Below are positions 1-64,000 of a DNA stretch of 64,000 nucleotides, in pieces. Made by a program: the position numbers and the translations under genes. Below the pieces are notes generated by a model. That model had not been told where the DNA came from. It saw only the letters and a list, made by a program, of their open reading frames with translations, and made no database searches. Every line of letters starts with the position of its first letter. Within the stretch, counting starts at the first letter, position 1. Source of the stretch: Bacteroides fragilis. GTDB taxonomy: Bacteria; Bacteroidota; Bacteroidia; Bacteroidales; Bacteroidaceae. The stretch lies in contig NZ_CP018939.1 in the NCBI RefSeq assembly GCF_002849695.1, positions 1 through 64,000 of the forward strand, in the 5' to 3' direction.

Positions 1-2
1 AT

Positions 3-1108
3 TCATAACTTAATACTTTTTTTTGCTCATGCTGTTTCATTAGAATTTCATTGAAATCTTTAGCCTTTTCTGCTTTATGAGAAATCATGGGAGCTACTAT
101 TTTGCTTTTTTCTCTAAAACTTTCTAGTGAAATGTCATTTTTGTTAATACTAAATTCCCTGCCTTTAGTCTTAAAAAGCACATCGTCTTTATTTTCTTTT
201 ATTGCTATTTCTGAATTGCTAATGATTCCATGTACTTTAATGTCATACAGATTGCCATTTAAAATCATTATCAAAACAGGTGTGTACTTTAGCTTGTGGA
301 TATCGTGATAGAGTGTTTTTTATTTGATTAGGTGAAATGTATCCTCCTACGCTGCAAAACACACTTTCTTCTAATTTGATTTTATTGGCATTGAGTTGAT
401 AGAAACTCATAGCATCTAAAGCGGATTCTGCAAAATATATATGTTTTGCCATCTGTGGATGTGGGCAAAAATCAGCAATCCAGAGCGAGTTACTTTTATC
501 TCCCCCGGCTGCCATTCCTTTGAATCCATAGTTTCGTAATTCGTAATTCGTTACTTTGTTGTCTTTATCTGTTGGATTAATATAGGGGAAACCTATATTA
601 TAGTAATTGCCGTTTCCCTGTAAGTCTTAACCCTTGTTATAAATGGGAGAAACTTTTCTACTACTTGATGATTGATATTTCTTTCATTCGTAAGAAATCT
701 TAAATCAGCAATTGTAGTAGGAAATTCTTTGTATCTATCTCTATCGAAAGATTTATTCTCTGTTTTTATTGTTTTGAATGCTTCATATTTAGGAGTATAA
801 GGCTCATTAGCGTAATGTCCTAGAATCATATTAATTCGCACAAATGTATTTTGATGTTGGAATTGTGGGAAGTCATTAATATGATTTTTGATGAACTGGA
901 TTAAATCTCCACCTTATAGTTCCTATCATAATAATGCTCTTGTACACTATGGGGATTCTTGATAATGATTTCATCCAACTTGTTACCTGTTCCGTCTGTT
1001 AGTTTAAAAACAGGCGAAATCTTTCCTTTGCTAATGTCTTTTATACCCTAAATCTTCAAGAATTTGAATGATGGATATTTTAGCCTTATAATCGTCAAAT
1101 GTTAGCAT
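3..1108 (-). pseudogene. TraP-like Toprim primase, first copy, frameshifted
   Basis: This is the same gene as the intact copy at 42178-43287. Compared with that copy it has an extra A near 257, a missing T near 627, a missing T near 914 and two missing bases near 1040. Only fragments of the reading frame stay open. The breaks fall in short homopolymers and the other copy is intact, so sequencing error is much more likely than decay. See the second copy for function. Confidence 0.85.
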
Positions 1109-1112
1109 AATA

Positions 1113-2666
1113 TTATAGTTTCATTGTTGGTGTATCATTATTTTTCCATAGGTTCTGCCATATCCGAGAATAGATGCTTCTTGCTTCGCAGTTGCTTTAA
1201 TAGAACTATCTATTTTATCCATTTGGGTAGATATTTGTTCTCCGATAGTTTGTTTTGTAGCTTCCTTAGAGTTGGAATATGTTTTTTCTACTTCCTTGTA
1301 AGAAGCATAATCTTTAGATAGCTTATATTTTTCTAAAAAGGCAGCCATTTCAGTAGGTTTGTCTTTAAAAATTTCGTCAATTCCTTTAGCTCCTTTTTGA
1401 GCAACAACTCTAATCTTTCTTTGTCAGATATATGTTTTTCTTTCCCTAGTGTTTGTTCTTTCTTTCAGTAGCTTTAATTTCTATGGCATTTGCATCTTTA
1501 ATGGATAATCCATTTTTGGCATTCAAATCTAGTCTTACTTTTGCGGCTTTGTTCAGTTTCTTCGTTTACAATGGTTATTTCTTTCCCATTTTTGAGATTT
1601 TCTTGCTGCATAGGGGTTAACTCTATTCCTCCAAGCTTTTGGGGAATATGAATATCTTTTGCCTTTATTGATACTATCTCATTTAGTATCTTTATCACGT
1701 TGGTGTAATGTTCTTTCTCCTTTTGAATTAGTCTTTACTACGACATTATCAGCTTTTAGAGCTTTTATTTCATCTTTTGTAAAGGACAAATCACTTTTTA
1801 TTTCTTGCCGTTTAGGAATGAGTAAAATGGCTATCCCTGCGATTGGATAAACCACTGTAATAGCTGCTATCGCCAGCTTTCTAGCATTGATACCATCAAT
1901 TTTGATGCGTTTCCCTTCTTCTTTGAAGTCAATTTCATTTGCTTTTAATTTAGATTTATTTTCAGGTGTATTGTCGGCTGTTATATATTTAAGAGTTGTT
2001 GCTTTCCCTTCAAAATTGAGTTTCCCATCTTCTATTTTATAGGAAACTTTTTCATTGTCTAGAAATTCTCTATTATTAGGAGTATCTTCAATGGAAAAAT
2101 TTAGCATACCTGTTTTTTTTCCATTCTTTATGTTTATAACATCTTCGGGGCTTAAATTTTCCGGTTTAACTCCTACTTCATTAAACTTGTTCCAGTCTAT
2201 ATCAACATATGAACCTTTACCATCTAGGGTTTGGTTTTGTTCATAAGCATACCGATAAAGGTCTTCTCCTTTATATGCAATTTTATTTCAAGGTCATGAC
2301 TGTAAATCCGTCTTTATATCCTTCATTCTTGTTAGTTCCTTGTTTTATATCATCCATTTTATGATGGCGACATTATGATTTTCTCGTAAATATTGGCTAT
2401 ATTCTTGAAAATTATTGCTAGCTTGTTCCTTGTCAAAAAGCTGATAATTCTTTCTTTAGATTGTTCTAATACGGATTCTCTATTATCTCCTAAATTGCCA
2501 AGTTTAAGTGTTTTTAGTGGATAAGTGTATGTTTCATTACCTTTGGAAAAGGTAATATCGCCATTTCGGTATTCTTCTGAATATCCAAGAACTGCTGCTA
2601 TGGCTCGGAATTGTCCTGCATTTTCATAGCTATATTGCAGAGCTTCAAAATTTTTCTTTTCTTCAT
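1113..2666 (-). pseudogene. DUF3945/DUF4099-like conjugation-associated protein, first copy, frameshifted
   Basis: This corresponds to the intact 519-aa gene at 43292-44851. At least eight indels break the frame, for example near 1145, 1408, 1466, 1556 and 1684, and one beside the start codon. All are differences of one or two bases against the second copy. Probably sequencing error. Confidence 0.82.
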
Positions 2667-2667
2667 T

Positions 2668-3389
2668 TTATAATTTGAATTTATGTTCTACTTTAGACAG
2701 AGAATCATTTCCAAGTGACGGCTTTTGTCCTTTCATATATTCTATATATTCACTTCTGTTTTTATCAGTATGAATAGTTCCTATGATTTGTGGTTATGTC
2801 GGTCATAAGCTATTTTCTGCTGCTGCTCAAAGTCTAAGAATCTTATTCCTTTTGGATTATTTAAATCTAATCTTATGGCTATTTTTTCTTTGTCAACATT
2901 TAAAATAAGTTCCTTGCCTGATTTTAGAGTTTCCTTTTGTTGCTTGTTTCAGCTCAACTCCTTTTATGCTTGAAGGTATTGAAATGCTTTTGATTTTTGC
3001 TTTGAGCAATTCGTTTGTTTCTGGGTCTAACTGTACGAGATATTTTTCATTGTTAATAGTTTTTTTTGCTATTACCTCGTTATCTTGAAGTCGTTCTAAT
3101 TCCTTTGGCTTAAGATTTATATCATTCATGATTTCTGGTCTGACTGGATGAATTTTAACGCCAGCATTGTTGTTGTCTTTCCAGTATAGACTTATTTTTC
3201 CTTTCATGCTTATTTCCTCTCCCTTGTTATCATGAAAAGTGAGGTCTAGTAAACTAGTTCTTTTTCCCGATAACAGAGCTGTGATATTAGTCCTATCCAA
3301 AGACCATATTTGTTCTTTTGATACTCCAATTAGTTCTAATTCTTTATATGGAATATCATTTTCATTAAAATAGCTTGCTTTTTATCCAT
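2668..3389 (-). pseudogene. DUF4099/DUF3945-like small protein, first copy, frameshifted
   Basis: This corresponds to the intact 239-aa gene at 44853-45572. The frame is broken near 2790, 2948, 3062 and 3369 by indels in G, T and A runs. Start and stop codons are retained. Probably sequencing error. Confidence 0.82.
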
Positions 3390-3429
3390 GTAATGTATAT
3401 TTTTGCTCAAAAGTAATAAAAATATCAAT

Positions 3430-4090
3430 ATGAAGAATAAGTTTATTGTATTTTTTCCTGTTCACTGTTTTTTTCAGTGAATAGCTATTGTCAGTTCAAT
3501 ACGGTATTGCAGAAAAAAGATATTCCTAAAACGGAGCCGGTATTAGCAACAACAGAAAATAAATGATAGAAGAAAAAGAAAAGGCAGTTGTTGTCAATGA
3601 TGCTTTGACTACAGAACGGCTTGCATACTGGAAGCAAAGAAGGTATTTATCTTTGCCCATTGATTCGATGGTGATAACTTCCCATTATGGTAAAAGAAAA
3701 GACCCATTTACTGGAAAAATAGCAAACCACAGGGGAATAGACCTTAAAGGTAACAACGACTATGTTTATTCGATAATGCCGGGAATGGTTGTAAAAACAG
3801 GAAAAAATAAAGGGTTAGGCAATTATGTAGAAGTGCGTCATGGTGATTTACTTCTATTTATGGGCATTTGTACAATGTGCTTGTAAATGCGAAACAAGCT
3901 GTTGAAGCCGGGCAACCAATAGGCATTAGTGGAAGTACCGGGCGCAGTACAGGAGAACACTTACATTTTCAAATGGAATACAAAGATAAGACTATAGACC
4001 CTAAGCCTATTCTTGATTATATTAATGAGGTAATCAGAACCGTTAAAGGACAAATCTCACAGCAAATAGATATGAGTTAGACGCAAATAA
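3430..4090 (+). pseudogene. M23 peptidase, first copy, frameshifted
   Basis: This corresponds to the intact gene at 45613-46278. Indels lie near 3460, 3564, 3848 and around 4072-4080. Two partial frames remain, covering most of the LytM fold including the HRGID and HLHF metal-binding motifs. The start shares a short divergent promoter region with the preceding minus-strand gene. Confidence 0.84.
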
Positions 4091-4098
4091 ATAGAAAA

Positions 4099-4128
4099 GA
4101 GGATTGGAAAAGCCAGTCCTCTTTTTTT
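4099..4128. terminator. Bidirectional terminator between M23 and zeta genes, first copy
   Basis: The stem GAGGATTGG pairs with CCAGTCCTC, with one G-U pair, around loop AAAAG and is followed by a T run. On the other strand an A-rich flank supplies the T run. It lies between convergent genes. The second copy is at 46288-46316. Confidence 0.8.
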
Positions 4129-4138
4129 AATTGAATAA

Positions 4139-5004
4139 TTAGAAGAAACCTTTTTTTAATCCTTTTTCTTGTCTTTGAACTTTTTCTAATGAAGATTGAA
4201 GCTGTGACAGTGCTTCTTTCATTCCTTTTTTTACTTCGGGATTAGTGACGGATTCAATAAATTCTTTTCCTTTTTGAATGTTGGTGTTAAGTATTTCTTT
4301 ATTCTTCATCTGTTTTGCCCGACTTTCGTCTATAAAGATAGATGGCATACTTTTACAACTCCATTCTCCATTTACTAGATTAAAATCTTTAACTCTTTCT
4401 TTCGCTAAGTAGGTGTGGATAGAAATCTTATCTACAGCCTTGTCGCTGTATAATTGGTTTGCAGACTTTATTAGTCCATTTACGGCTTTGTTATGTGAAT
4501 CAATGTCGGCTAATCGTCCTTGTCCTTTACTTAGTACTTCTTCTTGATACCTATTGTAAAGTCCTAGTTGGGTAAACTCCTTGGGGGCTGCAATAATATA
4601 TGCTTCAACCATGAATCCAGCATCTTTAAATTTTTGTGCAGTCTTTAAAGGTACATCTGGATTTCTCATAGTTCCTTCTATAATAATGTTGCATTGCCGT
4701 TTAATGGCTTCTTCTATTAGTTTTTCAGTAAAAACACTAGAAAAAATTTGAGTTTCAATAGGATATTTAATAGGGTCTTTTATTAACTCCTTATTGGGGT
4801 GAAACAGTCTGTAAAGTCACCATTAACAGTGAGAAAATCTAAGTTAGGATGGTCTTTCTTTGCAACATTTATAAGAGTGCTTTTTCCGCAAGCTGGTTGC
4901 CCACCTAAGATTATAGCAATAGGCTTTTGTGATGATATATTAATATCTTCAAATAAGCCATCTTTTTTTTGTTCAAAGATGGCTTCCACTTCATAGCGTT
5001 GCAT
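4139..5004 (-). pseudogene. Zeta-type toxin, first copy, frameshifted
   Basis: This corresponds to the intact 288-aa gene at 46327-47193. A single missing G near 4816 splits it into an N-terminal piece with the Walker A motif and a C-terminal piece. Probably sequencing error. Confidence 0.85.
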
Positions 5005-5249
5005 AGTATGCTTTCAATTTGGGTGCGTAATAGTTTTGTATTTTATCCATAAGATAAACGCACATTTTCCGAAACTTCAAACTGTAATAGTCCGTTAGCT
5101 ATTTTTTCTTCTGTGTTGAGAACAGAAAGTTCTTTTTGGAGTAGTTTTTTTCTGTTTTCATCAGCTTCATTAGAAATTTCGTCAATCTTCATCATGCGGA
5201 GCGTCCCGATAATATCAAGGGCAACATCCAAGCTCATTTCTTTATTCAT
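4991..5249 (-). pseudogene. Antitoxin of the zeta pair, first copy, frameshifted
   Basis: This corresponds to the intact 86-aa gene at 47180-47440. A two-base deletion near 5051 changes the C-terminus. The overlap with the zeta start is kept. Confidence 0.78.
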
Positions 5250-5295
5250 AAATTCAATGTCTTTATTGTATGTTACAAAGATAACTATAATAAGA

Positions 5296-5570
5296 TTACC
5301 ATAAACTTATAGAACTGATTAGTTTGTAAATAGGTTCTTTTGAACTTCTTTAGATTTTTAGTTAGTGTAACGTACTTAGTGATTCCTAATTCATTAAAGA
5401 TTTCTGCATACATTTTTATTATGGGCTTTTTGTAGTAGATAGTTAATACTATTATTGCAATACAAATAAAAATCAAATAGACTAGTTCACTATACGCATA
5501 GATTGCTAATACAAGAACTCCACCCATACCCCATAAAAGGCTACTTAAAAAAAATCTTAAGATATTTCAT
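5296..5570 (-). pseudogene. Small membrane protein, first copy, frameshifted
   Basis: This corresponds to the intact 90-aa gene at 47487-47759. Extra bases near 5340 and 5566 break the frame. The shared 138-bp promoter-leader lies directly upstream. Confidence 0.75.
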
Positions 5571-5710
5571 AATGTTGTTTGCTCTTCTTTATGCTGGCAG
5601 CCAAACCAGCTTTAAAGGTTTGTTTATCTCTTTATTTACAATACTCAAAGATAGTGATTTTCTAAAATGTCGCAAATAATAGGACAATTGTTTTTGTTAA
5701 AAATGGTTTC
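5571..5710 (-). promoter_or_regulatory. Shared 138-bp promoter-leader, first copy
   Basis: This is the same element as 47760-47895, 28626-28762 and 30669-30805. CAAAGATA at 5646-5653 is the reverse complement of the -7 box TATCTTTG. The spacing to the -33 box is 19 here because of a one-base deletion and 20 in the other copies. Confidence 0.75.
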
Positions 5711-5740
5711 TGATTTACAGATTGCCGAAGTTTTATTTTT

Positions 5741-5980
5741 CCCTAAAGTTTTTGGTATCAAAATAATGTTTTTCTCTCGTCCATGTCCAGCAGAACCCGG
5801 AAGTGTACGGTATCAAATTCTTTCCCGGTTTCCTGCCTGTGTTTGCAGAAAAGGTATCAATTAGATGAAATCCTTTTGCTGATGGACGGTAGTTCTTGAA
5901 TAGTGTCGGTATCATTCCCTTTATAGTGCAACCGTTTTTCTGTATTCAGGAGTGGAGAGAAACGGCAACAAACTTTAGGG
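5741..5980 (+). repeat. L module with phased GGTATCA motifs (L1, first copy)
   Basis: The module is bounded by CCCTAAAGTTT and its inverse AAACTTTAGGG. It holds four GGTATCA motifs at near-constant spacing and is followed by an AT-rich tract to about 6075. See 47931-48172 for the cleaner copy. Confidence 0.85.
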
Positions 5981-6211
5981 AAAAGAATATTTTCGTGTAG
6001 TTCTTTCTGTGCTTCGGGAAGTGAAGCGTATTAATCACATATTATATATTCATATATTATTTATATATATAATATAGCATTGTGGGCTAATGGGAATAGT
6101 TCCGATTGCATAACATACAAAGTGTTTTTCTTTGCTTACCTATGTTAAATCAAAATATACATTGTGTATATAATGTATATTTTCTACCTTTGTAGAAAAC
6201 TCTAAAAGATT

Positions 6212-6524
6212 ATGGCAACAATAGCATTACAGAAGAAAAAAAAACATTGATTTGCCCATTGAAACATTACAAAAATTGTCTATCATGGCAGCTTCACAGG
6301 GCAAAAGCGTAAAGGCTTTTATTGAATACATTTTAGTTTCAAAAGCTGACACTCTAAAGATTGAGATTTCAAACCCAAGTCCAAGTGGTGACGCATACTT
6401 TGCAAATCCTGTCAATCTTGCAGAAGTCGAAGAACGAGTAAAAGAACACAAAGAGGGAAAAACAAAGGCTACCGTAGTTCTGCACTCTGTGGAAGATATT
6501 ACAAACTTCATCAATAGTCTTTGA
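6212..6524 (+). pseudogene. RelB-like antitoxin, first copy, frameshifted
   Basis: This corresponds to the intact 104-aa gene at 48405-48719. Two bases are missing near 6237 in an A-rich stretch, which disconnects the first ten or so codons. The rest of the frame is open. Confidence 0.8.
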
Positions 6525-6525
6525 T

Positions 6526-6803
6526 ATGGCATATATCATCGAATTTGAGCCAAAAGCGGTACAAGATATTGCAGAACTGAAAAAATCGGGGAATAAAGCC
6601 TCAATAACCAAAATTGAAAGGTTGCTCTTAGAATTAAGAGAACACCCAACTACAGGAACAGGACAAGTAGAACCCTTAAAAGATAACCTTTCGGGGTTTT
6701 GGAGTAGAAGAATAGACAGTTCAACCGGATGATTTACACTATTGAAGAAGAAATAGTAACCGTTACAGTGATTTCTGCAAAAGGACATTATAACGATAAA
6801 TGA
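6526..6803 (+). pseudogene. YoeB/RelE-like toxin, first copy, frameshifted
   Basis: This corresponds to the intact 92-aa gene at 48721-48999. One base is missing near 6718, just before the catalytic C-terminal segment, so only 68 residues are read here. Probably sequencing error. Confidence 0.8.
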
Positions 6804-6838
6804 AAGTACTATATTTACAACATAAAAAAATTATAAGT

Positions 6839-7032
6839 ATGAAAATAGGAGATAAAGTTTTAATTTCTCCCGACCTAACCAAGCTACCGAATTGGATAAG
6901 TGGGACAGTGATAGAGGTTGAAAACAACCCATTTGTTGTATAGTTATTTCTGCCGAAACAGAGGATAAGAATGTGTTTTTCGGACAGGAAGATTTGTTTA
7001 AACCTCAAACAGAAGAAGTATGTTTGCCATAA
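6839..7032 (+). pseudogene. Putative VapX-type antitoxin, first copy, frameshifted
   Basis: This corresponds to the 64-aa gene at 49035-49229. One G is missing near 6936. It overlaps the VapD start by 13 bases, as in the second copy. Confidence 0.7.
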
Positions 7033-7301
7033 GTTTTGATATGTCTATTTCAGACCTTGAAAAGCACTACGGAAAACCGTATAATCGTGCTTACTTTGAA
7101 ATTAAGGAAGTCTTAAAGAAAAATAGTTTCGATTGGATACAGGGAAGTACATACCTTACACAAAGCGAAGATTTGGGCAACCTGTTCCGAGCCATTGAAG
7201 CACTAAAGAAAATAGAATGGTTCAGAAAGTCAGTACGTGACATTAGAGGTTACAAAGTAGAAAACTGGTCCAACTTTACAGATATTGTAAAAGATGTATA
7301 A
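7020..7301 (+). CDS. vapD: VapD family endoribonuclease toxin (first copy, intact)
   Basis: This 93-aa protein is identical to the second copy at 49217-49498. It begins MFAISFDMSI and has the VapD core pattern: QGSTYL, then NLFRAIEAL, then SVRDIRGYKVENWSNFTDIVK. Family length is about 90-95 aa. VapD proteins are small Cas2-like ferredoxin-fold RNases. The gene overlaps the 3' end of the preceding small gene, as expected for a VapXD pair. Confidence 0.9.
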   Translation: MFAISFDMSISDLEKHYGKPYNRAYFEIKEVLKKNSFDWIQGSTYLTQSEDLGNLFRAIEALKKIEWFRKSVRDIRGYKVENWSNFTDIVKDV

Positions 7302-7422
7302 ACAATAATCTGTATAAGGGGTATCGCTAACTAACATTTATTACAGATGTTACTCTAAAGTAATATTTGTAGTAAATGTTGGTGATATCCTATTTATGAC
7401 TACCGCAAAATACGACTTTTTT

Positions 7423-7602
7423 GTTCCTGTTCTTTTTCCCTAATGTTTTATGGTATCAATTTTTTGCGGCCGACTTCCGGCAGCTTTTAGTATTTGGTAT
7501 CAAAAGGTCGCTCTGCAGAATGTGCCAGGAATAATAATTCGGTATCATTTCATCATGCTATGCTTGCCCATCACTGCCGGAACCCCGAAAGAATAGTATC
7601 AA
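7423..7602 (+). repeat. R module with GGTATCA motifs (R1, first copy)
   Basis: This is the same module as 49621-49803. It opens with TTTTTCCCTAATGTTTTATGG, where the first GGTATCA begins, and has further motifs about 44, 45 and 55 bp apart. It is separated from L1 by the RelBE/VapXD genes, whereas other L and R modules are joined by an AT-rich spacer only. Confidence 0.82.
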
Positions 7603-7622
7603 TTTCTATATTTCGATTATAG

Positions 7623-7658
7623 AACAAAGACCGAAAATTTTATTTTCCGGTCTTTGTT
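7623..7658 (-). terminator. tra operon terminator, first copy
   Basis: AACAAAGACCG pairs with CGGTCTTTGTT around a 14-base AT loop, just beyond the stop of the last tra-operon gene. There is no other terminator-like stem between here and the start of the operon near 19.87 kb. Confidence 0.8.
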
Positions 7659-7674
7659 AAGAGAAATTTTCTTT

Positions 7675-8315
7675 TTAATATTCATCACAAATGATGAACA
7701 TTTCTACTCTCCTGTTTTTAGCACGTCCGGATTCACTTGTATTGTCTGCAATGGGTTCACTATATCCTTTCCCTCTTCCGTTATATTGTTTGTTTCTATA
7801 CCAATAGTTCTAAGGTAATTACCTACTGCTGCTGCTCTATTTTGGGAAAGTATAATATTATATTCTTTTTCTCCTACATTATCCGTATGCCCAATTATTT
7901 TAATTTTAGTATTTGGTATTTCAGTAATGATATTACATAGGTCTGAAAGCATTTTTTGGGCTTCTTCGTTCAATTCATAAGAATCAAATTTGAACAAGAT
8001 TTCACTTTGAGCTGTTGCTTTAAATTGTTCCTTTCCATTTTTGTCCTTGTAACTGGAGATTGTTAAGCCATCAATAGCTTTTAGTTTATTTCTCCTAGCT
8101 TCTAGCTTTTCTTGAATAGCTTTATCTCTTTCTTCTTTAACTAATTTTGCAGCTCCACAACTATTGAAGCGGTTGAATAATTACTATTATTTTCTATCAT
8201 GTCTTTTTCTTTGTCGCTTAGTTCAGCGTTACTGAAAGTTATCATATGCGTTGAAGTACACGCAGTAAGAAATGAGATAACGAAGGGCTACTAGTATTAT
8301 TATTTTCTTTTTCAT
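7675..8315 (-). pseudogene. OmpA-family lipoprotein, first copy, frameshifted
   Basis: This corresponds to the intact 213-aa gene at 49874-50515. Indels near 7770, 8158 and 8285 break it. The OmpA domain is still readable in a 97-aa internal frame. Confidence 0.82.
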
Positions 8316-8317
8316 GA

Positions 8318-8980
8318 TTATCTTATTGCTATAATTGGTCTGATTTTAAATGAATTTTTTTTGCTTGTACTGGTTGCTCTTCCTTTTGTTAATGAAGAAA
8401 TGAGCGCAAAAACTTTAGGAGTATCTTTGCCTGCTCCATCTTCTGTAGAACTCCAGTACCAACCATCAAAGTATGTACCTCCAATGATTGCGAAAGAAGA
8501 ATATACTTTTTCAAGATTGTTAGAGATTGCTTTATTTTGTGCAACAGAGCCAATAAACCAACCTGTAACACCTTTTGGTGCGTATTCTATAGCTTTTTTG
8601 GGCTGCTGGATAGGCTATACTATCTTTTATAGCAAAGTTCATTATTGCGGCAGTATTAGCTGCTCCATCAAAGCTGTTTTCATCTTCGGAAACATTAGCT
8701 ATGTCCTCGTCTGTATTTATCAAAAATTTTTCTTCTAAATCTTCTAATGATACGGCATAAGCGGTTTCTTTTATATTGGGGTTATTCCCATCATTACACC
8801 AAAATACAACTCCAATAGCTTCTTTTTCGTTGGGTGAAAAAAGTGAGGGATGCACTATACTTTCCATCACTACATAAGATACTACCCGGCTGTAATGATG
8901 TGTCTATAATATCTTCATGTTTTGTACATGATGATATTATGGTTATAATGGATAATAGAATTATATAAATCTTTTTTCAT
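8318..8980 (-). pseudogene. Lipoprotein, DUF1566-like C-terminus, first copy, frameshifted
   Basis: This corresponds to the intact 219-aa gene at 50518-51177. Indels near 8597, 8862 and 8976 break the frame. Confidence 0.8.
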
Positions 8981-8982
8981 AC

Positions 8983-9484
8983 TTATTTATTTATTGGAAA
9001 TTTAACACCTACTAGTAATCCATTTCGGAAATGGTCACGTGTCCAAAATACAAAATCATTTTTCTGCATTACAAAGACTTGCATCCCATTTCTAAATGAA
9101 TAACTATACTCTAAACCTATATCAATGGAAGCCTGAAAGCCTTTTCTGTTAGCTCCTAAATCTGCTCCAAACCGCCATCTAAAAATACTGTTTTTACCTC
9201 GTGATATTGTAGGTTTATATGCAGCACCTATACGAAAGTTTTATAGTTCCAAAAACTATCGGAACATACTTTATTACATACAGGGCATTTATCATATGCT
9301 GTGGCTAAATCAATATATAGTTCATAAGCATTGTGATATTTCCCTTCAAATTCCAGCCCTATAACTGCATTGACAGTATTTTCCATTGCCAACCTCCTGA
9401 AATATTAAAGAACTTATCACCATCACCAGCCATAGACTTTAGGGAAATAAATGAAATCATAATAATGAATATAATTTTCTTCAT
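8983..9484 (-). pseudogene. TraO-like outer-membrane protein, first copy, frameshifted
   Basis: This corresponds to the intact gene at 51180-51683. Indels near 9230 and 9383 break the frame. Confidence 0.8.
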
Positions 9485-9491
9485 TGTGTTA

Positions 9492-10281
9492 TTATTTAAT
9501 ATTATTAGTTCCGTTTTTTTCTGGGGATTCAAATTTAATTCCTGAGAAAAGATGTCTTGTCGATATTAGCCTTTCGAGAGGAATGCCATGCTCTTCTTCT
9601 GTTATAGATTCATCCTTATCTGATAAGGATTGTTTATCATTCTCTTTTTTGCATTTGATTCAAAGAACAAAAAATCATTTTTCTGTAATTGTTCCACTTG
9701 CATATTACATTATCGAAATAGCTAAATAGGATAAATTGGGATGTACTTGGGTAATATTTTCCTTCTATGAACAAATAGAAGAATTCTTTAGTATATAGTC
9801 TTCCTAGATATGTTGTTAATTCATTTTTGATTCCTGTGAACTCTGAACCAACATTTAAGGTATGACACTCATTCAATCCTCTTATAAATATTTCAGTTTC
9901 CCTATCACGCTTTAGCATTTCTGATAAAATGCTCATGTCAGGATTACATACGGTTGCTATGATATAAGCAAGATTACAATACTCTTTAGGATAGTGTTTG
10001 CAGTAATAGTATATGGTTGCTGCAAAAATATTTTCCGCTGTCATTTTGAAATATAAATGTTCATCCCATTTATAAGTTTCTCTATACTGCATTCCACTCT
10101 TCTCGATAGCAAGAAATATATCTTTGGCTATTTCTATAGCTTTGGGAATACTATTTATTTTTTCTTTATCGATAGGGTTGTCAAAATAAAAATCCTCGTT
10201 CCAGTTAATGGAACGTAATTTATAACCAAGACTTGGGGTTATAATCGGAGTGACTTCTTTTTTTTCATTGAGAATACTCAT
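9492..10281 (-). pseudogene. Coupling-protein-like protein without Walker motifs, first copy, frameshifted
   Basis: This corresponds to the intact 263-aa gene at 51691-52482. Two one-base deletions, near 9650 and 9701, cut off the last 60 or so residues. The N-terminal 200 residues are identical to the second copy. Confidence 0.8.
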
Positions 10282-10296
10282 ATGTCTTATTTTTAA

Positions 10297-10641
10297 TTAT
10301 TCAAACCAGAAATAATATATAGCCATTAAAATTAAAAATCCGAGAAGAAGTATCTGTGTAAACAAAACACCTCGCTTTACAATGTAATATTCTTCTCGGT
10401 CCTTGGATTCTTCTTTTAATGTTTTTATTAGTTCTTCTATAGACTTCTCAAGTTGGCTGCCTTTTTCCATAGCATTTTCTATGCGCTTCGTATAGACCTC
10501 CACCCTTTTCAGTTCCTGATATACCAGTTCTACCGCAAGCTGCGGGTTTACCTTTGGTGCTGTGTCTTTTCTTTTCCGGGGGCTGTACTGTCCCTGCTTA
10601 ACGGGTGAAGCTGCCGCCTCCGAGCGTGAGTTTGTTTCCAT
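10297..10641 (-). CDS. Small tail-anchored coiled-coil protein of the tra operon
   Basis: This 114-aa protein is identical in both copies. The N-terminal 35 residues are basic and Ser/Pro-rich. Residues 36-80 form a charged heptad-like helix. Residues 90-112 form one hydrophobic membrane segment at the extreme C-terminus. It probably sits in the inner membrane facing the cytoplasm. The 5' third of the gene is clearly richer in G+C than its neighbours (GCCGCC, GCTGCGGG), which suggests separate ancestry. Its position between TraN and the coupling-protein-like gene makes a role in the transfer apparatus likely. I do not recognise a named family. Confidence 0.75.
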   Translation of the reverse strand: METNSRSEAAASPVKQGQYSPRKRKDTAPKVNPQLAVELVYQELKRVEVYTKRIENAMEKGSQLEKSIEELIKTLKEESKDREEYYIVKRGVLFTQILLLGFLILMAIYYFWFE

Positions 10642-10658
10642 ATTAATCCTGTTTTTAT

Positions 10659-11498
10659 TTATTCGGTAAAGGCATCTGCATGAAGAATGTCTGCATAATC
10701 TATTCTTAATGTTATCGTACGTCCTGAAATCTGTTTTTCAGATATTTCTATGGTAAGCACTTTTTCATCAGGAAAAGTAAACTTTTCAAAGACAAAAATA
10801 TTTCGATAGTTCTTCTTGAAAACAAGATTCTTATTAACTTGCATCAATGGAAGTATTTCTATAGATTGAAAATTAGTAGCCTTTGTTTGTTTTTTATCTT
10901 CTATTTTGAAGCGTATTTGGTCTATATCATATCGTATTTTTGTTTTATTAATCATAGAAATATCAATAAAGAAATACTTATCCAGTGTGTAGATATTGTT
11001 TAGTACAATTTTCATTAGGTTACTTTTGCTGGAAACATCATAGAATTTATTTTTTGAAATAAACATTCTATGTGCGTAATCATACATTTGTGCTTTGGTT
11101 AAATTCACTTCTGGGTTCATATAGCTACGTAAATCAGCATAAGGGATATTAAAGCGAGTGTATGCTTTCGCTAAGTCGCTACTATATACTAGCATATATT
11201 GTACGAAAAATCTTTCTGTAACAATGGTGATAACTCCACTGGCTCCTTCTTTTGTGGGCTTTATTCTAAGAGAGTTACCAGTAGGAATATCGCCAACAAT
11301 ATCATTGACCGATATATCAACGTATTTTATATCTTCCATTGCTATAAAATGCGTTGAAACATCTTTGTTGATGTATATAACTTTTAGTTCTTCCGGGTTT
11401 TCACCTGCAAATTCGATGTTTTCTCCAATAGGGGTGTTCTGTGCGTTTCCTGTAATTACAGAAACCATTGTGCATAAAGCAAAAAAAATCTTTCTCAT
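10659..11498 (-). CDS. traN: Conjugative transposon protein TraN (VirB9-like, DUF4138)
   Basis: This 279-aa protein starts with a cleavable-looking signal peptide, MRKIFFALCTMVSVITGNAQ. The body is beta-rich and resembles the Bacteroidales TraN/DUF4138 family, the counterpart of VirB9 in the outer-membrane core complex. It contains a KPTKEGASGVITI-type strand and an LTKAQMYDYAHRM helix typical of the family. The stop is one base from the TraM start, so the genes are co-translated. It should be periplasmic or outer-membrane associated and partner with TraM and TraO. Intact in both passes. Confidence 0.88.
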   Translation of the reverse strand: MRKIFFALCTMVSVITGNAQNTPIGENIEFAGENPEELKVIYINKDVSTHFIAMEDIKYVDISVNDIVGDIPTGNSLRIKPTKEGASGVITIVTERFFVQYMLVYSSDLAKAYTRFNIPYADLRSYMNPEVNLTKAQMYDYAHRMFISKNKFYDVSSKSNLMKIVLNNIYTLDKYFFIDISMINKTKIRYDIDQIRFKIEDKKQTKATNFQSIEILPLMQVNKNLVFKKNYRNIFVFEKFTFPDEKVLTIEISEKQISGRTITLRIDYADILHADAFTE

Positions 11499-11499
11499 A

Positions 11500-12609
11500 T
11501 TATTGTTCTTTATCTTTGTTATTTACTAAAAAAACTTGTGTATTATATTTTAATTTGGCTTTGTTCTTTTTGATGTTTTTAGAGAGAGCTTGGGTCGTAC
11601 TACGGTAAGCATCTTGTAAAGCACCTAAAGCGAATTGTTCTACTCCTTCTGATTGACTATTCATTTGTATTGTTTGACTTCCTATTTGCGAACCAACATC
11701 TTTACTTAAATCTCTAAAAGCTGATGAAGGAACAAAGAAACCTTCTTGTCCGTCATTATCATATACAGATAAATCTACTTTCATTTGTTTACCATCAACC
11801 ATTATAGAGGAAATATTAATGTGTACTCTTTGAGCTTTAAAGCCAGATACATTTCCATATAGGTAAGTGCCTTTAGTTAAAAGAGCGTCATTAATCATTA
11901 TATCATCTAGAAGCCGTATGCGTACTCTGCTACCATCTGTTACTTTTAAAGTTTCATCTAATATGGCTGTGATTAGTGAAGTTTTTTGTTCTTTCCCTAC
12001 AGTGTTGAAATATACTTCTGCTGGATTTTTGGCTTTTACAACTTCTATAGCCTTTTCTTTGGGTTTTTCCTCTTGTTTTTTTTGAGGCATTCTAGGACGT
12101 GGATTTTGCAATGAATCTATATAAGCCATTTGCATTTTAAACAATTCCATTTCTTCTTGCATTTTAGATTTTTCAGGAGCTTTTCTCGTTTCTACTTGAC
12201 TTGATTCATCTATAGTAGGGAAACCTTTTATTTGTTGCTCCAATTCCTTTTCTCGGATTCTAGAAGCCTGATTTAAACTGTCAATTTGCCTTATTTCATC
12301 ATTAGAGTAAAGAGAGCCAGAGCTTTCAATTTCACTAATTTCTTCTTCTTTATCTATAGTTTGTATAGATGAATAATCAGAAGATTTGTTGAAAGCCCCT
12401 TTGAGCGATTCAAATTTACTTTTTATCTCTCTTTTTTCTAAATTAGCATCAGGAATATCAAGATTTAATTCTTCCGTTTCTACTAATGTAGTTTCCTCTG
12501 CTGGGGCAGAGTTTACCATATCCTTAATTAACCATCCTATTCCTAGGATAAAAGGTAGGATGAGTATAGGAATGATGTACTTGGGCTTTTTAATATCAAT
12601 CTGTTTCAT
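11500..12609 (-). CDS. traM: Conjugative transposon protein TraM (VirB10-like)
   Basis: This 369-aa protein has one transmembrane helix at residues 11-30 preceded by a short cytoplasmic tail. A long Glu/Gln/Lys-rich linker (about 40-200) follows, then a C-terminal beta domain (about 205-350) with segments such as VRIRLLDDIMIN and LLTKGTYLYGNV, which match the TraM/VirB10 beta-barrel fold. VirB10-type proteins span the envelope and link inner and outer membrane complexes. It lies between TraN and TraL in the expected order. Intact in both passes. Confidence 0.9.
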   Translation of the reverse strand: MKQIDIKKPKYIIPILILPFILGIGWLIKDMVNSAPAEETTLVETEELNLDIPDANLEKREIKSKFESLKGAFNKSSDYSSIQTIDKEEEISEIESSGSLYSNDEIRQIDSLNQASRIREKELEQQIKGFPTIDESSQVETRKAPEKSKMQEEMELFKMQMAYIDSLQNPRPRMPQKKQEEKPKEKAIEVVKAKNPAEVYFNTVGKEQKTSLITAILDETLKVTDGSRVRIRLLDDIMINDALLTKGTYLYGNVSGFKAQRVHINISSIMVDGKQMKVDLSVYDNDGQEGFFVPSSAFRDLSKDVGSQIGSQTIQMNSQSEGVEQFALGALQDAYRSTTQALSKNIKKNKAKLKYNTQVFLVNNKDKEQ

Positions 12610-12612
12610 ACG

Positions 12613-13044
12613 CTATTTATTTAATTTATTATATAAATCTTTTATTCGCAAAGTGTCTTCTGGAGTTAATTTCCCATTCTTTCTTAGTTCATTAATTTCA
12701 TTTTGCATTTTAATTACTTCTAACAAATCTCCAACTCCTATTTGTTTTTTTTGTAGGCTGCTGTCGATGCTAATTTGTATTTTGTTCTTTTCTTCGTTGA
12801 AAACTTGCATTGGTTTTCTCGATGGACGCATTACTATTGATAGAAATGTAACTAAAGAAAGAAATGAAATCGTTATTCCAAACATTGCTTTGCGGTGTAT
12901 GTCTGCCCATGCTAATAAGCGTTCACAAGCGTTATTAACTCCGAATCTTTGAAATATTTTAGTAAGAAGAATAACTGTAGCTTGTTCGGCTTTAGTCTTG
13001 ATATTTTCTTTTCTATCATTCTTTTTATGTTTAAACAGTTTCAT
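12613..13044 (-). CDS. traL: TraL-position inner-membrane protein (DUF3989-like)
   Basis: This 143-aa protein has a basic N-terminus and one transmembrane segment (about 54-71, FGITISFLSLVTFLSIV), followed by a coiled-coil-like charged tail. The start ATG overlaps the TraK stop by one base. The position between TraK and TraM is that of TraL in CTnDOT-type operons, although this protein is somewhat longer than typical TraL. Role: a small inner-membrane component of the transfer apparatus. The symbol rests mainly on synteny. Confidence 0.75.
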   Translation of the reverse strand: MKLFKHKKNDRKENIKTKAEQATVILLTKIFQRFGVNNACERLLAWADIHRKAMFGITISFLSLVTFLSIVMRPSRKPMQVFNEEKNKIQISIDSSLQKKQIGVGDLLEVIKMQNEINELRKNGKLTPEDTLRIKDLYNKLNK

Positions 13045-13658
13045 TAGAAATTCTTTTTTACTTTATAATCTAGGTCTTTATTGAGTATCGTTTTCCAATC
13101 TGTGATAATAAGCCCATGAGGATTATTTTCAGTACGTGGGATTTGTCTTACTTTCCCTGTAGTTACAAGTTGCCTTTTTAGAATGGATGTTTCTCGTTCT
13201 ATACGTTGGATGCCATAGTACTCAAAAGATAGATTATTCATGTCTATCTTGATGCTATCTGTCATAATTGTTACAGTTGCAGAACTTGCTAAAATAGTGT
13301 TGAAATATCCTTTTTCTTTTAAGTTGTTATATTGTTTTAATCCACTATCATCAATTAGATACATGGCTTTTTCCATGTTGTATTTTATAAATTCATCGTC
13401 TGGTGGTAATGTGAAAAATAAAGTGTGGAATAGATTTATGTGGCTTTTACATTCTACTTCCAAGTTGACTTCTGTACCTGTTTGTTTCACTAGTACAGGT
13501 ACATCATTATCCAAGACATATATTTTCTTTCTTTCTGCTTTTACTAAAGAGAAACAAAAGGCTAGTACCATACCTGAAATAACTATACTAGTTGCAAAAC
13601 AACCAATAGATAAAATTCCGGCTAGTTTAATTTTATTTTCTAAGTTTTTAATAATCAT
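13044..13658 (-). CDS. traK: Conjugative transposon protein TraK (VirB8/TrbF-like)
   Basis: This 204-aa protein has a short N-terminal cytoplasmic stretch, one membrane helix at about 12-36, and a periplasmic domain ending in FEYYGIQRIERETSILKRQLVTTG, a conserved signature of Bacteroidales TraK. VirB8-type proteins scaffold the inner-membrane complex. It follows TraJ after a 33-bp gap and overlaps TraL by one base. Intact in both passes. Confidence 0.9.
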   Translation of the reverse strand: MIIKNLENKIKLAGILSIGCFATSIVISGMVLAFCFSLVKAERKKIYVLDNDVPVLVKQTGTEVNLEVECKSHINLFHTLFFTLPPDDEFIKYNMEKAMYLIDDSGLKQYNNLKEKGYFNTILASSATVTIMTDSIKIDMNNLSFEYYGIQRIERETSILKRQLVTTGKVRQIPRTENNPHGLIITDWKTILNKDLDYKVKKNF

Positions 13659-13691
13659 GATTATGTGTGTTTAAAAAATTATGAATCTTTT

Positions 13692-14714
13692 TTACATCGC
13701 TGCACTTGCTCCACCTGTGGCAGGAGCTGCTACGGCTTTGGTTGCGATTGCTGCTCCTCCAACCATGCCGCCTACTGCTTGTCCTACTCCAGTTGTACTT
13801 ACAATCCATGTAGAAACAAAAGGTATTGTAAGCATGGAAAATGCTCCAAGTAATGCTGTGAGAAGGAAGCTATTGACACCTCCGGAAGTCATTCCGACAT
13901 ACATAACAAATGCAGCTTCATTTCTAAGCGCATATTCTAAAATTTCAATTTCTCTTTCTATCCCATATTGCATTACTACTAAAGAAATTGATAGTACTAT
14001 ATATGCAATACATGAATATAAGCTAACACTGACAAAACGAGCTATCCATTGTATATAAGCATCCCGAAATGCTGGTAAAACAGAGAATGCAAAAGCTAGT
14101 GGACCAAGAATAACTAATATTCCTGTGAATATAATTTGTAGGAAAAAGACAAAATAGGTACATACTTGCCAAAAAGTAACAACAATAAATTCAATGATAT
14201 TAAACATTATCATTTTGACCTTAGCGACTACATATACATATAATCCAGCTATCTTATCTCCAATAGCCGAAAAGTCTATACTAAAATCATACCATTTCTT
14301 ATCCTTAACTTCGTTTTCTGCTCTTTCAACCTCTAATGAAGTATGTAATAACTCTACTGCTACACTATCAATGAGTGCATATCTATTACGAGAAAGTAAT
14401 TCTACTTCTTCTATCTGGTTCGTAAACATAGCCTTGCTTTGCGCTGTTAATAACTCTCCGGGATAACTGATTAGATTAATAAAAGGAACCCAGAACATAA
14501 GAACCAATCCTAGTGCGAATGGACGCAATAATGGAATAATCTCTAATTTTTTATCTCCACTCATCATTTTGAAGCTTTCCACTCCAAAATATAGTAACAT
14601 AAAGATTGCTGCTAATGCTTGTGCATCCGCAATAAATTCTCCGAATAGGACAGTTGTTTTATCTCTTAGTCCATCAAATAATTCAAATAAGAATTTATCT
14701 ATTAACTCATTCAT
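13692..14714 (-). CDS. traJ: Conjugative transposon protein TraJ (VirB6-like)
   Basis: This 340-aa polytopic membrane protein has hydrophobic segments near residues 30-50, 65-90, 165-195, 195-225, 240-260 and 285-310. The C-terminus is Gly/Ala-rich (VGGMVGGAAIATKAV). These features match the VirB6/TraJ inner-membrane channel component. The start overlaps the previous gene by 8 bases, which suggests translational coupling. Intact in both passes. Confidence 0.9.
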   Translation of the reverse strand: MNELIDKFLFELFDGLRDKTTVLFGEFIADAQALAAIFMLLYFGVESFKMMSGDKKLEIIPLLRPFALGLVLMFWVPFINLISYPGELLTAQSKAMFTNQIEEVELLSRNRYALIDSVAVELLHTSLEVERAENEVKDKKWYDFSIDFSAIGDKIAGLYVYVVAKVKMIMFNIIEFIVVTFWQVCTYFVFFLQIIFTGILVILGPLAFAFSVLPAFRDAYIQWIARFVSVSLYSCIAYIVLSISLVVMQYGIEREIEILEYALRNEAAFVMYVGMTSGGVNSFLLTALLGAFSMLTIPFVSTWIVSTTGVGQAVGGMVGGAAIATKAVAAPATGGASAAM

Positions 14715-15363
14715 GATTCATTATTGTTTTATTTATATTATTCAATCTTGTTATTAGTGAAAGAACCTCTATTAGCTCTTTATCAAAATCTAAATAGGCT
14801 TCCCTCTTTTTAGAGTTACTCATGTGTGAATCATGGATTATATCTATGTTCTTTTTTATTCTAGTAACTTCATCAGTTATAACTTCAACGTGTTCTTTAT
14901 TACCGCCATTAGAAGAATATTCGATAAGTTTTTTATTTATATCATTAAGAATATCATTTCTGCGATTCTTCGTTAAAGTATATTGATAATCAATTTCTTT
15001 ATCTCCAAATTTGAAGAGTTCCTGCCTATATATGGTATCAACATTATATCCTTCTTTCTCCGTTTCTGATTTATTGTACTCTACGGCTGCCATCATGGGA
15101 ATTTCTTGTAACTGGAAATTACGTCTATCTTCCTTCCCGTATTTGTCATGTAACCCTAAACCCGGCAAAGGAATTTTAATGCCCAAAACTTTTTTATACC
15201 ATATCCAGTAATGATAGTATTCCGGTTGTAGTCGTACTCTATCCATAAATTCCATATTATTAAGTACACTCCATTTTCCCTTATCCTTTACTGGCATTTG
15301 GGAATAGACATTAGAAGTACCAATAATCAACATTAGGGAAAAAAATAAAAGCACTCTTTTCAT
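14707..15363 (-). CDS. Secreted tra-operon protein between TraI and TraJ, unnamed
   Basis: This 218-aa protein has a signal peptide, MKRVLLFFSLMLIIGTSNVYSQ. The mature part has a conserved-looking aromatic block (PEYYHYWIWYKKVLG) and a charged C-terminal helical region. The signal sequence is strikingly like that of the TraI paralog at 40996-41679, so a shared origin of the leader is possible. Bacteroidales tra operons often carry a DUF5045-type gene at this place and it may belong there. I cannot confirm that by eye. It is expected to be periplasmic. Confidence 0.7.
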   Translation of the reverse strand: MKRVLLFFSLMLIIGTSNVYSQMPVKDKGKWSVLNNMEFMDRVRLQPEYYHYWIWYKKVLGIKIPLPGLGLHDKYGKEDRRNFQLQEIPMMAAVEYNKSETEKEGYNVDTIYRQELFKFGDKEIDYQYTLTKNRRNDILNDINKKLIEYSSNGGNKEHVEVITDEVTRIKKNIDIIHDSHMSNSKKREAYLDFDKELIEVLSLITRLNNINKTIMNHE

Positions 15364-15364
15364 A

Positions 15365-16039
15365 TTATCTTTTAGGTTTTACTTTATAATTCTGTAATAA
15401 ATCATCAACTAATTTCGAACGATTATCTTTGTATTTAAATACTCCCGGAGCTAATGTTTGTAATACTCCATTTCTTTTTGCTGTTTTCATTTGTCGGCAT
15501 ACAGCGTATGCTATACCTCTCATGTTTCTTAGTTCATTAATAACATACTTAAGCAAGTCTATTCTTTGCTTATTATCCATAAGGTTTACATCAGTCCCGA
15601 CAATAGCGACTTGATAAATATATTGTGTCAAATCCGCAGTACGATTAACTAGTTCTAGCTCTGTTTTTGCTGATACCAATAATAAAGCTGGGTCACCTAC
15701 AGCAAGTTCAACCATCTGTTTTTGGTATTTTCCAATATCTGCTGCAATATCAGTACAGTAGATAATATCTTTCCCGGTTTTTATGATGGCTTCTACAGAT
15801 TTTAGGCTATTGTAAAATTTACTTTGGAAAAACTCAATCTGAACCATTTTTTCACTGATTTGCTTTTGTATAAGGCTTATTTGAGCTTCATTATCTTTCA
15901 CTTTAGAGAAAGAGGTATGTTGCACCTTATGATTAGCTATAAGTGTTTCCATACAGGTTATATCCAAGACTGCCTTTTGCGAATATGCAACTTGGGTTAA
16001 AGTGGATGCTGCCACTAAAATAAATAGGATTTTTTTCAT
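15365..16039 (-). CDS. traI: Conjugative transposon protein TraI (DUF4141-like)
   Basis: I chose the start at the eleventh codon of the longer frame, giving MKKILFILVAASTLTQVAYSQ, a good signal peptide, and about 224 aa. The protein is largely helical. It has the conserved C-terminal block NLMDNKQRIDLLKYVINELR, then MRGIAYAVCRQMK, then TLAPGVFKY, typical of TraI/DUF4141. A VirB5-like periplasmic role is assumed for the family. A diverged paralog lies at 40996-41679. Intact in both passes. Confidence 0.85.
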   Translation of the reverse strand: MKKILFILVAASTLTQVAYSQKAVLDITCMETLIANHKVQHTSFSKVKDNEAQISLIQKQISEKMVQIEFFQSKFYNSLKSVEAIIKTGKDIIYCTDIAADIGKYQKQMVELAVGDPALLLVSAKTELELVNRTADLTQYIYQVAIVGTDVNLMDNKQRIDLLKYVINELRNMRGIAYAVCRQMKTAKRNGVLQTLAPGVFKYKDNRSKLVDDLLQNYKVKPKR

Positions 16040-16050
16040 GATATTTATCT

Positions 16051-18890
16051 TTAACGGTTTGTAAGCCATTTGTATTTATCTAGGATATACTTATATAATG
16101 GCTGTTGTCCTATGATGTTAAGTATATCTTTTAAGTTTCCTTCCTCGGAGTGATACCCTAGTACCTTATTGACTTGTAAAACCCAATCCATATTTTTTAA
16201 TTTGGAAGATTTTAGGTCTATTATAAAATTATCCAACCCTGTTTGAAAACTGTCATAAATGATATGATAATATCCAACAGCATCTTTTTCAATTCGTTCT
16301 GTGGTAAATGTGAAATATTCGTGTAGAGAAACCTCTACCCCAAATACATTGCCATAGTTTCCTCTTTTTATAAATACTTCATTAAACCGATTACGGTTTT
16401 CTTTATTAGGGAGTTGATTTATGGTAAATATTTGCTTTTGATTTACTTCTGTTAGGGATAAAAGATTTGCTATTTCTTGATATTTGTCTATAAATTTACT
16501 TTGGTCTAATAGGCATATAATATCGGAGTTGCTAATAATAGAGTTTTTGACCACAGGGTTACTAATTATGTCTTCCAGTTCTTGAGTAACAACCATTGCC
16601 ATACCCCAAAATTTACGTACCGTTTTATACAAATAGAGTATATAGCCAGCCATCATGGGGCTTGCTATGGCTTTCCATGCTTCTTCAATTATTAATGCCT
16701 TTCTGTTCTTTTTTAATCTCATTTTTTGGATAAAAACATCCATAATGATTAAGGTTACTATTGGAATAGTTCAGGGTCATCTTTAATAGCATCAATTTCA
16801 AAAACTATAAAGGGTTCTTCAAAGAGGGAAGTATCAAAATCTTCATTGAGAGTTTTTTCTAACTGTCCTCCTTTATAAAATTTTTTCAATAAGAATTTAT
16901 AGTTAGTAATGTCAAAATCAATCTTGTTCTCTTTGCAGATGATAGGTATAATACGTAGAGAAAATTCATAGAATGAGTTAAAAGATAAACTTTCAACTTT
17001 TATTTCTTTCAGTATATCTTCTTTCTTTTGGATGCGTCTTTCTATGACAGAAAGTAATCTGGTTTCAGGATTATTAAGTTCTTGGCGTGTGAAACCTTTT
17101 TCAATGAGAATGTTTTGTATTGCGTTTTCTGCGTTAGTTTTTTCTCCACCTTCTCCTTTTTCTACCAATTGTTGTAATTTATCTATTTTTTCAGAAAGTA
17201 TCTTACGTTCTTCTTTTTCCCTTTCGTTTTCAAATTCTTCTTCGTTGACTTGAAATTCAAGTAGCAAATTTTCACGTATGGCTTCTTTTTCTGCATCTGA
17301 ATAGCCGTTGAAAGGATGAAAGTAGAATGAATAGTATTTTTCTATGGTAATATCCATTATTTCTTCTTCCTGCTTTTTGACTTCGCCATTTGCACCTTTC
17401 CATATCAGAAAAATTAATGATTTGAGAAAGTTTTTCTTTTCTACATTATATTCTTCTTCTGTAATTCGGAAAGGATTCATAGATATTGGCTTGCTTTCTG
17501 AATAGGTAATGTATTTGCCATGATAATATTCGCACATTCCTGAATAGCTATGCCCTGTATCTACTAATACAATATCAGTATTATCTAAAACCCATTGTCT
17601 TACTTTAGAGTTGACATAAAAAGACTTACCAGAACCACTTGGACCTAAAACAAAGAAGTTAGAGTTATTTGTATATTTTTTCTCACCTTCTTTCCCGGAC
17701 ATATCTATCCCAACAGGCAATCCTTGTCTGTCAGTAAAATAAGTAAGAAAAGGACTGTTTTCTGTTACTTGTAATTTTTCCTTAAATAAAAGACAAATTG
17801 CAGCATCGGAAGTTGTTAGAAATTTGTCATAGCTGTTTAGGTTGATTGCGTTTCCTGGTAATGCACATTCAAATAATTCTAATTGATTGAAGCATTGTTT
17901 ATTTATAATAATACCACAATCAAAAAGAGATGTTTCAACATAGTTGACAGCCTTACTAATATCATCAAGACCAGCAAGAATGATGTTATAATGTGCATAT
18001 ACAAGCATTTGCCCTTCTCTAGCAATATCCGACTGCACTCGTTCTATATCTTCTACACATAAATCATTTGCAGGGTCAGGCATTCCTTTATGTTTTTTCT
18101 TTTTGCCTTCTAATTTGTTTGCTTCGTTTCGTTGGTCTGGGATATTTATTACTTGATTATAGATAATAGTGTCTATACTTGGTGTTTCATGCAAAAAAGA
18201 GAGCAAGTCAACAGGAAATCTTAGCCCAATATTGACCTCTTTATATGGTTTTATGACAGAAGGAAAATTAACTTCGTCAATATCTACAAGAGAAATGCAC
18301 TGTACGTTTTTTTCTCCTATCACAAGATTTTCTTCTCTCGCTTTGATGTTTTTTAGGTTTACTGTTTGCTGACTGAAATTGATAGATAGAAATCTTTTTA
18401 TATATATTTCTATTTCATTTTCAGTTAATAGTTTAGCTCTTATTCCTCTGTTAGTGAATAGTCCTAATACTTTTGTGATGTTTCTAATAAAAGTATCAAA
18501 CCTCCGAGGGTCAAAAGAAAAGAATTTAGACCTTTCTACTTCTCCCGTAATAATAAGATAAGTAGAAATATCAGTATATATTCGTCCTTTAAAATGTTCA
18601 AAATAACGATTTGATAAATAGTCGTCTTTCCTATTCAGGGGTGGTAAAAATGATTTTTTACATAGAATATCCTGTTTTTGTATTGTATATCCAGTTCCTA
18701 ATACTTTGAGGATATTAGTAAATAAGTGGTGAAAATCATAGTAAGCATCCATATCTGCCGAATATTGTATTATAGGATTTTCACATTTAATAATAACAGA
18801 ATAATCGCCCCTTCGATTATAGAATATAGGAGTATTGTCTATTGTTTCAATACCAATATAAGGAGCTTCAAATTCACTTTTCTTTTTCAT
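16051..18890 (-). pseudogene. traG: TraG (VirB4-like ATPase), frameshifted in the first copy
   Basis: About 946 aa once one missing G near 16757 is restored. The second copy has that base. The Walker A motif LGPSGSGKS lies at about residues 417-425. The Walker B-like segment KALIIEEAWKAI lies in the C-terminal fragment, read separately from 16743. TraG powers pilus assembly and substrate transfer at the inner membrane. A Glu/Lys-rich coiled insertion lies at about 500-600. The two halves are continuous in homology, so this is almost surely an intact gene with a sequencing error. Confidence 0.9.
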
Positions 18891-18895
18891 AAGCT

Positions 18896-19195
18896 TTATT
18901 TTTTTCTATCTCTTACAAAAGTGCGTGATACTATATATATGCCTTTTCGTTTATCTTTCTTGTGAAGTCCTTTTCTTTGTAATTGTGATGTTATTCCTAA
19001 CCCTCCAAACATAACTATTACAAGCGTTATACCTCCCCACATGAAAGAAGCTAGAGTAGAAACAATAGCACATAAAAGTAAAGCACTAATAATACAAGCT
19101 CCACCGATATAAATGAACTTGCCTTTAAATCCTTTGAAAATAAGGGGCTTTTGTAGCCCCTTATATACATTGTAACTAAGATGCTCTTTTGACAT
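18896..19195 (-). CDS. traF: Conjugative transposon protein TraF (DUF4133)
   Basis: This 99-aa protein has two adjacent membrane helices (about 25-68) and a C-terminal tail, KGIYIVSRTFVRDRKK. Its size and topology match DUF4133/TraF, the VirB3-like component that works with the TraG ATPase. It sits directly between TraE and TraG, with one base separating it from TraE. Intact in both passes. Confidence 0.9.
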   Translation of the reverse strand: MSKEHLSYNVYKGLQKPLIFKGFKGKFIYIGGACIISALLLCAIVSTLASFMWGGITLVIVMFGGLGITSQLQRKGLHKKDKRKGIYIVSRTFVRDRKK

Positions 19196-19196
19196 A

Positions 19197-19511
19197 TTAG
19201 ATTCCGAAGAATGCTTTTACGACAACACCTGATACGACAAGGAAGATACATGACCCCATCCAGCCCATAACAGCTTTTTGCACATCTTGGTCACCAGAGT
19301 TCCATTTTAAATAAACTCTAACAGCTCCAACTAACCCTACTAGACCTCCTAATATCATCATCATGTTTCCAAGCGGGTCCATGTAGGTTGCAAGTTCAGA
19401 ACTGGCTGCATCAATTCCCGCAGCACCTTGTGCAAAAGTGTTAGTTACTGCCATTGTGCTAATGGCTAAAACGAATGCTCTTTGAGCAATTTTTCTCAAA
19501 ATCTTTTTCAT
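19197..19511 (-). CDS. traE: Conjugative transposon protein TraE (DUF4134, pilin-like)
   Basis: This 104-aa protein has a long signal peptide ending near TNTFAQ, then two hydrophobic helices with the motif GNMMMILGGLVGLVGAVRVY and the block KWNSGDQDVQKAVMGW. These are hallmarks of DUF4134/TraE, the VirB2-like pilin. Intact here. The second copy has a one-base deletion. Confidence 0.92.
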   Translation of the reverse strand: MKKILRKIAQRAFVLAISTMAVTNTFAQGAAGIDAASSELATYMDPLGNMMMILGGLVGLVGAVRVYLKWNSGDQDVQKAVMGWMGSCIFLVVSGVVVKAFFGI

Positions 19512-19535
19512 TTGAATAAAAAATTAGTTGTTTAT

Positions 19536-19874
19536 TTATTGAAAATTCACGTGTGAAAACATACTTTTTCCTTTAGCTAGAAGTTGTTCCACTGGAAAAC
19601 CTTGTGTTTCAACTTCCATTTCAATAGATTCATTTACAGACACATAAGTTTGTTCAGATTCTTTTTTTTCTTCTTCTTTTTCGTATGAGCCTGTTTCAAA
19701 GTCTTCATCTACAACTTTGTGAGCTATTTCTTCTTCCTCTCCTATTGAAACAATCTCTTCTTCTTCATCTGTATTGGTTTTGCCTTGCTTTAGAAAAGCA
19801 TCATACAGAAAGTTTGCAGTGTAGTAAACTACATAAATGGCAAATACAGCCATGATAAATTGTGAATAGTTCAT
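19536..19874 (-). CDS. Single-pass membrane protein, first gene of the tra operon (TraD position)
   Basis: This 112-aa protein has one transmembrane helix at residues 5-27, then a very acidic Glu-rich tail (residues 35-85). It lies where TraD is found in CTnDOT-like operons, but the sequence is not distinctive enough to name. Its ATG is only 17 bases from inversion site A, so the operon has almost no private leader. Transcription of the whole tra operon must come from across the inversion site, from one of two alternative upstream regions. Intact in both passes. Confidence 0.7.
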   Translation of the reverse strand: MNYSQFIMAVFAIYVVYYTANFLYDAFLKQGKTNTDEEEEIVSIGEEEEIAHKVVDEDFETGSYEKEEEKKESEQTYVSVNESIEMEVETQGFPVEQLLAKGKSMFSHVNFQ

Positions 19875-19890
19875 ATTCTTGAATTTAAAA

Positions 19891-19919
19891 GTTTCACAAA
19901 TCGACCCTTTTTCTGTACT
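19891..19919 (+). repeat. Inversion site A (29-bp inverted repeat with 31787-31815)
   Basis: The 29 bases begin GTTTCACAAATCGACC and end TTCTGTACT. The exact reverse complement is at 31787-31815. Flanks differ on both sides, so identity is confined to these bases. At 62090-62118 the left flank of this site is joined to the flank of the other, the expected product of recombination between them. A weak internal dyad centred on the ACC is typical of serine-recombinase sites. The last two bases also form part of the TAG stop of the neighbouring gene, and inversion preserves that stop. Confidence 0.92.
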
Positions 19920-20352
19920 AAAGAAAACGGTTCTTTTTTTGCCTAATTAAAGAACTTATGTCATTACGATGTTTTGTTAACCAATCTTCCAAGATAAACG
20001 AAACTAAAGATGAAATCGGAATTTTGGCTTTAGCTTTGAGCAAACCAAATACTTCTTTTACATCTGTATCAACATATAGAACTTCCTTGCAATTATAATC
20101 TTTTCCCTTAATGTACTCTAATAAGTCTGTTAAATCCATATCACTAGAGCCATTAAAATTAGAAACTTCCGAAGAAGTTGTTTCCATTTCTACATGAAGC
20201 GGTTCTTTCTTCTCTTCAACTTCATATCTAGTTTCTTGAACAGAAGTTTCATTTAAACTACTTCCATGCGATTCTTCACCTCTTATCATTTTAGCTATTT
20301 CCAAAACACTAGAAATGCCTTCATTTTGCTTTTTCCTTAATTTATCAGCCAT
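19918..20352 (-). CDS. DUF3408/TraB-like protein
   Basis: About 144 aa from ATG at 20352. The N-terminal half is charged and low-complexity. The C-terminal 60 residues (DVKEVFGLLKAKAKIPISSLVSFILEDWL) resemble the C-terminal domain of DUF3408/TraB proteins encoded next to ParA in Bacteroidales conjugative elements. It is probably a ParA partner or DNA-binding accessory factor. It is the last gene of the mob-par block and its stop codon lies inside inversion site A. In the first orientation the tra operon follows at once. Confidence 0.72.
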   Translation of the reverse strand: MADKLRKKQNEGISSVLEIAKMIRGEESHGSSLNETSVQETRYEVEEKKEPLHVEMETTSSEVSNFNGSSDMDLTDLLEYIKGKDYNCKEVLYVDTDVKEVFGLLKAKAKIPISSLVSFILEDWLTKHRNDISSLIRQKKNRFL

Positions 20353-20410
20353 CTGCAAATATATACAATTAATGAATAACTTTGAAAGAAATATCTATTA
20401 AAAGAATATT

Positions 20411-21034
20411 TTATTTTATAGTTCCTTCTCGAATGATATAATCATAGGCATTCTTCACCTTATCAATACACTCATTACTGATTGCTAATGTATTTATACG
20501 TTCCATAGCAACAGAAGCTGGTATTTCTTCTGTAACAAAACCAACTTGCCTAAGAATATCAACAACCTGTTCTTTTGTTTCATATCTTACCGCAGTTCTC
20601 ATGTTGTTAGGTAAAAAGAATATTTTGGCTTTTACATTCAAATATTGCAATACTTGGATAAAAAAGCCTGTGCTATCCATTGTAAATTTATCGTATTTAA
20701 ATGGGCAAATTATTATATCCGCAGCTTTAAGAATAGTTCCCAAAGCATCATCATCAATCTTACCGGGCAAATCTATTAATAAATTTCCTTGCTCAACCTT
20801 AGTAAAATCACTAATAATTTTAGCAACATTAGATATATCGGTTTGTATAACTTCATATTTAGGTTCATTATCATAAGTTGCAATATCTTCTTTTCGTCTA
20901 TCCGACAATGAACGCTGAAAATCTAAATCCAATACAAGAACCTCTTTTCCTTTTTCTACTAGATAGTTGGCAAATTGTATGCAATTAGTTGTTTTACCAC
21001 AACCGCCCTTCTGATTTCCGAATAATATTATCAT
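20411..21034 (-). CDS. parA: ParA family ATPase (TraA-like)
   Basis: About 207 aa starting at MIILFGNQKGGCGKTT, where the deviant Walker A motif KGGCGKTT begins at residue 9. It has the DLDFQRSLSDRR and LLIDLPGKID motifs of ParA/MinD ATPases. The short length without an N-terminal HTH fits type Ib ParA or CTnDOT TraA. An upstream in-frame ATG would add 25 residues inside mobA, but starting at MIILF puts the P-loop in the usual place. It acts in plasmid segregation or in organising transfer. The likely partner is the DUF3408-like protein or the RHH protein at 28294-28545. Confidence 0.88.
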   Translation of the reverse strand: MIILFGNQKGGCGKTTNCIQFANYLVEKGKEVLVLDLDFQRSLSDRRKEDIATYDNEPKYEVIQTDISNVAKIISDFTKVEQGNLLIDLPGKIDDDALGTILKAADIIICPFKYDKFTMDSTGFFIQVLQYLNVKAKIFFLPNNMRTAVRYETKEQVVDILRQVGFVTEEIPASVAMERINTLAISNECIDKVKNAYDYIIREGTIK

Positions 21035-21050
21035 ATCTTTATTGTTTTTA

Positions 21051-22613
21051 TTAATTTTGTTGCTGCCCTCTTTTCTTTTTCCTATTAGGAGATTTATCTT
21101 GCTGTACATTTATATGCTGGCTAAGAATATCACAAATAGCATCAATTAGATTAAATCCCCTTGCCAGTTCTGAATTTTGTTCAACATTTATACCTTCCAT
21201 CTTATCAAGAGCAACTATAGTAATTCTATCTTTACTATAGCTCTTTTCTATAAGATTGATTCCTAAATCATCAGAACTAACAATTACTTTATTCTTTTTA
21301 TCTATTAGATAAATTAAATTATCATCCTCAACAAAAATAATACCTTTTTCTCTTAATGTAGAATGCAAATCTGAACTATGAGCCAAATAACTATCCATCA
21401 TATCAGAATAGATGGTATTTTTTTTATCTATATGCTCTTGAATCAAAATATCATCTTTTTTCACATGATAAATTCTACTTAACAACTCTGCTTCTTTGAC
21501 TGTAGTAACATTAAATTTATTTGCTTCATACACTCTGCTATTATATCTAAGTTCTTTCAATAGATTTTTATCAAGAACCAATAAAGCCTTATCGTCACCA
21601 TTTATAAATATCGTGCCGTTCATAGAAAACCTATAACCATAATCCAACATCGATTTCTTGAAACTATCCATTGTGTTTTTTGTTCCATCCTTCAAAAGAA
21701 GATTAATTATGCTATTACAATGTTCTACTTTTGCTCGTTTATTGGGTTCCGCTAAAAGCTCCTTCAAGTCCATAACTTCCCCACCCTTCAAAACTCTCTT
21801 ATTTCTATAGTCAATTAATGTATATCCATAAGGTTTGATATGCCCTTTTCCTGTATGAAAAACTAAATTTATACCAAACTTCTCTTTCATTAAAGTTTGA
21901 AGCTCCGTATAGGAAAGTCCTCGCTTGTATTTAAATAAAAGAGCTGTTATCTGTTTTCTTCTATCTTCATCAGGTATATATTGCTTAGCTTTATCTTTTA
22001 TCTGCTCTAATTGAATCGAAGCGTGTATTTCACCACCCTTATACAATATTAATAATCCATCCTTTTCTCTTAACTTCCACCCAGATTGTTCAAGCAACAA
22101 CTTATACTGTTGCACTGTAGAAAAAGAAAACTCCATGTATTTTAAAATATCTTCCTTAGCTTTCAAAGATAAATCTATATTCATTATCTGATTTATAACT
22201 TTCTGTGAGCGTACAGCTTCCATGTTATCTTTTACCTTCTGTCCGTTCTTCTGCACACGTGTGGAAACAATATGCACATGATTATTTTCTGTATCAGAAT
22301 GAAAATATATCATATAAGGATTATTCCCATAACCCATTTTATCTATATATTGCAAAGCTACATTTTTCAAATCTTCAGCCGAATATTCACGACCTCTACA
22401 AGAAATCACAGCATGAAATTGCTTTGCCTTGACCGCAGGATTAGTTCTACAAACAGATTCCATATAGGCTATATAATCTGACTTCTTCAAATTATCTGGA
22501 TTCATAGCAAAATTTTCTGCAACAAGAAGCTCGCTCTTGCCTTCCTCATTCTTTCGCTCATTATAACTGATTCCAGCGAAAGAAGTTGCTGCTTTTAAAA
22601 CTACTACTACCAT
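21051..22613 (-). CDS. mobA: MobA relaxase (relaxase/mobilization nuclease domain)
   Basis: About 520 aa from the ATG giving MVVVVLKAATSFAGISYNERK. The N-terminal 130 residues hold the relaxase fold, with a candidate catalytic Tyr in ISYNERK and the metal-binding HSDTENNHVHIVSTRV triad near residue 105. This is the MobA/VirD2 (PF03432) layout. The remaining 390 residues are an uncharacterised C-terminal region. It nicks oriT and pilots the strand into the coupling protein. Downstream genes parA and DUF3408 follow within 60 bases. MobC lies upstream, separated by L module L2. Confidence 0.88.
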   Translation of the reverse strand: MVVVVLKAATSFAGISYNERKNEEGKSELLVAENFAMNPDNLKKSDYIAYMESVCRTNPAVKAKQFHAVISCRGREYSAEDLKNVALQYIDKMGYGNNPYMIYFHSDTENNHVHIVSTRVQKNGQKVKDNMEAVRSQKVINQIMNIDLSLKAKEDILKYMEFSFSTVQQYKLLLEQSGWKLREKDGLLILYKGGEIHASIQLEQIKDKAKQYIPDEDRRKQITALLFKYKRGLSYTELQTLMKEKFGINLVFHTGKGHIKPYGYTLIDYRNKRVLKGGEVMDLKELLAEPNKRAKVEHCNSIINLLLKDGTKNTMDSFKKSMLDYGYRFSMNGTIFINGDDKALLVLDKNLLKELRYNSRVYEANKFNVTTVKEAELLSRIYHVKKDDILIQEHIDKKNTIYSDMMDSYLAHSSDLHSTLREKGIIFVEDDNLIYLIDKKNKVIVSSDDLGINLIEKSYSKDRITIVALDKMEGINVEQNSELARGFNLIDAICDILSQHINVQQDKSPNRKKKRGQQQN

Positions 22614-22741
22614 ACTTCTAACTTTACAGTGCAAATATACAAACAAATATTCAATAAAAGAATATTTTCATATAATTTATTCATATATTATATATATCAA
22701 TAATATATAAATATATAATATTGATATATATAATATTTTTT

Positions 22742-22982
22742 CCTAAAGTTTTTGGTATCATAATAATGTTTTCTCTTCGTTCATGTCCGGCAGAACCCGG
22801 AAGTGTGCGGTATCAAATTCTTTCCCGGTTTCTTGTCTGTGTTCGCAGAAAAGGTATCAATTAGATAAAATCCTTTTGCTGATGGACGGCAGTTCCTGAA
22901 TAGTGTCGGTATCATTTCCTTTATGGTGCAGCCGTCTTTCTGTATTCAGGAGTGAAGAGAAACGACACAACAAACTTTAGGG
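22742..22982 (+). repeat. L module L2 (GGTATCA motifs) between mobC and mobA
   Basis: Motifs begin at 22754, 22809, 22853 and 22908, with spacings of 55, 44 and 55. The module is bounded by CCTAAAGTTT and AAACTTTAGGG. It is flanked on both sides by AT-rich palindromic tracts (22665-22740 and 23015-23050). It has no R module. It lies within the mobC-mobA intergenic space and probably contains or perturbs the mobA promoter. Confidence 0.88.
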
Positions 22983-23046
22983 AAAGTACAACAATGCTTT
23001 ATTTACAACTAGTATAATATATATATCAATATTATATATACATATA

Positions 23047-23403
23047 TTATTTGATTGACATTAACTTACGCCAAGTAACATTCAATTTATCCTGCATAAT
23101 CACATACTCCGCCATTCTCCTTTCAACCTCGTTAAGAATATCTTGATTAGTTTCTTCCTTATGAATATTTACATATCTAGCCAACTGATTTATGTTGTTT
23201 CCTATTCGTTTCATTTCCAAACAAATTTCATCCATTGAGCGAATAAATTCTTTAGGGTCAATAAGACCAACTCCTTTCCTAAATACTCTCTGTCTAAAAT
23301 AGTCCGACATACATTTACTTGATTTAGAAGCTTTAGTTAATTCTTCATATTCCAATTTTGTCAAACGAACTTTCACAATTCTATTTCTTTTATTTTCTTT
23401 CAT
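23047..23403 (-). CDS. mobC: MobC-like relaxosome accessory protein
   Basis: This 118-aa protein has an N-terminal ribbon-helix-helix-like segment (RIVKVRLTKLEYEELTKAS), then the conserved MobC block LEMKRIGNNINQLARYVN near residue 80. MobC proteins bind oriT and assist relaxase nicking. It is transcribed towards mobA. The region directly upstream carries three hairpins, proposed here as oriT. Confidence 0.87.
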   Translation of the reverse strand: MKENKRNRIVKVRLTKLEYEELTKASKSSKCMSDYFRQRVFRKGVGLIDPKEFIRSMDEICLEMKRIGNNINQLARYVNIHKEETNQDILNEVERRMAEYVIMQDKLNVTWRKLMSIK

Positions 23404-23425
23404 ACTATGATATTAAATGATATAT

Positions 23426-23503
23426 GCCCCCAAGTTGCGAGGGGGCTAAACTCCTGATTTATCAGGCAAGATTTGGTTTTTGTGTCCACAAAAACACATC
23501 TTG
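23426..23503. other. oriT: Candidate oriT: three consecutive hairpins upstream of mobC
   Basis: GCCCCC (23426-23431) pairs with GGGGGC (23441-23446). CCTGAT (23453-23458) pairs with ATCAGG (23461-23466). CAAGAT, a three-base bulge and GTTTTTGTG (23467-23484) pair with CACAAAAAC, a two-base bulge and ATCTTG (23487-23503). Dense inverted repeats immediately upstream of a mobC-mobA pair are the usual setting of oriT. The nic site cannot be read from sequence alone. The third hairpin could also act as a terminator or attenuator. Confidence 0.55.
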
Positions 23504-23580
23504 CTATTAATTTCTACAAACGCAAATATATAAATTCCTAAACACCCTGCCAAACAAAAGGGAAAAGAATACAATTAGAT

Positions 23581-24137
23581 AAGTTTTTGGTATCATAATA
23601 ATGTTTTCTCTTCGTCCATGTCCGGCAGAACCCAGAAGCGTGCGGTATCAAATTCTTTCCCAGTTTCCTGCCTGTGTTCGCAGAAAAGGTATCAATTAGA
23701 TGAAATCCTTTTGCTGATGGACGGCAGTTCCGGAATGATGTGCGGTATCGTTTCTTTTATAATGCAGCCGTCTTTCTGTATTCAGGAGTGGAGAGAAACG
23801 ACACAACAAACTTTAGGGAAAAGAAAATTTTCGTGTAGCTCTTTCCGGTTTTCGAGGAAGTGTATCAATCACATATTATATATCCATTTATTCATATATT
23901 ATATATTCATATATTATTTATATATATAATATGATATTTTATTCCTGTTCTTTTTCCCTAATGTTTTATGGTATCAATTTTTTGTGGCCGACTTCCGGCA
24001 GCTTTTAGTATTTGGTATCAAAAGGTCGCTCTGCAGAATGTGCCAAGAATAATAATTCGGTATCATTTCATCATGCTATGTTTGCCCATCAGTGCCGGAA
24101 CTCGGAAAGGTACGATATCAATTTCTTTCCCTTTAGT
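23581..24137 (+). repeat. Complete L-AT-R module (L3 + R2) beside oriV
   Basis: L motifs begin at 23589, 23644, 23688 and 23744 (spacings 55, 44, 56). An AT-rich core follows at about 23865-23935. R motifs begin at 23970, 24014 and 24059, with a degenerate GATATCA near 24114. The left boundary repeat is shortened to AAGTTTTTGG. Open frames across it are not conserved between module copies and lack coding character. The module directly adjoins the iteron array. Confidence 0.88.
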
Positions 24138-24150
24138 ATATCATAAAGTA

Positions 24151-24561
24151 TAGGGACAAAAACCCAACTTTCTAAAATATGCTTTTTTAGATAGGGACAA
24201 AAACCCAACTTTCGGCTGATTAGTTGTATCATATAGCTTCTTTTTTTGTTAATAGATGTTCTTTTCCCTAAAGTTTGTGTTAAGATTATGAGAAAAGTTC
24301 CTTTTTTATGGGTTTATGTAATAAGAAAAGTTCCTTTTTGGTGTTTGGTAGGATTATCAGGTTTTTTTAATCAGCTAGTGATGGTAGTACCCTCAAATAT
24401 CGATGATTAACTATTTAAAAATCAGCGAATAGGGACAAAAAGTTAGGGACAAAAACCCAACTTACTAGGGACAAAAACCCAACTTACTAGGGACAAAAAC
24501 CCAAGATTGTAGGGACAGAAACCCAACTTTTAGACCCTTCATAGGGACAAAAACCCAACTT
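24151..24561. other. oriV: Iteron array, candidate origin of replication (oriV)
   Basis: The 20-bp unit TAGGGACAAAAACCCAACTT begins at 24151, 24192, 24444, 24466, 24488, 24510 and 24542, with a truncated unit at 24430. Four units are spaced exactly 22 bp apart. The 230 bases between the two clusters are AT-rich and include TTCCCTAAAGTTT near 24272, shared with the L-module borders, and two copies of GAAAAGTTCC. The array abuts the 3' end of the rep gene rather than its promoter. Such iterons are the usual binding sites of Rep_3-type initiators. Confidence 0.88.
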
Positions 24562-25719
24562 TTATTCATCTTCTTTTTCTTCTCCTATTATTCCGGGAAG
24601 CGTTTCTACCTCTTTTAATAGAACCGCCAAACAATATTCGGCTTTATTTGAAATCTTATTCCAATTCTCTCTAACATATTCACCTAAATAAAGCATCTTA
24701 TTTAACACTGCTGCATGATTATTCAAGGTAATATGTGGAATAAACTGTTGTAAATGTTCGTCCTGCATTGCAAAATGCAATGCACAAAAGTTCGTTATCA
24801 TCTTCTTTTGTCCTTTTAACAAATCTTCTTCCTTTTTTGACAATGCAGACTTAACAACCTTGAAATTAAGTTTATATGGTTGGCTATCTCCTGAATTACG
24901 ATAAACTTCTGCCATTTCAAACCAACAATCAGCCTGTTCAAACAAATCATCGTAAACAGGACGTATTACACGTCTATACAAATCTTTAAATTCGGGGTAC
25001 TTATCCTCTAGTTTTAAGAATTTCCTAAATCTATCCACATAAATAGAAAAACCACCTTTTTCTTTCCATGAACTAATCAACATATACATTCTAATTGTAT
25101 ATCTACTTTGTGCTCTTAAAGCTATTTCTTTTATATAACGTGTAAAACCTCTATCAACATTTATAAAAACTTTAGCTACCTCTCTATCCATTTCTAAAGA
25201 GAACCCTCTTGAATAAGGAGTTTTAGGGATATTAGCCTTTGTGAATAAACCTGTTATAGCCCAACTTTCTTCACCTGTTATCGGGTCTTTAATGTCAAAT
25301 TCTACAGGAATACTGATTAATTTACGAACCATACTTTTTACTTCTTTGTATTGGTCTGGACTAACACCCAAATCCCGGTAGGCAATATCTACTCTTATAC
25401 GGTCTGAATATTCTTGAAATAAGGATAATTGCTCACATGGAATAGATGTACCATATTTATCTAGATGCTGAATACTTAATTCTATGACATTCTGTAATTT
25501 TTCTATAACAGCAATTAAGATTCTAATCTGTACTGTCTTAAAATCACCAGCCATTAATGTAACCACATTAGGTTGTTTCAACCATGTGGGATTTTCAGGA
25601 AGTTCCACAGGAAGATTTGTACGAGGATGTCCTTTTCTAATTCTAACAATCTCACCGTCTATTTCTTCTTTTTCTTCTTTCACCGCACGTTTTCGGGCTT
25701 TTATTTCTCTATTTACCAT
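24562..25719 (-). CDS. repA: Plasmid replication initiator (Rep_3-like)
   Basis: This 385-aa protein has the two-winged-helix layout of Rep_3/RepB-type initiators. The first domain lies at about 45-190 (VVTLMAGDFKTVQIRILIAVIEKLQ) and the second at about 200-310, with RYTIRMYMLISSWKEKGGFSIYVDRFRKFL as the DNA-recognition region. The N-terminus is highly basic. It should bind the 22-bp iterons that begin at its own stop codon. It is the last gene of a run of small minus-strand genes from about 27.9 kb and overlaps the preceding 52-aa membrane-protein gene by 7 bases, so its translation may be coupled. Confidence 0.88.
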   Translation of the reverse strand: MVNREIKARKRAVKEEKEEIDGEIVRIRKGHPRTNLPVELPENPTWLKQPNVVTLMAGDFKTVQIRILIAVIEKLQNVIELSIQHLDKYGTSIPCEQLSLFQEYSDRIRVDIAYRDLGVSPDQYKEVKSMVRKLISIPVEFDIKDPITGEESWAITGLFTKANIPKTPYSRGFSLEMDREVAKVFINVDRGFTRYIKEIALRAQSRYTIRMYMLISSWKEKGGFSIYVDRFRKFLKLEDKYPEFKDLYRRVIRPVYDDLFEQADCWFEMAEVYRNSGDSQPYKLNFKVVKSALSKKEEDLLKGQKKMITNFCALHFAMQDEHLQQFIPHITLNNHAAVLNKMLYLGEYVRENWNKISNKAEYCLAVLLKEVETLPGIIGEEKEDE

Positions 25720-25871
25720 CGCTTATTATTTTGACTGATTAATACTCCAAAAAAAAGTAGAATAAAGAACACAAACATAAACTTGGTTATATAAAATAGC
25801 CCTATGAAAATCATTCTAAAAATAGCAATGATAATTTCTAATAGATTTCTTATTATGTTCCTCCAGTCCAT
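25713..25871 (-). CDS. Small hydrophobic protein overlapping the rep start
   Basis: This 52-aa frame starts MDWRNIIRNLLEIIIAIFRM and ends SQNNKRW. Residues 10-46 are almost entirely hydrophobic, enough for one long or two short membrane helices. Its stop lies 7 bases inside rep, so ribosomes finishing here could reinitiate at rep. No family is recognised. It may be a genuine small membrane protein or mainly a translational coupling device for rep. Confidence 0.5.
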   Translation of the reverse strand: MDWRNIIRNLLEIIIAIFRMIFIGLFYITKFMFVFFILLFFGVLISQNNKRW

Positions 25872-25881
25872 TTTCTTTGTT

Positions 25882-26094
25882 TTATAATTCCTGTCGCCAA
25901 AGCTCCGGCTGCACTATTGTATAACCAGCACTTTGCAAATATACTCTTTTAAATTCATCGGGCAACGCTCCTTCAAGGAACTGCTTTTTATGCCTAGATG
26001 CAGTCCGGCGGTCATATGGACTATTTTTAGACCAACCTCTTTTAAGGATTAGTTCCTTAAAGCATTCATCTAATGTTTTTGCTTTATCTATCAT
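25882..26094 (-). CDS. Small basic protein upstream of rep, unknown
   Basis: This 70-aa protein is rich in basic residues and contains the helix-forming stretch DRRTASRHKKQFLEGALP. It resembles short DNA-binding helical proteins but shows no clear domain. It overlaps the preceding gene by 11 bases and precedes the 52-aa gene by 10 bases, so it belongs to the rep operon. It could be a copy-number regulator, which is a guess from position only. Confidence 0.6.
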   Translation of the reverse strand: MIDKAKTLDECFKELILKRGWSKNSPYDRRTASRHKKQFLEGALPDEFKRVYLQSAGYTIVQPELWRQEL

Positions 26095-26566
26095 AATCTT
26101 TTCGTAAAGAAATTATAGGGTTTTTCATCCCTTTATACGTTTCACAAGGATTTCCTAACAGTTCGCACATAACAAAATGTACAATTTTTCCTTCATCCAA
26201 TGATAAATTCGATTTATTTGCTAATTCTACAACTAATGTATATTGATAACTATAGTTCTCAACAACAATTTCTTTTTCATTGGAAACTTCATTGTAAATC
26301 TTTCTATACTTATGCCATAAAGACGTATTAAAAAGCTCTACTGCAAGATAATTGTTTACCTGCTCTGTTGTATAGTCTTCTGGCAAACGTTTCCCTGTAA
26401 GTCTATAAACAGCCTCTATTTTTGCTTTTTTTCCTACAAACTTTTTTTTCCCAATCATCTGACAAGAAGGAAGTTCATCCCTAGATATAAAAGGCTTCAA
26501 ATCTGACCCCTTACGATATACCTTATATTCAATAAACATTCTATCTATATTTTGATTATATGACAT
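26084..26566 (-). CDS. Unknown 160-aa protein of the rep-linked operon
   Basis: A mostly helical, charged protein without signal peptide or membrane segment. It contains VGKKAKIEAVYRLTGKRLPEDYT and a C-terminal LRKDYDR. The start follows an AT-rich gap. The 3' end overlaps the next gene by 11 bases. No family is recognised. The context suggests a cytoplasmic accessory protein of the replicon. Confidence 0.6.
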   Translation of the reverse strand: MSYNQNIDRMFIEYKVYRKGSDLKPFISRDELPSCQMIGKKKFVGKKAKIEAVYRLTGKRLPEDYTTEQVNNYLAVELFNTSLWHKYRKIYNEVSNEKEIVVENYSYQYTLVVELANKSNLSLDEGKIVHFVMCELLGNPCETYKGMKNPIISLRKDYDR

Positions 26567-26600
26567 CTATTCCATTCAACACAATTCGATAAAATTATAG

Positions 26601-26912
26601 TCATTTATCCCAATCGTAATTATCATAATCTATCTCCTTTCCCTTGGCATGGCATTCAGCTACATAATCAGCCCATTTCTTTCTTTTCGTCACATCAAAG
26701 GGCATACGTAAAAACTCATCTTTCCAAGGCTGTATAAAGTAATCAAAATCGTGTTTGTTGGTCACGTACTGAACGGCATCTCTAATACCATTATACTCAT
26801 ATTGTTCTTGTGATAAAGGTTCATCACCTAGTTGGGAGTAGATGTTTGCCACCTCTCGAAGCATCTTGCCAAATTCTTTGTATGTGGCAAAATTCTTTTC
26901 TTTTTTATCCAT
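26601..26912 (-). CDS. Unknown 103-aa acidic protein
   Basis: It starts MDKKEKNFATYKEFGKML and ends with an acidic Tyr/Asp-rich tail (IDYDNYDWDK). It is helical with no membrane segment, and preceded by a purine-rich GGAACTATC-like leader. It belongs to a run of small minus-strand genes feeding towards rep. No function can be assigned from sequence. Confidence 0.6.
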   Translation of the reverse strand: MDKKEKNFATYKEFGKMLREVANIYSQLGDEPLSQEQYEYNGIRDAVQYVTNKHDFDYFIQPWKDEFLRMPFDVTKRKKWADYVAECHAKGKEIDYDNYDWDK

Positions 26913-26932
26913 GATAGTTCCTTTCTATATCT

Positions 26933-27076
26933 TTATGAATTAAAAAGCTCATCCATATCTTGATAATCTATGCAGTTTATAGGGATACATAAATCAGGGT
27001 CATCTAATTTGATGTCAGGTCCCCAACATTCTAGTTGTTTTGCGCAATCAATACAGAAATATTCTTCATTTTCCAT
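26933..27076 (-). CDS. 47-aa cysteine-containing small protein
   Basis: The frame reads MENEEYFCIDCAKQLECWGP and ends MDELFNS. It has five cysteines, including a CIDC pair followed by C17, C30 and C35, so a small metal-binding knuckle is possible. A GGAATAAAA purine-rich leader precedes the ATG. It has the acidic bias of its neighbour. A coding role is supported by tight packing between flanking genes, not by homology. Confidence 0.5.
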   Translation of the reverse strand: MENEEYFCIDCAKQLECWGPDIKLDDPDLCIPINCIDYQDMDELFNS

Positions 27077-27104
27077 TTTATTCCTTTCGAATTAATTTTA
27101 AATA

Positions 27105-27326
27105 TTAATCTTTTTCTAAAAAAGTGTTAGTAGTATTCAACACTCCGGCTGAATCCCGATTTTTACCATCACGCACAAAAAAACTATCGCTTAACAGCCT
27201 TTCATAATCGATTTTATTCATAAGAATAACACTCGCACTGCCATCTATATACAGTTTGCATTGCATGAATTGAGTTCCTTTTACTTCCTCAATTACATCT
27301 ATTTGCATTGTTCTTTTTTTACTCAT
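27105..27326 (-). CDS. Small protein, unknown (73 aa)
   Basis: I chose the ATG giving MSKKRTMQIDVIEEVKGTQ. A TTG seven codons earlier would overlap the previous gene's stop. It has alternating hydrophobic strands (QCKLYIDGSASVILM) and may be a small beta-sheet protein. No family is recognised. Part of the rep-linked small-gene operon. Confidence 0.55.
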   Translation of the reverse strand: MSKKRTMQIDVIEEVKGTQFMQCKLYIDGSASVILMNKIDYERLLSDSFFVRDGKNRDSAGVLNTTNTFLEKD

Positions 27327-27343
27327 ATCTGTCCAGTTTTGAA

Positions 27344-27571
27344 TCAAACAAAAACATGAATTATCTCACCATAAGTATCTTTCATGATTTTACAGGGACA
27401 CGTACCTTGACGGTAACGTAAGCATGTTGTATCACATTCATCGGTGCATACGTGACCAATAACCGTATGTGGCACATCATTATCTATTAGTCCTCCTAAT
27501 TCATCATTATCATTCATAACGAATATTTTGCCACGAATTTCAATTGCTAAATATTTCCATTTCTTTCCCAT
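27344..27571 (-). CDS. Small cysteine-rich protein, unknown (75 aa)
   Basis: I chose the ATG giving MGKKWKYLAIEIRGKIFVMN, which leaves 13 bases after the previous stop. The C-terminal half has CTDECDTTCLRYRQGTCPC, a six-cysteine cluster suggesting zinc or iron-sulfur binding. Longer starts would run into the preceding gene. Function unknown. Confidence 0.58.
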   Translation of the reverse strand: MGKKWKYLAIEIRGKIFVMNDNDELGGLIDNDVPHTVIGHVCTDECDTTCLRYRQGTCPCKIMKDTYGEIIHVFV

Positions 27572-27584
27572 ATTGTATTGAGAG

Positions 27585-27877
27585 TTATTCAGTAGCCTTT
27601 TTGATAGCATTACATAATACATCATAGGCAGGTTCTTCTACGCAGACATATTTTAGTGCTTCTTGGCACGCTTCTAATAATTCAGGAGCAGCCGCTATTA
27701 ACTTGGCTCTCTTCCGTTGCTTTTTCGTTCCATTCTCATGTCCCCCAATGGAAAACCTACAATAGCCAAAGGAAACTCAATGGATGTATCTTCTTTTATC
27801 AAAATTGCACTATCAGGAAAGCTGGGAGTAGTTGTTTCAACCGTTTTCCATTTTATAAAACCTTCTTTTTTGCTCAT
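27585..27877 (-). pseudogene. Small phage/plasmid-type protein with LIAAAPELLEAC motif, frameshifted
   Basis: Read from ATG at 27877 the frame begins MSKKEGFIKWKTVETTTPSF and runs to about residue 47. A one-base shift near the C run at 27740-27745 then continues as KRAKLIAAAPELLEACQEAL to the stop at 27585. The AKLIAAAPELLEAC pattern is common in small Bacteroidales phage and plasmid proteins, so the two halves clearly belong together. A homopolymer sequencing error is the likely cause. The gene is not covered by the second pass, so it cannot be checked here. Confidence 0.6.
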
Positions 27878-27932
27878 ATTTATATCGTTTTGAATCAGAA
27901 GTCTTAGAGACTTAATTTATGTATATTTCTAT

Positions 27933-27985
27933 AAAAATATTACCTTAGAGTTACTTTTGTACAAAATGTTGGTGATACCCCATTT
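27933..27985 (+). repeat. Half-copy of the inverted-repeat element at 49515-49588
   Basis: The stretch ending AAATGTTGGTGATACCCC and followed by ATTTATG matches the right arm of the element downstream of vapD. The preceding TTACTTTTGTA is also similar. The left arm is absent. It lies in the gap between two small-gene groups. Confidence 0.55.
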
Positions 27986-27999
27986 ATGTATTAAAATAA

Positions 28000-28030
28000 G
28001 GCTATTAACTAGTTTAATAGCCCATTTTTG
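28000..28030 (-). terminator. Terminator downstream of the RHH operon
   Basis: GGCTATTAA (28000-28008) pairs perfectly with TTAATAGCC (28014-28022). An A/T-rich flank lies on the minus-strand side and TTTTTG on the plus-strand side. It lies 22 bases beyond the stop at 28044 and separates the RHH genes from the rep-linked small genes. Confidence 0.7.
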
Positions 28031-28043
28031 ATTTCAAATACTA

Positions 28044-28259
28044 TCAAACGTATTTATCCAATTCTTTTTCTAGCTTTTCCCTATCAATCTCTGGAAATAG
28101 TTCAAGAACAAGACTTAGCGAATCGCAATAATTGTTTGCATAGTTTTCTGTATCCATCAATCGTAACACCATTGAACAAAAAATACTCTTTTCCTGCTTA
28201 AAAGTACGATTTAGCACAGAACTAGATAATCTGAAAATTTTCTTCTCTACTCCAATCAT
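28044..28259 (-). CDS. Small protein downstream of RHH gene, unknown (71 aa)
   Basis: It starts MIGVEKKIFRLSSSVLNRTF and has an acidic helical C-terminus (ELFPEIDREKLEKELDKYV). The gene follows the RHH gene by 34 bases and ends at a terminator, so the two form a bicistronic unit. RHH genes paired with a small partner can be toxin-antitoxin or partition modules. Neither is proven here. Confidence 0.6.
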   Translation of the reverse strand: MIGVEKKIFRLSSSVLNRTFKQEKSIFCSMVLRLMDTENYANNYCDSLSLVLELFPEIDREKLEKELDKYV

Positions 28260-28293
28260 AAATTAATCCTTTCACATTTCTAATAATTGACTA

Positions 28294-28545
28294 TTAATCT
28301 GTAGCTTTCTTCAATGCTTCAAAAGAAGACAAGTAATTATCAACAGCTTTATTTAACGCTGCATATTTATCTTTCCACGTTCTTATTTGCCGTTGTGTTT
28401 CAATATGCTTATCATTCAAAGTTGCATAATTCTGAATAGCGAATCTAATAGCTTTAGCATCTGTTTTTTCACTAGATAATTTTTTTAGATTTTCTAACTC
28501 TGCACAGGCTGCATCGTCTAAGCGTAATGTAAACTCTTTTTTCAT
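28294..28545 (-). CDS. Ribbon-helix-helix (CopG/Arc-like) protein
   Basis: This 83-aa protein has an N-terminal RHH pattern, EFTLRLDDAACAELENLKKL, with an alternating strand (TLRLDD) then two helices. A coiled-coil-like C-terminal helix follows. It should bind DNA as a dimer. Possible roles are autorepressor, antitoxin or centromere-binding partner of ParA. Its ATG overlaps the stop of a 27-codon leader ORF that sits on the shared promoter-leader. Confidence 0.72.
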   Translation of the reverse strand: MKKEFTLRLDDAACAELENLKKLSSEKTDAKAIRFAIQNYATLNDKHIETQRQIRTWKDKYAALNKAVDNYLSSFEALKKATD

Positions 28546-28625
28546 AAAAAAATGATTAATGAATTAATACTGAAAAATAGCCCTAACAGTTGGCTACGAA
28601 ATGGATTTAAGAAGCAATGTTTCAT
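28542..28625 (-). CDS. 27-aa leader ORF coupled to the RHH gene
   Basis: The frame runs MKHCFLNPFRSQLLGLFFSI and ends NSLIIFL, its TGA overlapping the RHH ATG. Its start codon lies exactly where the ardC ATG lies in the otherwise identical leader at 30668. It is either a translational coupling leader or the stub left when the original coding sequence behind this leader was replaced. Hydrophobic, no family. Confidence 0.4.
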   Translation of the reverse strand: MKHCFLNPFRSQLLGLFFSINSLIIFL

Positions 28626-28762
28626 AATTTTGTTTGCTATTCTTTATACTGGCAGCCAAACCAGCTTTAAAGGTTTGTTTATCTCTTTATTTTCAATACT
28701 CAAAGATAGTGATTTTTTATAAATGTCGCAAATAATAAGACAATTATTTTTGTTAAAAATGG
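28626..28762 (-). promoter_or_regulatory. Shared 138-bp promoter-leader upstream of RHH gene
   Basis: On the minus strand, TTTG (28729-28732), a 20-bp spacer and TATCTTTG (28701-28708) match the Bacteroides promoter consensus. The transcript leader contains GCTGG and CCAGC flanking TTTGGCTG, a short hairpin. It is nearly identical to the elements before ardC and before 47487-47759. Confidence 0.82.
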
Positions 28763-28796
28763 TTTTAGGCTTATAGAGTGCCGAAGTTTTATTTTT

Positions 28797-29357
28797 CCCT
28801 AAAGTTTTTGGTATCATAATAATGTTCTCTTATCGTCCATGCCTGGCAGAACCCGGAAAAGTACGGTATCAAATTCCCTCCCGGTTTCTCTCCAGTGCTG
28901 ATAGAAAAGGTATCAATTAGGTGCAATCCTTTTGCCGATGGGCGGTAGTTCTTGAATGGTGTCGGTATCGTTTCTTTTATGATGCAGCCGTTTTCCTGTA
29001 TTCAGGTATAGAGAGAAACGACACAAGGAACTTTAGGGAAAAGAAGATTTTTCGTGTTGCTCTTTCTGGAACTCTGGAAGTGGAGTATCTTAATCATACA
29101 TTATATGTTTATTTGTTTATATATTATATATTCATATATTATTTATATATATAATATGGTATTTTGTTCCTGTTCTTTTTCCCTAATGTTTTATGGTATC
29201 AATTTTTTGCGTCCGGCTTCCAGCTGCTTTTTGTATTTGGTATCAAAAAGAAGTTCTTCAGGGTGTGCCAGGAACGATAATTCGGTATCATTTCATCATG
29301 CTATATACGCCCATCAGTGCCGGAACTCCGAAAAATACGGTATCAATTTCTTTCCCT
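28797..29357 (+). repeat. Complete L-AT-R module (L4 + R3)
   Basis: L motifs begin at 28810, 28865, 28909 and 28964 (55, 44, 55). The boundary repeats CCCTAAAGTTT and AACTTTAGGG are present. An AT-rich core lies at about 29095-29160 and the R part starts at 29166. Sequence has drifted from the other copies but motif spacing has not. Confidence 0.88.
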
Positions 29358-29377
29358 ATAGTTCTTATTGGGTTAGA

Positions 29378-29509
29378 CAACAAGACGCATTAAAATGTAT
29401 TCTCAAAGTGAGAATGTATTTTAATTTGCGTCATGTTTCCGCTTCTGCAATGCTTACTAAAGTGGAGTTACCTAAAAGGTAGTGGAACTTTACTAAGGAT
29501 TGCAGAAGG
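29378..29509. other. Two long hairpins in a non-coding stretch
   Basis: First, GACGCA plus TTAAAATGTATTCTC pairs with GAGAATGTATTTTAA plus TTGCGTC across a five-base loop (29378-29426). Second, CTTCTGCAATGCTTACTAAAG pairs with an almost exact inverse ending GGATTGCAGAAG (about 29443-29509). The rest of 29357-29656 shows no supported gene. It may be an ncRNA, an attenuator for leftward transcripts, or a single-strand origin. No family recognised. Confidence 0.55.
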
Positions 29510-29656
29510 GATAAAGAAACATACCTTAGAAGGGTGGGTGGGTTTACTGATAGCAAAACTATTGGAGCGTAACAAAGTGAAGCGATTAAGCCTTTTTGGT
29601 TCTTTTTTGGCGTTTGAAAAAAGAACTCCCCCCAATGAGGGGGGGGGAAGGAACCT

Positions 29657-30668
29657 TTAAGCAACCTTTGTATTTTTCTCTTCTTCAACTTCTTCCACAT
29701 CTAGCCTTATATTTAGATGCTGGGCTATGAATTTACTACCTTTAATAGCATCTGCCAATACAGTAAATAAAAATTTAGGTTCTTCTTTTATTGCTTTGCA
29801 CCATGATTTTAAATAAGCCGCATTTTCTTCTCTGACGGTTACAGAAATACCCAAATATACACCAGACAAAGCCGATATTAATTCTGCTACAAGTTCTTCA
29901 CGCCCATAATTGAATTTATCATTTTCATAAAATCCTTTTCGATTTAGTCTATTTTTAACACCTGTACTATGTCCCATTTCATGTAATTCTGTACCATAAA
30001 AACTTTCTCCGTCCTTAAATTGGCTCTTTAAAGGTAAAGTAATGCTATCATTTGATATTGAATAAAACGCACTATCACTAGAAAGCGTTTGAATAGGACA
30101 TACCCAATTTTGATTCTTATTCATTTCATCAAGTATTGAATTTACATACATTTCTTTCTCTTCTTGTGGCTGTTCCTCTCCTGAAAATTTAGCCTTTAAT
30201 ATATCCCATCTATTGGGATATTTTTCCGCAAAGTTTGTTTGGTCTAAATTAAAAACTTGGAAATATTTTGTATAAGCTGCTAAACGGTATTCTTTTTGTT
30301 CTTCTTCTGATAATTTGTTATATTCATCATATGAAATTTTTTCATTTGTCTGACGATGATAAGCACAAAATAATGTATAATAAACAGGGAAAGCAACAGC
30401 ACCTTTTAGAACATTAACACCTTCGTTTCGTGCTTGATTAAATGTCAAAAAAACAGGAGTTTGATAATTATATTTTTCACACAAAAAATAAAGTAAAAAA
30501 GCGTTTCCACCACTATAAGTACGTCCTGTTAAATTTTGTGGTAAAAAGTTCTGTTTAGAGTTGACTTTAGAGAACCAAGGTTTTTTGCCAATTCATAGAC
30601 AAACTTTCAATTTTTTCAACCATAAGGTTTACAAACTTCTCTGCATTTTTATCAAAAGTAGATTTCAT
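29657..30668 (-). pseudogene. ardC: ArdC-like antirestriction protein, frameshifted in the first copy
   Basis: The gene starts at ATG 30668 (MKSTFDKNAEKF). An extra T in a run near 30581 breaks the frame. The second pass (63234 onward) has the correct run length, giving 336 aa. An ssDNA-binding-like N-terminal domain with TGRTYSGGNAFLL lies at about 1-150. The zincin-like C-terminal domain has HEMGH at 229-233 and a downstream conserved Glu. ArdC-type proteins protect incoming single-stranded plasmid DNA from restriction, so expression early after transfer is expected. Preceded by the shared promoter-leader. Confidence 0.87.
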
Positions 30669-30805
30669 AATTTTGTTTGCTGTTCTTTATACTGGCAGCC
30701 AAACCAGCTTTAAAAGTTTATTTATCTCTTTATTTTCAATACTCAAAGATAGTGATTTTTTATAAATGTCGCAAATAATAAGACAATTATTTTTGTTAAA
30801 AATGT
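30669..30805 (-). promoter_or_regulatory. Shared 138-bp promoter-leader upstream of ardC
   Basis: Minus-strand TTTG (30772-30775) and TATCTTTG (30744-30751) are separated by 20 bp. The leader hairpin GCTGG/CCAGC precedes the ATG. It is nearly identical over about 138 bp to the elements upstream of the RHH gene and of 47487-47759. Confidence 0.83.
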
Positions 30806-30873
30806 TTATAATCGGCTGATTTTTAACGTATTATCTCTTCCCTAAAGTTTTATATATTTTGGGTGAGAGATTA

Positions 30874-30990
30874 GGTTTTATAAACGGAATATTCCCTTTA
30901 GGGAACATGAAGTCTATAAAACCGAATATCCAATGCCTTGCTTTTGTAGGTGCTTCATAGAAGCGGTGAAAAAAGCAAAGCATTGGATAT
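30874..30990. other. Nested hairpin structure between ardC promoter and recombinase
   Basis: GGTTTTATA (30874-30882) pairs with TATAAAACC (30915-30923) and encloses TTCCC-TTTA-GGGAA. Next, ATATCCAATGCCTTGCTTTT (30926-30945) pairs with its inverse ending at 30990 with one mismatch in 20, enclosing GCTTC-ATA-GAAGC. The complexity exceeds that of a simple terminator. Candidates are a structured RNA, a single-stranded promoter for leading-region ardC, or a recombination enhancer. Confidence 0.65.
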
Positions 30991-31026
30991 ACCTTAGAAG
31001 GGTGGGTGGGAAAAATGCGTTAGGGA

Positions 31027-31074
31027 TTGCAGCGGAAAGCCCACAGCGTAGCGAGGACTTGCAGCGAAAAGCCC
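31027..31074 (+). repeat. Two tandem TTGCAGCGRAAAGCCC repeats
   Basis: TTGCAGCGGAAAGCCC at 31027-31042 recurs as TTGCAGCGAAAAGCCC at 31059-31074, offset 32 bp. The stretch is much richer in G+C than its surroundings and lies between the recombinase stop and the nested hairpins. I have a loose memory of similar sequence in other Bacteroidales elements but cannot name it. Confidence 0.55.
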
Positions 31075-31092
31075 GACCTGAAAGGTAACGCC

Positions 31093-31686
31093 CTATTTAT
31101 TTCTTCTATTCATCAATCTTACTTTTTCATAACGTAAATACCTATACAAAGTAGCCTTACTTCCAATGTGTAAAATTCTACATATTTCATCTATAGAATA
31201 ATCCCGATTTTCATATAAACGTTTTGCTGCTATAGCCTTTCTCTTTGCATCTTCCGATAATCCGATAGGGCGTCCTGTAAGTTTCCCTCGTTCTTTTGCA
31301 GCTTGTAATCCAGCCCTAGTTCGTTCTACTATTATTTCACGCTCATATTCTGCCAATGAAGCAAAAATTCCAAATTGGCATCTTCCCAAAGCACTATTAG
31401 TGTCAATACCATCAACTATACTTTTGAATGCAATTTTTCTTTTTTGCAGACAATCAACTATATAAACTAAATCTTTTAAAGAACGTCCCAATCTATCTAG
31501 TTTCCAGATAACAAAAGTATCACCTTCTCGCAAATATGAAAGGGCTTTATCTAATTCAGGTCTATCCTTTACTCCTGATACTTTTTCCTCAAATATAAGT
31601 TTGCACCCGGCTTCTTTTAAAGCATCTAGCTGCAAATCTAGATTCTGTTCCCTCGTTGAAACACGAGCGTAGCCTATTATCTCCAT
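31093..31686 (-). CDS. Serine recombinase / DNA invertase
   Basis: This 197-aa protein has the resolvase/invertase catalytic domain starting MEIIGYARVSTREQNLDLQ, with catalytic Ser10, Arg8 and the LDRLGRSLKDL block carrying the conserved Asp/Arg residues. The E-helix SLAEYEREIIVERTRAGL leads to a C-terminal HTH (DYSIDEICRILHIGSKATLYRYL). Length and layout match Hin/Pin/Gin-type invertases. It lies at one end of the invertible segment with its start about 100 bp from inversion site B, so it is almost certainly the enzyme responsible. It is identical in the second pass at 62217-62810, on the opposite strand. Confidence 0.93.
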   Translation of the reverse strand: MEIIGYARVSTREQNLDLQLDALKEAGCKLIFEEKVSGVKDRPELDKALSYLREGDTFVIWKLDRLGRSLKDLVYIVDCLQKRKIAFKSIVDGIDTNSALGRCQFGIFASLAEYEREIIVERTRAGLQAAKERGKLTGRPIGLSEDAKRKAIAAKRLYENRDYSIDEICRILHIGSKATLYRYLRYEKVRLMNRRNK

Positions 31687-31786
31687 TTTATTTTAATCCA
31701 AGTTTCATAAATTCAACTATTCGCAAAACTAATGTAAACAGGGGATTCCCCCCCTATTATTACCCCTAATACTATTACAAATCAAA

Positions 31787-31815
31787 AGTACAGAAAAAGG
31801 GTCGATTTGTGAAAC
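31787..31815 (-). repeat. Inversion site B (inverse of 19891-19919)
   Basis: The exact 29-bp reverse complement of site A. It lies about 100 bp upstream of the recombinase gene. Between site and gene is the palindrome GGGGATTCCCC, a possible operator. Sites A and B bound an 11.9-kb segment found in opposite orientation in the second pass. Confidence 0.92.
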
Positions 31816-31834
31816 AAAAGATTTTGGTTAGGCT

Positions 31835-31877
31835 ATTCCGTCCAATAGAATTTATTCTATTGGACGGAATATTTTTT
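31835..31877 (+). terminator. Strong terminator just outside inversion site B
   Basis: ATTCCGTCCAATAGAA (31835-31850) pairs perfectly with TTCTATTGGACGGAAT (31855-31870) around loop TTTA and is followed by ATTTTTTAG. The T run follows the stem in the plus direction only. In the visible orientation no plus-strand gene leads into it. In the inverted orientation the mob-par operon would read straight into it. It may also end the leftward tetR transcript less efficiently. Confidence 0.82.
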
Positions 31878-32598
31878 AGATAGAAACAATTATATTTTGG
31901 GGTATTCCTGTATAATATGCTATTTTTTCTACAGGAATATTATCTTTTTTCATTTTGATTATAATATCAATGTTTTCTTTTTCTATGGAAGAAGGCATAG
32001 GCGTAAATAACATTTCTGATAGTTTACTTATAGCCTTAATAACTTTGTGCCTATCGGATTCTTTTTTTAAATCGATTCCACTGAAAGTTGAAAGTTTATC
32101 ATGTAAAATAAGATAATATATTCCTCCTATTATTAGTGCGGATATAGTTACAATATCAATACTTGTATTGGAAAACATATTTGAAAATTTCTGGCATAAA
32201 GGTAATGTATGCAATTCTCGTAATTGGGCAGTACGTTGACTAGTTTCATTGTTGCTAGCCAGTTCCCATTTTAGGAGTTCTTGCATGACCTTATTTCCCG
32301 ATAGAGATTGAAATAAGCCTATGAGGATGTTTATATATAGTTCTTTATCGTTACTTGATTGTTTTTGCGATTTTACAATATCGCTAAACCAATAATCGTA
32401 TTTTTTTACATACTCGTCAATAAACCTATTCAAATCATCGTATCTGTTATAGAATTGTACAGGCTCAATTTCAGCTTGTCGCATAATACCTGTAACTGTT
32501 AGATTAGAAAAACCTTCATTCTCAATTAAATAGGTCGCAGCATTAATAATACTTTCCTCTATGTCCTTTGCACTTCTTCTTTTTCTCCTTTCTTTCAT
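31876..32598 (-). CDS. TetR/AcrR-type transcriptional regulator
   Basis: This 240-aa protein has an N-terminal HTH, AKDIEESIINAATYLIENEGFSNLTVTGIMRQAEIEP, with the typical tetR recognition helix followed by FYNRYDDLNRFIDEYV. A large helical C-terminal ligand domain follows. The start lies 3 bases after the stop of the oxoamine synthase gene, so the two form an operon. A 22-bp palindrome in the divergent promoter upstream of the operon is a natural operator candidate. The ligand may be the enzyme's product, by inference. Confidence 0.85.
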   Translation of the reverse strand: MKERRKRRSAKDIEESIINAATYLIENEGFSNLTVTGIMRQAEIEPVQFYNRYDDLNRFIDEYVKKYDYWFSDIVKSQKQSSNDKELYINILIGLFQSLSGNKVMQELLKWELASNNETSQRTAQLRELHTLPLCQKFSNMFSNTSIDIVTISALIIGGIYYLILHDKLSTFSGIDLKKESDRHKVIKAISKLSEMLFTPMPSSIEKENIDIIIKMKKDNIPVEKIAYYTGIPQNIIVSI

Positions 32599-32600
32599 TA

Positions 32601-33835
32601 TTATTTTATTTTTATGTTCTTATTTATATCATTAAGAGTATTGACTAAAGCATCTAGCTGTTCAAGTTTATGAGTGGCAAGAACACTTACCCTTAATCTA
32701 GCTTCTTTGGTTCTCACTGCCGGATATACAATTCCAATTGTAAAAATACCTTTTTCTTGAACATTTTGGCAATTTCATAAACTTTTTTATTATCCCTTAT
32801 CATAATAGGGAAAATGGGAGAAACAGATTTTCCTATGTCGAATCCTTCTTCTTTCAACCGTCTTCTAAGATAATTCGTGTTTTCCCAAAGTTTGGTTCTT
32901 ATTTGTGGTTCTTTTTTTATAATCTCTAAAGCTTTTAATATGGATGCTGTGACTTGTGGGGTAGGGGCTGCTGAAAACACATTGCTGTCCGCATAAAATT
33001 TCAAATATTGTATTACCTTCTTTGAAGCTGCTGCAAATCCTCCTACGCAACCAAATGACTTGCTGAATGTGCCAGTAATAATATCAATTTGACCTAAACA
33101 GTTATAATGTTCTGCTGTTCCTCTGCCATTGGCTCCCATTACTCCTATTCCATGTGCATCATCTAACATCAGCATGGCTTCATAAGTCTTGCAAAGAGAA
33201 ATAATTCCTGGAAGTAAGGACAAATCCCCATCTTGGGAATATACCCCATCTATTATTACAAGTTTAGTTTGATATTGTTCTTTGATTTCCTTTAGTACCT
33301 TCTCTAAATATTCTAGGTCGTTATGCCCAATTCGTTTTATATTTGTTCCTTTTAATCCAGCCATTGCGCTTGTGTGGATATAAGGGTCTATCAGTGCAAT
33401 ATCATTTTGACCTAATAATGCTCTTAGTATTCCGGCATTTGCTCCAAATCCAGAAGAAAATAATATAGCGTCTTCTTGCCCTACAAAAGAAGCTATTTCT
33501 TGCTCTAGCTGTTGGTGTATGTCGAGATAGCCGCCTATTACTTGTGCAGCGCAAGCACCTGTTCCATATTTGTTTATGGCATCTATACCAGCTTGTTTTG
33601 TTTCTTCTCTTTGTGACATACCTAGATAATCATTAGAAATAAATGCAATAATAGGTTCATTGAAGCCTTCAATCTCCATTGTTGAACCGATTCCTGTATG
33701 TGAAGTTATCCAATAGCTTTTGCATCCGAAATCATTTAATTGCTCAATGTACTGTTGGAAATCATTTGCTCTCTCGATAGCATTTTTTCCATGAGATAGC
33801 TCAAAATCTTTTAATGAATGATAAGTTTTTTCCAT
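32601..33835 (-). pseudogene. Alpha-oxoamine synthase (AONS/KBL/SPT/CqsA family), frameshifted near 3' end
   Basis: A PLP-dependent enzyme of about 411 aa once one missing base near 32755 is restored. Family motifs are ISNDYLGMSQ, GTGACAAQVIGG, the substrate-lid region FSSGFGANAGIL, the aspartate block MLDDAHGIGVMG and the PLP-lysine region ITGTFSKSFGCVGG (Schiff-base Lys in TFSKSFG). These enzymes condense an amino acid with an acyl thioester. Members make KAPA, 2-amino-3-ketobutyrate, sphingoid bases, sulfonolipids or CAI-1-type signals. The product cannot be told from sequence. The last 45 residues continue in the next frame as GIVYPAVRTKEARLRVSVLA, typical for the family. Not covered by the second pass. 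Confidence 0.85.
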
Positions 33836-33997
33836 ATTAGTATAATTTAGATTGTATATTGCAAATATATATAATTATTTATGTTTGTGAGCATAAAAGA
33901 GTGTTTTTTTAGCGAAATTAGTTGTTTTATATACAACATAAATTGTATATTTGAGGGCGATAATAAAATCGATTGTTAAATTTCTAAATTTAAGCTT
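33836..33997. promoter_or_regulatory. Divergent promoter region with palindromic operator
   Basis: Rightward: TTG at 33922-33924, a 21-bp spacer and -7 box TATATTTG at 33946-33953. ATATACAA-N6-TTGTATAT (33929-33950) overlaps the spacer and -7 box, an ideal repressor site. Leftward: another TATATTTG overlaps the related TTGTATATTGCAAATATA near 33853-33872. The shared TTGTATAT motif suggests one regulator, likely the TetR protein, controls both directions. Confidence 0.7.
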
Positions 33998-34861
33998 ATG
34001 AAAAAAACTTTAGTTTATTGTTTGGTTGTTGGTTTATCATTTTTCTTGTATCAATGTGATAACAACAATGAAGTTTTAGAAAATCAAACAGACAAAATGA
34101 AAGATGAATTGGTGGCTGTAACCACAAGTGATTTTGCCATTGTTGCGGAGAATAGACAAGCAAGAGAAGATGCTGAAAAATTAGTTTTCTCTGCTTCTGA
34201 TTTCCTTCAAACAAAGGAACCAATGTCGGATAATGCAATAGCTCCTTTTGATTATAAAACAGGGCTAGTGGGAGATAAAGCGTATAATATTAAAGTTTAT
34301 ATCACTGCTTTAGAAAGGGTTAAAAGAAATCTTTATGTTGACAATAATCAGTTGGTTATTAAGTCAAAATCTGGGCGTGAACTTAATATGGCAGAAGACC
34401 TTTTTTTATATATTTCAGAACTTATATGTACATGGAATAGTTTAATAAAAGATGGGCGATTTGATATTATAAATGTAGGTAGCGATTATTATGACATTGA
34501 ACCTAATGTTCAATATTTGAAGTCTGTAAGAGCAAATCCTGTCGATATATATAATATGAGAACTCACAATGAGCGTTGGGATGCTGTGAAATCAGTTGTA
34601 GATTCAGAACCGATAGGAACTTATGTAGGTGAACATTTTGTTTTCAATTTTGGTGGTGATATTTCTGGTGAATTTTATGTGTCAGGAAAAGTTAGAAGGT
34701 ATTATGTTTGTGATGGATGTAGCACGCATGGGGTAAGTAATCCTACTTGTAGTTATAATTACATTGCTTCAAGTGTGGTTGTTCCAGATTCCCAAGTATA
34801 TATTTATTCATTGAGAAATGTAAGTCAACTTGCTGTCATTACTTATCAACAGGGTAAATAA
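33998..34861 (+). CDS. Lipoprotein of the cargo island, unknown (287 aa)
   Basis: The SPII signal MKKTLVYCLVVGLSFFLYQC places the lipidated Cys at residue 20. Residues 60-165 match the second lipoprotein at 34937: FLQTKEPMSDNAIAPF, then ALERVKRNLYVDN, then SGRELNMAEDLFLYISEL and YYDIEP. An extra 115-residue C-terminal domain includes CDGCSTHGVSNPTC, four cysteines that may form disulfides. Divergent from the oxoamine synthase and probably co-regulated. Surface exclusion, signal binding or immunity are guesses. Confidence 0.75.
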   Translation: MKKTLVYCLVVGLSFFLYQCDNNNEVLENQTDKMKDELVAVTTSDFAIVAENRQAREDAEKLVFSASDFLQTKEPMSDNAIAPFDYKTGLVGDKAYNIKVYITALERVKRNLYVDNNQLVIKSKSGRELNMAEDLFLYISELICTWNSLIKDGRFDIINVGSDYYDIEPNVQYLKSVRANPVDIYNMRTHNERWDAVKSVVDSEPIGTYVGEHFVFNFGGDISGEFYVSGKVRRYYVCDGCSTHGVSNPTCSYNYIASSVVVPDSQVYIYSLRNVSQLAVITYQQGK

Positions 34862-34870
34862 TTTACATTT

Positions 34871-34909
34871 AGAAGGTTAGATATTATAACATCTAACCTT
34901 CTATTTTTT
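34871..34909 (+). terminator. Terminator after the first lipoprotein gene
   Basis: AGAAGGTTAGAT (34871-34882) pairs perfectly with ATCTAACCTTCT (34891-34902) and is followed by ATTTTTTT. It lies 9 bases after the stop codon and 34 bases before the next ATG, so the second lipoprotein is either read through or has its own promoter. Confidence 0.85.
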
Positions 34910-34936
34910 TGAAGAACATTTTAGTAGATTATAATA

Positions 34937-35455
34937 ATGAAAAAAATATCACTTATTTCAATATTTGTTTTATTGTTTTTATATCAATGTAGCAATGAAA
35001 AGAAAAATATAACAAATAATAATTTGAATGAACTTTCTTATGTTGGTGGTGAGGGGGATAAAGTGAATGAAGAATTACGATTGAGTAAAGAAAAAATGTG
35101 GGAAGAAGCTAATAGATATAAGGCGGCTATAACTGATACAACATTTCTTCAAACTAAAGGGAAAATGTCAGAAATGGCAATAAATCCGTTTACAGGGAAT
35201 GGACAGAATCAATATTATGCGTTAAATCAAGTTATTTATCTTAAAGCATTGGAAAGGGTGAAAAAACATCTTTTTATAAAAGATAGTTTACTTGTATGTG
35301 ATTTAAAATCAGGAGTAGAAATAAGAATATCCGAGGATTTATTTCAATATATTATGGATTTATTGAAAAACTGGAATTTAGGTATAAAAGAAGGGAAATA
35401 TAAGATTGTGAAAACAAAGAATAATAGTTATGATATTGAAGCTATACCTCAATGA
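34937..35455 (+). CDS. Paralogous lipoprotein of the cargo island (172 aa)
   Basis: The SPII signal MKKISLISIFVLLFLYQC gives a lipidated Cys at residue 18. It is a paralog of the N-terminal two thirds of the preceding lipoprotein, sharing FLQTKGKMSEMAINPF, YLKALERVKKHLF, SGVEIRISEDLFQYIMDL and YDIEA. It lacks the cysteine-containing C-terminal domain. Ends 14 bases before the L5 module. Function unknown. Confidence 0.75.
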   Translation: MKKISLISIFVLLFLYQCSNEKKNITNNNLNELSYVGGEGDKVNEELRLSKEKMWEEANRYKAAITDTTFLQTKGKMSEMAINPFTGNGQNQYYALNQVIYLKALERVKKHLFIKDSLLVCDLKSGVEIRISEDLFQYIMDLLKNWNLGIKEGKYKIVKTKNNSYDIEAIPQ

Positions 35456-35468
35456 ATAAGTAAAAATG

Positions 35469-36010
35469 ATTTTTGGTATCATAATAATGTTCTCTTATCG
35501 TCCATGCCTGGCAGAACCCGGAAAAGTACGGTATCAAATTCTTTCCCGGTTTCCTGCCTGTGTTCGCAGAAAAGGTATCAATTAGATGAAATCCTTTTGC
35601 TGATGGACGGCAGTTCCGGAATGATGTGCGGTATCGTTTCTTTTATAATGCAGCCGTCTTTCTGTATTCAGGAGTGGAGAGAAACGACACAACAAACTTT
35701 AGGGAAAAGAAAATTTTCGTGTAGCTCTTTCCGGTTTTCGAGGAAGTGTATCAATCACATATTATATATCCATTTATTCATATATTATATATTCATATAT
35801 TATTTATATATATAATATGATATTTTATTCCTGTTCTTTTTCCCTAATGTTTTATGGTATCAATTTTTTGTGGCCGACTTCCGGCAGCTTTTAGTATTTG
35901 GTATCAAAAGGTCGCTCTGCAGAATGTGCCAGGAATAATAATTCGGTATCATTTCATCATGCTATGTTTGCCCATCAGTGCCGGAACTCCGAAAGAATAG
36001 GTATTAAATT
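35469..36010 (+). repeat. Complete L-AT-R module (L5 + R4)
   Basis: L motifs begin at 35475, 35530, 35574 and 35630 (55, 44, 56). AACTTTAGGG ends at 35704. The AT-rich core lies at about 35755-35820 and R begins near 35828, ending in a degenerate GGTATTA near 35999. It is almost identical to 23581-24137 from the second motif on, which implies recent copying or gene conversion. The left border repeat is missing. Confidence 0.88.
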
Positions 36011-36030
36011 CCTTGAAGAAATGTTGTTGT

Positions 36031-36067
36031 CAAATAAAAGAGAGTATAAATTACTCTCTTTTATTTG
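36031..36067 (-). terminator. Terminator of the coupling-protein operon
   Basis: CAAATAAAAGAGAGTA (36031-36046) pairs perfectly with TACTCTCTTTTATTTG (36052-36067) with a five-base loop. It ends 1 base before the stop of the XRE gene at 36069. It marks the end of the long minus-strand operon starting near 45.57 kb. Confidence 0.8.
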
Positions 36068-36068
36068 A

Positions 36069-36455
36069 TTAGGGCTGTAATAAATTGATGGCTTTTTGAA
36101 GATTAGCTTCTAGTTCTTTTTTAGCTTTTGACACAGCTTCTTCATAATTTTTTTCTGATTGTCTAATGATTTCTATTATTACAGAATTATAATTAGCTTT
36201 TTGTGCTTCATCTTCTTCTGTATTAGAAATTAGATAAAACTTTTCACTGAATATTAAATCTATAAAAACATAGTTAGAATAAAAATTCAGCACTTGAAAT
36301 AGAAGTTTTAGACTACCTCCTTTTCCTAATTCAAGATTTGAAATTGCATTCTGTTTACAGTTTAGCTGTTCAGCTAATTGAGCTTGGGAATATCCTACAT
36401 GCTCTCGGATTTGTTTTAACCTCGTACCTAAAACTGGCAATGTAATGTTATACAT
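36069..36455 (-). CDS. XRE-family HTH regulator
   Basis: This 128-aa protein has an N-terminal HTH_3 domain, LKQIREHVGYSQAQLAEQLNCKQNAISNLE (about 11-45), and a charged helical C-terminus. The start overlaps the coupling-protein stop by 8 bases, so it is translated with it. Likely a regulator of transfer genes. A HipB-like antitoxin without toxin is less likely. Confidence 0.82.
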   Translation of the reverse strand: MYNITLPVLGTRLKQIREHVGYSQAQLAEQLNCKQNAISNLELGKGGSLKLLFQVLNFYSNYVFIDLIFSEKFYLISNTEEDEAQKANYNSVIIEIIRQSEKNYEEAVSKAKKELEANLQKAINLLQP

Positions 36456-38403
36456 ATTGTTCTATTACTGTTTCTACTTCGTCGTATATTCTCTTAAAGT
36501 TCTTTTGCAGTAATTTCTCTCTATTATCTGCTGTCCCAAAGTTATATACTTTTGGCAGTTCTTTATAGGCTTCTTCTTCTTTCTTAATTTTTTTTAAATC
36601 TAAATTGGTTTTGCAATGGTACATCGCTGTTGGAAAATTATCTTCTTGTCCGAAATCTAATGCAACTTGCCCTACTAATGTACCAGCCTGTAATGAAGAA
36701 ATTTTGGATGCCGGGATAACAAAATCCATTTGTTCATTCATATTAATTGTTGTTTCGTTTCTTCTGATGGTAACACCTTCTTTTACTTGTTTAACTTTTC
36801 CAAATAGTTTTTGTAGCCAGTCTAGAGTTTCAGGAGCTTTTGCTTGCCCAGATAAAGTGTTACCTATAATTGAGGTTATAGTTTTTGCGGTAGCTTTGCC
36901 GTATTGTTCTTCTAATTGCGGTAGTTCCTGTAACCCCAAACAAATTGAAACCTTATTACTACGTGCAGTAGAAAGTAGTGTTGCGAGTTGATAAAAATAT
37001 AATGTGGGACATTCATCTACTATGATTGAGGTAGGATAGTTACCTTTTGTATTGACAAGCCTAGTTAATCGATTTATGATAAGTGCATTTAAAGCACTAT
37101 TCATACTTTGTGTTTTAGGGTTGTTTGCTATAATAAGATAACTTGGGTCTTTTTTATCTGACACTTTTAAATTAAAATCATTGCCACTAAATACCCAAAA
37201 AGATTCTTTAGTTGCCAGTCTTGATAACTGCACTTTTAGACTTGCCATCTGTCCTTCTAATTGGTCCACTGCCCCTGATTTATACGCAGCTTCAAATGGG
37301 GAAACTAGTGATTTTAATTCAGGTTCGGAAAAAAGGACTTTAAATAATACATCATATTCTTGATTAAGAAAAGCCAGTACATGCGGTAAATCTGAATATT
37401 TGCCATTCTCATATCTAGACCAGAAATAAATAGAAGCTGCTAACAAGTTTACTGCTGATGTTTTAAAAAAATCGCTATTACCTCCGCTTCCTTTATCTCC
37501 TTTTTGTAAACTCTCATATAATGCTTCTGCCGTTTCTGTTGCATCTGCTAGGATTTCTATATATTCTCGTTTCAATGGATTTATTCTTCTACTGTATTCA
37601 ATATCAGAAAAATTGATAACATTGAATTTGAAGTTACTTGGTATTTTTCCTAATTGCTTGTTCTTTTGATAATTATAATATGCAATTTTGGCAAGTTCTG
37701 GAAATTTGAAGTCGTAAACTACTTCTGCAAATCCTTTAGCTGAATGTTGTCTTATAAAAGAATTTATAACAGAAAAAGATTTACCACTTCCGGGCGTTCC
37801 TATTACAAAAGTTCCACGAAAACAGTTACATATATTCAGCCATCCATTATGCCACTTTCTATTATAGAAAAATTTCATCGGAATATTGACAGAGTATTCT
37901 GTTTCTACCTTATCTTTAGATTGTTCAAAACTTTCATTTTCTATATTAAATCTATCTTTCATAAAGTTTGATTTAATACGTTTGGATATGTTATCTAGGG
38001 CTGAATTTATTAATGTAGCTCCAATAATTGATAGTATAATGTAAGCTATATTATACCATTCTAAACTAGTTTCTCCTTTTTCTTTGAAGAAAAGAAAGCA
38101 TACACTTCCAAAGAACATAATAAATCCAAAGATTAAAGGAAAAATGATTTGTTTAGTTGGGTCTAATTCCAAATCTTTTTTTGAACGTGTTCCAATACAA
38201 GTAACCATTATAATAAAGAATGTAAATAGTTTACTATAAAGAATATTAGAATAGATAGGTATTTTTGCCATTTTTGATAATAACGGCATTATTTGTTCAC
38301 TAAAGGGAAAATGAACAAATAGTAGAATCTCGATGCAAACAGTTATATAAATGAATGCTTGCATGAATCCATATAGTTTTTGTAATTCTTTGCTTTCTTC
38401 CAT
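36448..38403 (-). CDS. Type IV coupling protein (VirD4-like, Bacteroidales MobC/YWFCY type)
   Basis: This 651-aa protein has four N-terminal membrane segments within residues 12-135, Walker A GTPGSGKS at 202-209 and the Walker B region SIIVDECPTLYF near 450. Residues 272-410 form the helical domain (FFKTSAVNLLAASIYFWSRY), which has a stand-alone relative in the tra operon at 51691-52482. It links the MobA-DNA complex to the TraG-powered channel. It lies outside the invertible segment, in the operon shared with the primase and TraI paralog. Confidence 0.9.
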   Translation of the reverse strand: MEESKELQKLYGFMQAFIYITVCIEILLFVHFPFSEQIMPLLSKMAKIPIYSNILYSKLFTFFIIMVTCIGTRSKKDLELDPTKQIIFPLIFGFIMFFGSVCFLFFKEKGETSLEWYNIAYIILSIIGATLINSALDNISKRIKSNFMKDRFNIENESFEQSKDKVETEYSVNIPMKFFYNRKWHNGWLNICNCFRGTFVIGTPGSGKSFSVINSFIRQHSAKGFAEVVYDFKFPELAKIAYYNYQKNKQLGKIPSNFKFNVINFSDIEYSRRINPLKREYIEILADATETAEALYESLQKGDKGSGGNSDFFKTSAVNLLAASIYFWSRYENGKYSDLPHVLAFLNQEYDVLFKVLFSEPELKSLVSPFEAAYKSGAVDQLEGQMASLKVQLSRLATKESFWVFSGNDFNLKVSDKKDPSYLIIANNPKTQSMNSALNALIINRLTRLVNTKGNYPTSIIVDECPTLYFYQLATLLSTARSNKVSICLGLQELPQLEEQYGKATAKTITSIIGNTLSGQAKAPETLDWLQKLFGKVKQVKEGVTIRRNETTINMNEQMDFVIPASKISSLQAGTLVGQVALDFGQEDNFPTAMYHCKTNLDLKKIKKEEEAYKELPKVYNFGTADNREKLLQKNFKRIYDEVETVIEQYV

Positions 38404-38406
38404 GAC

Positions 38407-38631
38407 TTAATCGGGTATTTTAACTTTTTCAGGTTCATCACATTGAAAAGCCTTGAAATCTTCTATAGCTAATTTCAAGTCTTCTAAAAAATTGCTATTG
38501 CAACCTTTTTCTACTGCTATCTGGTAATATGCTTCCATCGTTTGGACGGAACAGATATCTGTTCCGCATATTACGAAAGCCGGAATGTCCTCTAATAGAC
38601 ACTTGTGTAATAATCTTTTTTGGTCTTTCAT
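38407..38631 (-). CDS. Small protein upstream of the coupling protein, unknown (74 aa)
   Basis: It starts MKDQKRLLHKCLLEDIPAFV, has a central CGTDICSVQTMEAYYQ segment and an acidic C-terminus. The stop is 4 bases from the coupling-protein start, so it is co-translated. A small adaptor is possible. No family recognised. Confidence 0.62.
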   Translation of the reverse strand: MKDQKRLLHKCLLEDIPAFVICGTDICSVQTMEAYYQIAVEKGCNSNFLEDLKLAIEDFKAFQCDEPEKVKIPD

Positions 38632-38645
38632 CTTAATTCAAATGA

Positions 38646-38686
38646 AAATACCACTCTTTTATGTAATGAGAGTGGTATTGGTTTTT
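38646..38686 (+). terminator. Hairpin between L6 remnant and the 74-aa gene
   Basis: AATACCACTCT pairs with AGAGTGGTATT around a ten-base loop, followed by GGTTTTTATTTTTT on the plus strand. For the minus-strand operon it may act as attenuator between the 38803 lipoprotein gene and the coupling-protein genes. Confidence 0.6.
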
Positions 38687-38687
38687 A

Positions 38688-38800
38688 TTTTTTGGTATCA
38701 TAATAATGTTTTCTCTTCGTCCACGTCCGGCAGAACCCGGAAGTATTTGGTATCAAATTCTTTCCCGGTTTCCTGCCTGTGTTGGTAGAAAAGGTATCAG
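38688..38800 (+). repeat. Truncated L module (L6)
   Basis: Three motifs begin at 38694, 38749 and 38793 (55, 44), then the module stops and the stop codon of the next gene follows within 5 bases. The missing part would have held the fourth motif and the closing AACTTTAGGG. A recombination event probably joined the module to the gene end. Confidence 0.82.
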
Positions 38801-38802
38801 TT

Positions 38803-39246
38803 CTATCGATAATTTTCCTGTCCGAATATATGTTGAACCATTGCATAATTTTCACCACTGTTAGACTTATGCAGTTTATTATCAATAAAAATTTTTACTT
38901 CTACTTTCTTTGGTAACTGTAAATTTTCAAGGTTTTCTTCATTTTTAGGTACAGGGTAGGCAGATAGCCATAAATATGTTCCTTGTTTGGCTTCTTGCTC
39001 AAATGTAAATGGGCTTTCTACAAGAATTTCCTTGGCAGCTTCTTCGGGAGCTTCGGAAGAAATATCTACTCCTACTGTATAATGTATTAGGAGCTTGAAA
39101 TTTTCTGGGTCGCTTACGGTAGCTTCATAACGTACTTTTCCTGTATCTCCTGTAGGTGGAGTATCGGGGTTGTTGTTATCGTCTTTACTGCATCCAGACA
39201 ACATAAGGCTTAAACCAATCATTACTAATGATAAATACTTTTTCAT
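38803..39246 (-). CDS. Small lipoprotein, unknown (147 aa)
   Basis: I chose ATG at 39246, giving the SPII signal MKKYLSLVMIGLSLMLSGC with Cys19. The mature part is short, beta-rich and ends HIFGQENYR. It contains a TPPTGDTGKV linker. Upstream in-frame starts would add non-signal residues. It may be an envelope component of the transfer system or an exclusion lipoprotein. No family recognised. Confidence 0.7.
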   Translation of the reverse strand: MKKYLSLVMIGLSLMLSGCSKDDNNNPDTPPTGDTGKVRYEATVSDPENFKLLIHYTVGVDISSEAPEEAAKEILVESPFTFEQEAKQGTYLWLSAYPVPKNEENLENLQLPKKVEVKIFIDNKLHKSNSGENYAMVQHIFGQENYR

Positions 39247-39256
39247 ATTGTTTCCT

Positions 39257-39529
39257 TTAAATAGTTGATAATTCAATATGTATCGTTCCATTTGCTGCAT
39301 TATATGCTACTTCCTCAATATTGGTGAACCGTCTTATTGATTCTTTCCATTCTTTTGTTTGTGGATTGTGAGAATATTCTTCTTCTAATAGACTTATCAG
39401 ATTATTTATTTGATTGTCAGATAGATAAATTTTTTCTCCAACCCTTGGAACTACAGGCAAATAGATTGGTATGGAAATATTATTTACACCATCTATGGGA
39501 ATATGGATGTTTATTTCTATCATAGCCAT
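39257..39529 (-). CDS. Small protein with PRVGE motif (90 aa), unknown
   Basis: Beta-rich start MAMIEINIHIPIDGVNNISI, then LPVVPRVGEKIYLSDNQI. The PRVGE signature recurs in the 117-aa protein at 39810-40163 (FPHLPRVGEEISA) in similar sequence context, so the two are diverged paralogs flanking the HU gene. Its start overlaps the HU stop by 10 bases. Confidence 0.6.
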   Translation of the reverse strand: MAMIEINIHIPIDGVNNISIPIYLPVVPRVGEKIYLSDNQINNLISLLEEEYSHNPQTKEWKESIRRFTNIEEVAYNAANGTIHIELSTI

Positions 39530-39792
39530 TTCATATTAAGTACATTTTTGGAAGGCTTGAATTTAACAACTTCCTTTTCTGGAACTTCTACAGGCTCTCC
39601 AGTTGCCGGATTTCTAGCTATCCGAGCTGGCTGAATAATCTTCTTGAAAGTACCAAAATCTTTTATAGAAACATCTTTTTCTCTTAGATTTTGAGATAAT
39701 TCTTTGAAAAAACTATCTATTATTTCTGCTACTTCTTTTGTTGGCTTATTTGCCTTTTCAGCAACCATTTTGATTAAATCAGTCTTATTCAT
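39520..39792 (-). CDS. HU/IHF-family DNA-binding protein
   Basis: About 90 aa from MNKTDLIKMVAEKANKPTKEV. It has the HU dimerisation helices, then the DNA-binding arm RIARNPATGEPVEVPEKEVVKFKPSK with the family signature GTFKKIIQPARIARNP. A plasmid-borne HU may bend DNA at oriT, oriV or the inversion sites, which is inference. It is encoded between two PRVGE-motif paralogs. Confidence 0.9.
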   Translation of the reverse strand: MNKTDLIKMVAEKANKPTKEVAEIIDSFFKELSQNLREKDVSIKDFGTFKKIIQPARIARNPATGEPVEVPEKEVVKFKPSKNVLNMKWL

Positions 39793-39809
39793 TTGCATAT
39801 CAATGATAT

Positions 39810-40163
39810 TTAATTACTTAAATCACTTAAATAAATTTCAGGAATTATTTCTGTATAGTCTTCCGTATTTGGTCTATAATGTATTGATTCAACGAGATTG
39901 ACGGATTGAATAACATCATATATCCATGCTTGGAAATTTCCTTCTAAATCATTCTCTCTATCATTGAATTTATTAAAATCACTTTTGGCTTCATCTGTCA
40001 GATATTCTAATAAATTTTGATAGGTAAATTCATTCTGAAACATTATAATGTGAGCTGAAATTTCTTCGCCTACCCTTGGAAGGTGCGGAAAATTCCAATC
40101 AGCCTTTACACTCATTCCTCTCTCTTTAAAAAAAGGACTATAAATTATAAATTCTACTTTCAT
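39810..40163 (-). CDS. Small protein with PRVGE motif (117 aa), unknown
   Basis: It starts MKVEFIIYSPFFKERGMSVK, has FPHLPRVGEEISAHI near residue 27, and a C-terminal IYDVIQSVNLVESIHYRPN segment comparable to FTNIEEVAYNAANGTIHIE in the 90-aa paralog. The stop-side neighbour is HU and the start overlaps the zinc-ribbon gene by 4 bases. Soluble. Function unknown. Confidence 0.6.
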   Translation of the reverse strand: MKVEFIIYSPFFKERGMSVKADWNFPHLPRVGEEISAHIIMFQNEFTYQNLLEYLTDEAKSDFNKFNDRENDLEGNFQAWIYDVIQSVNLVESIHYRPNTEDYTEIIPEIYLSDLSN

Positions 40164-40996
40164 ATTAGTTTTACTTTAAAATCATCATTCAATACAAGTT
40201 TTCTTTCCATTGGTTGCCCATTTTTATCATGAAACCCGGTTAATACAGGGGTTTCTTTTTTCTCACAAAGTTCTATTGCTTCTTCGGGAGTTATAATACG
40301 TCCTGACATTTCACGCCAAATGACAAAATCACATTTTATGGCTTCATTCCTATAATTGGAACAATTATAGGCTTTTTTGTTTATATATAAGTTTCCTCCA
40401 CACCTAGGACACGCACATAATGTGTTATCAAAGGATATATCTAAATTTTCAGTTAAAACTAACCGTGAAGAAAACTCATAGCCTTCTCTTGATTTAAATC
40501 CAGTCATGAACGGTGTTTTTTTACCACTGGCAAGTATTTCTGCTGCTTCCGAAGGTATTTCTCTTTGTGCAATAGTTTTGGGTATATAGAGGTTGCAAAC
40601 TCTGTTGTTGTCCTTATCCTTTTGCGAATACCCTTTACAAGCATATCCATTTAGTAAAATTTCAATTTCTCTACCACACACAGGACATGGAGTTTCTAAG
40701 ACTTCATTCACGAAAGAAGGAACGACAATTCCATTTTCGATAGTTAAATATGCAGAAAAAGGAACTCCTTTTTTATTATGGAAGTCGTGGAATATATCTG
40801 TTTTCCCTGTTGTTATTAATTGGGTGGCTATTTCTTCCGTAATCTCTTTTCCCCAATATGAATGATAGATGTTAAATGTACACTTGTCATTCATGTTTTT
40901 GAAGTAATTACAGGAATATCCTAAACTACCTTTTACCATATGCCCTTTTTGGCAAATAGGGCATAAGCCTAAATCTTTGATTGTATCATTATCCAT
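40160..40996 (-). CDS. Three-repeat zinc-ribbon protein, topoisomerase C-terminus-like
   Basis: This 278-aa protein has three repeats. Each has a zinc ribbon (CPIC...C...C, CPVC...C...C, CPRC...C...C) followed by a segment of the type EIAxxLIxTGKT...GFxxKxGxxFxA.L. This repeat pair is known from the C-termini of bacterial type IA topoisomerases. No catalytic topoisomerase domain is present. It probably binds single-stranded DNA during transfer. It is tightly packed: a 4-base overlap downstream and a 1-base overlap with the TraI paralog. Confidence 0.8.
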   Translation of the reverse strand: MDNDTIKDLGLCPICQKGHMVKGSLGYSCNYFKNMNDKCTFNIYHSYWGKEITEEIATQLITTGKTDIFHDFHNKKGVPFSAYLTIENGIVVPSFVNEVLETPCPVCGREIEILLNGYACKGYSQKDKDNNRVCNLYIPKTIAQREIPSEAAEILASGKKTPFMTGFKSREGYEFSSRLVLTENLDISFDNTLCACPRCGGNLYINKKAYNCSNYRNEAIKCDFVIWREMSGRIITPEEAIELCEKKETPVLTGFHDKNGQPMERKLVLNDDFKVKLI

Positions 40997-41679
40997 TAAT
41001 ATCCTCCTTTACTAATCCATTTGATACCGTTTAAAATATTATCTACTTTTTGTTTTCCACTATTTACATATTTAAATTGTCCGGGTGCAAGTGTTTTGAG
41101 TACTCCAGCCCTTTTAGCGGATTTCATCTGTCGGCATACAGCGTATGCAAGTCCTCGCATTCGTCTAAGTTCATTGACCACGTGAATACATAAATCTATC
41201 CTTTGCTTATTATCCATAAGATTTTTTTCACCACCTTGCAAAGCTATATTGTTTATGTATATCATTAAATCTACACTCCTACTGATAAGTTCATACTCTG
41301 TTTTTGCAATTATGGTTAATAATTTAGGGTCTCCAACTGCGTATTTAGCTGCTTCGGACTGATACTTAGCTATGTCTTTAGCTAAGGTTGAAGCATAAAT
41401 AATATCTTTTCCATTTTTCACAACAGCATTAACTGTAGAAAGATAGTTGTATGTCTTTTCCTGTAAGGATTGAATTTGGCTCATTTTTTGTTGAATTAGA
41501 ATTTGAAAGTTACGGATTTTAGTTTCCTCACTTTGTATGTCTTTCAGTACGCCTTGTTGCTCCTGATGGGAATAAACCAATGTTCCAATCATTGCCGGAT
41601 CAATAACAATAGATTGTGCCAGCCCTTTTATGTTTCCCAACAGTAACATTAGGGAAAAAAATAAAAGTATTCTTTTCAT
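40996..41679 (-). CDS. TraI paralog (DUF4141-like)
   Basis: I chose ATG at 41679, giving the signal peptide MKRILLFFSLMLLLGNIKGL. It shares with TraI (15365-16039) the pattern NVKNGKDIIYA, then KYAVGDPKLL, then NLMDNKQRIDL, then MRGLAYAVCRQMKSAKRAGVLKTLAPGQFKY. The element therefore carries two diverged TraI-type periplasmic proteins, one in the tra operon and one in the coupling-protein/primase operon. Confidence 0.82.
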   Translation of the reverse strand: MKRILLFFSLMLLLGNIKGLAQSIVIDPAMIGTLVYSHQEQQGVLKDIQSEETKIRNFQILIQQKMSQIQSLQEKTYNYLSTVNAVVKNGKDIIYASTLAKDIAKYQSEAAKYAVGDPKLLTIIAKTEYELISRSVDLMIYINNIALQGGEKNLMDNKQRIDLCIHVVNELRRMRGLAYAVCRQMKSAKRAGVLKTLAPGQFKYVNSGKQKVDNILNGIKWISKGGY

Positions 41680-41680
41680 A

Positions 41681-42181
41681 TTATCTGTTTGTAAATTCAT
41701 ATATTCCTTTTTTCTTTTTTTGTTCTTCTACTCTATTTCTGATGATTTGAATTATGCCACTATTGGCTTTAAGACCGTTCATCAGTAGCTTTGGTGTTGA
41801 TTTATCGCCAGAATAGATATAGATATTAGTGTTATTTATTAAAGACTGAATGAAACTTTGTTTTTCTTCATAATCATATACTCGATATAATTCTATGTAG
41901 TTAATCCTTTTTGAAAGTACTCCTTGATATATTTTTATCTGCTCTCTGGTTATAATCCATTTAGTACAAAGTAGCATTGAAACATATCTGTAGAAGATAG
42001 TAAATATCAATAATACTAATATTGTTCCACTGATGAACTTTAATAATTCATGTCCCCTAATGTATTTACTAAAGACGAATACGGAAATCACTAATATGAT
42101 TAAAAGGAAATTTTTCATCAACCAATATCGGAATTTGGGCTTTAATATAATATCATCAGAAGCTATGCTTGTTCTATTCAT
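41681..42181 (-). CDS. Membrane protein with PH-like domain (166 aa)
   Basis: Two membrane helices (about 22-42 and 48-70) are followed by a domain of pattern KWIITREQIKIYQGVLSKRINYIELYRVYDYEEKQSF, which resembles the bacterial PH (YdbS/YdbT-like) domain. The start overlaps the primase stop by 4 bases. Likely an inner-membrane protein. Role in transfer unknown. Confidence 0.75.
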   Translation of the reverse strand: MNRTSIASDDIILKPKFRYWLMKNFLLIILVISVFVFSKYIRGHELLKFISGTILVLLIFTIFYRYVSMLLCTKWIITREQIKIYQGVLSKRINYIELYRVYDYEEKQSFIQSLINNTNIYIYSGDKSTPKLLMNGLKANSGIIQIIRNRVEEQKKKKGIYEFTNR

Positions 42182-43287
42182 AACTTAATACTTTTTTTTT
42201 GCTCATGCTGTTTCATTAGAATTTCATTGAAATCTTTAGCCTTTTCTGCTTTATGAGAAATCATGGGAGCTACTATTTTGCTTTTTTCTCTAAAACTTTC
42301 TAGTGAAATGTCATTTTTGTTAATACTAAATTCCCTGCCTTTAGTCTTAAAAAGCACATCGTCTTTATTTTCTTTTATTGCTATTTCTGAATTGCTAATG
42401 ATTCCATGTACTTTAATGTCATACAGATTGCCATTTAAATCATTATCAAAACAGGTGTGTACTTTAGCTTGTGGATATCGTGATAGAGTGTTTTTTATTT
42501 GATTAGGTGAAATGTATCCTCCTACGCTGCAAAACACACTTTCTTCTAATTTGATTTTATTGGCATTGAGTTGATAGAAACTCATAGCATCTAAAGCGGA
42601 TTCTGCAAAATATATATGTTTTGCCATCTGTGGATGTGGGCAAAAATCAGCAATCCAGAGCGAGTTACTTTTATCTCCCCCGGCTGCCATTCCTTTGAAT
42701 CCATAGTTTCGTAATTCGTAATTCGTTACTTTGTTGTCTTTATCTGTTGGATTAATATAGGGGAAACCTATATTATAGTAATTGCCGTTTCCCTGTAAGT
42801 CTTTAACCCTTGTTATAAATGGGAGAAACTTTTCTACTACTTGATGATTGATATTTCTTTCATTCGTAAGAAATCTTAAATCAGCAATTGTAGTAGGAAA
42901 TTCTTTGTATCTATCTCTATCGAAAGATTTATTCTCTGTTTTTATTGTTTTGAATGCTTCATATTTAGGAGTATAAGGCTCATTAGCGTAATGTCCTAGA
43001 ATCATATTAATTCGCACAAATGTATTTTGATGTTGGAATTGTGGGAAGTCATTAATATGATTTTTGATGAACTGGATTAAATCTCCACCTTTATAGTTCC
43101 TATCATAATAATGCTCTTGTACACTATGGGGATTCTTGATAATGATTTCATCCAACTTGTTACCTGTTCCGTCTGTTAGTTTAAAAACAGGCGAAATCTT
43201 TCCTTTGCTAATGTCTTGTTTATACCCTAAATCTTCAAGAATTTGAATGATGGATATTTTAGCCTTATAATCGTCAAATGTTAGCAT
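42178..43287 (-). CDS. traP: TraP-like primase with Toprim domain (intact copy)
   Basis: This 369-aa protein has an N-terminal DUF3991-like region with YDRNYKGGDLIQFIKNH near residue 62. The Toprim domain follows: HIYFAESALDAMSFY (catalytic Glu, about 235), VFCSVGGYISPNQ and HTCFDNDLNGN (Asp-x-Asp, about 290). No CHC2 zinc finger is seen. TraP-type primases start complementary-strand synthesis in the recipient. Co-transcribed with the DUF3945-like gene 4 bases upstream and overlapping the PH-domain gene downstream. Confidence 0.87.
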   Translation of the reverse strand: MLTFDDYKAKISIIQILEDLGYKQDISKGKISPVFKLTDGTGNKLDEIIIKNPHSVQEHYYDRNYKGGDLIQFIKNHINDFPQFQHQNTFVRINMILGHYANEPYTPKYEAFKTIKTENKSFDRDRYKEFPTTIADLRFLTNERNINHQVVEKFLPFITRVKDLQGNGNYYNIGFPYINPTDKDNKVTNYELRNYGFKGMAAGGDKSNSLWIADFCPHPQMAKHIYFAESALDAMSFYQLNANKIKLEESVFCSVGGYISPNQIKNTLSRYPQAKVHTCFDNDLNGNLYDIKVHGIISNSEIAIKENKDDVLFKTKGREFSINKNDISLESFREKSKIVAPMISHKAEKAKDFNEILMKQHEQKKSIKL

Positions 43288-43291
43288 AATA

Positions 43292-44851
43292 TTATAGTTT
43301 CATTGTTGGTGTATCATTATTTTTCCCATAGGTTCTGCCATATCCGAGAATAGATGCTTCTTGCTTCGCAGTTGCTTTAATAGAACTATCTATTTTATCC
43401 ATTTGGGTAGATATTTGTTCTCCGATAGTTTGTTTTGTAGCTTCCTTAGAGTTGGAATATGTTTTTTCTACTTCCTTGTAAGAAGCATAATCTTTAGATA
43501 GCTTATATTTTTCTAAAAAGGCAGCCATTTCAGTAGGTTTGTCTTTAAAAATTTCGTCAATTCCTTTAGCTCCTTTTTGAGCAACAAACTCTAATCTTTC
43601 TTTGTCAGATATATGTTTTTCTTTCCCTAGTGTTTGTTCTTTCTTTTCAGTAGCTTTAATTTCTATGGCATTTGCATCTTTAATGGATAATCCATTTTTG
43701 GCATTCAAATCTAGTCTTACTTTTGCGGCTTTGTTCAGTTCTTCGTTTACAATGGTTATTTCTTTCCCATTTTTGAGATTTTCTTGCTGCATAGGGGTTA
43801 ACTCTATTCCTCCAAGCTTTTGGGGAATATGAATATCTTTTGCCTTTATTGATACTATCTCATTAGTATCTTTATCACGTTGGTGTAATGTTCTTTCTCC
43901 TTTTGAATTAGTCTTTACTACGACATTATCAGCTTTTAGAGCTTTTATTTCATCTTTTGTAAAGGACAAATCACTTTTTATTTCTTGCCGTTTAGGAATG
44001 AGTAAAATGGCTATCCCTGCGATTGGATAAACCACTGTAATAGCTGCTATCGCCAGCTTTCTAGCATTGATACCATCAATTTTGATGCGTTTCCCTTCTT
44101 CTTTGAAGTCAATTTCATTTGCTTTTAATTTAGATTTATTTTCAGGTGTATTGTCGGCTGTTATATATTTAAGAGTTGTTGCTTTCCCTTCAAAATTGAG
44201 TTTCCCATCTTCTATTTTATAGGAAACTTTTTCATTGTCTAGAAATTCTCTATTATTAGGAGTATCTTCAATGGAAAAATTTAGCATACCTGTTTTTTTT
44301 CCATTCTTTATGTTTATAACATCTTCGGGGCTTAAATTTTCCGGTTTAACTCCTACTTCATTAAACTTGTTCCAGTCTATATCAACATATGAACCTTTAC
44401 CATCTAGGGTTTGGTTTTGTTCATAAGCATACCGATAAAGGTCTTCTCCTTTATATGCAATTTTATTTTCAAGGTCAATGACTGTAAATCCGTCTTTATA
44501 TCCTTCATTCTTGTTAGTTCCTTGTTTTATATCATCCCATTTTATGATGGCGACATTATGATTTTCTCGTAAATATTGGCTATATTCTTGAAAATTATTG
44601 CTAGCTTGTTCCTTGTCAAAAAAGCTGATAATTCTTTCTTTAGATTGTTCTAATACGGATTCTCTATTATCTCCTAAATTGCCAAGTTTAAGTGTTTTTA
44701 GTGGATAAGTGTATGTTTCATTACCTTTGGAAAAGGTAATATCGCCATTTCGGTATTCTTCTGAATATCCAAGAACTGCTGCTATGGCTCGGAATTGTCC
44801 TGCATTTTCATAGCTATATTGCAGAGCTTCAAAATTTTTCTTTTCTTCCAT
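43292..44851 (-). CDS. DUF3945/DUF4099-like conjugation-associated protein (intact copy)
   Basis: A 519-aa soluble, Lys/Glu-rich protein. At about 200-235 it has NGKKTGMLNFSIEDTPNNREFLDNEKVSY and similar repeat segments. At about 345-400 it has HIPQKLGGIELTPMQQENLKNGKEITI, a DUF3945-type repeat shared with the next gene (IPSSIKGVELNKQQKETLKSGKEL). One hydrophobic stretch, LAIAAITVVYPIAGIAILLI (about 265-285), may be a membrane anchor. DUF3945/DUF4099 proteins accompany primase and topoisomerase genes on Bacteroidales elements. Molecular role unknown. Confidence 0.78.
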   Translation of the reverse strand: MEEKKNFEALQYSYENAGQFRAIAAVLGYSEEYRNGDITFSKGNETYTYPLKTLKLGNLGDNRESVLEQSKERIISFFDKEQASNNFQEYSQYLRENHNVAIIKWDDIKQGTNKNEGYKDGFTVIDLENKIAYKGEDLYRYAYEQNQTLDGKGSYVDIDWNKFNEVGVKPENLSPEDVINIKNGKKTGMLNFSIEDTPNNREFLDNEKVSYKIEDGKLNFEGKATTLKYITADNTPENKSKLKANEIDFKEEGKRIKIDGINARKLAIAAITVVYPIAGIAILLIPKRQEIKSDLSFTKDEIKALKADNVVVKTNSKGERTLHQRDKDTNEIVSIKAKDIHIPQKLGGIELTPMQQENLKNGKEITIVNEELNKAAKVRLDLNAKNGLSIKDANAIEIKATEKKEQTLGKEKHISDKERLEFVAQKGAKGIDEIFKDKPTEMAAFLEKYKLSKDYASYKEVEKTYSNSKEATKQTIGEQISTQMDKIDSSIKATAKQEASILGYGRTYGKNNDTPTMKL

Positions 44852-44852
44852 T

Positions 44853-45572
44853 TTATAATTTGAATTTATGTTCTACTTTAGACAGAGAATCATTTCCAAG
44901 TGACGGCTTTTGTCCTTTCATATATTCTATATATTCACTTCTGTTTTTATCAGTATGAATAGTTCCTATGATTTGTGGGTTATGTCGGTCATAAGCTATT
45001 TTCTGCTGCTGCTCAAAGTCTAAGAATCTTATTCCTTTTGGATTATTTAAATCTAATCTTATGGCTATTTTTTCTTTGTCAACATTTAAAATAAGTTCCT
45101 TGCCTGATTTTAGAGTTTCCTTTTGTTGCTTGTTCAGCTCAACTCCTTTTATGCTTGAAGGTATTGAAATGCTTTTGATTTTTGCTTTGAGCAATTCGTT
45201 TGTTTCTGGGTCTAACTGTACGAGATATTTTTCATTGTTAATAGTTTTTGCTATTACCTCGTTATCTTGAAGTCGTTCTAATTCCTTTGGCTTAAGATTT
45301 ATATCATTCATGATTTCTGGTCTGACTGGATGAATTTTAACGCCAGCATTGTTGTTGTCTTTCCAGTATAGACTTATTTTTCCTTTCATGCTTATTTCCT
45401 CTCCCTTGTTATCATGAAAAGTGAGGTCTAGTAAACTAGTTCTTTTTCCCGATAACAGAGCTGTGATATTAGTCCTATCCAAAGACCATATTTGTTCTTT
45501 TGATACTCCAATTAGTTCTAATTCTTTATATGGAATATCATTTTCATTAAAAATAGCTTGCTTTTTATCCAT
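44853..45572 (-). CDS. DUF4099/DUF3945-like protein (intact copy)
   Basis: About 239 aa from MDKKQAIFNENDIPYKELEL. The N-terminal DUF4099-like domain has the IGVSKEQIWSLDRTNITALLSGKRTSLLDL pattern. A C-terminal DUF3945-like repeat, GVELNKQQKETLKSGKELILNVDKEKIAIRLDLN, follows. It opens the long minus-strand operon that continues to the coupling protein, and is divergent from the M23 gene with only 40 bp between start codons. Confidence 0.8.
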   Translation of the reverse strand: MDKKQAIFNENDIPYKELELIGVSKEQIWSLDRTNITALLSGKRTSLLDLTFHDNKGEEISMKGKISLYWKDNNNAGVKIHPVRPEIMNDINLKPKELERLQDNEVIAKTINNEKYLVQLDPETNELLKAKIKSISIPSSIKGVELNKQQKETLKSGKELILNVDKEKIAIRLDLNNPKGIRFLDFEQQQKIAYDRHNPQIIGTIHTDKNRSEYIEYMKGQKPSLGNDSLSKVEHKFKL

Positions 45573-45612
45573 GTAATGTATATTTTTGCTCAAAAGTAAT
45601 AAAAATATCAAT
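45573..45612. promoter_or_regulatory. Compact divergent promoter pair
   Basis: Plus strand: TTG at 45558-45560, a 20-bp spacer and TATTTTTG at 45581-45588 drive the M23 gene. Minus strand: TACTTTTG (reverse complement at 45591-45598) drives the primase operon. The two -7 boxes are 2 bp apart, so RNA polymerase occupancy should be mutually exclusive. Confidence 0.65.
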
Positions 45613-46278
45613 ATGAAGAATAAGTTTATTGTATTTTTTTCCTGTTCACTGTTTTTTTCAGTGAATAGCTATTGTCAGTTCAATACGGTATTGCAGAAAA
45701 AAGATATTCCTAAAACGGAGCCGGTATTAGCAACAACAGAAAATAAATTGATAGAAGAAAAAGAAAAGGCAGTTGTTGTCAATGATGCTTTGACTACAGA
45801 ACGGCTTGCATACTGGAAGCAAAGAAGGTATTTATCTTTGCCCATTGATTCGATGGTGATAACTTCCCATTATGGTAAAAGAAAAGACCCATTTACTGGA
45901 AAAATAGCAAACCACAGGGGAATAGACCTTAAAGGTAACAACGACTATGTTTATTCGATAATGCCGGGAATGGTTGTAAAAACAGGAAAAAATAAAGGGT
46001 TAGGCAATTATGTAGAAGTGCGTCATGGTGATTTTACTTCTATTTATGGGCATTTGTACAATGTGCTTGTAAATGCGAAACAAGCTGTTGAAGCCGGGCA
46101 ACCAATAGGCATTAGTGGAAGTACCGGGCGCAGTACAGGAGAACACTTACATTTTCAAATGGAATACAAAGATAAGACTATAGACCCTAAGCCTATTCTT
46201 GATTATATTAATGAGGTAATCAGAACCGTTAAAGGACAAATCTCACAGCAAATAGATAATGAGTTAAGACGCAAATAA
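45613..46278 (+). CDS. Secreted M23 (LytM) peptidoglycan endopeptidase (intact copy)
   Basis: I chose the ATG giving the signal peptide MKNKFIVFFSCSLFFSVNSY, about 221 aa. The LytM domain occupies the C-terminal 130 residues: SHYGKRKDPFTGKIANHRGIDLKG (His and Asp ligands), YVEVRHGDFTSIYGHL, then STGEHLHFQM with the final HxH. All zinc ligands are present. It probably opens the cell wall for assembly of the transfer channel. Convergent with the zeta gene, sharing a terminator. Confidence 0.9.
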   Translation: MKNKFIVFFSCSLFFSVNSYCQFNTVLQKKDIPKTEPVLATTENKLIEEKEKAVVVNDALTTERLAYWKQRRYLSLPIDSMVITSHYGKRKDPFTGKIANHRGIDLKGNNDYVYSIMPGMVVKTGKNKGLGNYVEVRHGDFTSIYGHLYNVLVNAKQAVEAGQPIGISGSTGRSTGEHLHFQMEYKDKTIDPKPILDYINEVIRTVKGQISQQIDNELRRK

Positions 46279-46287
46279 ATAGAAAAA

Positions 46288-46316
46288 GAGGATTGGAAAA
46301 GCCAGTCCTCTTTTTT
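46288..46316. terminator. Bidirectional terminator between M23 and zeta genes
   Basis: GAGGATTGG (46288-46296) pairs with CCAGTCCTC (46302-46310) and is followed by TTTTTT, with AAAAA on the other flank. It lies 9 bases after the M23 stop and 16 before the zeta stop. Confidence 0.82.
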
Positions 46317-46326
46317 AATTGAATAA

Positions 46327-47193
46327 TTAGAAGAAACCTTTTTTTAATCCTTTTTCTTGTCTTTGAACTTTTTCTAATGAAGATTGAAGCTGTGACAGTG
46401 CTTCTTTCATTCCTTTTTTTACTTCGGGATTAGTGACGGATTCAATAAATTCTTTTCCTTTTTGAATGTTGGTGTTAAGTATTTCTTTATTCTTCATCTG
46501 TTTTGCCCGACTTTCGTCTATAAAGATAGATGGCATACTTTTACAACTCCATTCTCCATTTACTAGATTAAAATCTTTAACTCTTTCTTTCGCTAAGTAG
46601 GTGTGGATAGAAATCTTATCTACAGCCTTGTCGCTGTATAATTGGTTTGCAGACTTTATTAGTCCATTTACGGCTTTGTTATGTGAATCAATGTCGGCTA
46701 ATCGTCCTTGTCCTTTACTTAGTACTTCTTCTTGATACCTATTGTAAAGTCCTAGTTGGGTAAACTCCTTGGGGGCTGCAATAATATATGCTTCAACCAT
46801 GAATCCAGCATCTTTAAATTTTTGTGCAGTCTTTAAAGGTACATCTGGATTTCTCATAGTTCCTTCTATAATAATGTTGCATTGCCGTTTAATGGCTTCT
46901 TCTATTAGTTTTTCAGTAAAAACACTAGAAAAAATTTGAGTTTCAATAGGATATTTAATAGGGTCTTTTATTAACTCCTTATTGGGGTGAAACAGTCTGT
47001 AAAGGTCACCATTAACAGTGAGAAAATCTAAGTTAGGATGGTCTTTCTTTGCAACATTTATAAGAGTGCTTTTTCCGCAAGCTGGTTGCCCACCTAAGAT
47101 TATAGCAATAGGCTTTTGTGATGATATATTAATATCTTCAAATAAGCCATCTTTTTTTTGTTCAAAGATGGCTTCCACTTCATAGCGTTGCAT
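46327..47193 (-). CDS. Zeta-type toxin kinase (intact copy)
   Basis: This 288-aa protein has Walker A GGQPACGKST (Lys41) near the N-terminus, NGDLYR with a candidate catalytic Asp63, and IIIEGTMRNP (Glu110, Thr112) matching the zeta/PezT active-site pattern. Zeta toxins phosphorylate UDP-N-acetylglucosamine and block cell-wall synthesis. The C-terminal 80 residues are a helical extension. It overlaps the upstream antitoxin by 14 bases. Expected role: post-segregational killing. Confidence 0.88.
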   Translation of the reverse strand: MQRYEVEAIFEQKKDGLFEDINISSQKPIAIILGGQPACGKSTLINVAKKDHPNLDFLTVNGDLYRLFHPNKELIKDPIKYPIETQIFSSVFTEKLIEEAIKRQCNIIIEGTMRNPDVPLKTAQKFKDAGFMVEAYIIAAPKEFTQLGLYNRYQEEVLSKGQGRLADIDSHNKAVNGLIKSANQLYSDKAVDKISIHTYLAKERVKDFNLVNGEWSCKSMPSIFIDESRAKQMKNKEILNTNIQKGKEFIESVTNPEVKKGMKEALSQLQSSLEKVQRQEKGLKKGFF

Positions 47194-47440
47194 AGTATGC
47201 TTTCAATTTGGGTGCGTAATAGTTTTGTATTTTATCCATAACAGATAAACGCACATTTTCCGAAACTTCAAACTGTAATAGTCCGTTAGCTATTTTTTCT
47301 TCTGTGTTGAGAACAGAAAGTTCTTTTTGGAGTAGTTTTTTTCTGTTTTCATCAGCTTCATTAGAAATTTCGTCAATCTTCATCATGCGGAGCGTCCCGA
47401 TAATATCAAGGGCAACATCCAAGCTCATTTCTTTATTCAT
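47180..47440 (-). CDS. Antitoxin of the zeta pair (intact copy)
   Basis: An 86-aa, all-helical, charged protein (MNKEMSLDVALDIIGTLRMM ... LKAYYATL) encoded directly before and overlapping the zeta toxin. It is similar in size to epsilon antitoxins, but sequence similarity cannot be claimed by eye. The assignment rests on size, charge and the overlap. Confidence 0.72.
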   Translation of the reverse strand: MNKEMSLDVALDIIGTLRMMKIDEISNEADENRKKLLQKELSVLNTEEKIANGLLQFEVSENVRLSVMDKIQNYYAPKLKAYYATL

Positions 47441-47486
47441 AAATTCAATGTCTTTATTGTATGTTACAAAGATAACTATAATAAGA

Positions 47487-47759
47487 TTACCATAAACTTA
47501 TAGAACTGATTAGTTTGTAAATAGGTTCTTTGAACTTCTTTAGATTTTTAGTTAGTGTAACGTACTTAGTGATTCCTAATTCATTAAAGATTTCTGCATA
47601 CATTTTTATTATGGGCTTTTTGTAGTAGATAGTTAATACTATTATTGCAATACAAATAAAAATCAAATAGACTAGTTCACTATACGCATAGATTGCTAAT
47701 ACAAGAACTCCACCCATACCCCATAAAAGGCTACTTAAAAAAAATCTTAAGATATTCAT
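47487..47759 (-). CDS. Small two-helix membrane protein (intact copy)
   Basis: A 90-aa protein with two hydrophobic helices (about 3-25 and 29-48) and a basic C-terminal tail (KKPIIKMYAEIFNELG ... NLKKFKEPIYK). It is the first gene behind the shared promoter-leader, with the antitoxin and zeta genes following after 47 bp, so all three may form one operon. No family recognised. Confidence 0.65.
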   Translation of the reverse strand: MNILRFFLSSLLWGMGGVLVLAIYAYSELVYLIFICIAIIVLTIYYKKPIIKMYAEIFNELGITKYVTLTKNLKKFKEPIYKLISSISLW

Positions 47760-47895
47760 AATGTTGTTTGCTCTTCTTTATGCTGGCAGCCAAACCAGCT
47801 TTAAAGGTTTGTTTATCTCTTTATTTACAATACTCAAAGATAGTGATTTTCTATAAATGTCGCAAATAATAGGACAATTGTTTTTGTTAAAAATG
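47760..47895 (-). promoter_or_regulatory. Shared promoter-leader (third location, clean copy)
   Basis: Minus-strand TTTG (47863-47866), 20 bp and TATCTTTG (47835-47842). Leader hairpin GCTGG-N8-CCAGC. Identity with the ardC and RHH elements runs from upstream of -33 to the start codon. Confidence 0.83.
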
Positions 47896-47930
47896 GTTTC
47901 TGATTTACAGATTGCCGAAGTTTTATTTTT

Positions 47931-48172
47931 CCCTAAAGTTTTTGGTATCAAAATAATGTTTTCTCTTCGTCCATGTCCAGCAGAACCCGGAAGTGTACGG
48001 TATCAAATTCTTTCCCGGTTTCCTGCCTGTGTTTGCAGAAAAGGTATCAATTAGATGAAATCCTTTTGCTGATGGACGGTAGTTCTTGAATAGTGTCGGT
48101 ATCATTCCCTTTATAGTGCAACCGTTTTTCTGTATTCAGGAGTGGAGAGAAACGGCACAACAAACTTTAGGG
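47931..48172 (+). repeat. L module L1 (clean copy)
   Basis: GGTATCA begins at 47944, 47999, 48043 and 48098 (55, 44, 55). Borders are CCCTAAAGTTT and AAACTTTAGGG. Between motifs lie CCGGAAGTG and TTTCCCGGTTTCC elements that recur in every copy. An AT-rich tract follows to about 48265. Confidence 0.9.
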
Positions 48173-48347
48173 AAAAGAATATTTTCGTGTAGTTCTTTCT
48201 GTGCTTCGGGAAGTGAAGCGTATTAATCACATATTATATATTCATATATTATTTATATATATAATATAGCATTGTGGGCTAATGGGAATAGTTCCGATTG
48301 CATAACATACAAAGTGTTTTTCTTTGCTTACCTATGTTAAATCAATA

Positions 48348-48385
48348 ATATACATTGTGTATATAATGTATATTTTCTACCTTTG
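48348..48385 (+). promoter_or_regulatory. relBE promoter with palindromic operator
   Basis: ATATACATT (48348-48356), 8 bp, and AATGTATAT (48365-48373) form a perfect palindrome. It overlaps a promoter with TTG near 48355-48357, a 20-bp spacer and TACCTTTG at 48378-48385. The arrangement suits autorepression by the antitoxin or toxin-antitoxin complex. Confidence 0.75.
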
Positions 48386-48404
48386 TAGAAAACTCTAAAA
48401 GATT

Positions 48405-48719
48405 ATGGCAACAATAGCATTACAGAAGAAAAGAAAAAACATTGATTTGCCCATTGAAACATTACAAAAATTGTCTATCATGGCAGCTTCACAGGGCAAA
48501 AGCGTAAAGGCTTTTATTGAATACATTTTAGTTTCAAAAGCTGACACTCTAAAGATTGAGATTTCAAACCCAAGTCCAAGTGGTGACGCATACTTTGCAA
48601 ATCCTGTCAATCTTGCAGAAGTCGAAGAACGAGTAAAAGAACACAAAGAGGGAAAAACAAAGGCTACCGTAGTTCTGCACTCTGTGGAAGATATTACAAA
48701 CTTCATCAATAGTCTTTGA
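48405..48719 (+). CDS. RelB/Phd-type antitoxin (intact copy)
   Basis: This 104-aa protein has an N-terminal RHH-like DNA-binding segment (NIDLPIETLQKLSIMAASQGKSVKAFIEYIL) and a C-terminal toxin-binding tail (VEERVKEHKEGKTKATVVLHSVEDITNFINSL). It lies one base before the toxin gene, behind a palindromic operator. It should neutralise the YoeB-like toxin and repress the operon. Confidence 0.8.
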   Translation: MATIALQKKRKNIDLPIETLQKLSIMAASQGKSVKAFIEYILVSKADTLKIEISNPSPSGDAYFANPVNLAEVEERVKEHKEGKTKATVVLHSVEDITNFINSL

Positions 48720-48720
48720 T

Positions 48721-48999
48721 ATGGCATATATCATCGAATTTGAGCCAAAAGCGGTACAAGATATTGCAGAACTGAAAAAATCGGGGAATAAAGCCTCAAT
48801 AACCAAAATTGAAAGGTTGCTCTTAGAATTAAGAGAACACCCAACTACAGGAACAGGACAAGTAGAACCCTTAAAAGATAACCTTTCGGGGTTTTGGAGT
48901 AGAAGAATAGACAAGTTCAACCGGATGATTTACACTATTGAAGAAGAAATAGTAACCGTTACAGTGATTTCTGCAAAAGGACATTATAACGATAAATGA
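48721..48999 (+). CDS. YoeB/RelE-type mRNA interferase (intact copy)
   Basis: A 92-aa protein with the Txe/YoeB signature TGTGQVEPLKDNLSGFWSRRIDKFNRMIYTI and the C-terminus VISAKGHYNDK, where the conserved His and Tyr complete the active site. It cleaves mRNA at the ribosome. Encoded immediately after its antitoxin and followed after 35 bases by the VapX-VapD pair on the same strand. Confidence 0.87.
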   Translation: MAYIIEFEPKAVQDIAELKKSGNKASITKIERLLLELREHPTTGTGQVEPLKDNLSGFWSRRIDKFNRMIYTIEEEIVTVTVISAKGHYNDK

Positions 49000-49034
49000 A
49001 AGTACTATATTTACAACATAAAAAAATTATAAGT

Positions 49035-49229
49035 ATGAAAATAGGAGATAAAGTTTTAATTTCTCCCGACCTAACCAAGCTACCGAATTGGATAAGTGGG
49101 ACAGTGATAGAGGTTGAAAACAACCCATTTGTTGGTATAGTTATTTCTGCCGAAACAGAGGATAAGAATGTGTTTTTCGGACAGGAAGATTTGTTTAAAC
49201 CTCAAACAGAAGAAGTATGTTTGCCATAA
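49035..49229 (+). CDS. vapX: Putative VapX-type antitoxin (intact copy)
   Basis: A 64-aa protein, chosen start MKIGDKVLISPDLTKLPNWI. A small SH3-like beta protein by pattern (GDKVLISP, SGTVIEVENNPFVGIVISAE). It overlaps vapD by 13 bases, the arrangement of VapX with VapD in Haemophilus. The name follows from position, not from clear sequence similarity. Confidence 0.62.
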   Translation: MKIGDKVLISPDLTKLPNWISGTVIEVENNPFVGIVISAETEDKNVFFGQEDLFKPQTEEVCLP

Positions 49230-49498
49230 GTTTTGATATGTCTATTTCAGACCTTGAAAAGCACTACGGAAAACCGTATAATCGTGCTTACTTTGAAATT
49301 AAGGAAGTCTTAAAGAAAAATAGTTTCGATTGGATACAGGGAAGTACATACCTTACACAAAGCGAAGATTTGGGCAACCTGTTCCGAGCCATTGAAGCAC
49401 TAAAGAAAATAGAATGGTTCAGAAAGTCAGTACGTGACATTAGAGGTTACAAAGTAGAAAACTGGTCCAACTTTACAGATATTGTAAAAGATGTATAA
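49217..49498 (+). CDS. vapD: VapD family endoribonuclease toxin (second copy)
   Basis: A 93-aa protein identical to 7020-7301. QGSTYLTQSEDLGNLFRAIEAL and WFRKSVRDIRGYKVENWSNF are diagnostic of VapD. The fold is Cas2-like, but nothing here suggests CRISPR function. Last gene of the toxin-antitoxin island, whose end is followed by an inverted repeat and the R1 module. Confidence 0.9.
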   Translation: MFAISFDMSISDLEKHYGKPYNRAYFEIKEVLKKNSFDWIQGSTYLTQSEDLGNLFRAIEALKKIEWFRKSVRDIRGYKVENWSNFTDIVKDV

Positions 49499-49514
49499 AC
49501 AATAATCTGTATAA

Positions 49515-49588
49515 GGGGTATCGCTAACTAACATTTATTACAGATGTTACTCTAAAGTAATATTTGTAGTAAATGTTGGTGATATCCC
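49515..49588. repeat. Long inverted repeat downstream of vapD
   Basis: Left arm GGGGTATCGCTAACTAACAT continuing to TTATTAC, right arm GTAGTAAATGTTGGTGATATCCC in inverse, with a three-base slip. The right arm recurs at 27933-27985. It may be the terminator of the toxin-antitoxin operon, but the duplicated half suggests a recombination site. The first-pass copy is at about 7317-7390. Confidence 0.62.
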
Positions 49589-49620
49589 TATTTATGACTA
49601 CCGCAAAATACGACTTTTTT

Positions 49621-49803
49621 GTTCCTGTTCTTTTTCCCTAATGTTTTATGGTATCAATTTTTTGCGGCCGACTTCCGGCAGCTTTTAGTATTTGGTATCA
49701 AAAGGTCGCTCTGCAGAATGTGCCAGGAATAATAATTCGGTATCATTTCATCATGCTATGCTTGCCCATCACTGCCGGAACCCCGAAAGAATAGGTATCA
49801 ATT
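49621..49803 (+). repeat. R module R1 (clean copy)
   Basis: GGTATCA begins at 49650, 49694, 49739 and 49794 (44, 45, 55). It holds CCGACTTCCGGCAGC and TGCCGGAAC elements as in other R modules. The toxin-antitoxin island lies between it and L1. Confidence 0.87.
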
Positions 49804-49821
49804 TCTATATTTCGATTATAG

Positions 49822-49857
49822 AACAAAGACCGAAAATTTTATTTTCCGGTCTTTGTT
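49822..49857 (-). terminator. tra operon terminator (clean copy)
   Basis: AACAAAGACCG (49822-49832) pairs with CGGTCTTTGTT (49847-49857). It lies 17 bases beyond the OmpA-lipoprotein stop and closes the 12-kb tra operon. Confidence 0.8.
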
Positions 49858-49873
49858 AAGAGAAATTTTCTTT

Positions 49874-50515
49874 TTAATATTCATCACAAATGATGAACAT
49901 TTCTACTCTCCTGTTTTTAGCACGTCCGGATTCACTTGTATTGTCTGCAATGGGTTCACTATATCCTTTTCCCTCTTCCGTTATATTGTTTGTTTCTATA
50001 CCAATAGTTCTAAGGTAATTACCTACTGCTGCTGCTCTATTTTGGGAAAGTATAATATTATATTCTTTTTCTCCTACATTATCCGTATGCCCAATTATTT
50101 TAATTTTAGTATTTGGTATTTCAGTAATGATATTACATAGGTCTGAAAGCATTTTTTGGGCTTCTTCGTTCAATTCATAAGAATCAAATTTGAACAAGAT
50201 TTCACTTTGAGCTGTTGCTTTAAATTGTTCCTTTCCATTTTTGTCCTTGTAACTGGAGATTGTTAAGCCATCAATAGCTTTTAGTTTATTTCTCCTAGCT
50301 TCTAGCTTTTCTTGAATAGCTTTATCTCTTTCTTCTTTAACTAATTTTGCAGCTCCACCAACTATTGAAGCGGTTGAATAATTACTATTATTTTCTATCA
50401 TGTCTTTTTCTTTGTCGCTTAGTTCAGCGTTACTGAAAGTTATCATATGCGTTGAAGTACACGCAGTAAGAAATGAGATAACGAAGGCTACTAGTATTAT
50501 TATTTTCTTTTTCAT
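49874..50515 (-). CDS. OmpA-family lipoprotein, last gene of tra operon (intact copy)
   Basis: This 213-aa protein has the SPII signal MKKKIIILVAFVISFLTAC (Cys19) and a helical linker rich in Lys/Glu. A C-terminal OmpA peptidoglycan-binding domain follows (ILFKFDSYELNEEAQKMLSDL ... IKIIGHTDNVGEKEYN ... NRAAAVGNYL ... RAKNRRVEMFI), including the conserved HTD and NRRVE. It likely anchors the transfer apparatus to the cell wall at the outer membrane. Confidence 0.87.
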   Translation of the reverse strand: MKKKIIILVAFVISFLTACTSTHMITFSNAELSDKEKDMIENNSNYSTASIVGGAAKLVKEERDKAIQEKLEARRNKLKAIDGLTISSYKDKNGKEQFKATAQSEILFKFDSYELNEEAQKMLSDLCNIITEIPNTKIKIIGHTDNVGEKEYNIILSQNRAAAVGNYLRTIGIETNNITEEGKGYSEPIADNTSESGRAKNRRVEMFIICDEY

Positions 50516-50517
50516 GA

Positions 50518-51177
50518 TTATCTTATTGCTATAATTGGTCTGATTTTAAATGAATTTTTTTTGCTTGTACTGGTTGCTCTTCCTTTTGTTAATGAAGAAA
50601 TGAGCGCAAAAACTTTAGGAGTATCTTTGCCTGCTCCATCTTCTGTAGAACTCCAGTACCAACCATCAAAGTATGTACCTCCAATGATTGCGAAAGAAGA
50701 ATATACTTTTTCAAGATTGTTAGAGATTGCTTTATTTTGTGCAACAGAGCCAATAAACCAACCTGTAACACCTTTTGGTGCGTATTCTATAGCTTTTTGG
50801 GCTGCTGGATAGGCTATACTATCTTTTATAGCAAAGTTCATTATTGCGGCAGTATTAGCTGCTCCATCAAAGCTGTTTTCATCTTCGGAAACATTAGCTA
50901 TGTCCTCGTCTGTATTTATCAAAAATTTTTCTTCTAAATCTTCTAATGATACGGCATAAGCGGTTTCTTTTATATTGGGGTTATTCCCATCATTACACCA
51001 AAATACAACTCCAATAGCTTCTTTTTCGTTGGGTGAAAAAAGTGAGGGATGCACTATACTTCCATCACTACATAAGATACTACCCGGCTGTAATGATGTG
51101 TCTATAATATCTTCATGTTTTGTACATGATGATATTATGGTTATAATGGATAATAGAATTATATAAATCTTTTTCAT
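50518..51177 (-). CDS. tra-operon lipoprotein with DUF1566-like C-terminus (intact copy)
   Basis: This 219-aa protein has the SPII signal MKKIYIILLSIITIISSC (Cys18), a motif GSILCSDGSIVHPSLF and a C-terminal block GWYWSSTEDGAGKDTPK ... FKIRPIIAIR. The WSSTE and RPI/VRAF-like ending are typical of DUF1566/fibrobacter-type surface domains. It lies between the OmpA protein and TraO, so an exposed component of the mating apparatus is likely. Partner unknown. Confidence 0.72.
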   Translation of the reverse strand: MKKIYIILLSIITIISSCTKHEDIIDTSLQPGSILCSDGSIVHPSLFSPNEKEAIGVVFWCNDGNNPNIKETAYAVSLEDLEEKFLINTDEDIANVSEDENSFDGAANTAAIMNFAIKDSIAYPAAQKAIEYAPKGVTGWFIGSVAQNKAISNNLEKVYSSFAIIGGTYFDGWYWSSTEDGAGKDTPKVFALISSLTKGRATSTSKKNSFKIRPIIAIR

Positions 51178-51179
51178 AC

Positions 51180-51683
51180 TTATTTATTTATTGGAAATTT
51201 AACACCTACTAGTAATCCATTTCGGAAATGGTCACGTGTCCAAAATACAAAATCATTTTTCTGCATTACAAAGACTTGCATCCCATTTCTAAATGAATAA
51301 CTATACTCTAAACCTATATCAATGGAAGCCTGAAAGCCTTTTCTGTTAGCTCCTAAATCTGCTCCAAACCGCCATCTAAAAATACTGTTTTTACCTCGTG
51401 ATATTGTAGGTTTATATGCAGCACCTATACCGAAAGTTTTATAGTTCCAAAAACTATCGGAACATACTTTATTACATACAGGGCATTTATCATATGCTGT
51501 GGCTAAATCAATATATAGTTCATAAGCATTGTGATATTTCCCTTCAAATTCCAGCCCTATAACTGCATTGACAGTATTTTTCCATTGCCAACCTCCTGAA
51601 ATATTAAAGAACTTATCACCATCACCAGCCATAGACTTTAGGGAAATAAATGAAATCATAATAATGAATATAATTTTCTTCAT
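51180..51683 (-). CDS. traO: TraO-like outer-membrane protein (intact copy)
   Basis: I chose the ATG giving MKKIIFIIMISFISLKSMAG, a signal peptide, and about 167 aa. The mature part alternates short amphipathic strands (FRWRFGADLGANRKGFQASIDIGLEYSY) and ends LLVGVKFPINK, the beta-barrel pattern of Bacteroidales TraO. It contains CPVCNKVC, unusual in an outer-membrane protein and possibly a disulfide-linked loop. Follows the coupling-protein-like gene. Confidence 0.78.
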   Translation of the reverse strand: MKKIIFIIMISFISLKSMAGDGDKFFNISGGWQWKNTVNAVIGLEFEGKYHNAYELYIDLATAYDKCPVCNKVCSDSFWNYKTFGIGAAYKPTISRGKNSIFRWRFGADLGANRKGFQASIDIGLEYSYSFRNGMQVFVMQKNDFVFWTRDHFRNGLLVGVKFPINK

Positions 51684-51690
51684 TGTGTTA

Positions 51691-52482
51691 TTATTTAATA
51701 TTATTAGTTCCGTTTTTTTCTGGGGATTCAAATTTAATTCCTGAGAAAAGATGTCTTGTCGATATTAGCCTTTCGAGAGGAATGCCATGCTCTTCTTCTG
51801 TTATAGATTCATCCTTATCTGATAAGGATTGTTTATCATTCTCTTTTTTTGCATTTGATTCAAAGAACAAAAAATCATTTTTCTGTAATTGTTCCACTTG
51901 CCATATTACATTATCGAAATAGCTAAATAGGATAAATTGGGATGTACTTGGGTAATATTTTCCTTCTATGAACAAATAGAAGAATTCTTTAGTATATAGT
52001 CTTCCTAGATATGTTGTTAATTCATTTTTGATTCCTGTGAACTCTGAACCAACATTTAAGGTATGACACTCATTCAATCCTCTTATAAATATTTCAGTTT
52101 CCCTATCACGCTTTAGCATTTCTGATAAAATGCTCATGTCAGGATTACATACGGTTGCTATGATATAAGCAAGATTACAATACTCTTTAGGATAGTGTTT
52201 GCAGTAATAGTATATGGTTGCTGCAAAAATATTTTCCGCTGTCATTTTGAAATATAAATGTTCATCCCATTTATAAGTTTCTCTATACTGCATTCCACTC
52301 TTCTCGATAGCAAGAAATATATCTTTGGCTATTTCTATAGCTTTGGGAATACTATTTATTTTTTCTTTATCGATAGGGTTGTCAAAATAAAAATCCTCGT
52401 TCCAGTTAATGGAACGTAATTTATAACCAAGACTTGGGGTTATAATCGGAGTGACTTCTTTTTTTTCATTGAGAATACTCAT
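51691..52482 (-). CDS. Coupling-protein-like helical domain protein without ATPase motifs (intact copy)
   Basis: This 263-aa protein has no signal peptide or membrane helix. Residues 34-171 align with residues 274-405 of the coupling protein at 36448-38403: NPIDKEKINSIPKAIEIAKD with NPLKREYIEILADATETAEA, YFKMTAENIFAATIYYYCKHY with FFKTSAVNLLAASIYFWSRY, and RLYTKEFFYLF with RLATKESFWVF. Walker A and B are both absent. The C-terminal 60 residues are charged and probably disordered. It resembles a free-standing copy of the coupling protein's substrate-recognition region, encoded in the tra operon. Confidence 0.75.
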   Translation of the reverse strand: MSILNEKKEVTPIITPSLGYKLRSINWNEDFYFDNPIDKEKINSIPKAIEIAKDIFLAIEKSGMQYRETYKWDEHLYFKMTAENIFAATIYYYCKHYPKEYCNLAYIIATVCNPDMSILSEMLKRDRETEIFIRGLNECHTLNVGSEFTGIKNELTTYLGRLYTKEFFYLFIEGKYYPSTSQFILFSYFDNVIWQVEQLQKNDFLFFESNAKKENDKQSLSDKDESITEEEHGIPLERLISTRHLFSGIKFESPEKNGTNNIK

Positions 52483-52497
52483 ATGTCTTATTTTTAA

Positions 52498-52842
52498 TTA
52501 TTCAAACCAGAAATAATATATAGCCATTAAAATTAAAAATCCGAGAAGAAGTATCTGTGTAAACAAAACACCTCGCTTTACAATGTAATATTCTTCTCGG
52601 TCCTTGGATTCTTCTTTTAATGTTTTTATTAGTTCTTCTATAGACTTCTCAAGTTGGCTGCCTTTTTCCATAGCATTTTCTATGCGCTTCGTATAGACCT
52701 CCACCCTTTTCAGTTCCTGATATACCAGTTCTACCGCAAGCTGCGGGTTTACCTTTGGTGCTGTGTCTTTTCTTTTCCGGGGGCTGTACTGTCCCTGCTT
52801 AACGGGTGAAGCTGCCGCCTCCGAGCGTGAGTTTGTTTCCAT
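52498..52842 (-). CDS. Small tail-anchored coiled-coil protein (second copy)
   Basis: Identical to the 114-aa protein at 10297-10641: basic Ser/Pro N-terminus, charged helix, C-terminal membrane anchor, and a 5' region richer in G+C than its neighbours. See that entry. Confidence 0.75.
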   Translation of the reverse strand: METNSRSEAAASPVKQGQYSPRKRKDTAPKVNPQLAVELVYQELKRVEVYTKRIENAMEKGSQLEKSIEELIKTLKEESKDREEYYIVKRGVLFTQILLLGFLILMAIYYFWFE

Positions 52843-52859
52843 ATTAATCCTGTTTTTAT

Positions 52860-53699
52860 TTATTCGGTAAAGGCATCTGCATGAAGAATGTCTGCATAAT
52901 CTATTCTTAATGTTATCGTACGTCCTGAAATCTGTTTTTCAGATATTTCTATGGTAAGCACTTTTTCATCAGGAAAAGTAAACTTTTCAAAGACAAAAAT
53001 ATTTCGATAGTTCTTCTTGAAAACAAGATTCTTATTAACTTGCATCAATGGAAGTATTTCTATAGATTGAAAATTAGTAGCCTTTGTTTGTTTTTTATCT
53101 TCTATTTTGAAGCGTATTTGGTCTATATCATATCGTATTTTTGTTTTATTAATCATAGAAATATCAATAAAGAAATACTTATCCAGTGTGTAGATATTGT
53201 TTAGTACAATTTTCATTAGGTTACTTTTGCTGGAAACATCATAGAATTTATTTTTTGAAATAAACATTCTATGTGCGTAATCATACATTTGTGCTTTGGT
53301 TAAATTCACTTCTGGGTTCATATAGCTACGTAAATCAGCATAAGGGATATTAAAGCGAGTGTATGCTTTCGCTAAGTCGCTACTATATACTAGCATATAT
53401 TGTACGAAAAATCTTTCTGTAACAATGGTGATAACTCCACTGGCTCCTTCTTTTGTGGGCTTTATTCTAAGAGAGTTACCAGTAGGAATATCGCCAACAA
53501 TATCATTGACCGATATATCAACGTATTTTATATCTTCCATTGCTATAAAATGCGTTGAAACATCTTTGTTGATGTATATAACTTTTAGTTCTTCCGGGTT
53601 TTCACCTGCAAATTCGATGTTTTCTCCAATAGGGGTGTTCTGTGCGTTTCCTGTAATTACAGAAACCATTGTGCATAAAGCAAAAAAAATCTTTCTCAT
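52860..53699 (-). CDS. traN: TraN (second copy)
   Basis: Identical 279-aa VirB9-like protein as at 10659-11498, with the signal peptide MRKIFFALCTMVSVITGNAQ. Confidence 0.87.
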   Translation of the reverse strand: MRKIFFALCTMVSVITGNAQNTPIGENIEFAGENPEELKVIYINKDVSTHFIAMEDIKYVDISVNDIVGDIPTGNSLRIKPTKEGASGVITIVTERFFVQYMLVYSSDLAKAYTRFNIPYADLRSYMNPEVNLTKAQMYDYAHRMFISKNKFYDVSSKSNLMKIVLNNIYTLDKYFFIDISMINKTKIRYDIDQIRFKIEDKKQTKATNFQSIEILPLMQVNKNLVFKKNYRNIFVFEKFTFPDEKVLTIEISEKQISGRTITLRIDYADILHADAFTE

Positions 53700-53700
53700 A

Positions 53701-54810
53701 TTATTGTTCTTTATCTTTGTTATTTACTAAAAAAACTTGTGTATTATATTTTAATTTGGCTTTGTTCTTTTTGATGTTTTTAGAGAGAGCTTGGGTCGTA
53801 CTACGGTAAGCATCTTGTAAAGCACCTAAAGCGAATTGTTCTACTCCTTCTGATTGACTATTCATTTGTATTGTTTGACTTCCTATTTGCGAACCAACAT
53901 CTTTACTTAAATCTCTAAAAGCTGATGAAGGAACAAAGAAACCTTCTTGTCCGTCATTATCATATACAGATAAATCTACTTTCATTTGTTTACCATCAAC
54001 CATTATAGAGGAAATATTAATGTGTACTCTTTGAGCTTTAAAGCCAGATACATTTCCATATAGGTAAGTGCCTTTAGTTAAAAGAGCGTCATTAATCATT
54101 ATATCATCTAGAAGCCGTATGCGTACTCTGCTACCATCTGTTACTTTTAAAGTTTCATCTAATATGGCTGTGATTAGTGAAGTTTTTTGTTCTTTCCCTA
54201 CAGTGTTGAAATATACTTCTGCTGGATTTTTGGCTTTTACAACTTCTATAGCCTTTTCTTTGGGTTTTTCCTCTTGTTTTTTTTGAGGCATTCTAGGACG
54301 TGGATTTTGCAATGAATCTATATAAGCCATTTGCATTTTAAACAATTCCATTTCTTCTTGCATTTTAGATTTTTCAGGAGCTTTTCTCGTTTCTACTTGA
54401 CTTGATTCATCTATAGTAGGGAAACCTTTTATTTGTTGCTCCAATTCCTTTTCTCGGATTCTAGAAGCCTGATTTAAACTGTCAATTTGCCTTATTTCAT
54501 CATTAGAGTAAAGAGAGCCAGAGCTTTCAATTTCACTAATTTCTTCTTCTTTATCTATAGTTTGTATAGATGAATAATCAGAAGATTTGTTGAAAGCCCC
54601 TTTGAGCGATTCAAATTTACTTTTTATCTCTCTTTTTTCTAAATTAGCATCAGGAATATCAAGATTTAATTCTTCCGTTTCTACTAATGTAGTTTCCTCT
54701 GCTGGGGCAGAGTTTACCATATCCTTAATTAACCATCCTATTCCTAGGATAAAAGGTAGGATGAGTATAGGAATGATGTACTTGGGCTTTTTAATATCAA
54801 TCTGTTTCAT
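53701..54810 (-). CDS. traM: TraM (second copy)
   Basis: Identical 369-aa VirB10-like protein as at 11500-12609: one N-terminal membrane helix, long linker and C-terminal beta domain. Confidence 0.89.
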   Translation of the reverse strand: MKQIDIKKPKYIIPILILPFILGIGWLIKDMVNSAPAEETTLVETEELNLDIPDANLEKREIKSKFESLKGAFNKSSDYSSIQTIDKEEEISEIESSGSLYSNDEIRQIDSLNQASRIREKELEQQIKGFPTIDESSQVETRKAPEKSKMQEEMELFKMQMAYIDSLQNPRPRMPQKKQEEKPKEKAIEVVKAKNPAEVYFNTVGKEQKTSLITAILDETLKVTDGSRVRIRLLDDIMINDALLTKGTYLYGNVSGFKAQRVHINISSIMVDGKQMKVDLSVYDNDGQEGFFVPSSAFRDLSKDVGSQIGSQTIQMNSQSEGVEQFALGALQDAYRSTTQALSKNIKKNKAKLKYNTQVFLVNNKDKEQ

Positions 54811-54813
54811 ACG

Positions 54814-55245
54814 CTATTTATTTAATTTATTATATAAATCTTTTATTCGCAAAGTGTCTTCTGGAGTTAATTTCCCATTCTTTCTTAGTTCATTAATTTC
54901 ATTTTGCATTTTAATTACTTCTAACAAATCTCCAACTCCTATTTGTTTTTTTTGTAGGCTGCTGTCGATGCTAATTTGTATTTTGTTCTTTTCTTCGTTG
55001 AAAACTTGCATTGGTTTTCTCGATGGACGCATTACTATTGATAGAAATGTAACTAAAGAAAGAAATGAAATCGTTATTCCAAACATTGCTTTGCGGTGTA
55101 TGTCTGCCCATGCTAATAAGCGTTCACAAGCGTTATTAACTCCGAATCTTTGAAATATTTTAGTAAGAAGAATAACTGTAGCTTGTTCGGCTTTAGTCTT
55201 GATATTTTCTTTTCTATCATTCTTTTTATGTTTAAACAGTTTCAT
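54814..55245 (-). CDS. traL: TraL-position protein (second copy)
   Basis: Identical 143-aa single-pass membrane protein as at 12613-13044. Overlaps the TraK stop by one base. Confidence 0.75.
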   Translation of the reverse strand: MKLFKHKKNDRKENIKTKAEQATVILLTKIFQRFGVNNACERLLAWADIHRKAMFGITISFLSLVTFLSIVMRPSRKPMQVFNEEKNKIQISIDSSLQKKQIGVGDLLEVIKMQNEINELRKNGKLTPEDTLRIKDLYNKLNK

Positions 55246-55859
55246 TAGAAATTCTTTTTTACTTTATAATCTAGGTCTTTATTGAGTATCGTTTTCCAAT
55301 CTGTGATAATAAGCCCATGAGGATTATTTTCAGTACGTGGGATTTGTCTTACTTTCCCTGTAGTTACAAGTTGCCTTTTTAGAATGGATGTTTCTCGTTC
55401 TATACGTTGGATGCCATAGTACTCAAAAGATAGATTATTCATGTCTATCTTGATGCTATCTGTCATAATTGTTACAGTTGCAGAACTTGCTAAAATAGTG
55501 TTGAAATATCCTTTTTCTTTTAAGTTGTTATATTGTTTTAATCCACTATCATCAATTAGATACATGGCTTTTTCCATGTTGTATTTTATAAATTCATCGT
55601 CTGGTGGTAATGTGAAAAATAAAGTGTGGAATAGATTTATGTGGCTTTTACATTCTACTTCCAAGTTGACTTCTGTACCTGTTTGTTTCACTAGTACAGG
55701 TACATCATTATCCAAGACATATATTTTCTTTCTTTCTGCTTTTACTAAAGAGAAACAAAAGGCTAGTACCATACCTGAAATAACTATACTAGTTGCAAAA
55801 CAACCAATAGATAAAATTCCGGCTAGTTTAATTTTATTTTCTAAGTTTTTAATAATCAT
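55245..55859 (-). CDS. traK: TraK (second copy)
   Basis: Identical 204-aa VirB8-like protein as at 13044-13658. Confidence 0.89.
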   Translation of the reverse strand: MIIKNLENKIKLAGILSIGCFATSIVISGMVLAFCFSLVKAERKKIYVLDNDVPVLVKQTGTEVNLEVECKSHINLFHTLFFTLPPDDEFIKYNMEKAMYLIDDSGLKQYNNLKEKGYFNTILASSATVTIMTDSIKIDMNNLSFEYYGIQRIERETSILKRQLVTTGKVRQIPRTENNPHGLIITDWKTILNKDLDYKVKKNF

Positions 55860-55892
55860 GATTATGTGTGTTTAAAAAATTATGAATCTTTT

Positions 55893-56915
55893 TTACATCG
55901 CTGCACTTGCTCCACCTGTGGCAGGAGCTGCTACGGCTTTGGTTGCGATTGCTGCTCCTCCAACCATGCCGCCTACTGCTTGTCCTACTCCAGTTGTACT
56001 TACAATCCATGTAGAAACAAAAGGTATTGTAAGCATGGAAAATGCTCCAAGTAATGCTGTGAGAAGGAAGCTATTGACACCTCCGGAAGTCATTCCGACA
56101 TACATAACAAATGCAGCTTCATTTCTAAGCGCATATTCTAAAATTTCAATTTCTCTTTCTATCCCATATTGCATTACTACTAAAGAAATTGATAGTACTA
56201 TATATGCAATACATGAATATAAGCTAACACTGACAAAACGAGCTATCCATTGTATATAAGCATCCCGAAATGCTGGTAAAACAGAGAATGCAAAAGCTAG
56301 TGGACCAAGAATAACTAATATTCCTGTGAATATAATTTGTAGGAAAAAGACAAAATAGGTACATACTTGCCAAAAAGTAACAACAATAAATTCAATGATA
56401 TTAAACATTATCATTTTGACCTTAGCGACTACATATACATATAATCCAGCTATCTTATCTCCAATAGCCGAAAAGTCTATACTAAAATCATACCATTTCT
56501 TATCCTTAACTTCGTTTTCTGCTCTTTCAACCTCTAATGAAGTATGTAATAACTCTACTGCTACACTATCAATGAGTGCATATCTATTACGAGAAAGTAA
56601 TTCTACTTCTTCTATCTGGTTCGTAAACATAGCCTTGCTTTGCGCTGTTAATAACTCTCCGGGATAACTGATTAGATTAATAAAAGGAACCCAGAACATA
56701 AGAACCAATCCTAGTGCGAATGGACGCAATAATGGAATAATCTCTAATTTTTTATCTCCACTCATCATTTTGAAGCTTTCCACTCCAAAATATAGTAACA
56801 TAAAGATTGCTGCTAATGCTTGTGCATCCGCAATAAATTCTCCGAATAGGACAGTTGTTTTATCTCTTAGTCCATCAAATAATTCAAATAAGAATTTATC
56901 TATTAACTCATTCAT
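55893..56915 (-). CDS. traJ: TraJ (second copy)
   Basis: Identical 340-aa VirB6-like polytopic protein as at 13692-14714. Confidence 0.89.
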   Translation of the reverse strand: MNELIDKFLFELFDGLRDKTTVLFGEFIADAQALAAIFMLLYFGVESFKMMSGDKKLEIIPLLRPFALGLVLMFWVPFINLISYPGELLTAQSKAMFTNQIEEVELLSRNRYALIDSVAVELLHTSLEVERAENEVKDKKWYDFSIDFSAIGDKIAGLYVYVVAKVKMIMFNIIEFIVVTFWQVCTYFVFFLQIIFTGILVILGPLAFAFSVLPAFRDAYIQWIARFVSVSLYSCIAYIVLSISLVVMQYGIEREIEILEYALRNEAAFVMYVGMTSGGVNSFLLTALLGAFSMLTIPFVSTWIVSTTGVGQAVGGMVGGAAIATKAVAAPATGGASAAM

Positions 56916-57564
56916 GATTCATTATTGTTTTATTTATATTATTCAATCTTGTTATTAGTGAAAGAACCTCTATTAGCTCTTTATCAAAATCTAAATAGGC
57001 TTCCCTCTTTTTAGAGTTACTCATGTGTGAATCATGGATTATATCTATGTTCTTTTTTATTCTAGTAACTTCATCAGTTATAACTTCAACGTGTTCTTTA
57101 TTACCGCCATTAGAAGAATATTCGATAAGTTTTTTATTTATATCATTAAGAATATCATTTCTGCGATTCTTCGTTAAAGTATATTGATAATCAATTTCTT
57201 TATCTCCAAATTTGAAGAGTTCCTGCCTATATATGGTATCAACATTATATCCTTCTTTCTCCGTTTCTGATTTATTGTACTCTACGGCTGCCATCATGGG
57301 AATTTCTTGTAACTGGAAATTACGTCTATCTTCCTTCCCGTATTTGTCATGTAACCCTAAACCCGGCAAAGGAATTTTAATGCCCAAAACTTTTTTATAC
57401 CATATCCAGTAATGATAGTATTCCGGTTGTAGTCGTACTCTATCCATAAATTCCATATTATTAAGTACACTCCATTTTCCCTTATCCTTTACTGGCATTT
57501 GGGAATAGACATTAGAAGTACCAATAATCAACATTAGGGAAAAAAATAAAAGCACTCTTTTCAT
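56908..57564 (-). CDS. Secreted protein between TraI and TraJ (second copy)
   Basis: Identical 218-aa protein as at 14707-15363. Unnamed. DUF5045 is a possibility by position. Confidence 0.7.
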   Translation of the reverse strand: MKRVLLFFSLMLIIGTSNVYSQMPVKDKGKWSVLNNMEFMDRVRLQPEYYHYWIWYKKVLGIKIPLPGLGLHDKYGKEDRRNFQLQEIPMMAAVEYNKSETEKEGYNVDTIYRQELFKFGDKEIDYQYTLTKNRRNDILNDINKKLIEYSSNGGNKEHVEVITDEVTRIKKNIDIIHDSHMSNSKKREAYLDFDKELIEVLSLITRLNNINKTIMNHE

Positions 57565-57565
57565 A

Positions 57566-58240
57566 TTATCTTTTAGGTTTTACTTTATAATTCTGTAATA
57601 AATCATCAACTAATTTCGAACGATTATCTTTGTATTTAAATACTCCCGGAGCTAATGTTTGTAATACTCCATTTCTTTTTGCTGTTTTCATTTGTCGGCA
57701 TACAGCGTATGCTATACCTCTCATGTTTCTTAGTTCATTAATAACATACTTAAGCAAGTCTATTCTTTGCTTATTATCCATAAGGTTTACATCAGTCCCG
57801 ACAATAGCGACTTGATAAATATATTGTGTCAAATCCGCAGTACGATTAACTAGTTCTAGCTCTGTTTTTGCTGATACCAATAATAAAGCTGGGTCACCTA
57901 CAGCAAGTTCAACCATCTGTTTTTGGTATTTTCCAATATCTGCTGCAATATCAGTACAGTAGATAATATCTTTCCCGGTTTTTATGATGGCTTCTACAGA
58001 TTTTAGGCTATTGTAAAATTTACTTTGGAAAAACTCAATCTGAACCATTTTTTCACTGATTTGCTTTTGTATAAGGCTTATTTGAGCTTCATTATCTTTC
58101 ACTTTAGAGAAAGAGGTATGTTGCACCTTATGATTAGCTATAAGTGTTTCCATACAGGTTATATCCAAGACTGCCTTTTGCGAATATGCAACTTGGGTTA
58201 AAGTGGATGCTGCCACTAAAATAAATAGGATTTTTTTCAT
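57566..58240 (-). CDS. traI: TraI (second copy)
   Basis: Identical to 15365-16039, with the start chosen at the signal peptide MKKILFILVAASTLTQVAYS. Confidence 0.85.
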   Translation of the reverse strand: MKKILFILVAASTLTQVAYSQKAVLDITCMETLIANHKVQHTSFSKVKDNEAQISLIQKQISEKMVQIEFFQSKFYNSLKSVEAIIKTGKDIIYCTDIAADIGKYQKQMVELAVGDPALLLVSAKTELELVNRTADLTQYIYQVAIVGTDVNLMDNKQRIDLLKYVINELRNMRGIAYAVCRQMKTAKRNGVLQTLAPGVFKYKDNRSKLVDDLLQNYKVKPKR

Positions 58241-58251
58241 GATATTTATCT

Positions 58252-61090
58252 TTAACGGTTTGTAAGCCATTTGTATTTATCTAGGATATACTTATATAAT
58301 GGCTGTTGTCCTATGATGTTAAGTATATCTTTTAAGTTTCCTTCCTCGGAGTGATACCCTAGTACCTTATTGACTTGTAAAACCCAATCCATATTTTTTA
58401 ATTTGGAAGATTTTAGGTCTATTATAAAATTATCCAACCCTGTTTGAAAACTGTCATAAATGATATGATAATATCCAACAGCATCTTTTTCAATTCGTTC
58501 TGTGGTAAATGTGAAATATTCGTGTAGAGAAACCTCTACCCCAAATACATTGCCATAGTTTCCTCTTTTTATAAATACTTCATTAAACCGATTACGGTTT
58601 TCTTTATTAGGGAGTTGATTTATGGTAAATATTTGCTTTTGATTTACTTCTGTTAGGGATAAAAGATTTGCTATTTCTTGATATTTGTCTATAAATTTAC
58701 TTTGGTCTAATAGGCATATAATATCGGAGTTGCTAATAATAGAGTTTTTTGACCACAGGGTTACTAATTATGTCTTCCAGTTCTTGAGTAACAACCATTG
58801 CCATACCCAAAATTTACGTACCGTTTTATACAAATAGAGTATATAGCCAGCCATCATGGGGCTTGCTATGGCTTTCCATGCTTCTTCAATTATTAATGCC
58901 TTTCTGTTCTTTTTTAATCTCATTTTTTGGATAAAAACATCCATAATGATTAAGGTTACTATTGGGAATAGTTCAGGGTCATCTTTAATAGCATCAATTT
59001 CAAAAACTATAAAGGGTTCTTCAAAGAGGGAAGTATCAAAATCTTCATTGAGAGTTTTTTCTAACTGTCCTCCTTTATAAAATTTTTTCAATAAGAATTT
59101 ATAGTTAGTAATGTCAAAATCAATCTTGTTCTCTTTGCAGATGATAGGTATAATACGTAGAGAAAATTCATAGAATGAGTTAAAAGATAAACTTTCAACT
59201 TTTATTTCTTTCAGTATATCTTCTTTCTTTTGGATGCGTCTTTCTATGACAGAAAGTAATCTGGTTTCAGGATTATTAAGTTCTTGGCGTGTGAAACCTT
59301 TTTCAATGAGAATGTTTTGTATTGCGTTTTCTGCGTTAGTTTTTTCTCCACCTTCTCCTTTTTCTACCAATTGTTGTAATTTATCTATTTTTTCAGAAAG
59401 TATCTTACGTTCTTCTTTTTCCCTTTCGTTTTCAAATTCTTCTTCGTTGACTTGAAATTCAAGTAGCAAATTTTCACGTATGGCTTCTTTTTCTGCATCT
59501 GAATAGCCGTTGAAAGGATGAAAGTAGAATGAATAGTATTTTTCTATGGTAATATCCATTATTTCTTCTTCCTGCTTTTTGACTTCGCCATTTGCACCTT
59601 TCCATATCAGAAAAATTAATGATTTGAGAAAGTTTTTCTTTTCTACATTATATTCTTCTTCTGTAATTCGGAAAGGATTCATAGATATTGGCTTGCTTTC
59701 TGAATAGGTAATGTATTTGCCATGATAATATTCGCACATTCCTGAATAGCTATGCCCTGTATCTACTAATACAATATCAGTATTATCTAAAACCCATTGT
59801 CTTACTTTAGAGTTGACATAAAAAGACTTACCAGAACCACTTGGACCTAAAACAAAGAAGTTAGAGTTATTTGTATATTTTTTCTCACCTTCTTTCCCGG
59901 ACATATCTATCCCAACAGGCAATCCTTGTCTGTCAGTAAAATAAGTAAGAAAAGGACTGTTTTCTGTTACTTGTAATTTTTCCTTAAATAAAAGACAAAT
60001 TGCAGCATCGGAAGTTGTTAGAAATTTGTCATAGCTGTTTAGGTTGATTGCGTTTCCTGGTAATGCACATTCAAATAATTCTAATTGATTGAAGCATTGT
60101 TTATTTATAATAATACCACAATCAAAAAGAGATGTTTCAACATAGTTGACAGCCTTACTAATATCATCAAGACCAGCAAGAATGATGTTATAATGTGCAT
60201 ATACAAGCATTTGCCCTTCTCTAGCAATATCCGACTGCACTCGTTCTATATCTTCTACACATAAATCATTTGCAGGGTCAGGCATTCCTTTATGTTTTTT
60301 CTTTTGCCTTCTAATTTGTTTGCTTCGTTTCGTTGGTCTGGGATATTTATTACTTGATTATAGATAATAGTGTCTATACTTGGTGTTTCATGCAAAAAAG
60401 AGAGCAAGTCAACAGGAAATCTTAGCCCAATATTGACCTCTTTATATGGTTTTATGACAGAAGGAAAATTAACTTCGTCAATATCTACAAGAGAAATGCA
60501 CTGTACGTTTTTTTCTCCTATCACAAGATTTTCTTCTCTCGCTTTGATGTTTTTTAGGTTTACTGTTTGCTGACTGAAATTGATAGATAGAAATCTTTTT
60601 ATATATATTTCTATTTCATTTTCAGTTAATAGTTTAGCTCTTATTCCTCTGTTAGTGAATAGTCCTAATACTTTTGTGATGTTTCTAATAAAAGTATCAA
60701 ACCTCCGAGGGTCAAAAGAAAAGAATTTAGACCTTTCTACTTCTCCCGTAATAATAAGATAAGTAGAAATATCAGTATATATTCGTCCTTTAAAATGTTC
60801 AAAATAACGATTTGATAAATAGTCGTCTTTCCTATTCAGGGGTGGTAAAAATGATTTTTTACATAGAATATCCTGTTTTTGTATTGTATATCCAGTTCCT
60901 AATACTTTGAGGATATTAGTAAATAAGTGGTGAAAATCATAGTAAGCATCCATATCTGCCGAATATTGTATTATAGGATTTTCACATTTAATAATAACAG
61001 AATAATCGCCCCTTCGATTATAGAATATAGGAGTATTGTCTATTGTTTCAATACCAATATAAGGAGCTTCAAATTCACTTTTCTTTTCAT
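58252..61090 (-). pseudogene. traG: TraG (VirB4-like ATPase), frameshifted in the second copy
   Basis: The same gene as 16051-18890, broken here at other places: an extra T near 58746, a missing C near 58806, missing T bases near 60303 and 61085. The base missing from the first copy near 16757 is present here. Combining both passes gives an uninterrupted gene of about 946 codons, which shows that the errors are technical. Confidence 0.9.
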
Positions 61091-61095
61091 AAGCT

Positions 61096-61395
61096 TTATT
61101 TTTTTCTATCTCTTACAAAAGTGCGTGATACTATATATATGCCTTTTCGTTTATCTTTCTTGTGAAGTCCTTTTCTTTGTAATTGTGATGTTATTCCTAA
61201 CCCTCCAAACATAACTATTACAAGCGTTATACCTCCCCACATGAAAGAAGCTAGAGTAGAAACAATAGCACATAAAAGTAAAGCACTAATAATACAAGCT
61301 CCACCGATATAAATGAACTTGCCTTTAAATCCTTTGAAAATAAGGGGCTTTTGTAGCCCCTTATATACATTGTAACTAAGATGCTCTTTTGACAT
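61096..61395 (-). CDS. traF: TraF (second copy)
   Basis: Identical 99-aa DUF4133 protein as at 18896-19195. Confidence 0.89.
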   Translation of the reverse strand: MSKEHLSYNVYKGLQKPLIFKGFKGKFIYIGGACIISALLLCAIVSTLASFMWGGITLVIVMFGGLGITSQLQRKGLHKKDKRKGIYIVSRTFVRDRKK

Positions 61396-61396
61396 A

Positions 61397-61710
61397 TTAG
61401 ATTCCGAAGAATGCTTTTACGACAACACCTGATACGACAAGGAAGATACATGACCCCATCCAGCCATAACAGCTTTTTGCACATCTTGGTCACCAGAGTT
61501 CCATTTTAAATAAACTCTAACAGCTCCAACTAACCCTACTAGACCTCCTAATATCATCATCATGTTTCCAAGCGGGTCCATGTAGGTTGCAAGTTCAGAA
61601 CTGGCTGCATCAATTCCCGCAGCACCTTGTGCAAAAGTGTTAGTTACTGCCATTGTGCTAATGGCTAAAACGAATGCTCTTTGAGCAATTTTTCTCAAAA
61701 TCTTTTTCAT
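61397..61710 (-). pseudogene. traE: TraE pilin-like protein, frameshifted in the second copy
   Basis: The same gene as 19197-19511 with one C missing near 61463, so the last 25 or so residues are out of frame. The first copy is intact. Confidence 0.88.
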
Positions 61711-61734
61711 TTGAATAAAAAATTAGTTGTTTAT

Positions 61735-62073
61735 TTATTGAAAATTCACGTGTGAAAACATACTTTTTCCTTTAGCTAGAAGTTGTTCCACTGGAAAACC
61801 TTGTGTTTCAACTTCCATTTCAATAGATTCATTTACAGACACATAAGTTTGTTCAGATTCTTTTTTTTCTTCTTCTTTTTCGTATGAGCCTGTTTCAAAG
61901 TCTTCATCTACAACTTTGTGAGCTATTTCTTCTTCCTCTCCTATTGAAACAATCTCTTCTTCTTCATCTGTATTGGTTTTGCCTTGCTTTAGAAAAGCAT
62001 CATACAGAAAGTTTGCAGTGTAGTAAACTACATAAATGGCAAATACAGCCATGATAAATTGTGAATAGTTCAT
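61735..62073 (-). CDS. First gene of the tra operon, TraD position (second copy)
   Basis: A 112-aa single-pass acidic membrane protein identical to 19536-19874. A longer frame is open upstream here only because the inversion has placed different sequence there. The conserved ATG at 62073 is the start common to both orientations. Confidence 0.7.
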   Translation of the reverse strand: MNYSQFIMAVFAIYVVYYTANFLYDAFLKQGKTNTDEEEEIVSIGEEEEIAHKVVDEDFETGSYEKEEEKKESEQTYVSVNESIEMEVETQGFPVEQLLAKGKSMFSHVNFQ

Positions 62074-62089
62074 ATTCTTGAATTTAAAA

Positions 62090-62118
62090 GTTTCACAAAT
62101 CGACCCTTTTTCTGTACT
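62090..62118 (+). repeat. Recombinant inversion junction
   Basis: The same 29 bp as site A. Its left flank is that of site A (GAATTTAAAA) and its right flank is the inverse of the site B flank (TTTGATTTGTAATAG). This is direct evidence for the product of site-specific inversion. Confidence 0.92.
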
Positions 62119-62216
62119 TTTGATTTGTAATAGTATTAGGGTAATAATAGGGGGGAATCCCCTGTTTACATTAGTTTTGCGAATAGTTGAATTTATGAAA
62201 CTTGGATTAAAATAAA
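62119..62216. promoter_or_regulatory. Recombinase promoter region, here facing the tra operon
   Basis: The palindrome GGGGAATCCCC lies near 62152-62162. A plus-strand -7 box TAGTTTTG at 62172-62179 lies 37 bases before the recombinase ATG. No TTTG element sits at the expected distance, so the promoter is weak or activated. On the minus strand no TAnnTTTG is found, so the tra operon has no recognisable promoter in this orientation. The region moves with the recombinase gene, so its expression should not depend on orientation. Confidence 0.55.
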
Positions 62217-62810
62217 ATGGAGATAATAGGCTACGCTCGTGTTTCAACGAGGGAACAGAATCTAGATTTGCAGCTAGATGCTTTAAAAGAAGCCGGGTGC
62301 AAACTTATATTTGAGGAAAAAGTATCAGGAGTAAAGGATAGACCTGAATTAGATAAAGCCCTTTCATATTTGCGAGAAGGTGATACTTTTGTTATCTGGA
62401 AACTAGATAGATTGGGACGTTCTTTAAAAGATTTAGTTTATATAGTTGATTGTCTGCAAAAAAGAAAAATTGCATTCAAAAGTATAGTTGATGGTATTGA
62501 CACTAATAGTGCTTTGGGAAGATGCCAATTTGGAATTTTTGCTTCATTGGCAGAATATGAGCGTGAAATAATAGTAGAACGAACTAGGGCTGGATTACAA
62601 GCTGCAAAAGAACGAGGGAAACTTACAGGACGCCCTATCGGATTATCGGAAGATGCAAAGAGAAAGGCTATAGCAGCAAAACGTTTATATGAAAATCGGG
62701 ATTATTCTATAGATGAAATATGTAGAATTTTACACATTGGAAGTAAGGCTACTTTGTATAGGTATTTACGTTATGAAAAAGTAAGATTGATGAATAGAAG
62801 AAATAAATAG
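62217..62810 (+). CDS. Serine recombinase / DNA invertase (inverted orientation)
   Basis: A 197-aa protein identical to 31093-31686 but on the plus strand and divergent from the tra operon. Catalytic YARVST with Ser10 at the N-terminus, HTH at the C-terminus. Its presence on both strands in one contig reflects inversion of the segment that contains it. Confidence 0.93.
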   Translation: MEIIGYARVSTREQNLDLQLDALKEAGCKLIFEEKVSGVKDRPELDKALSYLREGDTFVIWKLDRLGRSLKDLVYIVDCLQKRKIAFKSIVDGIDTNSALGRCQFGIFASLAEYEREIIVERTRAGLQAAKERGKLTGRPIGLSEDAKRKAIAAKRLYENRDYSIDEICRILHIGSKATLYRYLRYEKVRLMNRRNK

Positions 62811-62828
62811 GGCGTTACCTTTCAGGTC

Positions 62829-62876
62829 GGGCTTTTCGCTGCAAGTCCTCGCTACGCTGTGGGCTTTCCGCTGCAA
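62829..62876 (-). repeat. Tandem TTGCAGCGRAAAGCCC repeats (inverted copy)
   Basis: The reverse complement of the pair at 31027-31074, between the recombinase stop and the nested hairpins. Confidence 0.55.
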
Positions 62877-62912
62877 TCCCTAACGCATTTTTCCCACCCA
62901 CCCTTCTAAGGT

Positions 62913-63029
62913 ATATCCAATGCTTTGCTTTTTTCACCGCTTCTATGAAGCACCTACAAAAGCAAGGCATTGGATATTCGGTTTTATAGACTTCATGTTC
63001 CCTAAAGGGAATATTCCGTTTATAAAACC
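62913..63029. other. Nested hairpin structure (inverted copy)
   Basis: The same stems as 30874-30990: ATATCCAATGC-containing 20-bp arms, then GGTTTTATA/TATAAAACC enclosing TTCCC/GGGAA. All stems are intact in both passes. Confidence 0.65.
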
Positions 63030-63095
63030 TAATCTCTCACCCAAAATATATAAAACTTTAGGAAGAGATAATACGTTAAAAATCAGCCGATTATA

Positions 63096-63233
63096 AACAT
63101 TTTTAACAAAAATAATTGTCTTATTATTTGCGACATTTATAAAAAATCACTATCTTTGAGTATTGAAAATAAAGAGATAAATAAACTTTTAAAGCTGGTT
63201 TGGCTGCCAGTATAAAGAACAGCAAACAAAATT
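63096..63233 (+). promoter_or_regulatory. Shared promoter-leader upstream of ardC (inverted copy)
   Basis: TTTG at 63127-63130, 20 bp, TATCTTTG at 63151-63158, leader hairpin, then ATG at 63234. Confidence 0.83.
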
Positions 63234-64000
63234 ATGAAATCTACTTTTGATAAAAATGCAGAGAAGTTTGTAAACCTTATGGTTGAAAAAATTGAAAGTT
63301 TGTCTATGAATTGGCAAAAACCTTGGTTCTCTAAAGTCAACTCTAAACAGAACTTTTTACCACAAAATTTAACAGGACGTACTTATAGTGGTGGAAACGC
63401 TTTTTTACTTTATTTTTTGTGTGAAAAATATAATTATCAAACTCCTGTTTTTTTGACATTTAATCAAGCACGAAACGAAGGTGTTAATGTTCTAAAAGGT
63501 GCTGTTGCTTTCCCTGTTTATTATACATTATTTTGTGCTTATCATCGTCAGACAAATGAAAAAATTTCATATGATGAATATAACAAATTATCAGAAGAAG
63601 AACAAAAAGAATACCGTTTAGCAGCTTATACAAAATATTTCCAAGTTTTTAATTTAGACCAAACAAACTTTGCGGAAAAATATCCCAATAGATGGGATAT
63701 ATTAAAGGCTAAATTTTCAGGAGAGGAACAGCCACAAGAAGAGAAAGAAATGTATGTAAATTCAATACTTGATGAAATGAATAAGAATCAAAATTGGGTA
63801 TGTCCTATTCAAACGCTTTCTAGTGATAGTGCGTTTTATTCAATATCAAATGATAGCATTACTTTACCTTTAAAGAGCCAATTTAAGGACGGAGAAAGTT
63901 TTTATGGTACAGAATTACATGAAATGGGACATAGTACAGGTGTTAAAAATAGACTAAATCGAAAAGGATTTTATGAAAATGATAAATTCAATTATGGGCG
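63234..64000 (+). CDS. ardC: ArdC-like antirestriction protein, cut by window end
   Basis: An open frame of 255 codons to the window edge, starting MKSTFDKNAEKFVNLMVEKI. The run of five A bases near 63320 keeps the frame that is broken in the first copy. The zincin motif HEMGH is present near 63918-63932. The ssDNA-binding-like N-terminal region and C-terminal protease-like domain match ArdC. The remaining 80 or so residues lie beyond the window. Confidence 0.88.
   Translation, partial: MKSTFDKNAEKFVNLMVEKIESLSMNWQKPWFSKVNSKQNFLPQNLTGRTYSGGNAFLLYFLCEKYNYQTPVFLTFNQARNEGVNVLKGAVAFPVYYTLFCAYHRQTNEKISYDEYNKLSEEEQKEYRLAAYTKYFQVFNLDQTNFAEKYPNRWDILKAKFSGEEQPQEEKEMYVNSILDEMNKNQNWVCPIQTLSSDSAFYSISNDSITLPLKSQFKDGESFYGTELHEMGHSTGVKNRLNRKGFYENDKFNYG

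Follow-up and report, generated by a model that had tools for sequence, protein, structure and literature searches.

Phased heptamer arrays on a Bacteroides fragilis conjugative plasmid and their counterparts in viral contigs: candidate DNA-binding platforms of a mobile-element regulon

The plasmid and its L and R modules

The window analyzed here comprises 64,000 bp (positions 1 to 64,000) of the Bacteroides fragilis contig NZ_CP018939.1. The contig (73,970 bp) holds a conjugative plasmid of about 42.2 kb that is read about 1.75 times, so that the modules at 5754 and 47944 are one module; a unit length of 42,175 bp was used for site counts. In a self-comparison of the contig, 1-19919 and 42176-62118 agree at 99.7%, with 56 gap openings and 0 mismatches, and these gap-only differences, which break several ORFs, look like long-read indel noise. 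The plasmid belongs to a pBF9343-like family of Bacteroides: a 20-kb stretch is matched by 98 plasmid records, 19 of which match over at least 80% in one place. It encodes an HU-family protein and a ParA, the ParA gene adjoining a DUF3408-like gene and not the gene of the small array-linked protein described below. Positions 19941-31815 are present again, inverted, at 62090-73970. The segment, 11.9 kb long and carrying par, mobilisation, replication, ArdC-like and serine recombinase genes, is thus present in both orientations, and a stretch of about 28 bp is common to the inversion junctions (19892-19919 and about 31785-31815; second junction at 62090-62118). Transfer genes lie downstream of the mobilisation/ParA operon in one orientation of the segment and not in the other, so that its inversion could serve as an on/off switch of transfer.

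The heptamer GGTATCA occurs 53 times in the window, compared with 5.5 expected occurrences (sd 2.25, largest 11; 100 dinucleotide shuffles). The 42,175-bp unit contains 34 sites on the plus and 6 on the minus strand, and 23 same-strand neighbour pairs lie 43-45 or 54-56 bp apart, while random placement yields a mean of 0.17 and a maximum of 3 such pairs (5000 trials). The GGTATCA arrays at constant spacing reported in the initial annotation are therefore real. They are organized in modules of two types, L and R:

5741-5980, plus strand: L1 module; GGTATCA at 5754, 5809, 5853 and 5908 (55/44/55), both closing arms exact
7452-7602, plus strand: R1 module; 7452, 7496 and 7541, fourth site altered
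22741-22982, plus strand: L2 module; 22754, 22809, 22853 and 22908 (55/44/55), between the mobC and relaxase genes
23589-23818, plus strand: L3 module; 23589, 23644 and 23688, then GGTATCG, between the rep and mobC genes
23970-24120, plus strand: R2 module; fourth site GATATCA
28797-29042, plus strand: L4 module; 28810, 28865 and 28909, then GGTATCG, upstream of the candidate reader gene
29195-29345, plus strand: R3 module; four intact sites
30709-30851, plus strand: relic of an L left end without heptamers; promoter-like sequence inside at 30744-30775 (minus strand)
35475-35704, plus strand: L5 module; 35475, 35530 and 35574, then GGTATCG
35856-36006, plus strand: R4 module; fourth site GGTATTA
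38694-38799, plus strand: truncated L6; 38694, 38749 and 38793 (55/44), upstream of a VirD4-like operon
47931-48172, plus strand: the L module first singled out; second reading of L1 (5741-5980) in the contig
49650-49800, plus strand: R, second reading of R1; four intact sites

A spacing of 55, 44 and 55-56 bp had been ascribed to all six L copies, the truncated L6 included; all four sites are intact in L1 and L2, whereas the fourth site is degenerate in L3, L4 and L5 (GGTATCG at +55 or +56 in the copies at 23589, 28810 and 35475) and L6 ends at 55/44. For the R modules, reported at 44/45/55, the 44/45 part is found in all four copies, while the fourth site at +55 is intact in R3 (29195) and in R1 as read a second time (49794), and altered in the other three. 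The inverted repeat CCCTAAAGTTT/AAACTTTAGGG, thought to close the complete modules, is exact at both ends in L1 only: the left arm of L2 reads TCCTAAAGTTT, the right arm of L4 is changed, and such a left arm is absent from L3 and L5. Finally, 44 and 55 are multiples of 11 and not of 10.5, so that the suggested location of the sites on the same DNA face is approximate for relaxed B-DNA. The arrays had also been considered as a recombination module; however, the inversion junction (at 19.9 and 31.8 kb, some 28 bp long) is separate from L and R, which speaks against this function and likewise against the modules being crossover sites of an invertase.

The interior of the units is structured as well. 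From 166 units of 44 bp, 28 non-redundant ones (under 75% identity) were retained. CTGCAG, CTCGAG, CCWGG or CCGG is present in 27 of these (column shuffles 8.9, maximum 18), and a palindrome pair with centres 17-23 and 26.5-32 bp from the heptamer start is present in 17 (shuffles 0.58, maximum 4), a test that is not blind since the palindrome set was picked after the 28 units had been seen. The paired palindromes lie 7-10.5 bp apart.

A toxin-antitoxin-like gene group is located between L1 and R1 at 5980-7440 (and 48180-49640). In pBF9343, L and R adjoin at this place, and in other plasmids different genes are found between or beside modules, as if the modules acted as exchange points for cargo genes.

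Spacing in other plasmids and in viral contigs

By blastn, the L-R module is matched by 30 plasmids, all from Bacteroidales, and by no phage record. In 13 plasmids the distances of clustered sites are 44 (107 times), 55 (93) and 45 bp (47) with four exceptions. Most of these 13, like the 30 plasmids with the module, are near relatives, and the independent plasmid lineages compared here number four in all. The plasmid pBACSA01, beyond the reach of the module blastn, carries three-site GGTATCA arrays at 44/55, and pBFY46, with a ParA identity of 71%, carries GGTATCA at 55/44/44. NZ_CP103211, which was picked through a relative of the candidate protein, the array outcome not being known beforehand, contains eight dispersed arrays of a different heptamer, GGTGTCT, at 44 and 55 (one 56, one 99). 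For variants of the form GGTNTC, the distances are 22, 33 and 66 bp in pBFY46; in pBF9343 they are 26 and 49 bp. Homologous modules with random spacing had been named beforehand as a refutation of the conserved phasing; across the plasmids the distances stay at 44/45/55, and as judged from sequence comparison the spacing outlasts sequence drift, including a change of the heptamer.

This bears on the idea that the modules are MITE-like or gene-conversion repeats, i.e., mobile or relic sequences which have simply inherited their spacing. Several near-identical copies per plasmid, imperfect inverted ends and the cargo between L and R in the window would agree with it, yet heptamer and spacing outlast the divergence of the spacers and module copies occupy corresponding gene borders in different plasmid lineages, so that we consider such an origin extremely improbable. 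Within single plasmids, modules are much alike: in pBFY46 (record L115) those at 28308-28966 and 17157-17815 are 98% identical over 660 bp, and in plasmid record L111 those at 11262, 31449 and 39310 are nearly identical to each other. Since modules are alike within one plasmid and different between plasmids, concerted evolution within each plasmid is suggested. Of 399 genomes of the window's family, 4 match the three-site pattern: that of the window itself, a second with the coordinates of pBACSA01, a third with L-type sites, and a fourth in which the match is a simple repeat. Contigs L043 and L053 of a Leptotrichiaceae MAG carry L- and R-type arrays and probably stem from a Bacteroides plasmid that was binned with it.

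Arrays of the same geometry occur in viral DNA. Scanning IMG/VR for three GGTATCA at 43-45, then 43-56 bp returned 57 stretches, many of them coding or tandem repeats, and ten viral contigs (G786-G795) with 44/44 arrays (one 43/44) between genes. Their gene content, judged from translations read by eye, includes tail-type genes, an integrase and a CI-like repressor; one protein matches the Gam-like protein of phage ZF40 and another matches three Vibrio phages, both at about 30% identity. In the Vibrio-like contigs several arrays nearly span the whole gap separating adjacent genes. No DNA similarity of one such phage array to phage records was found. As a control, a similar pattern was found in 4 of 295 genomes of the order of contig G796, in all cases in repeats that look coding. 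The corresponding scan of viral contigs for GGTGTCT gave 36 stretches, which with few exceptions are short tandem repeats or have spacings that are multiples of 3; one of them (L285) has 45/55, and none of the 36 has the candidate protein.

Placement of the arrays and a candidate reader protein

The array sites lie outside annotated CDS in pBF9343 (30 of 30), pBACSA01 (12 of 12) and pBFY46 (22 of 22), together 64 of 64, with an overlap of a few bases between array and CDS end at 25791 in pBFY46 and at 20511 in pBACSA01. Lone GGTATCA sites, by comparison, are all inside CDS (4, 3 and 7 in pBF9343, pBACSA01 and pBFY46, respectively). In NZ_CP103211, 14 of 19 clustered sites are located outside CDS. 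In the window family, arrays separate rep from mobC and mobC from the relaxase gene, precede the VirD4-like operon, mark the border of the OmpA operon and lie in the interval that divides the ArdC-like gene from the candidate gene. This dispersal over the plasmid is not that of Rep iterons, which are tandem repeats at one origin beside rep, and replication iterons are disfavoured on this ground. The placement also has to be weighed for a purely architectural platform, in which the arrays would wrap or bridge DNA for transfer, packaging or shielding together with a host or element nucleoid protein, with no specific gene control. Regular units of 4-5 turns, the intergenic location, arrays several kb apart and the HU-family gene on the plasmid are compatible with such a role; the module ahead of the protein's own gene and those at operon borders suggest regulation instead, and we regard a solely architectural function as unlikely.

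Within the window family, the heptamers keep a uniform orientation with respect to transcription. Orientation is reversed in NZ_CP103211, if GGTGTCT is the counterpart of GGTATCA, as its 44-then-55 order suggests, mixed in G791-G795, and uniform in the Vibrio-like contigs with one ambiguous case. Orientation being reversed or mixed across elements makes a double-stranded platform likelier than an RNA or an orientation-bound roadblock. An RNA would be a 5' leader or small RNA with hairpins between UGAUACC motifs, and its folding does beat that of shuffles (z of -3.6 for L on either strand; -3.4 and -2.3 for the two strands of R), just as the uniform orientation in the window family would suit it. 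However, both strands fold equally, 0 Rfam matches at gathering score are found in the 64 kb, the orientation varies between elements as described above, and several promoter-like matches lie between array and gene, which leaves a structured RNA highly improbable.

For the promoters, the consensus TTTG-N19-21-TANNTTTG was used for strict matching. Matches are present in 11 of 22 array stretches in four plasmids, all sense and none antisense (random mean 0.30); of 23 array stretches in all, 22 were used, and the one between convergent genes has no match. As 14 of the 25 strict matches in the four plasmids lie elsewhere, promoters occur near arrays but without enrichment over other intergenic DNA, and in three of the four plasmids the matches are not above the expectation for intergenic DNA. 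Measured from the last heptamer onward, the match starts at 76-96 bp in the six nearest cases and at 151-475 bp in the other five. In the window, all six strict matches are located at an L end or at the L relic, including the following:

5646-5676, minus strand: promoter-like TTTG/TANNTTTG at the left end of L1
23523-23554, minus strand: promoter-like sequence between L3 and mobC
28701-28732, minus strand: promoter-like sequence between L4 and the candidate reader gene

A candidate for the protein reading these sites emerged from comparing the ORFs of eight viral contigs with four plasmids (blastp, E 0.01), which returned 11 weak matches, including an HTH protein and two small proteins from which the candidate was then identified; distant relatives of ParA or the DUF3408-like protein could escape a search at this threshold. 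The two small proteins have an F-T-x-R start and a long helix and adjoin arrays in G791 and G793. The protein proposed for the plasmid in the window is encoded about 265 bp from L4:

28294-28545, minus strand: candidate reader, 83 aa; F-T-L-R start followed by a helix and a long helix; weak evidence for an RHH-like protein

A profile of four such proteins matches a pBFY46 protein at E 3e-18, and next in rank is one protein near an array in each of three Vibrio-like contigs (E 0.04, below the inclusion threshold). In eight aligned family members M, F, T, R and L are invariant, with F, T and R at the N-terminus, and identity to the window protein is 14-30%, one near relative apart. While the heptamer differs in NZ_CP103211, the F-T-L-R start is unchanged there.

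The protein and the arrays co-occur. The candidate has a tblastn match in all 30 module plasmids, one of which covers the first 47 residues only; 17 of the 36 plasmid records that it matches were read (10 whole, 7 in part). Beyond the window family the gene lies 0.5 kb (pBFY46), 1.4 kb (NZ_CP103211) and 3 kb (pBACSA01) from an array, and in six of the ten array-bearing viral contigs (G786-G789, G791, G793) the distance is 50-200 bp. Among 145 GGTATCA-pattern loci, several of them near-copies, the protein is present in 9 of 40 array-type loci compared with 0 of 105 others. No family member was found in G792, G794 and G795 (read whole as fragments of 12-15 kb) or in G790 (partly read), and in G792 and G794 a different RHH protein adjoins the array. 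Three plasmids of another backbone (L239, L240, L241) encode relatives of the candidate, and no arrays of this kind were found in the 50 kb read per plasmid. These plasmids contain clusters of CGCTCAC upstream of a BfmA-type mobilisation gene, with 7-10 sites mostly 19-23 bp apart (L239 16058, L240 10511, L241 10445). A profile of the protein matched 9 of 393 genomes of the order at E 0.001, the window's own genome over the whole profile and the others by partial helix matches. For three family members, no relatives in viral contigs were found beyond the contigs already in the set, and the pBACSA01 protein gave one weak tblastn match to phages (E 0.01), in a 4.6-kb record without arrays.

The candidate looks like a ribbon-helix-helix protein extended by a coiled coil, a tentative assignment. 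The AF2 monomer of the window protein (pLDDT 87.7) has an extended start and helices at 11-24 and 29-82, the second running into a long coil, and that of a phage protein (pLDDT 76.1) has two helices, again with the second running into a long coil; neither model contains a strand. Pfam RHH_1 scores 13.7 bits for the window protein, under the cut-off of 20.5, no RHH family was found by Pfam for five other members, and member L218 matches unrelated families only. RHH-type proteins are among the top Foldseek matches (best E 0.21, not significant) and are listed by VIA (Z up to 5, not significant).

A proposed protein-bound platform and its relation to known systems

The multi-site DNA-binding complex put forward in the initial annotation is supported as a platform, its spacing surviving in divergent plasmids, after a change of heptamer and in viral contigs. 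We assign a probability of about 0.5 to the reading, derived from sequence, that the modules are DNA-binding platforms of a mobile-element regulon bound by the small RHH-like candidate; readings as RNA leader, iterons, invertase site or mobile repeat fit worse than a protein-bound platform. The unit of the arrays is a near-invariant heptamer (GGTATCA, or GGTGTCT in one lineage) repeated every 44, 45 or 55 bp, and most 44-bp units also contain a pair of short palindromes whose centres lie some 20 and 29 bp downstream of the heptamer. Most likely, the element-encoded protein (28294-28545) would bind these sites cooperatively and, by oligomerising, build a phased nucleoprotein complex. In plasmids this complex would form at the borders of the operons for replication, mobilisation, transfer and accessory functions as well as before the protein's own gene, and in phage contigs in intergenic gaps. 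The module ahead of the candidate's own gene and those at operon borders suggest an autoregulated regulon, and the complex would most likely keep the element's operons under common, autoregulated control, presumably by repression.

Parts of this scheme have precedents. The operators of RK2 KorB are palindromic single sites read by a ParB-type HTH protein, and the arrays would resemble them in that one element protein reads dispersed sites at several operons, here putatively. MetJ and CopG operators consist of paired short palindromes 8-9 bp apart that are read by RHH dimers and are thus similar to the palindrome pairs inside the units, but they lack the heptamer and a 44/55-bp phasing over several units. 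The stoperators of cluster A mycobacteriophages are single 13-bp sites bound by an HTH repressor, with an orientation tied to transcription (PMC9283540). The arrays have in common with them asymmetric sites scattered over short intergenic gaps of a phage genome, and differ by phased arrays, mixed orientation and an RHH-like candidate.

A further close counterpart is the omega protein of pSM19035, an RHH ParB with six heptad parS sites of 7-10 contiguous heptads overlapping promoters (PMC9499535). The systems are alike in a small RHH-type protein, asymmetric 7-bp sites and several dispersed arrays at the operons of one plasmid, and the heptad WATCACW has TATCA in common with GGTATCA; they differ in that here 2-4 heptamers lie 44-55 bp apart with palindromes between them and are not contiguous. 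While pSM19035 has a cognate ParA, the ParA present on the plasmid would be only a putative partner of the arrays. The centromere for the ParA system proposed in the initial annotation would correspond to a dispersed one, in which either the RHH-like protein or the DUF3408-like one encoded beside ParA would occupy parS-like arrays for plasmid segregation, any transcription control being a by-product. The ParA gene on the plasmid and the RHH protein that acts in this way on heptad arrays at six dispersed sites in pSM19035 (PMC9499535) favour this view. The array-linked protein, however, is not encoded beside ParA, arrays also occur in viral contigs, one with an integrase-like gene (by eye), and pSM19035 requires contiguous heptads, unlike the sites here at 44-55 bp, so that we consider a centromere rather unlikely and favour the regulon platform.

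In the mostly open-access literature searched, no description of such arrays was found, the titles retrieved for GGTATCA and Bacteroides suggesting primers, nor were publications found on an RHH/coiled-coil protein of Bacteroides conjugative plasmids or on the control of transfer operons in pBF9343-type plasmids. The parts, an RHH-like protein and dispersed operators, are of known kinds; what appears to be new is the geometry, together with the two-part unit and its occurrence in plasmids as well as in phages. It is conceivable, and at present a tentative proposal, that they constitute an undescribed class of control, in which phased heptamer arrays with paired palindromes and a fast-evolving RHH/coiled-coil reader would form a superstructure silencing or licensing the operons of a whole element, in Bacteroidales conjugative plasmids as well as in phages that infect distantly related bacteria, with the heptamer exchangeable and the geometry kept. 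Plasmids of the pBF9343 type occur in many gut Bacteroidales, and one small protein with readable sites at the borders of replication, mobilisation and transfer would make the control of transfer directly testable. That unrelated phage contigs show this geometry too points to a common means of controlling or organising mobile DNA, one in which the spacing would be more constrained than the sequence.
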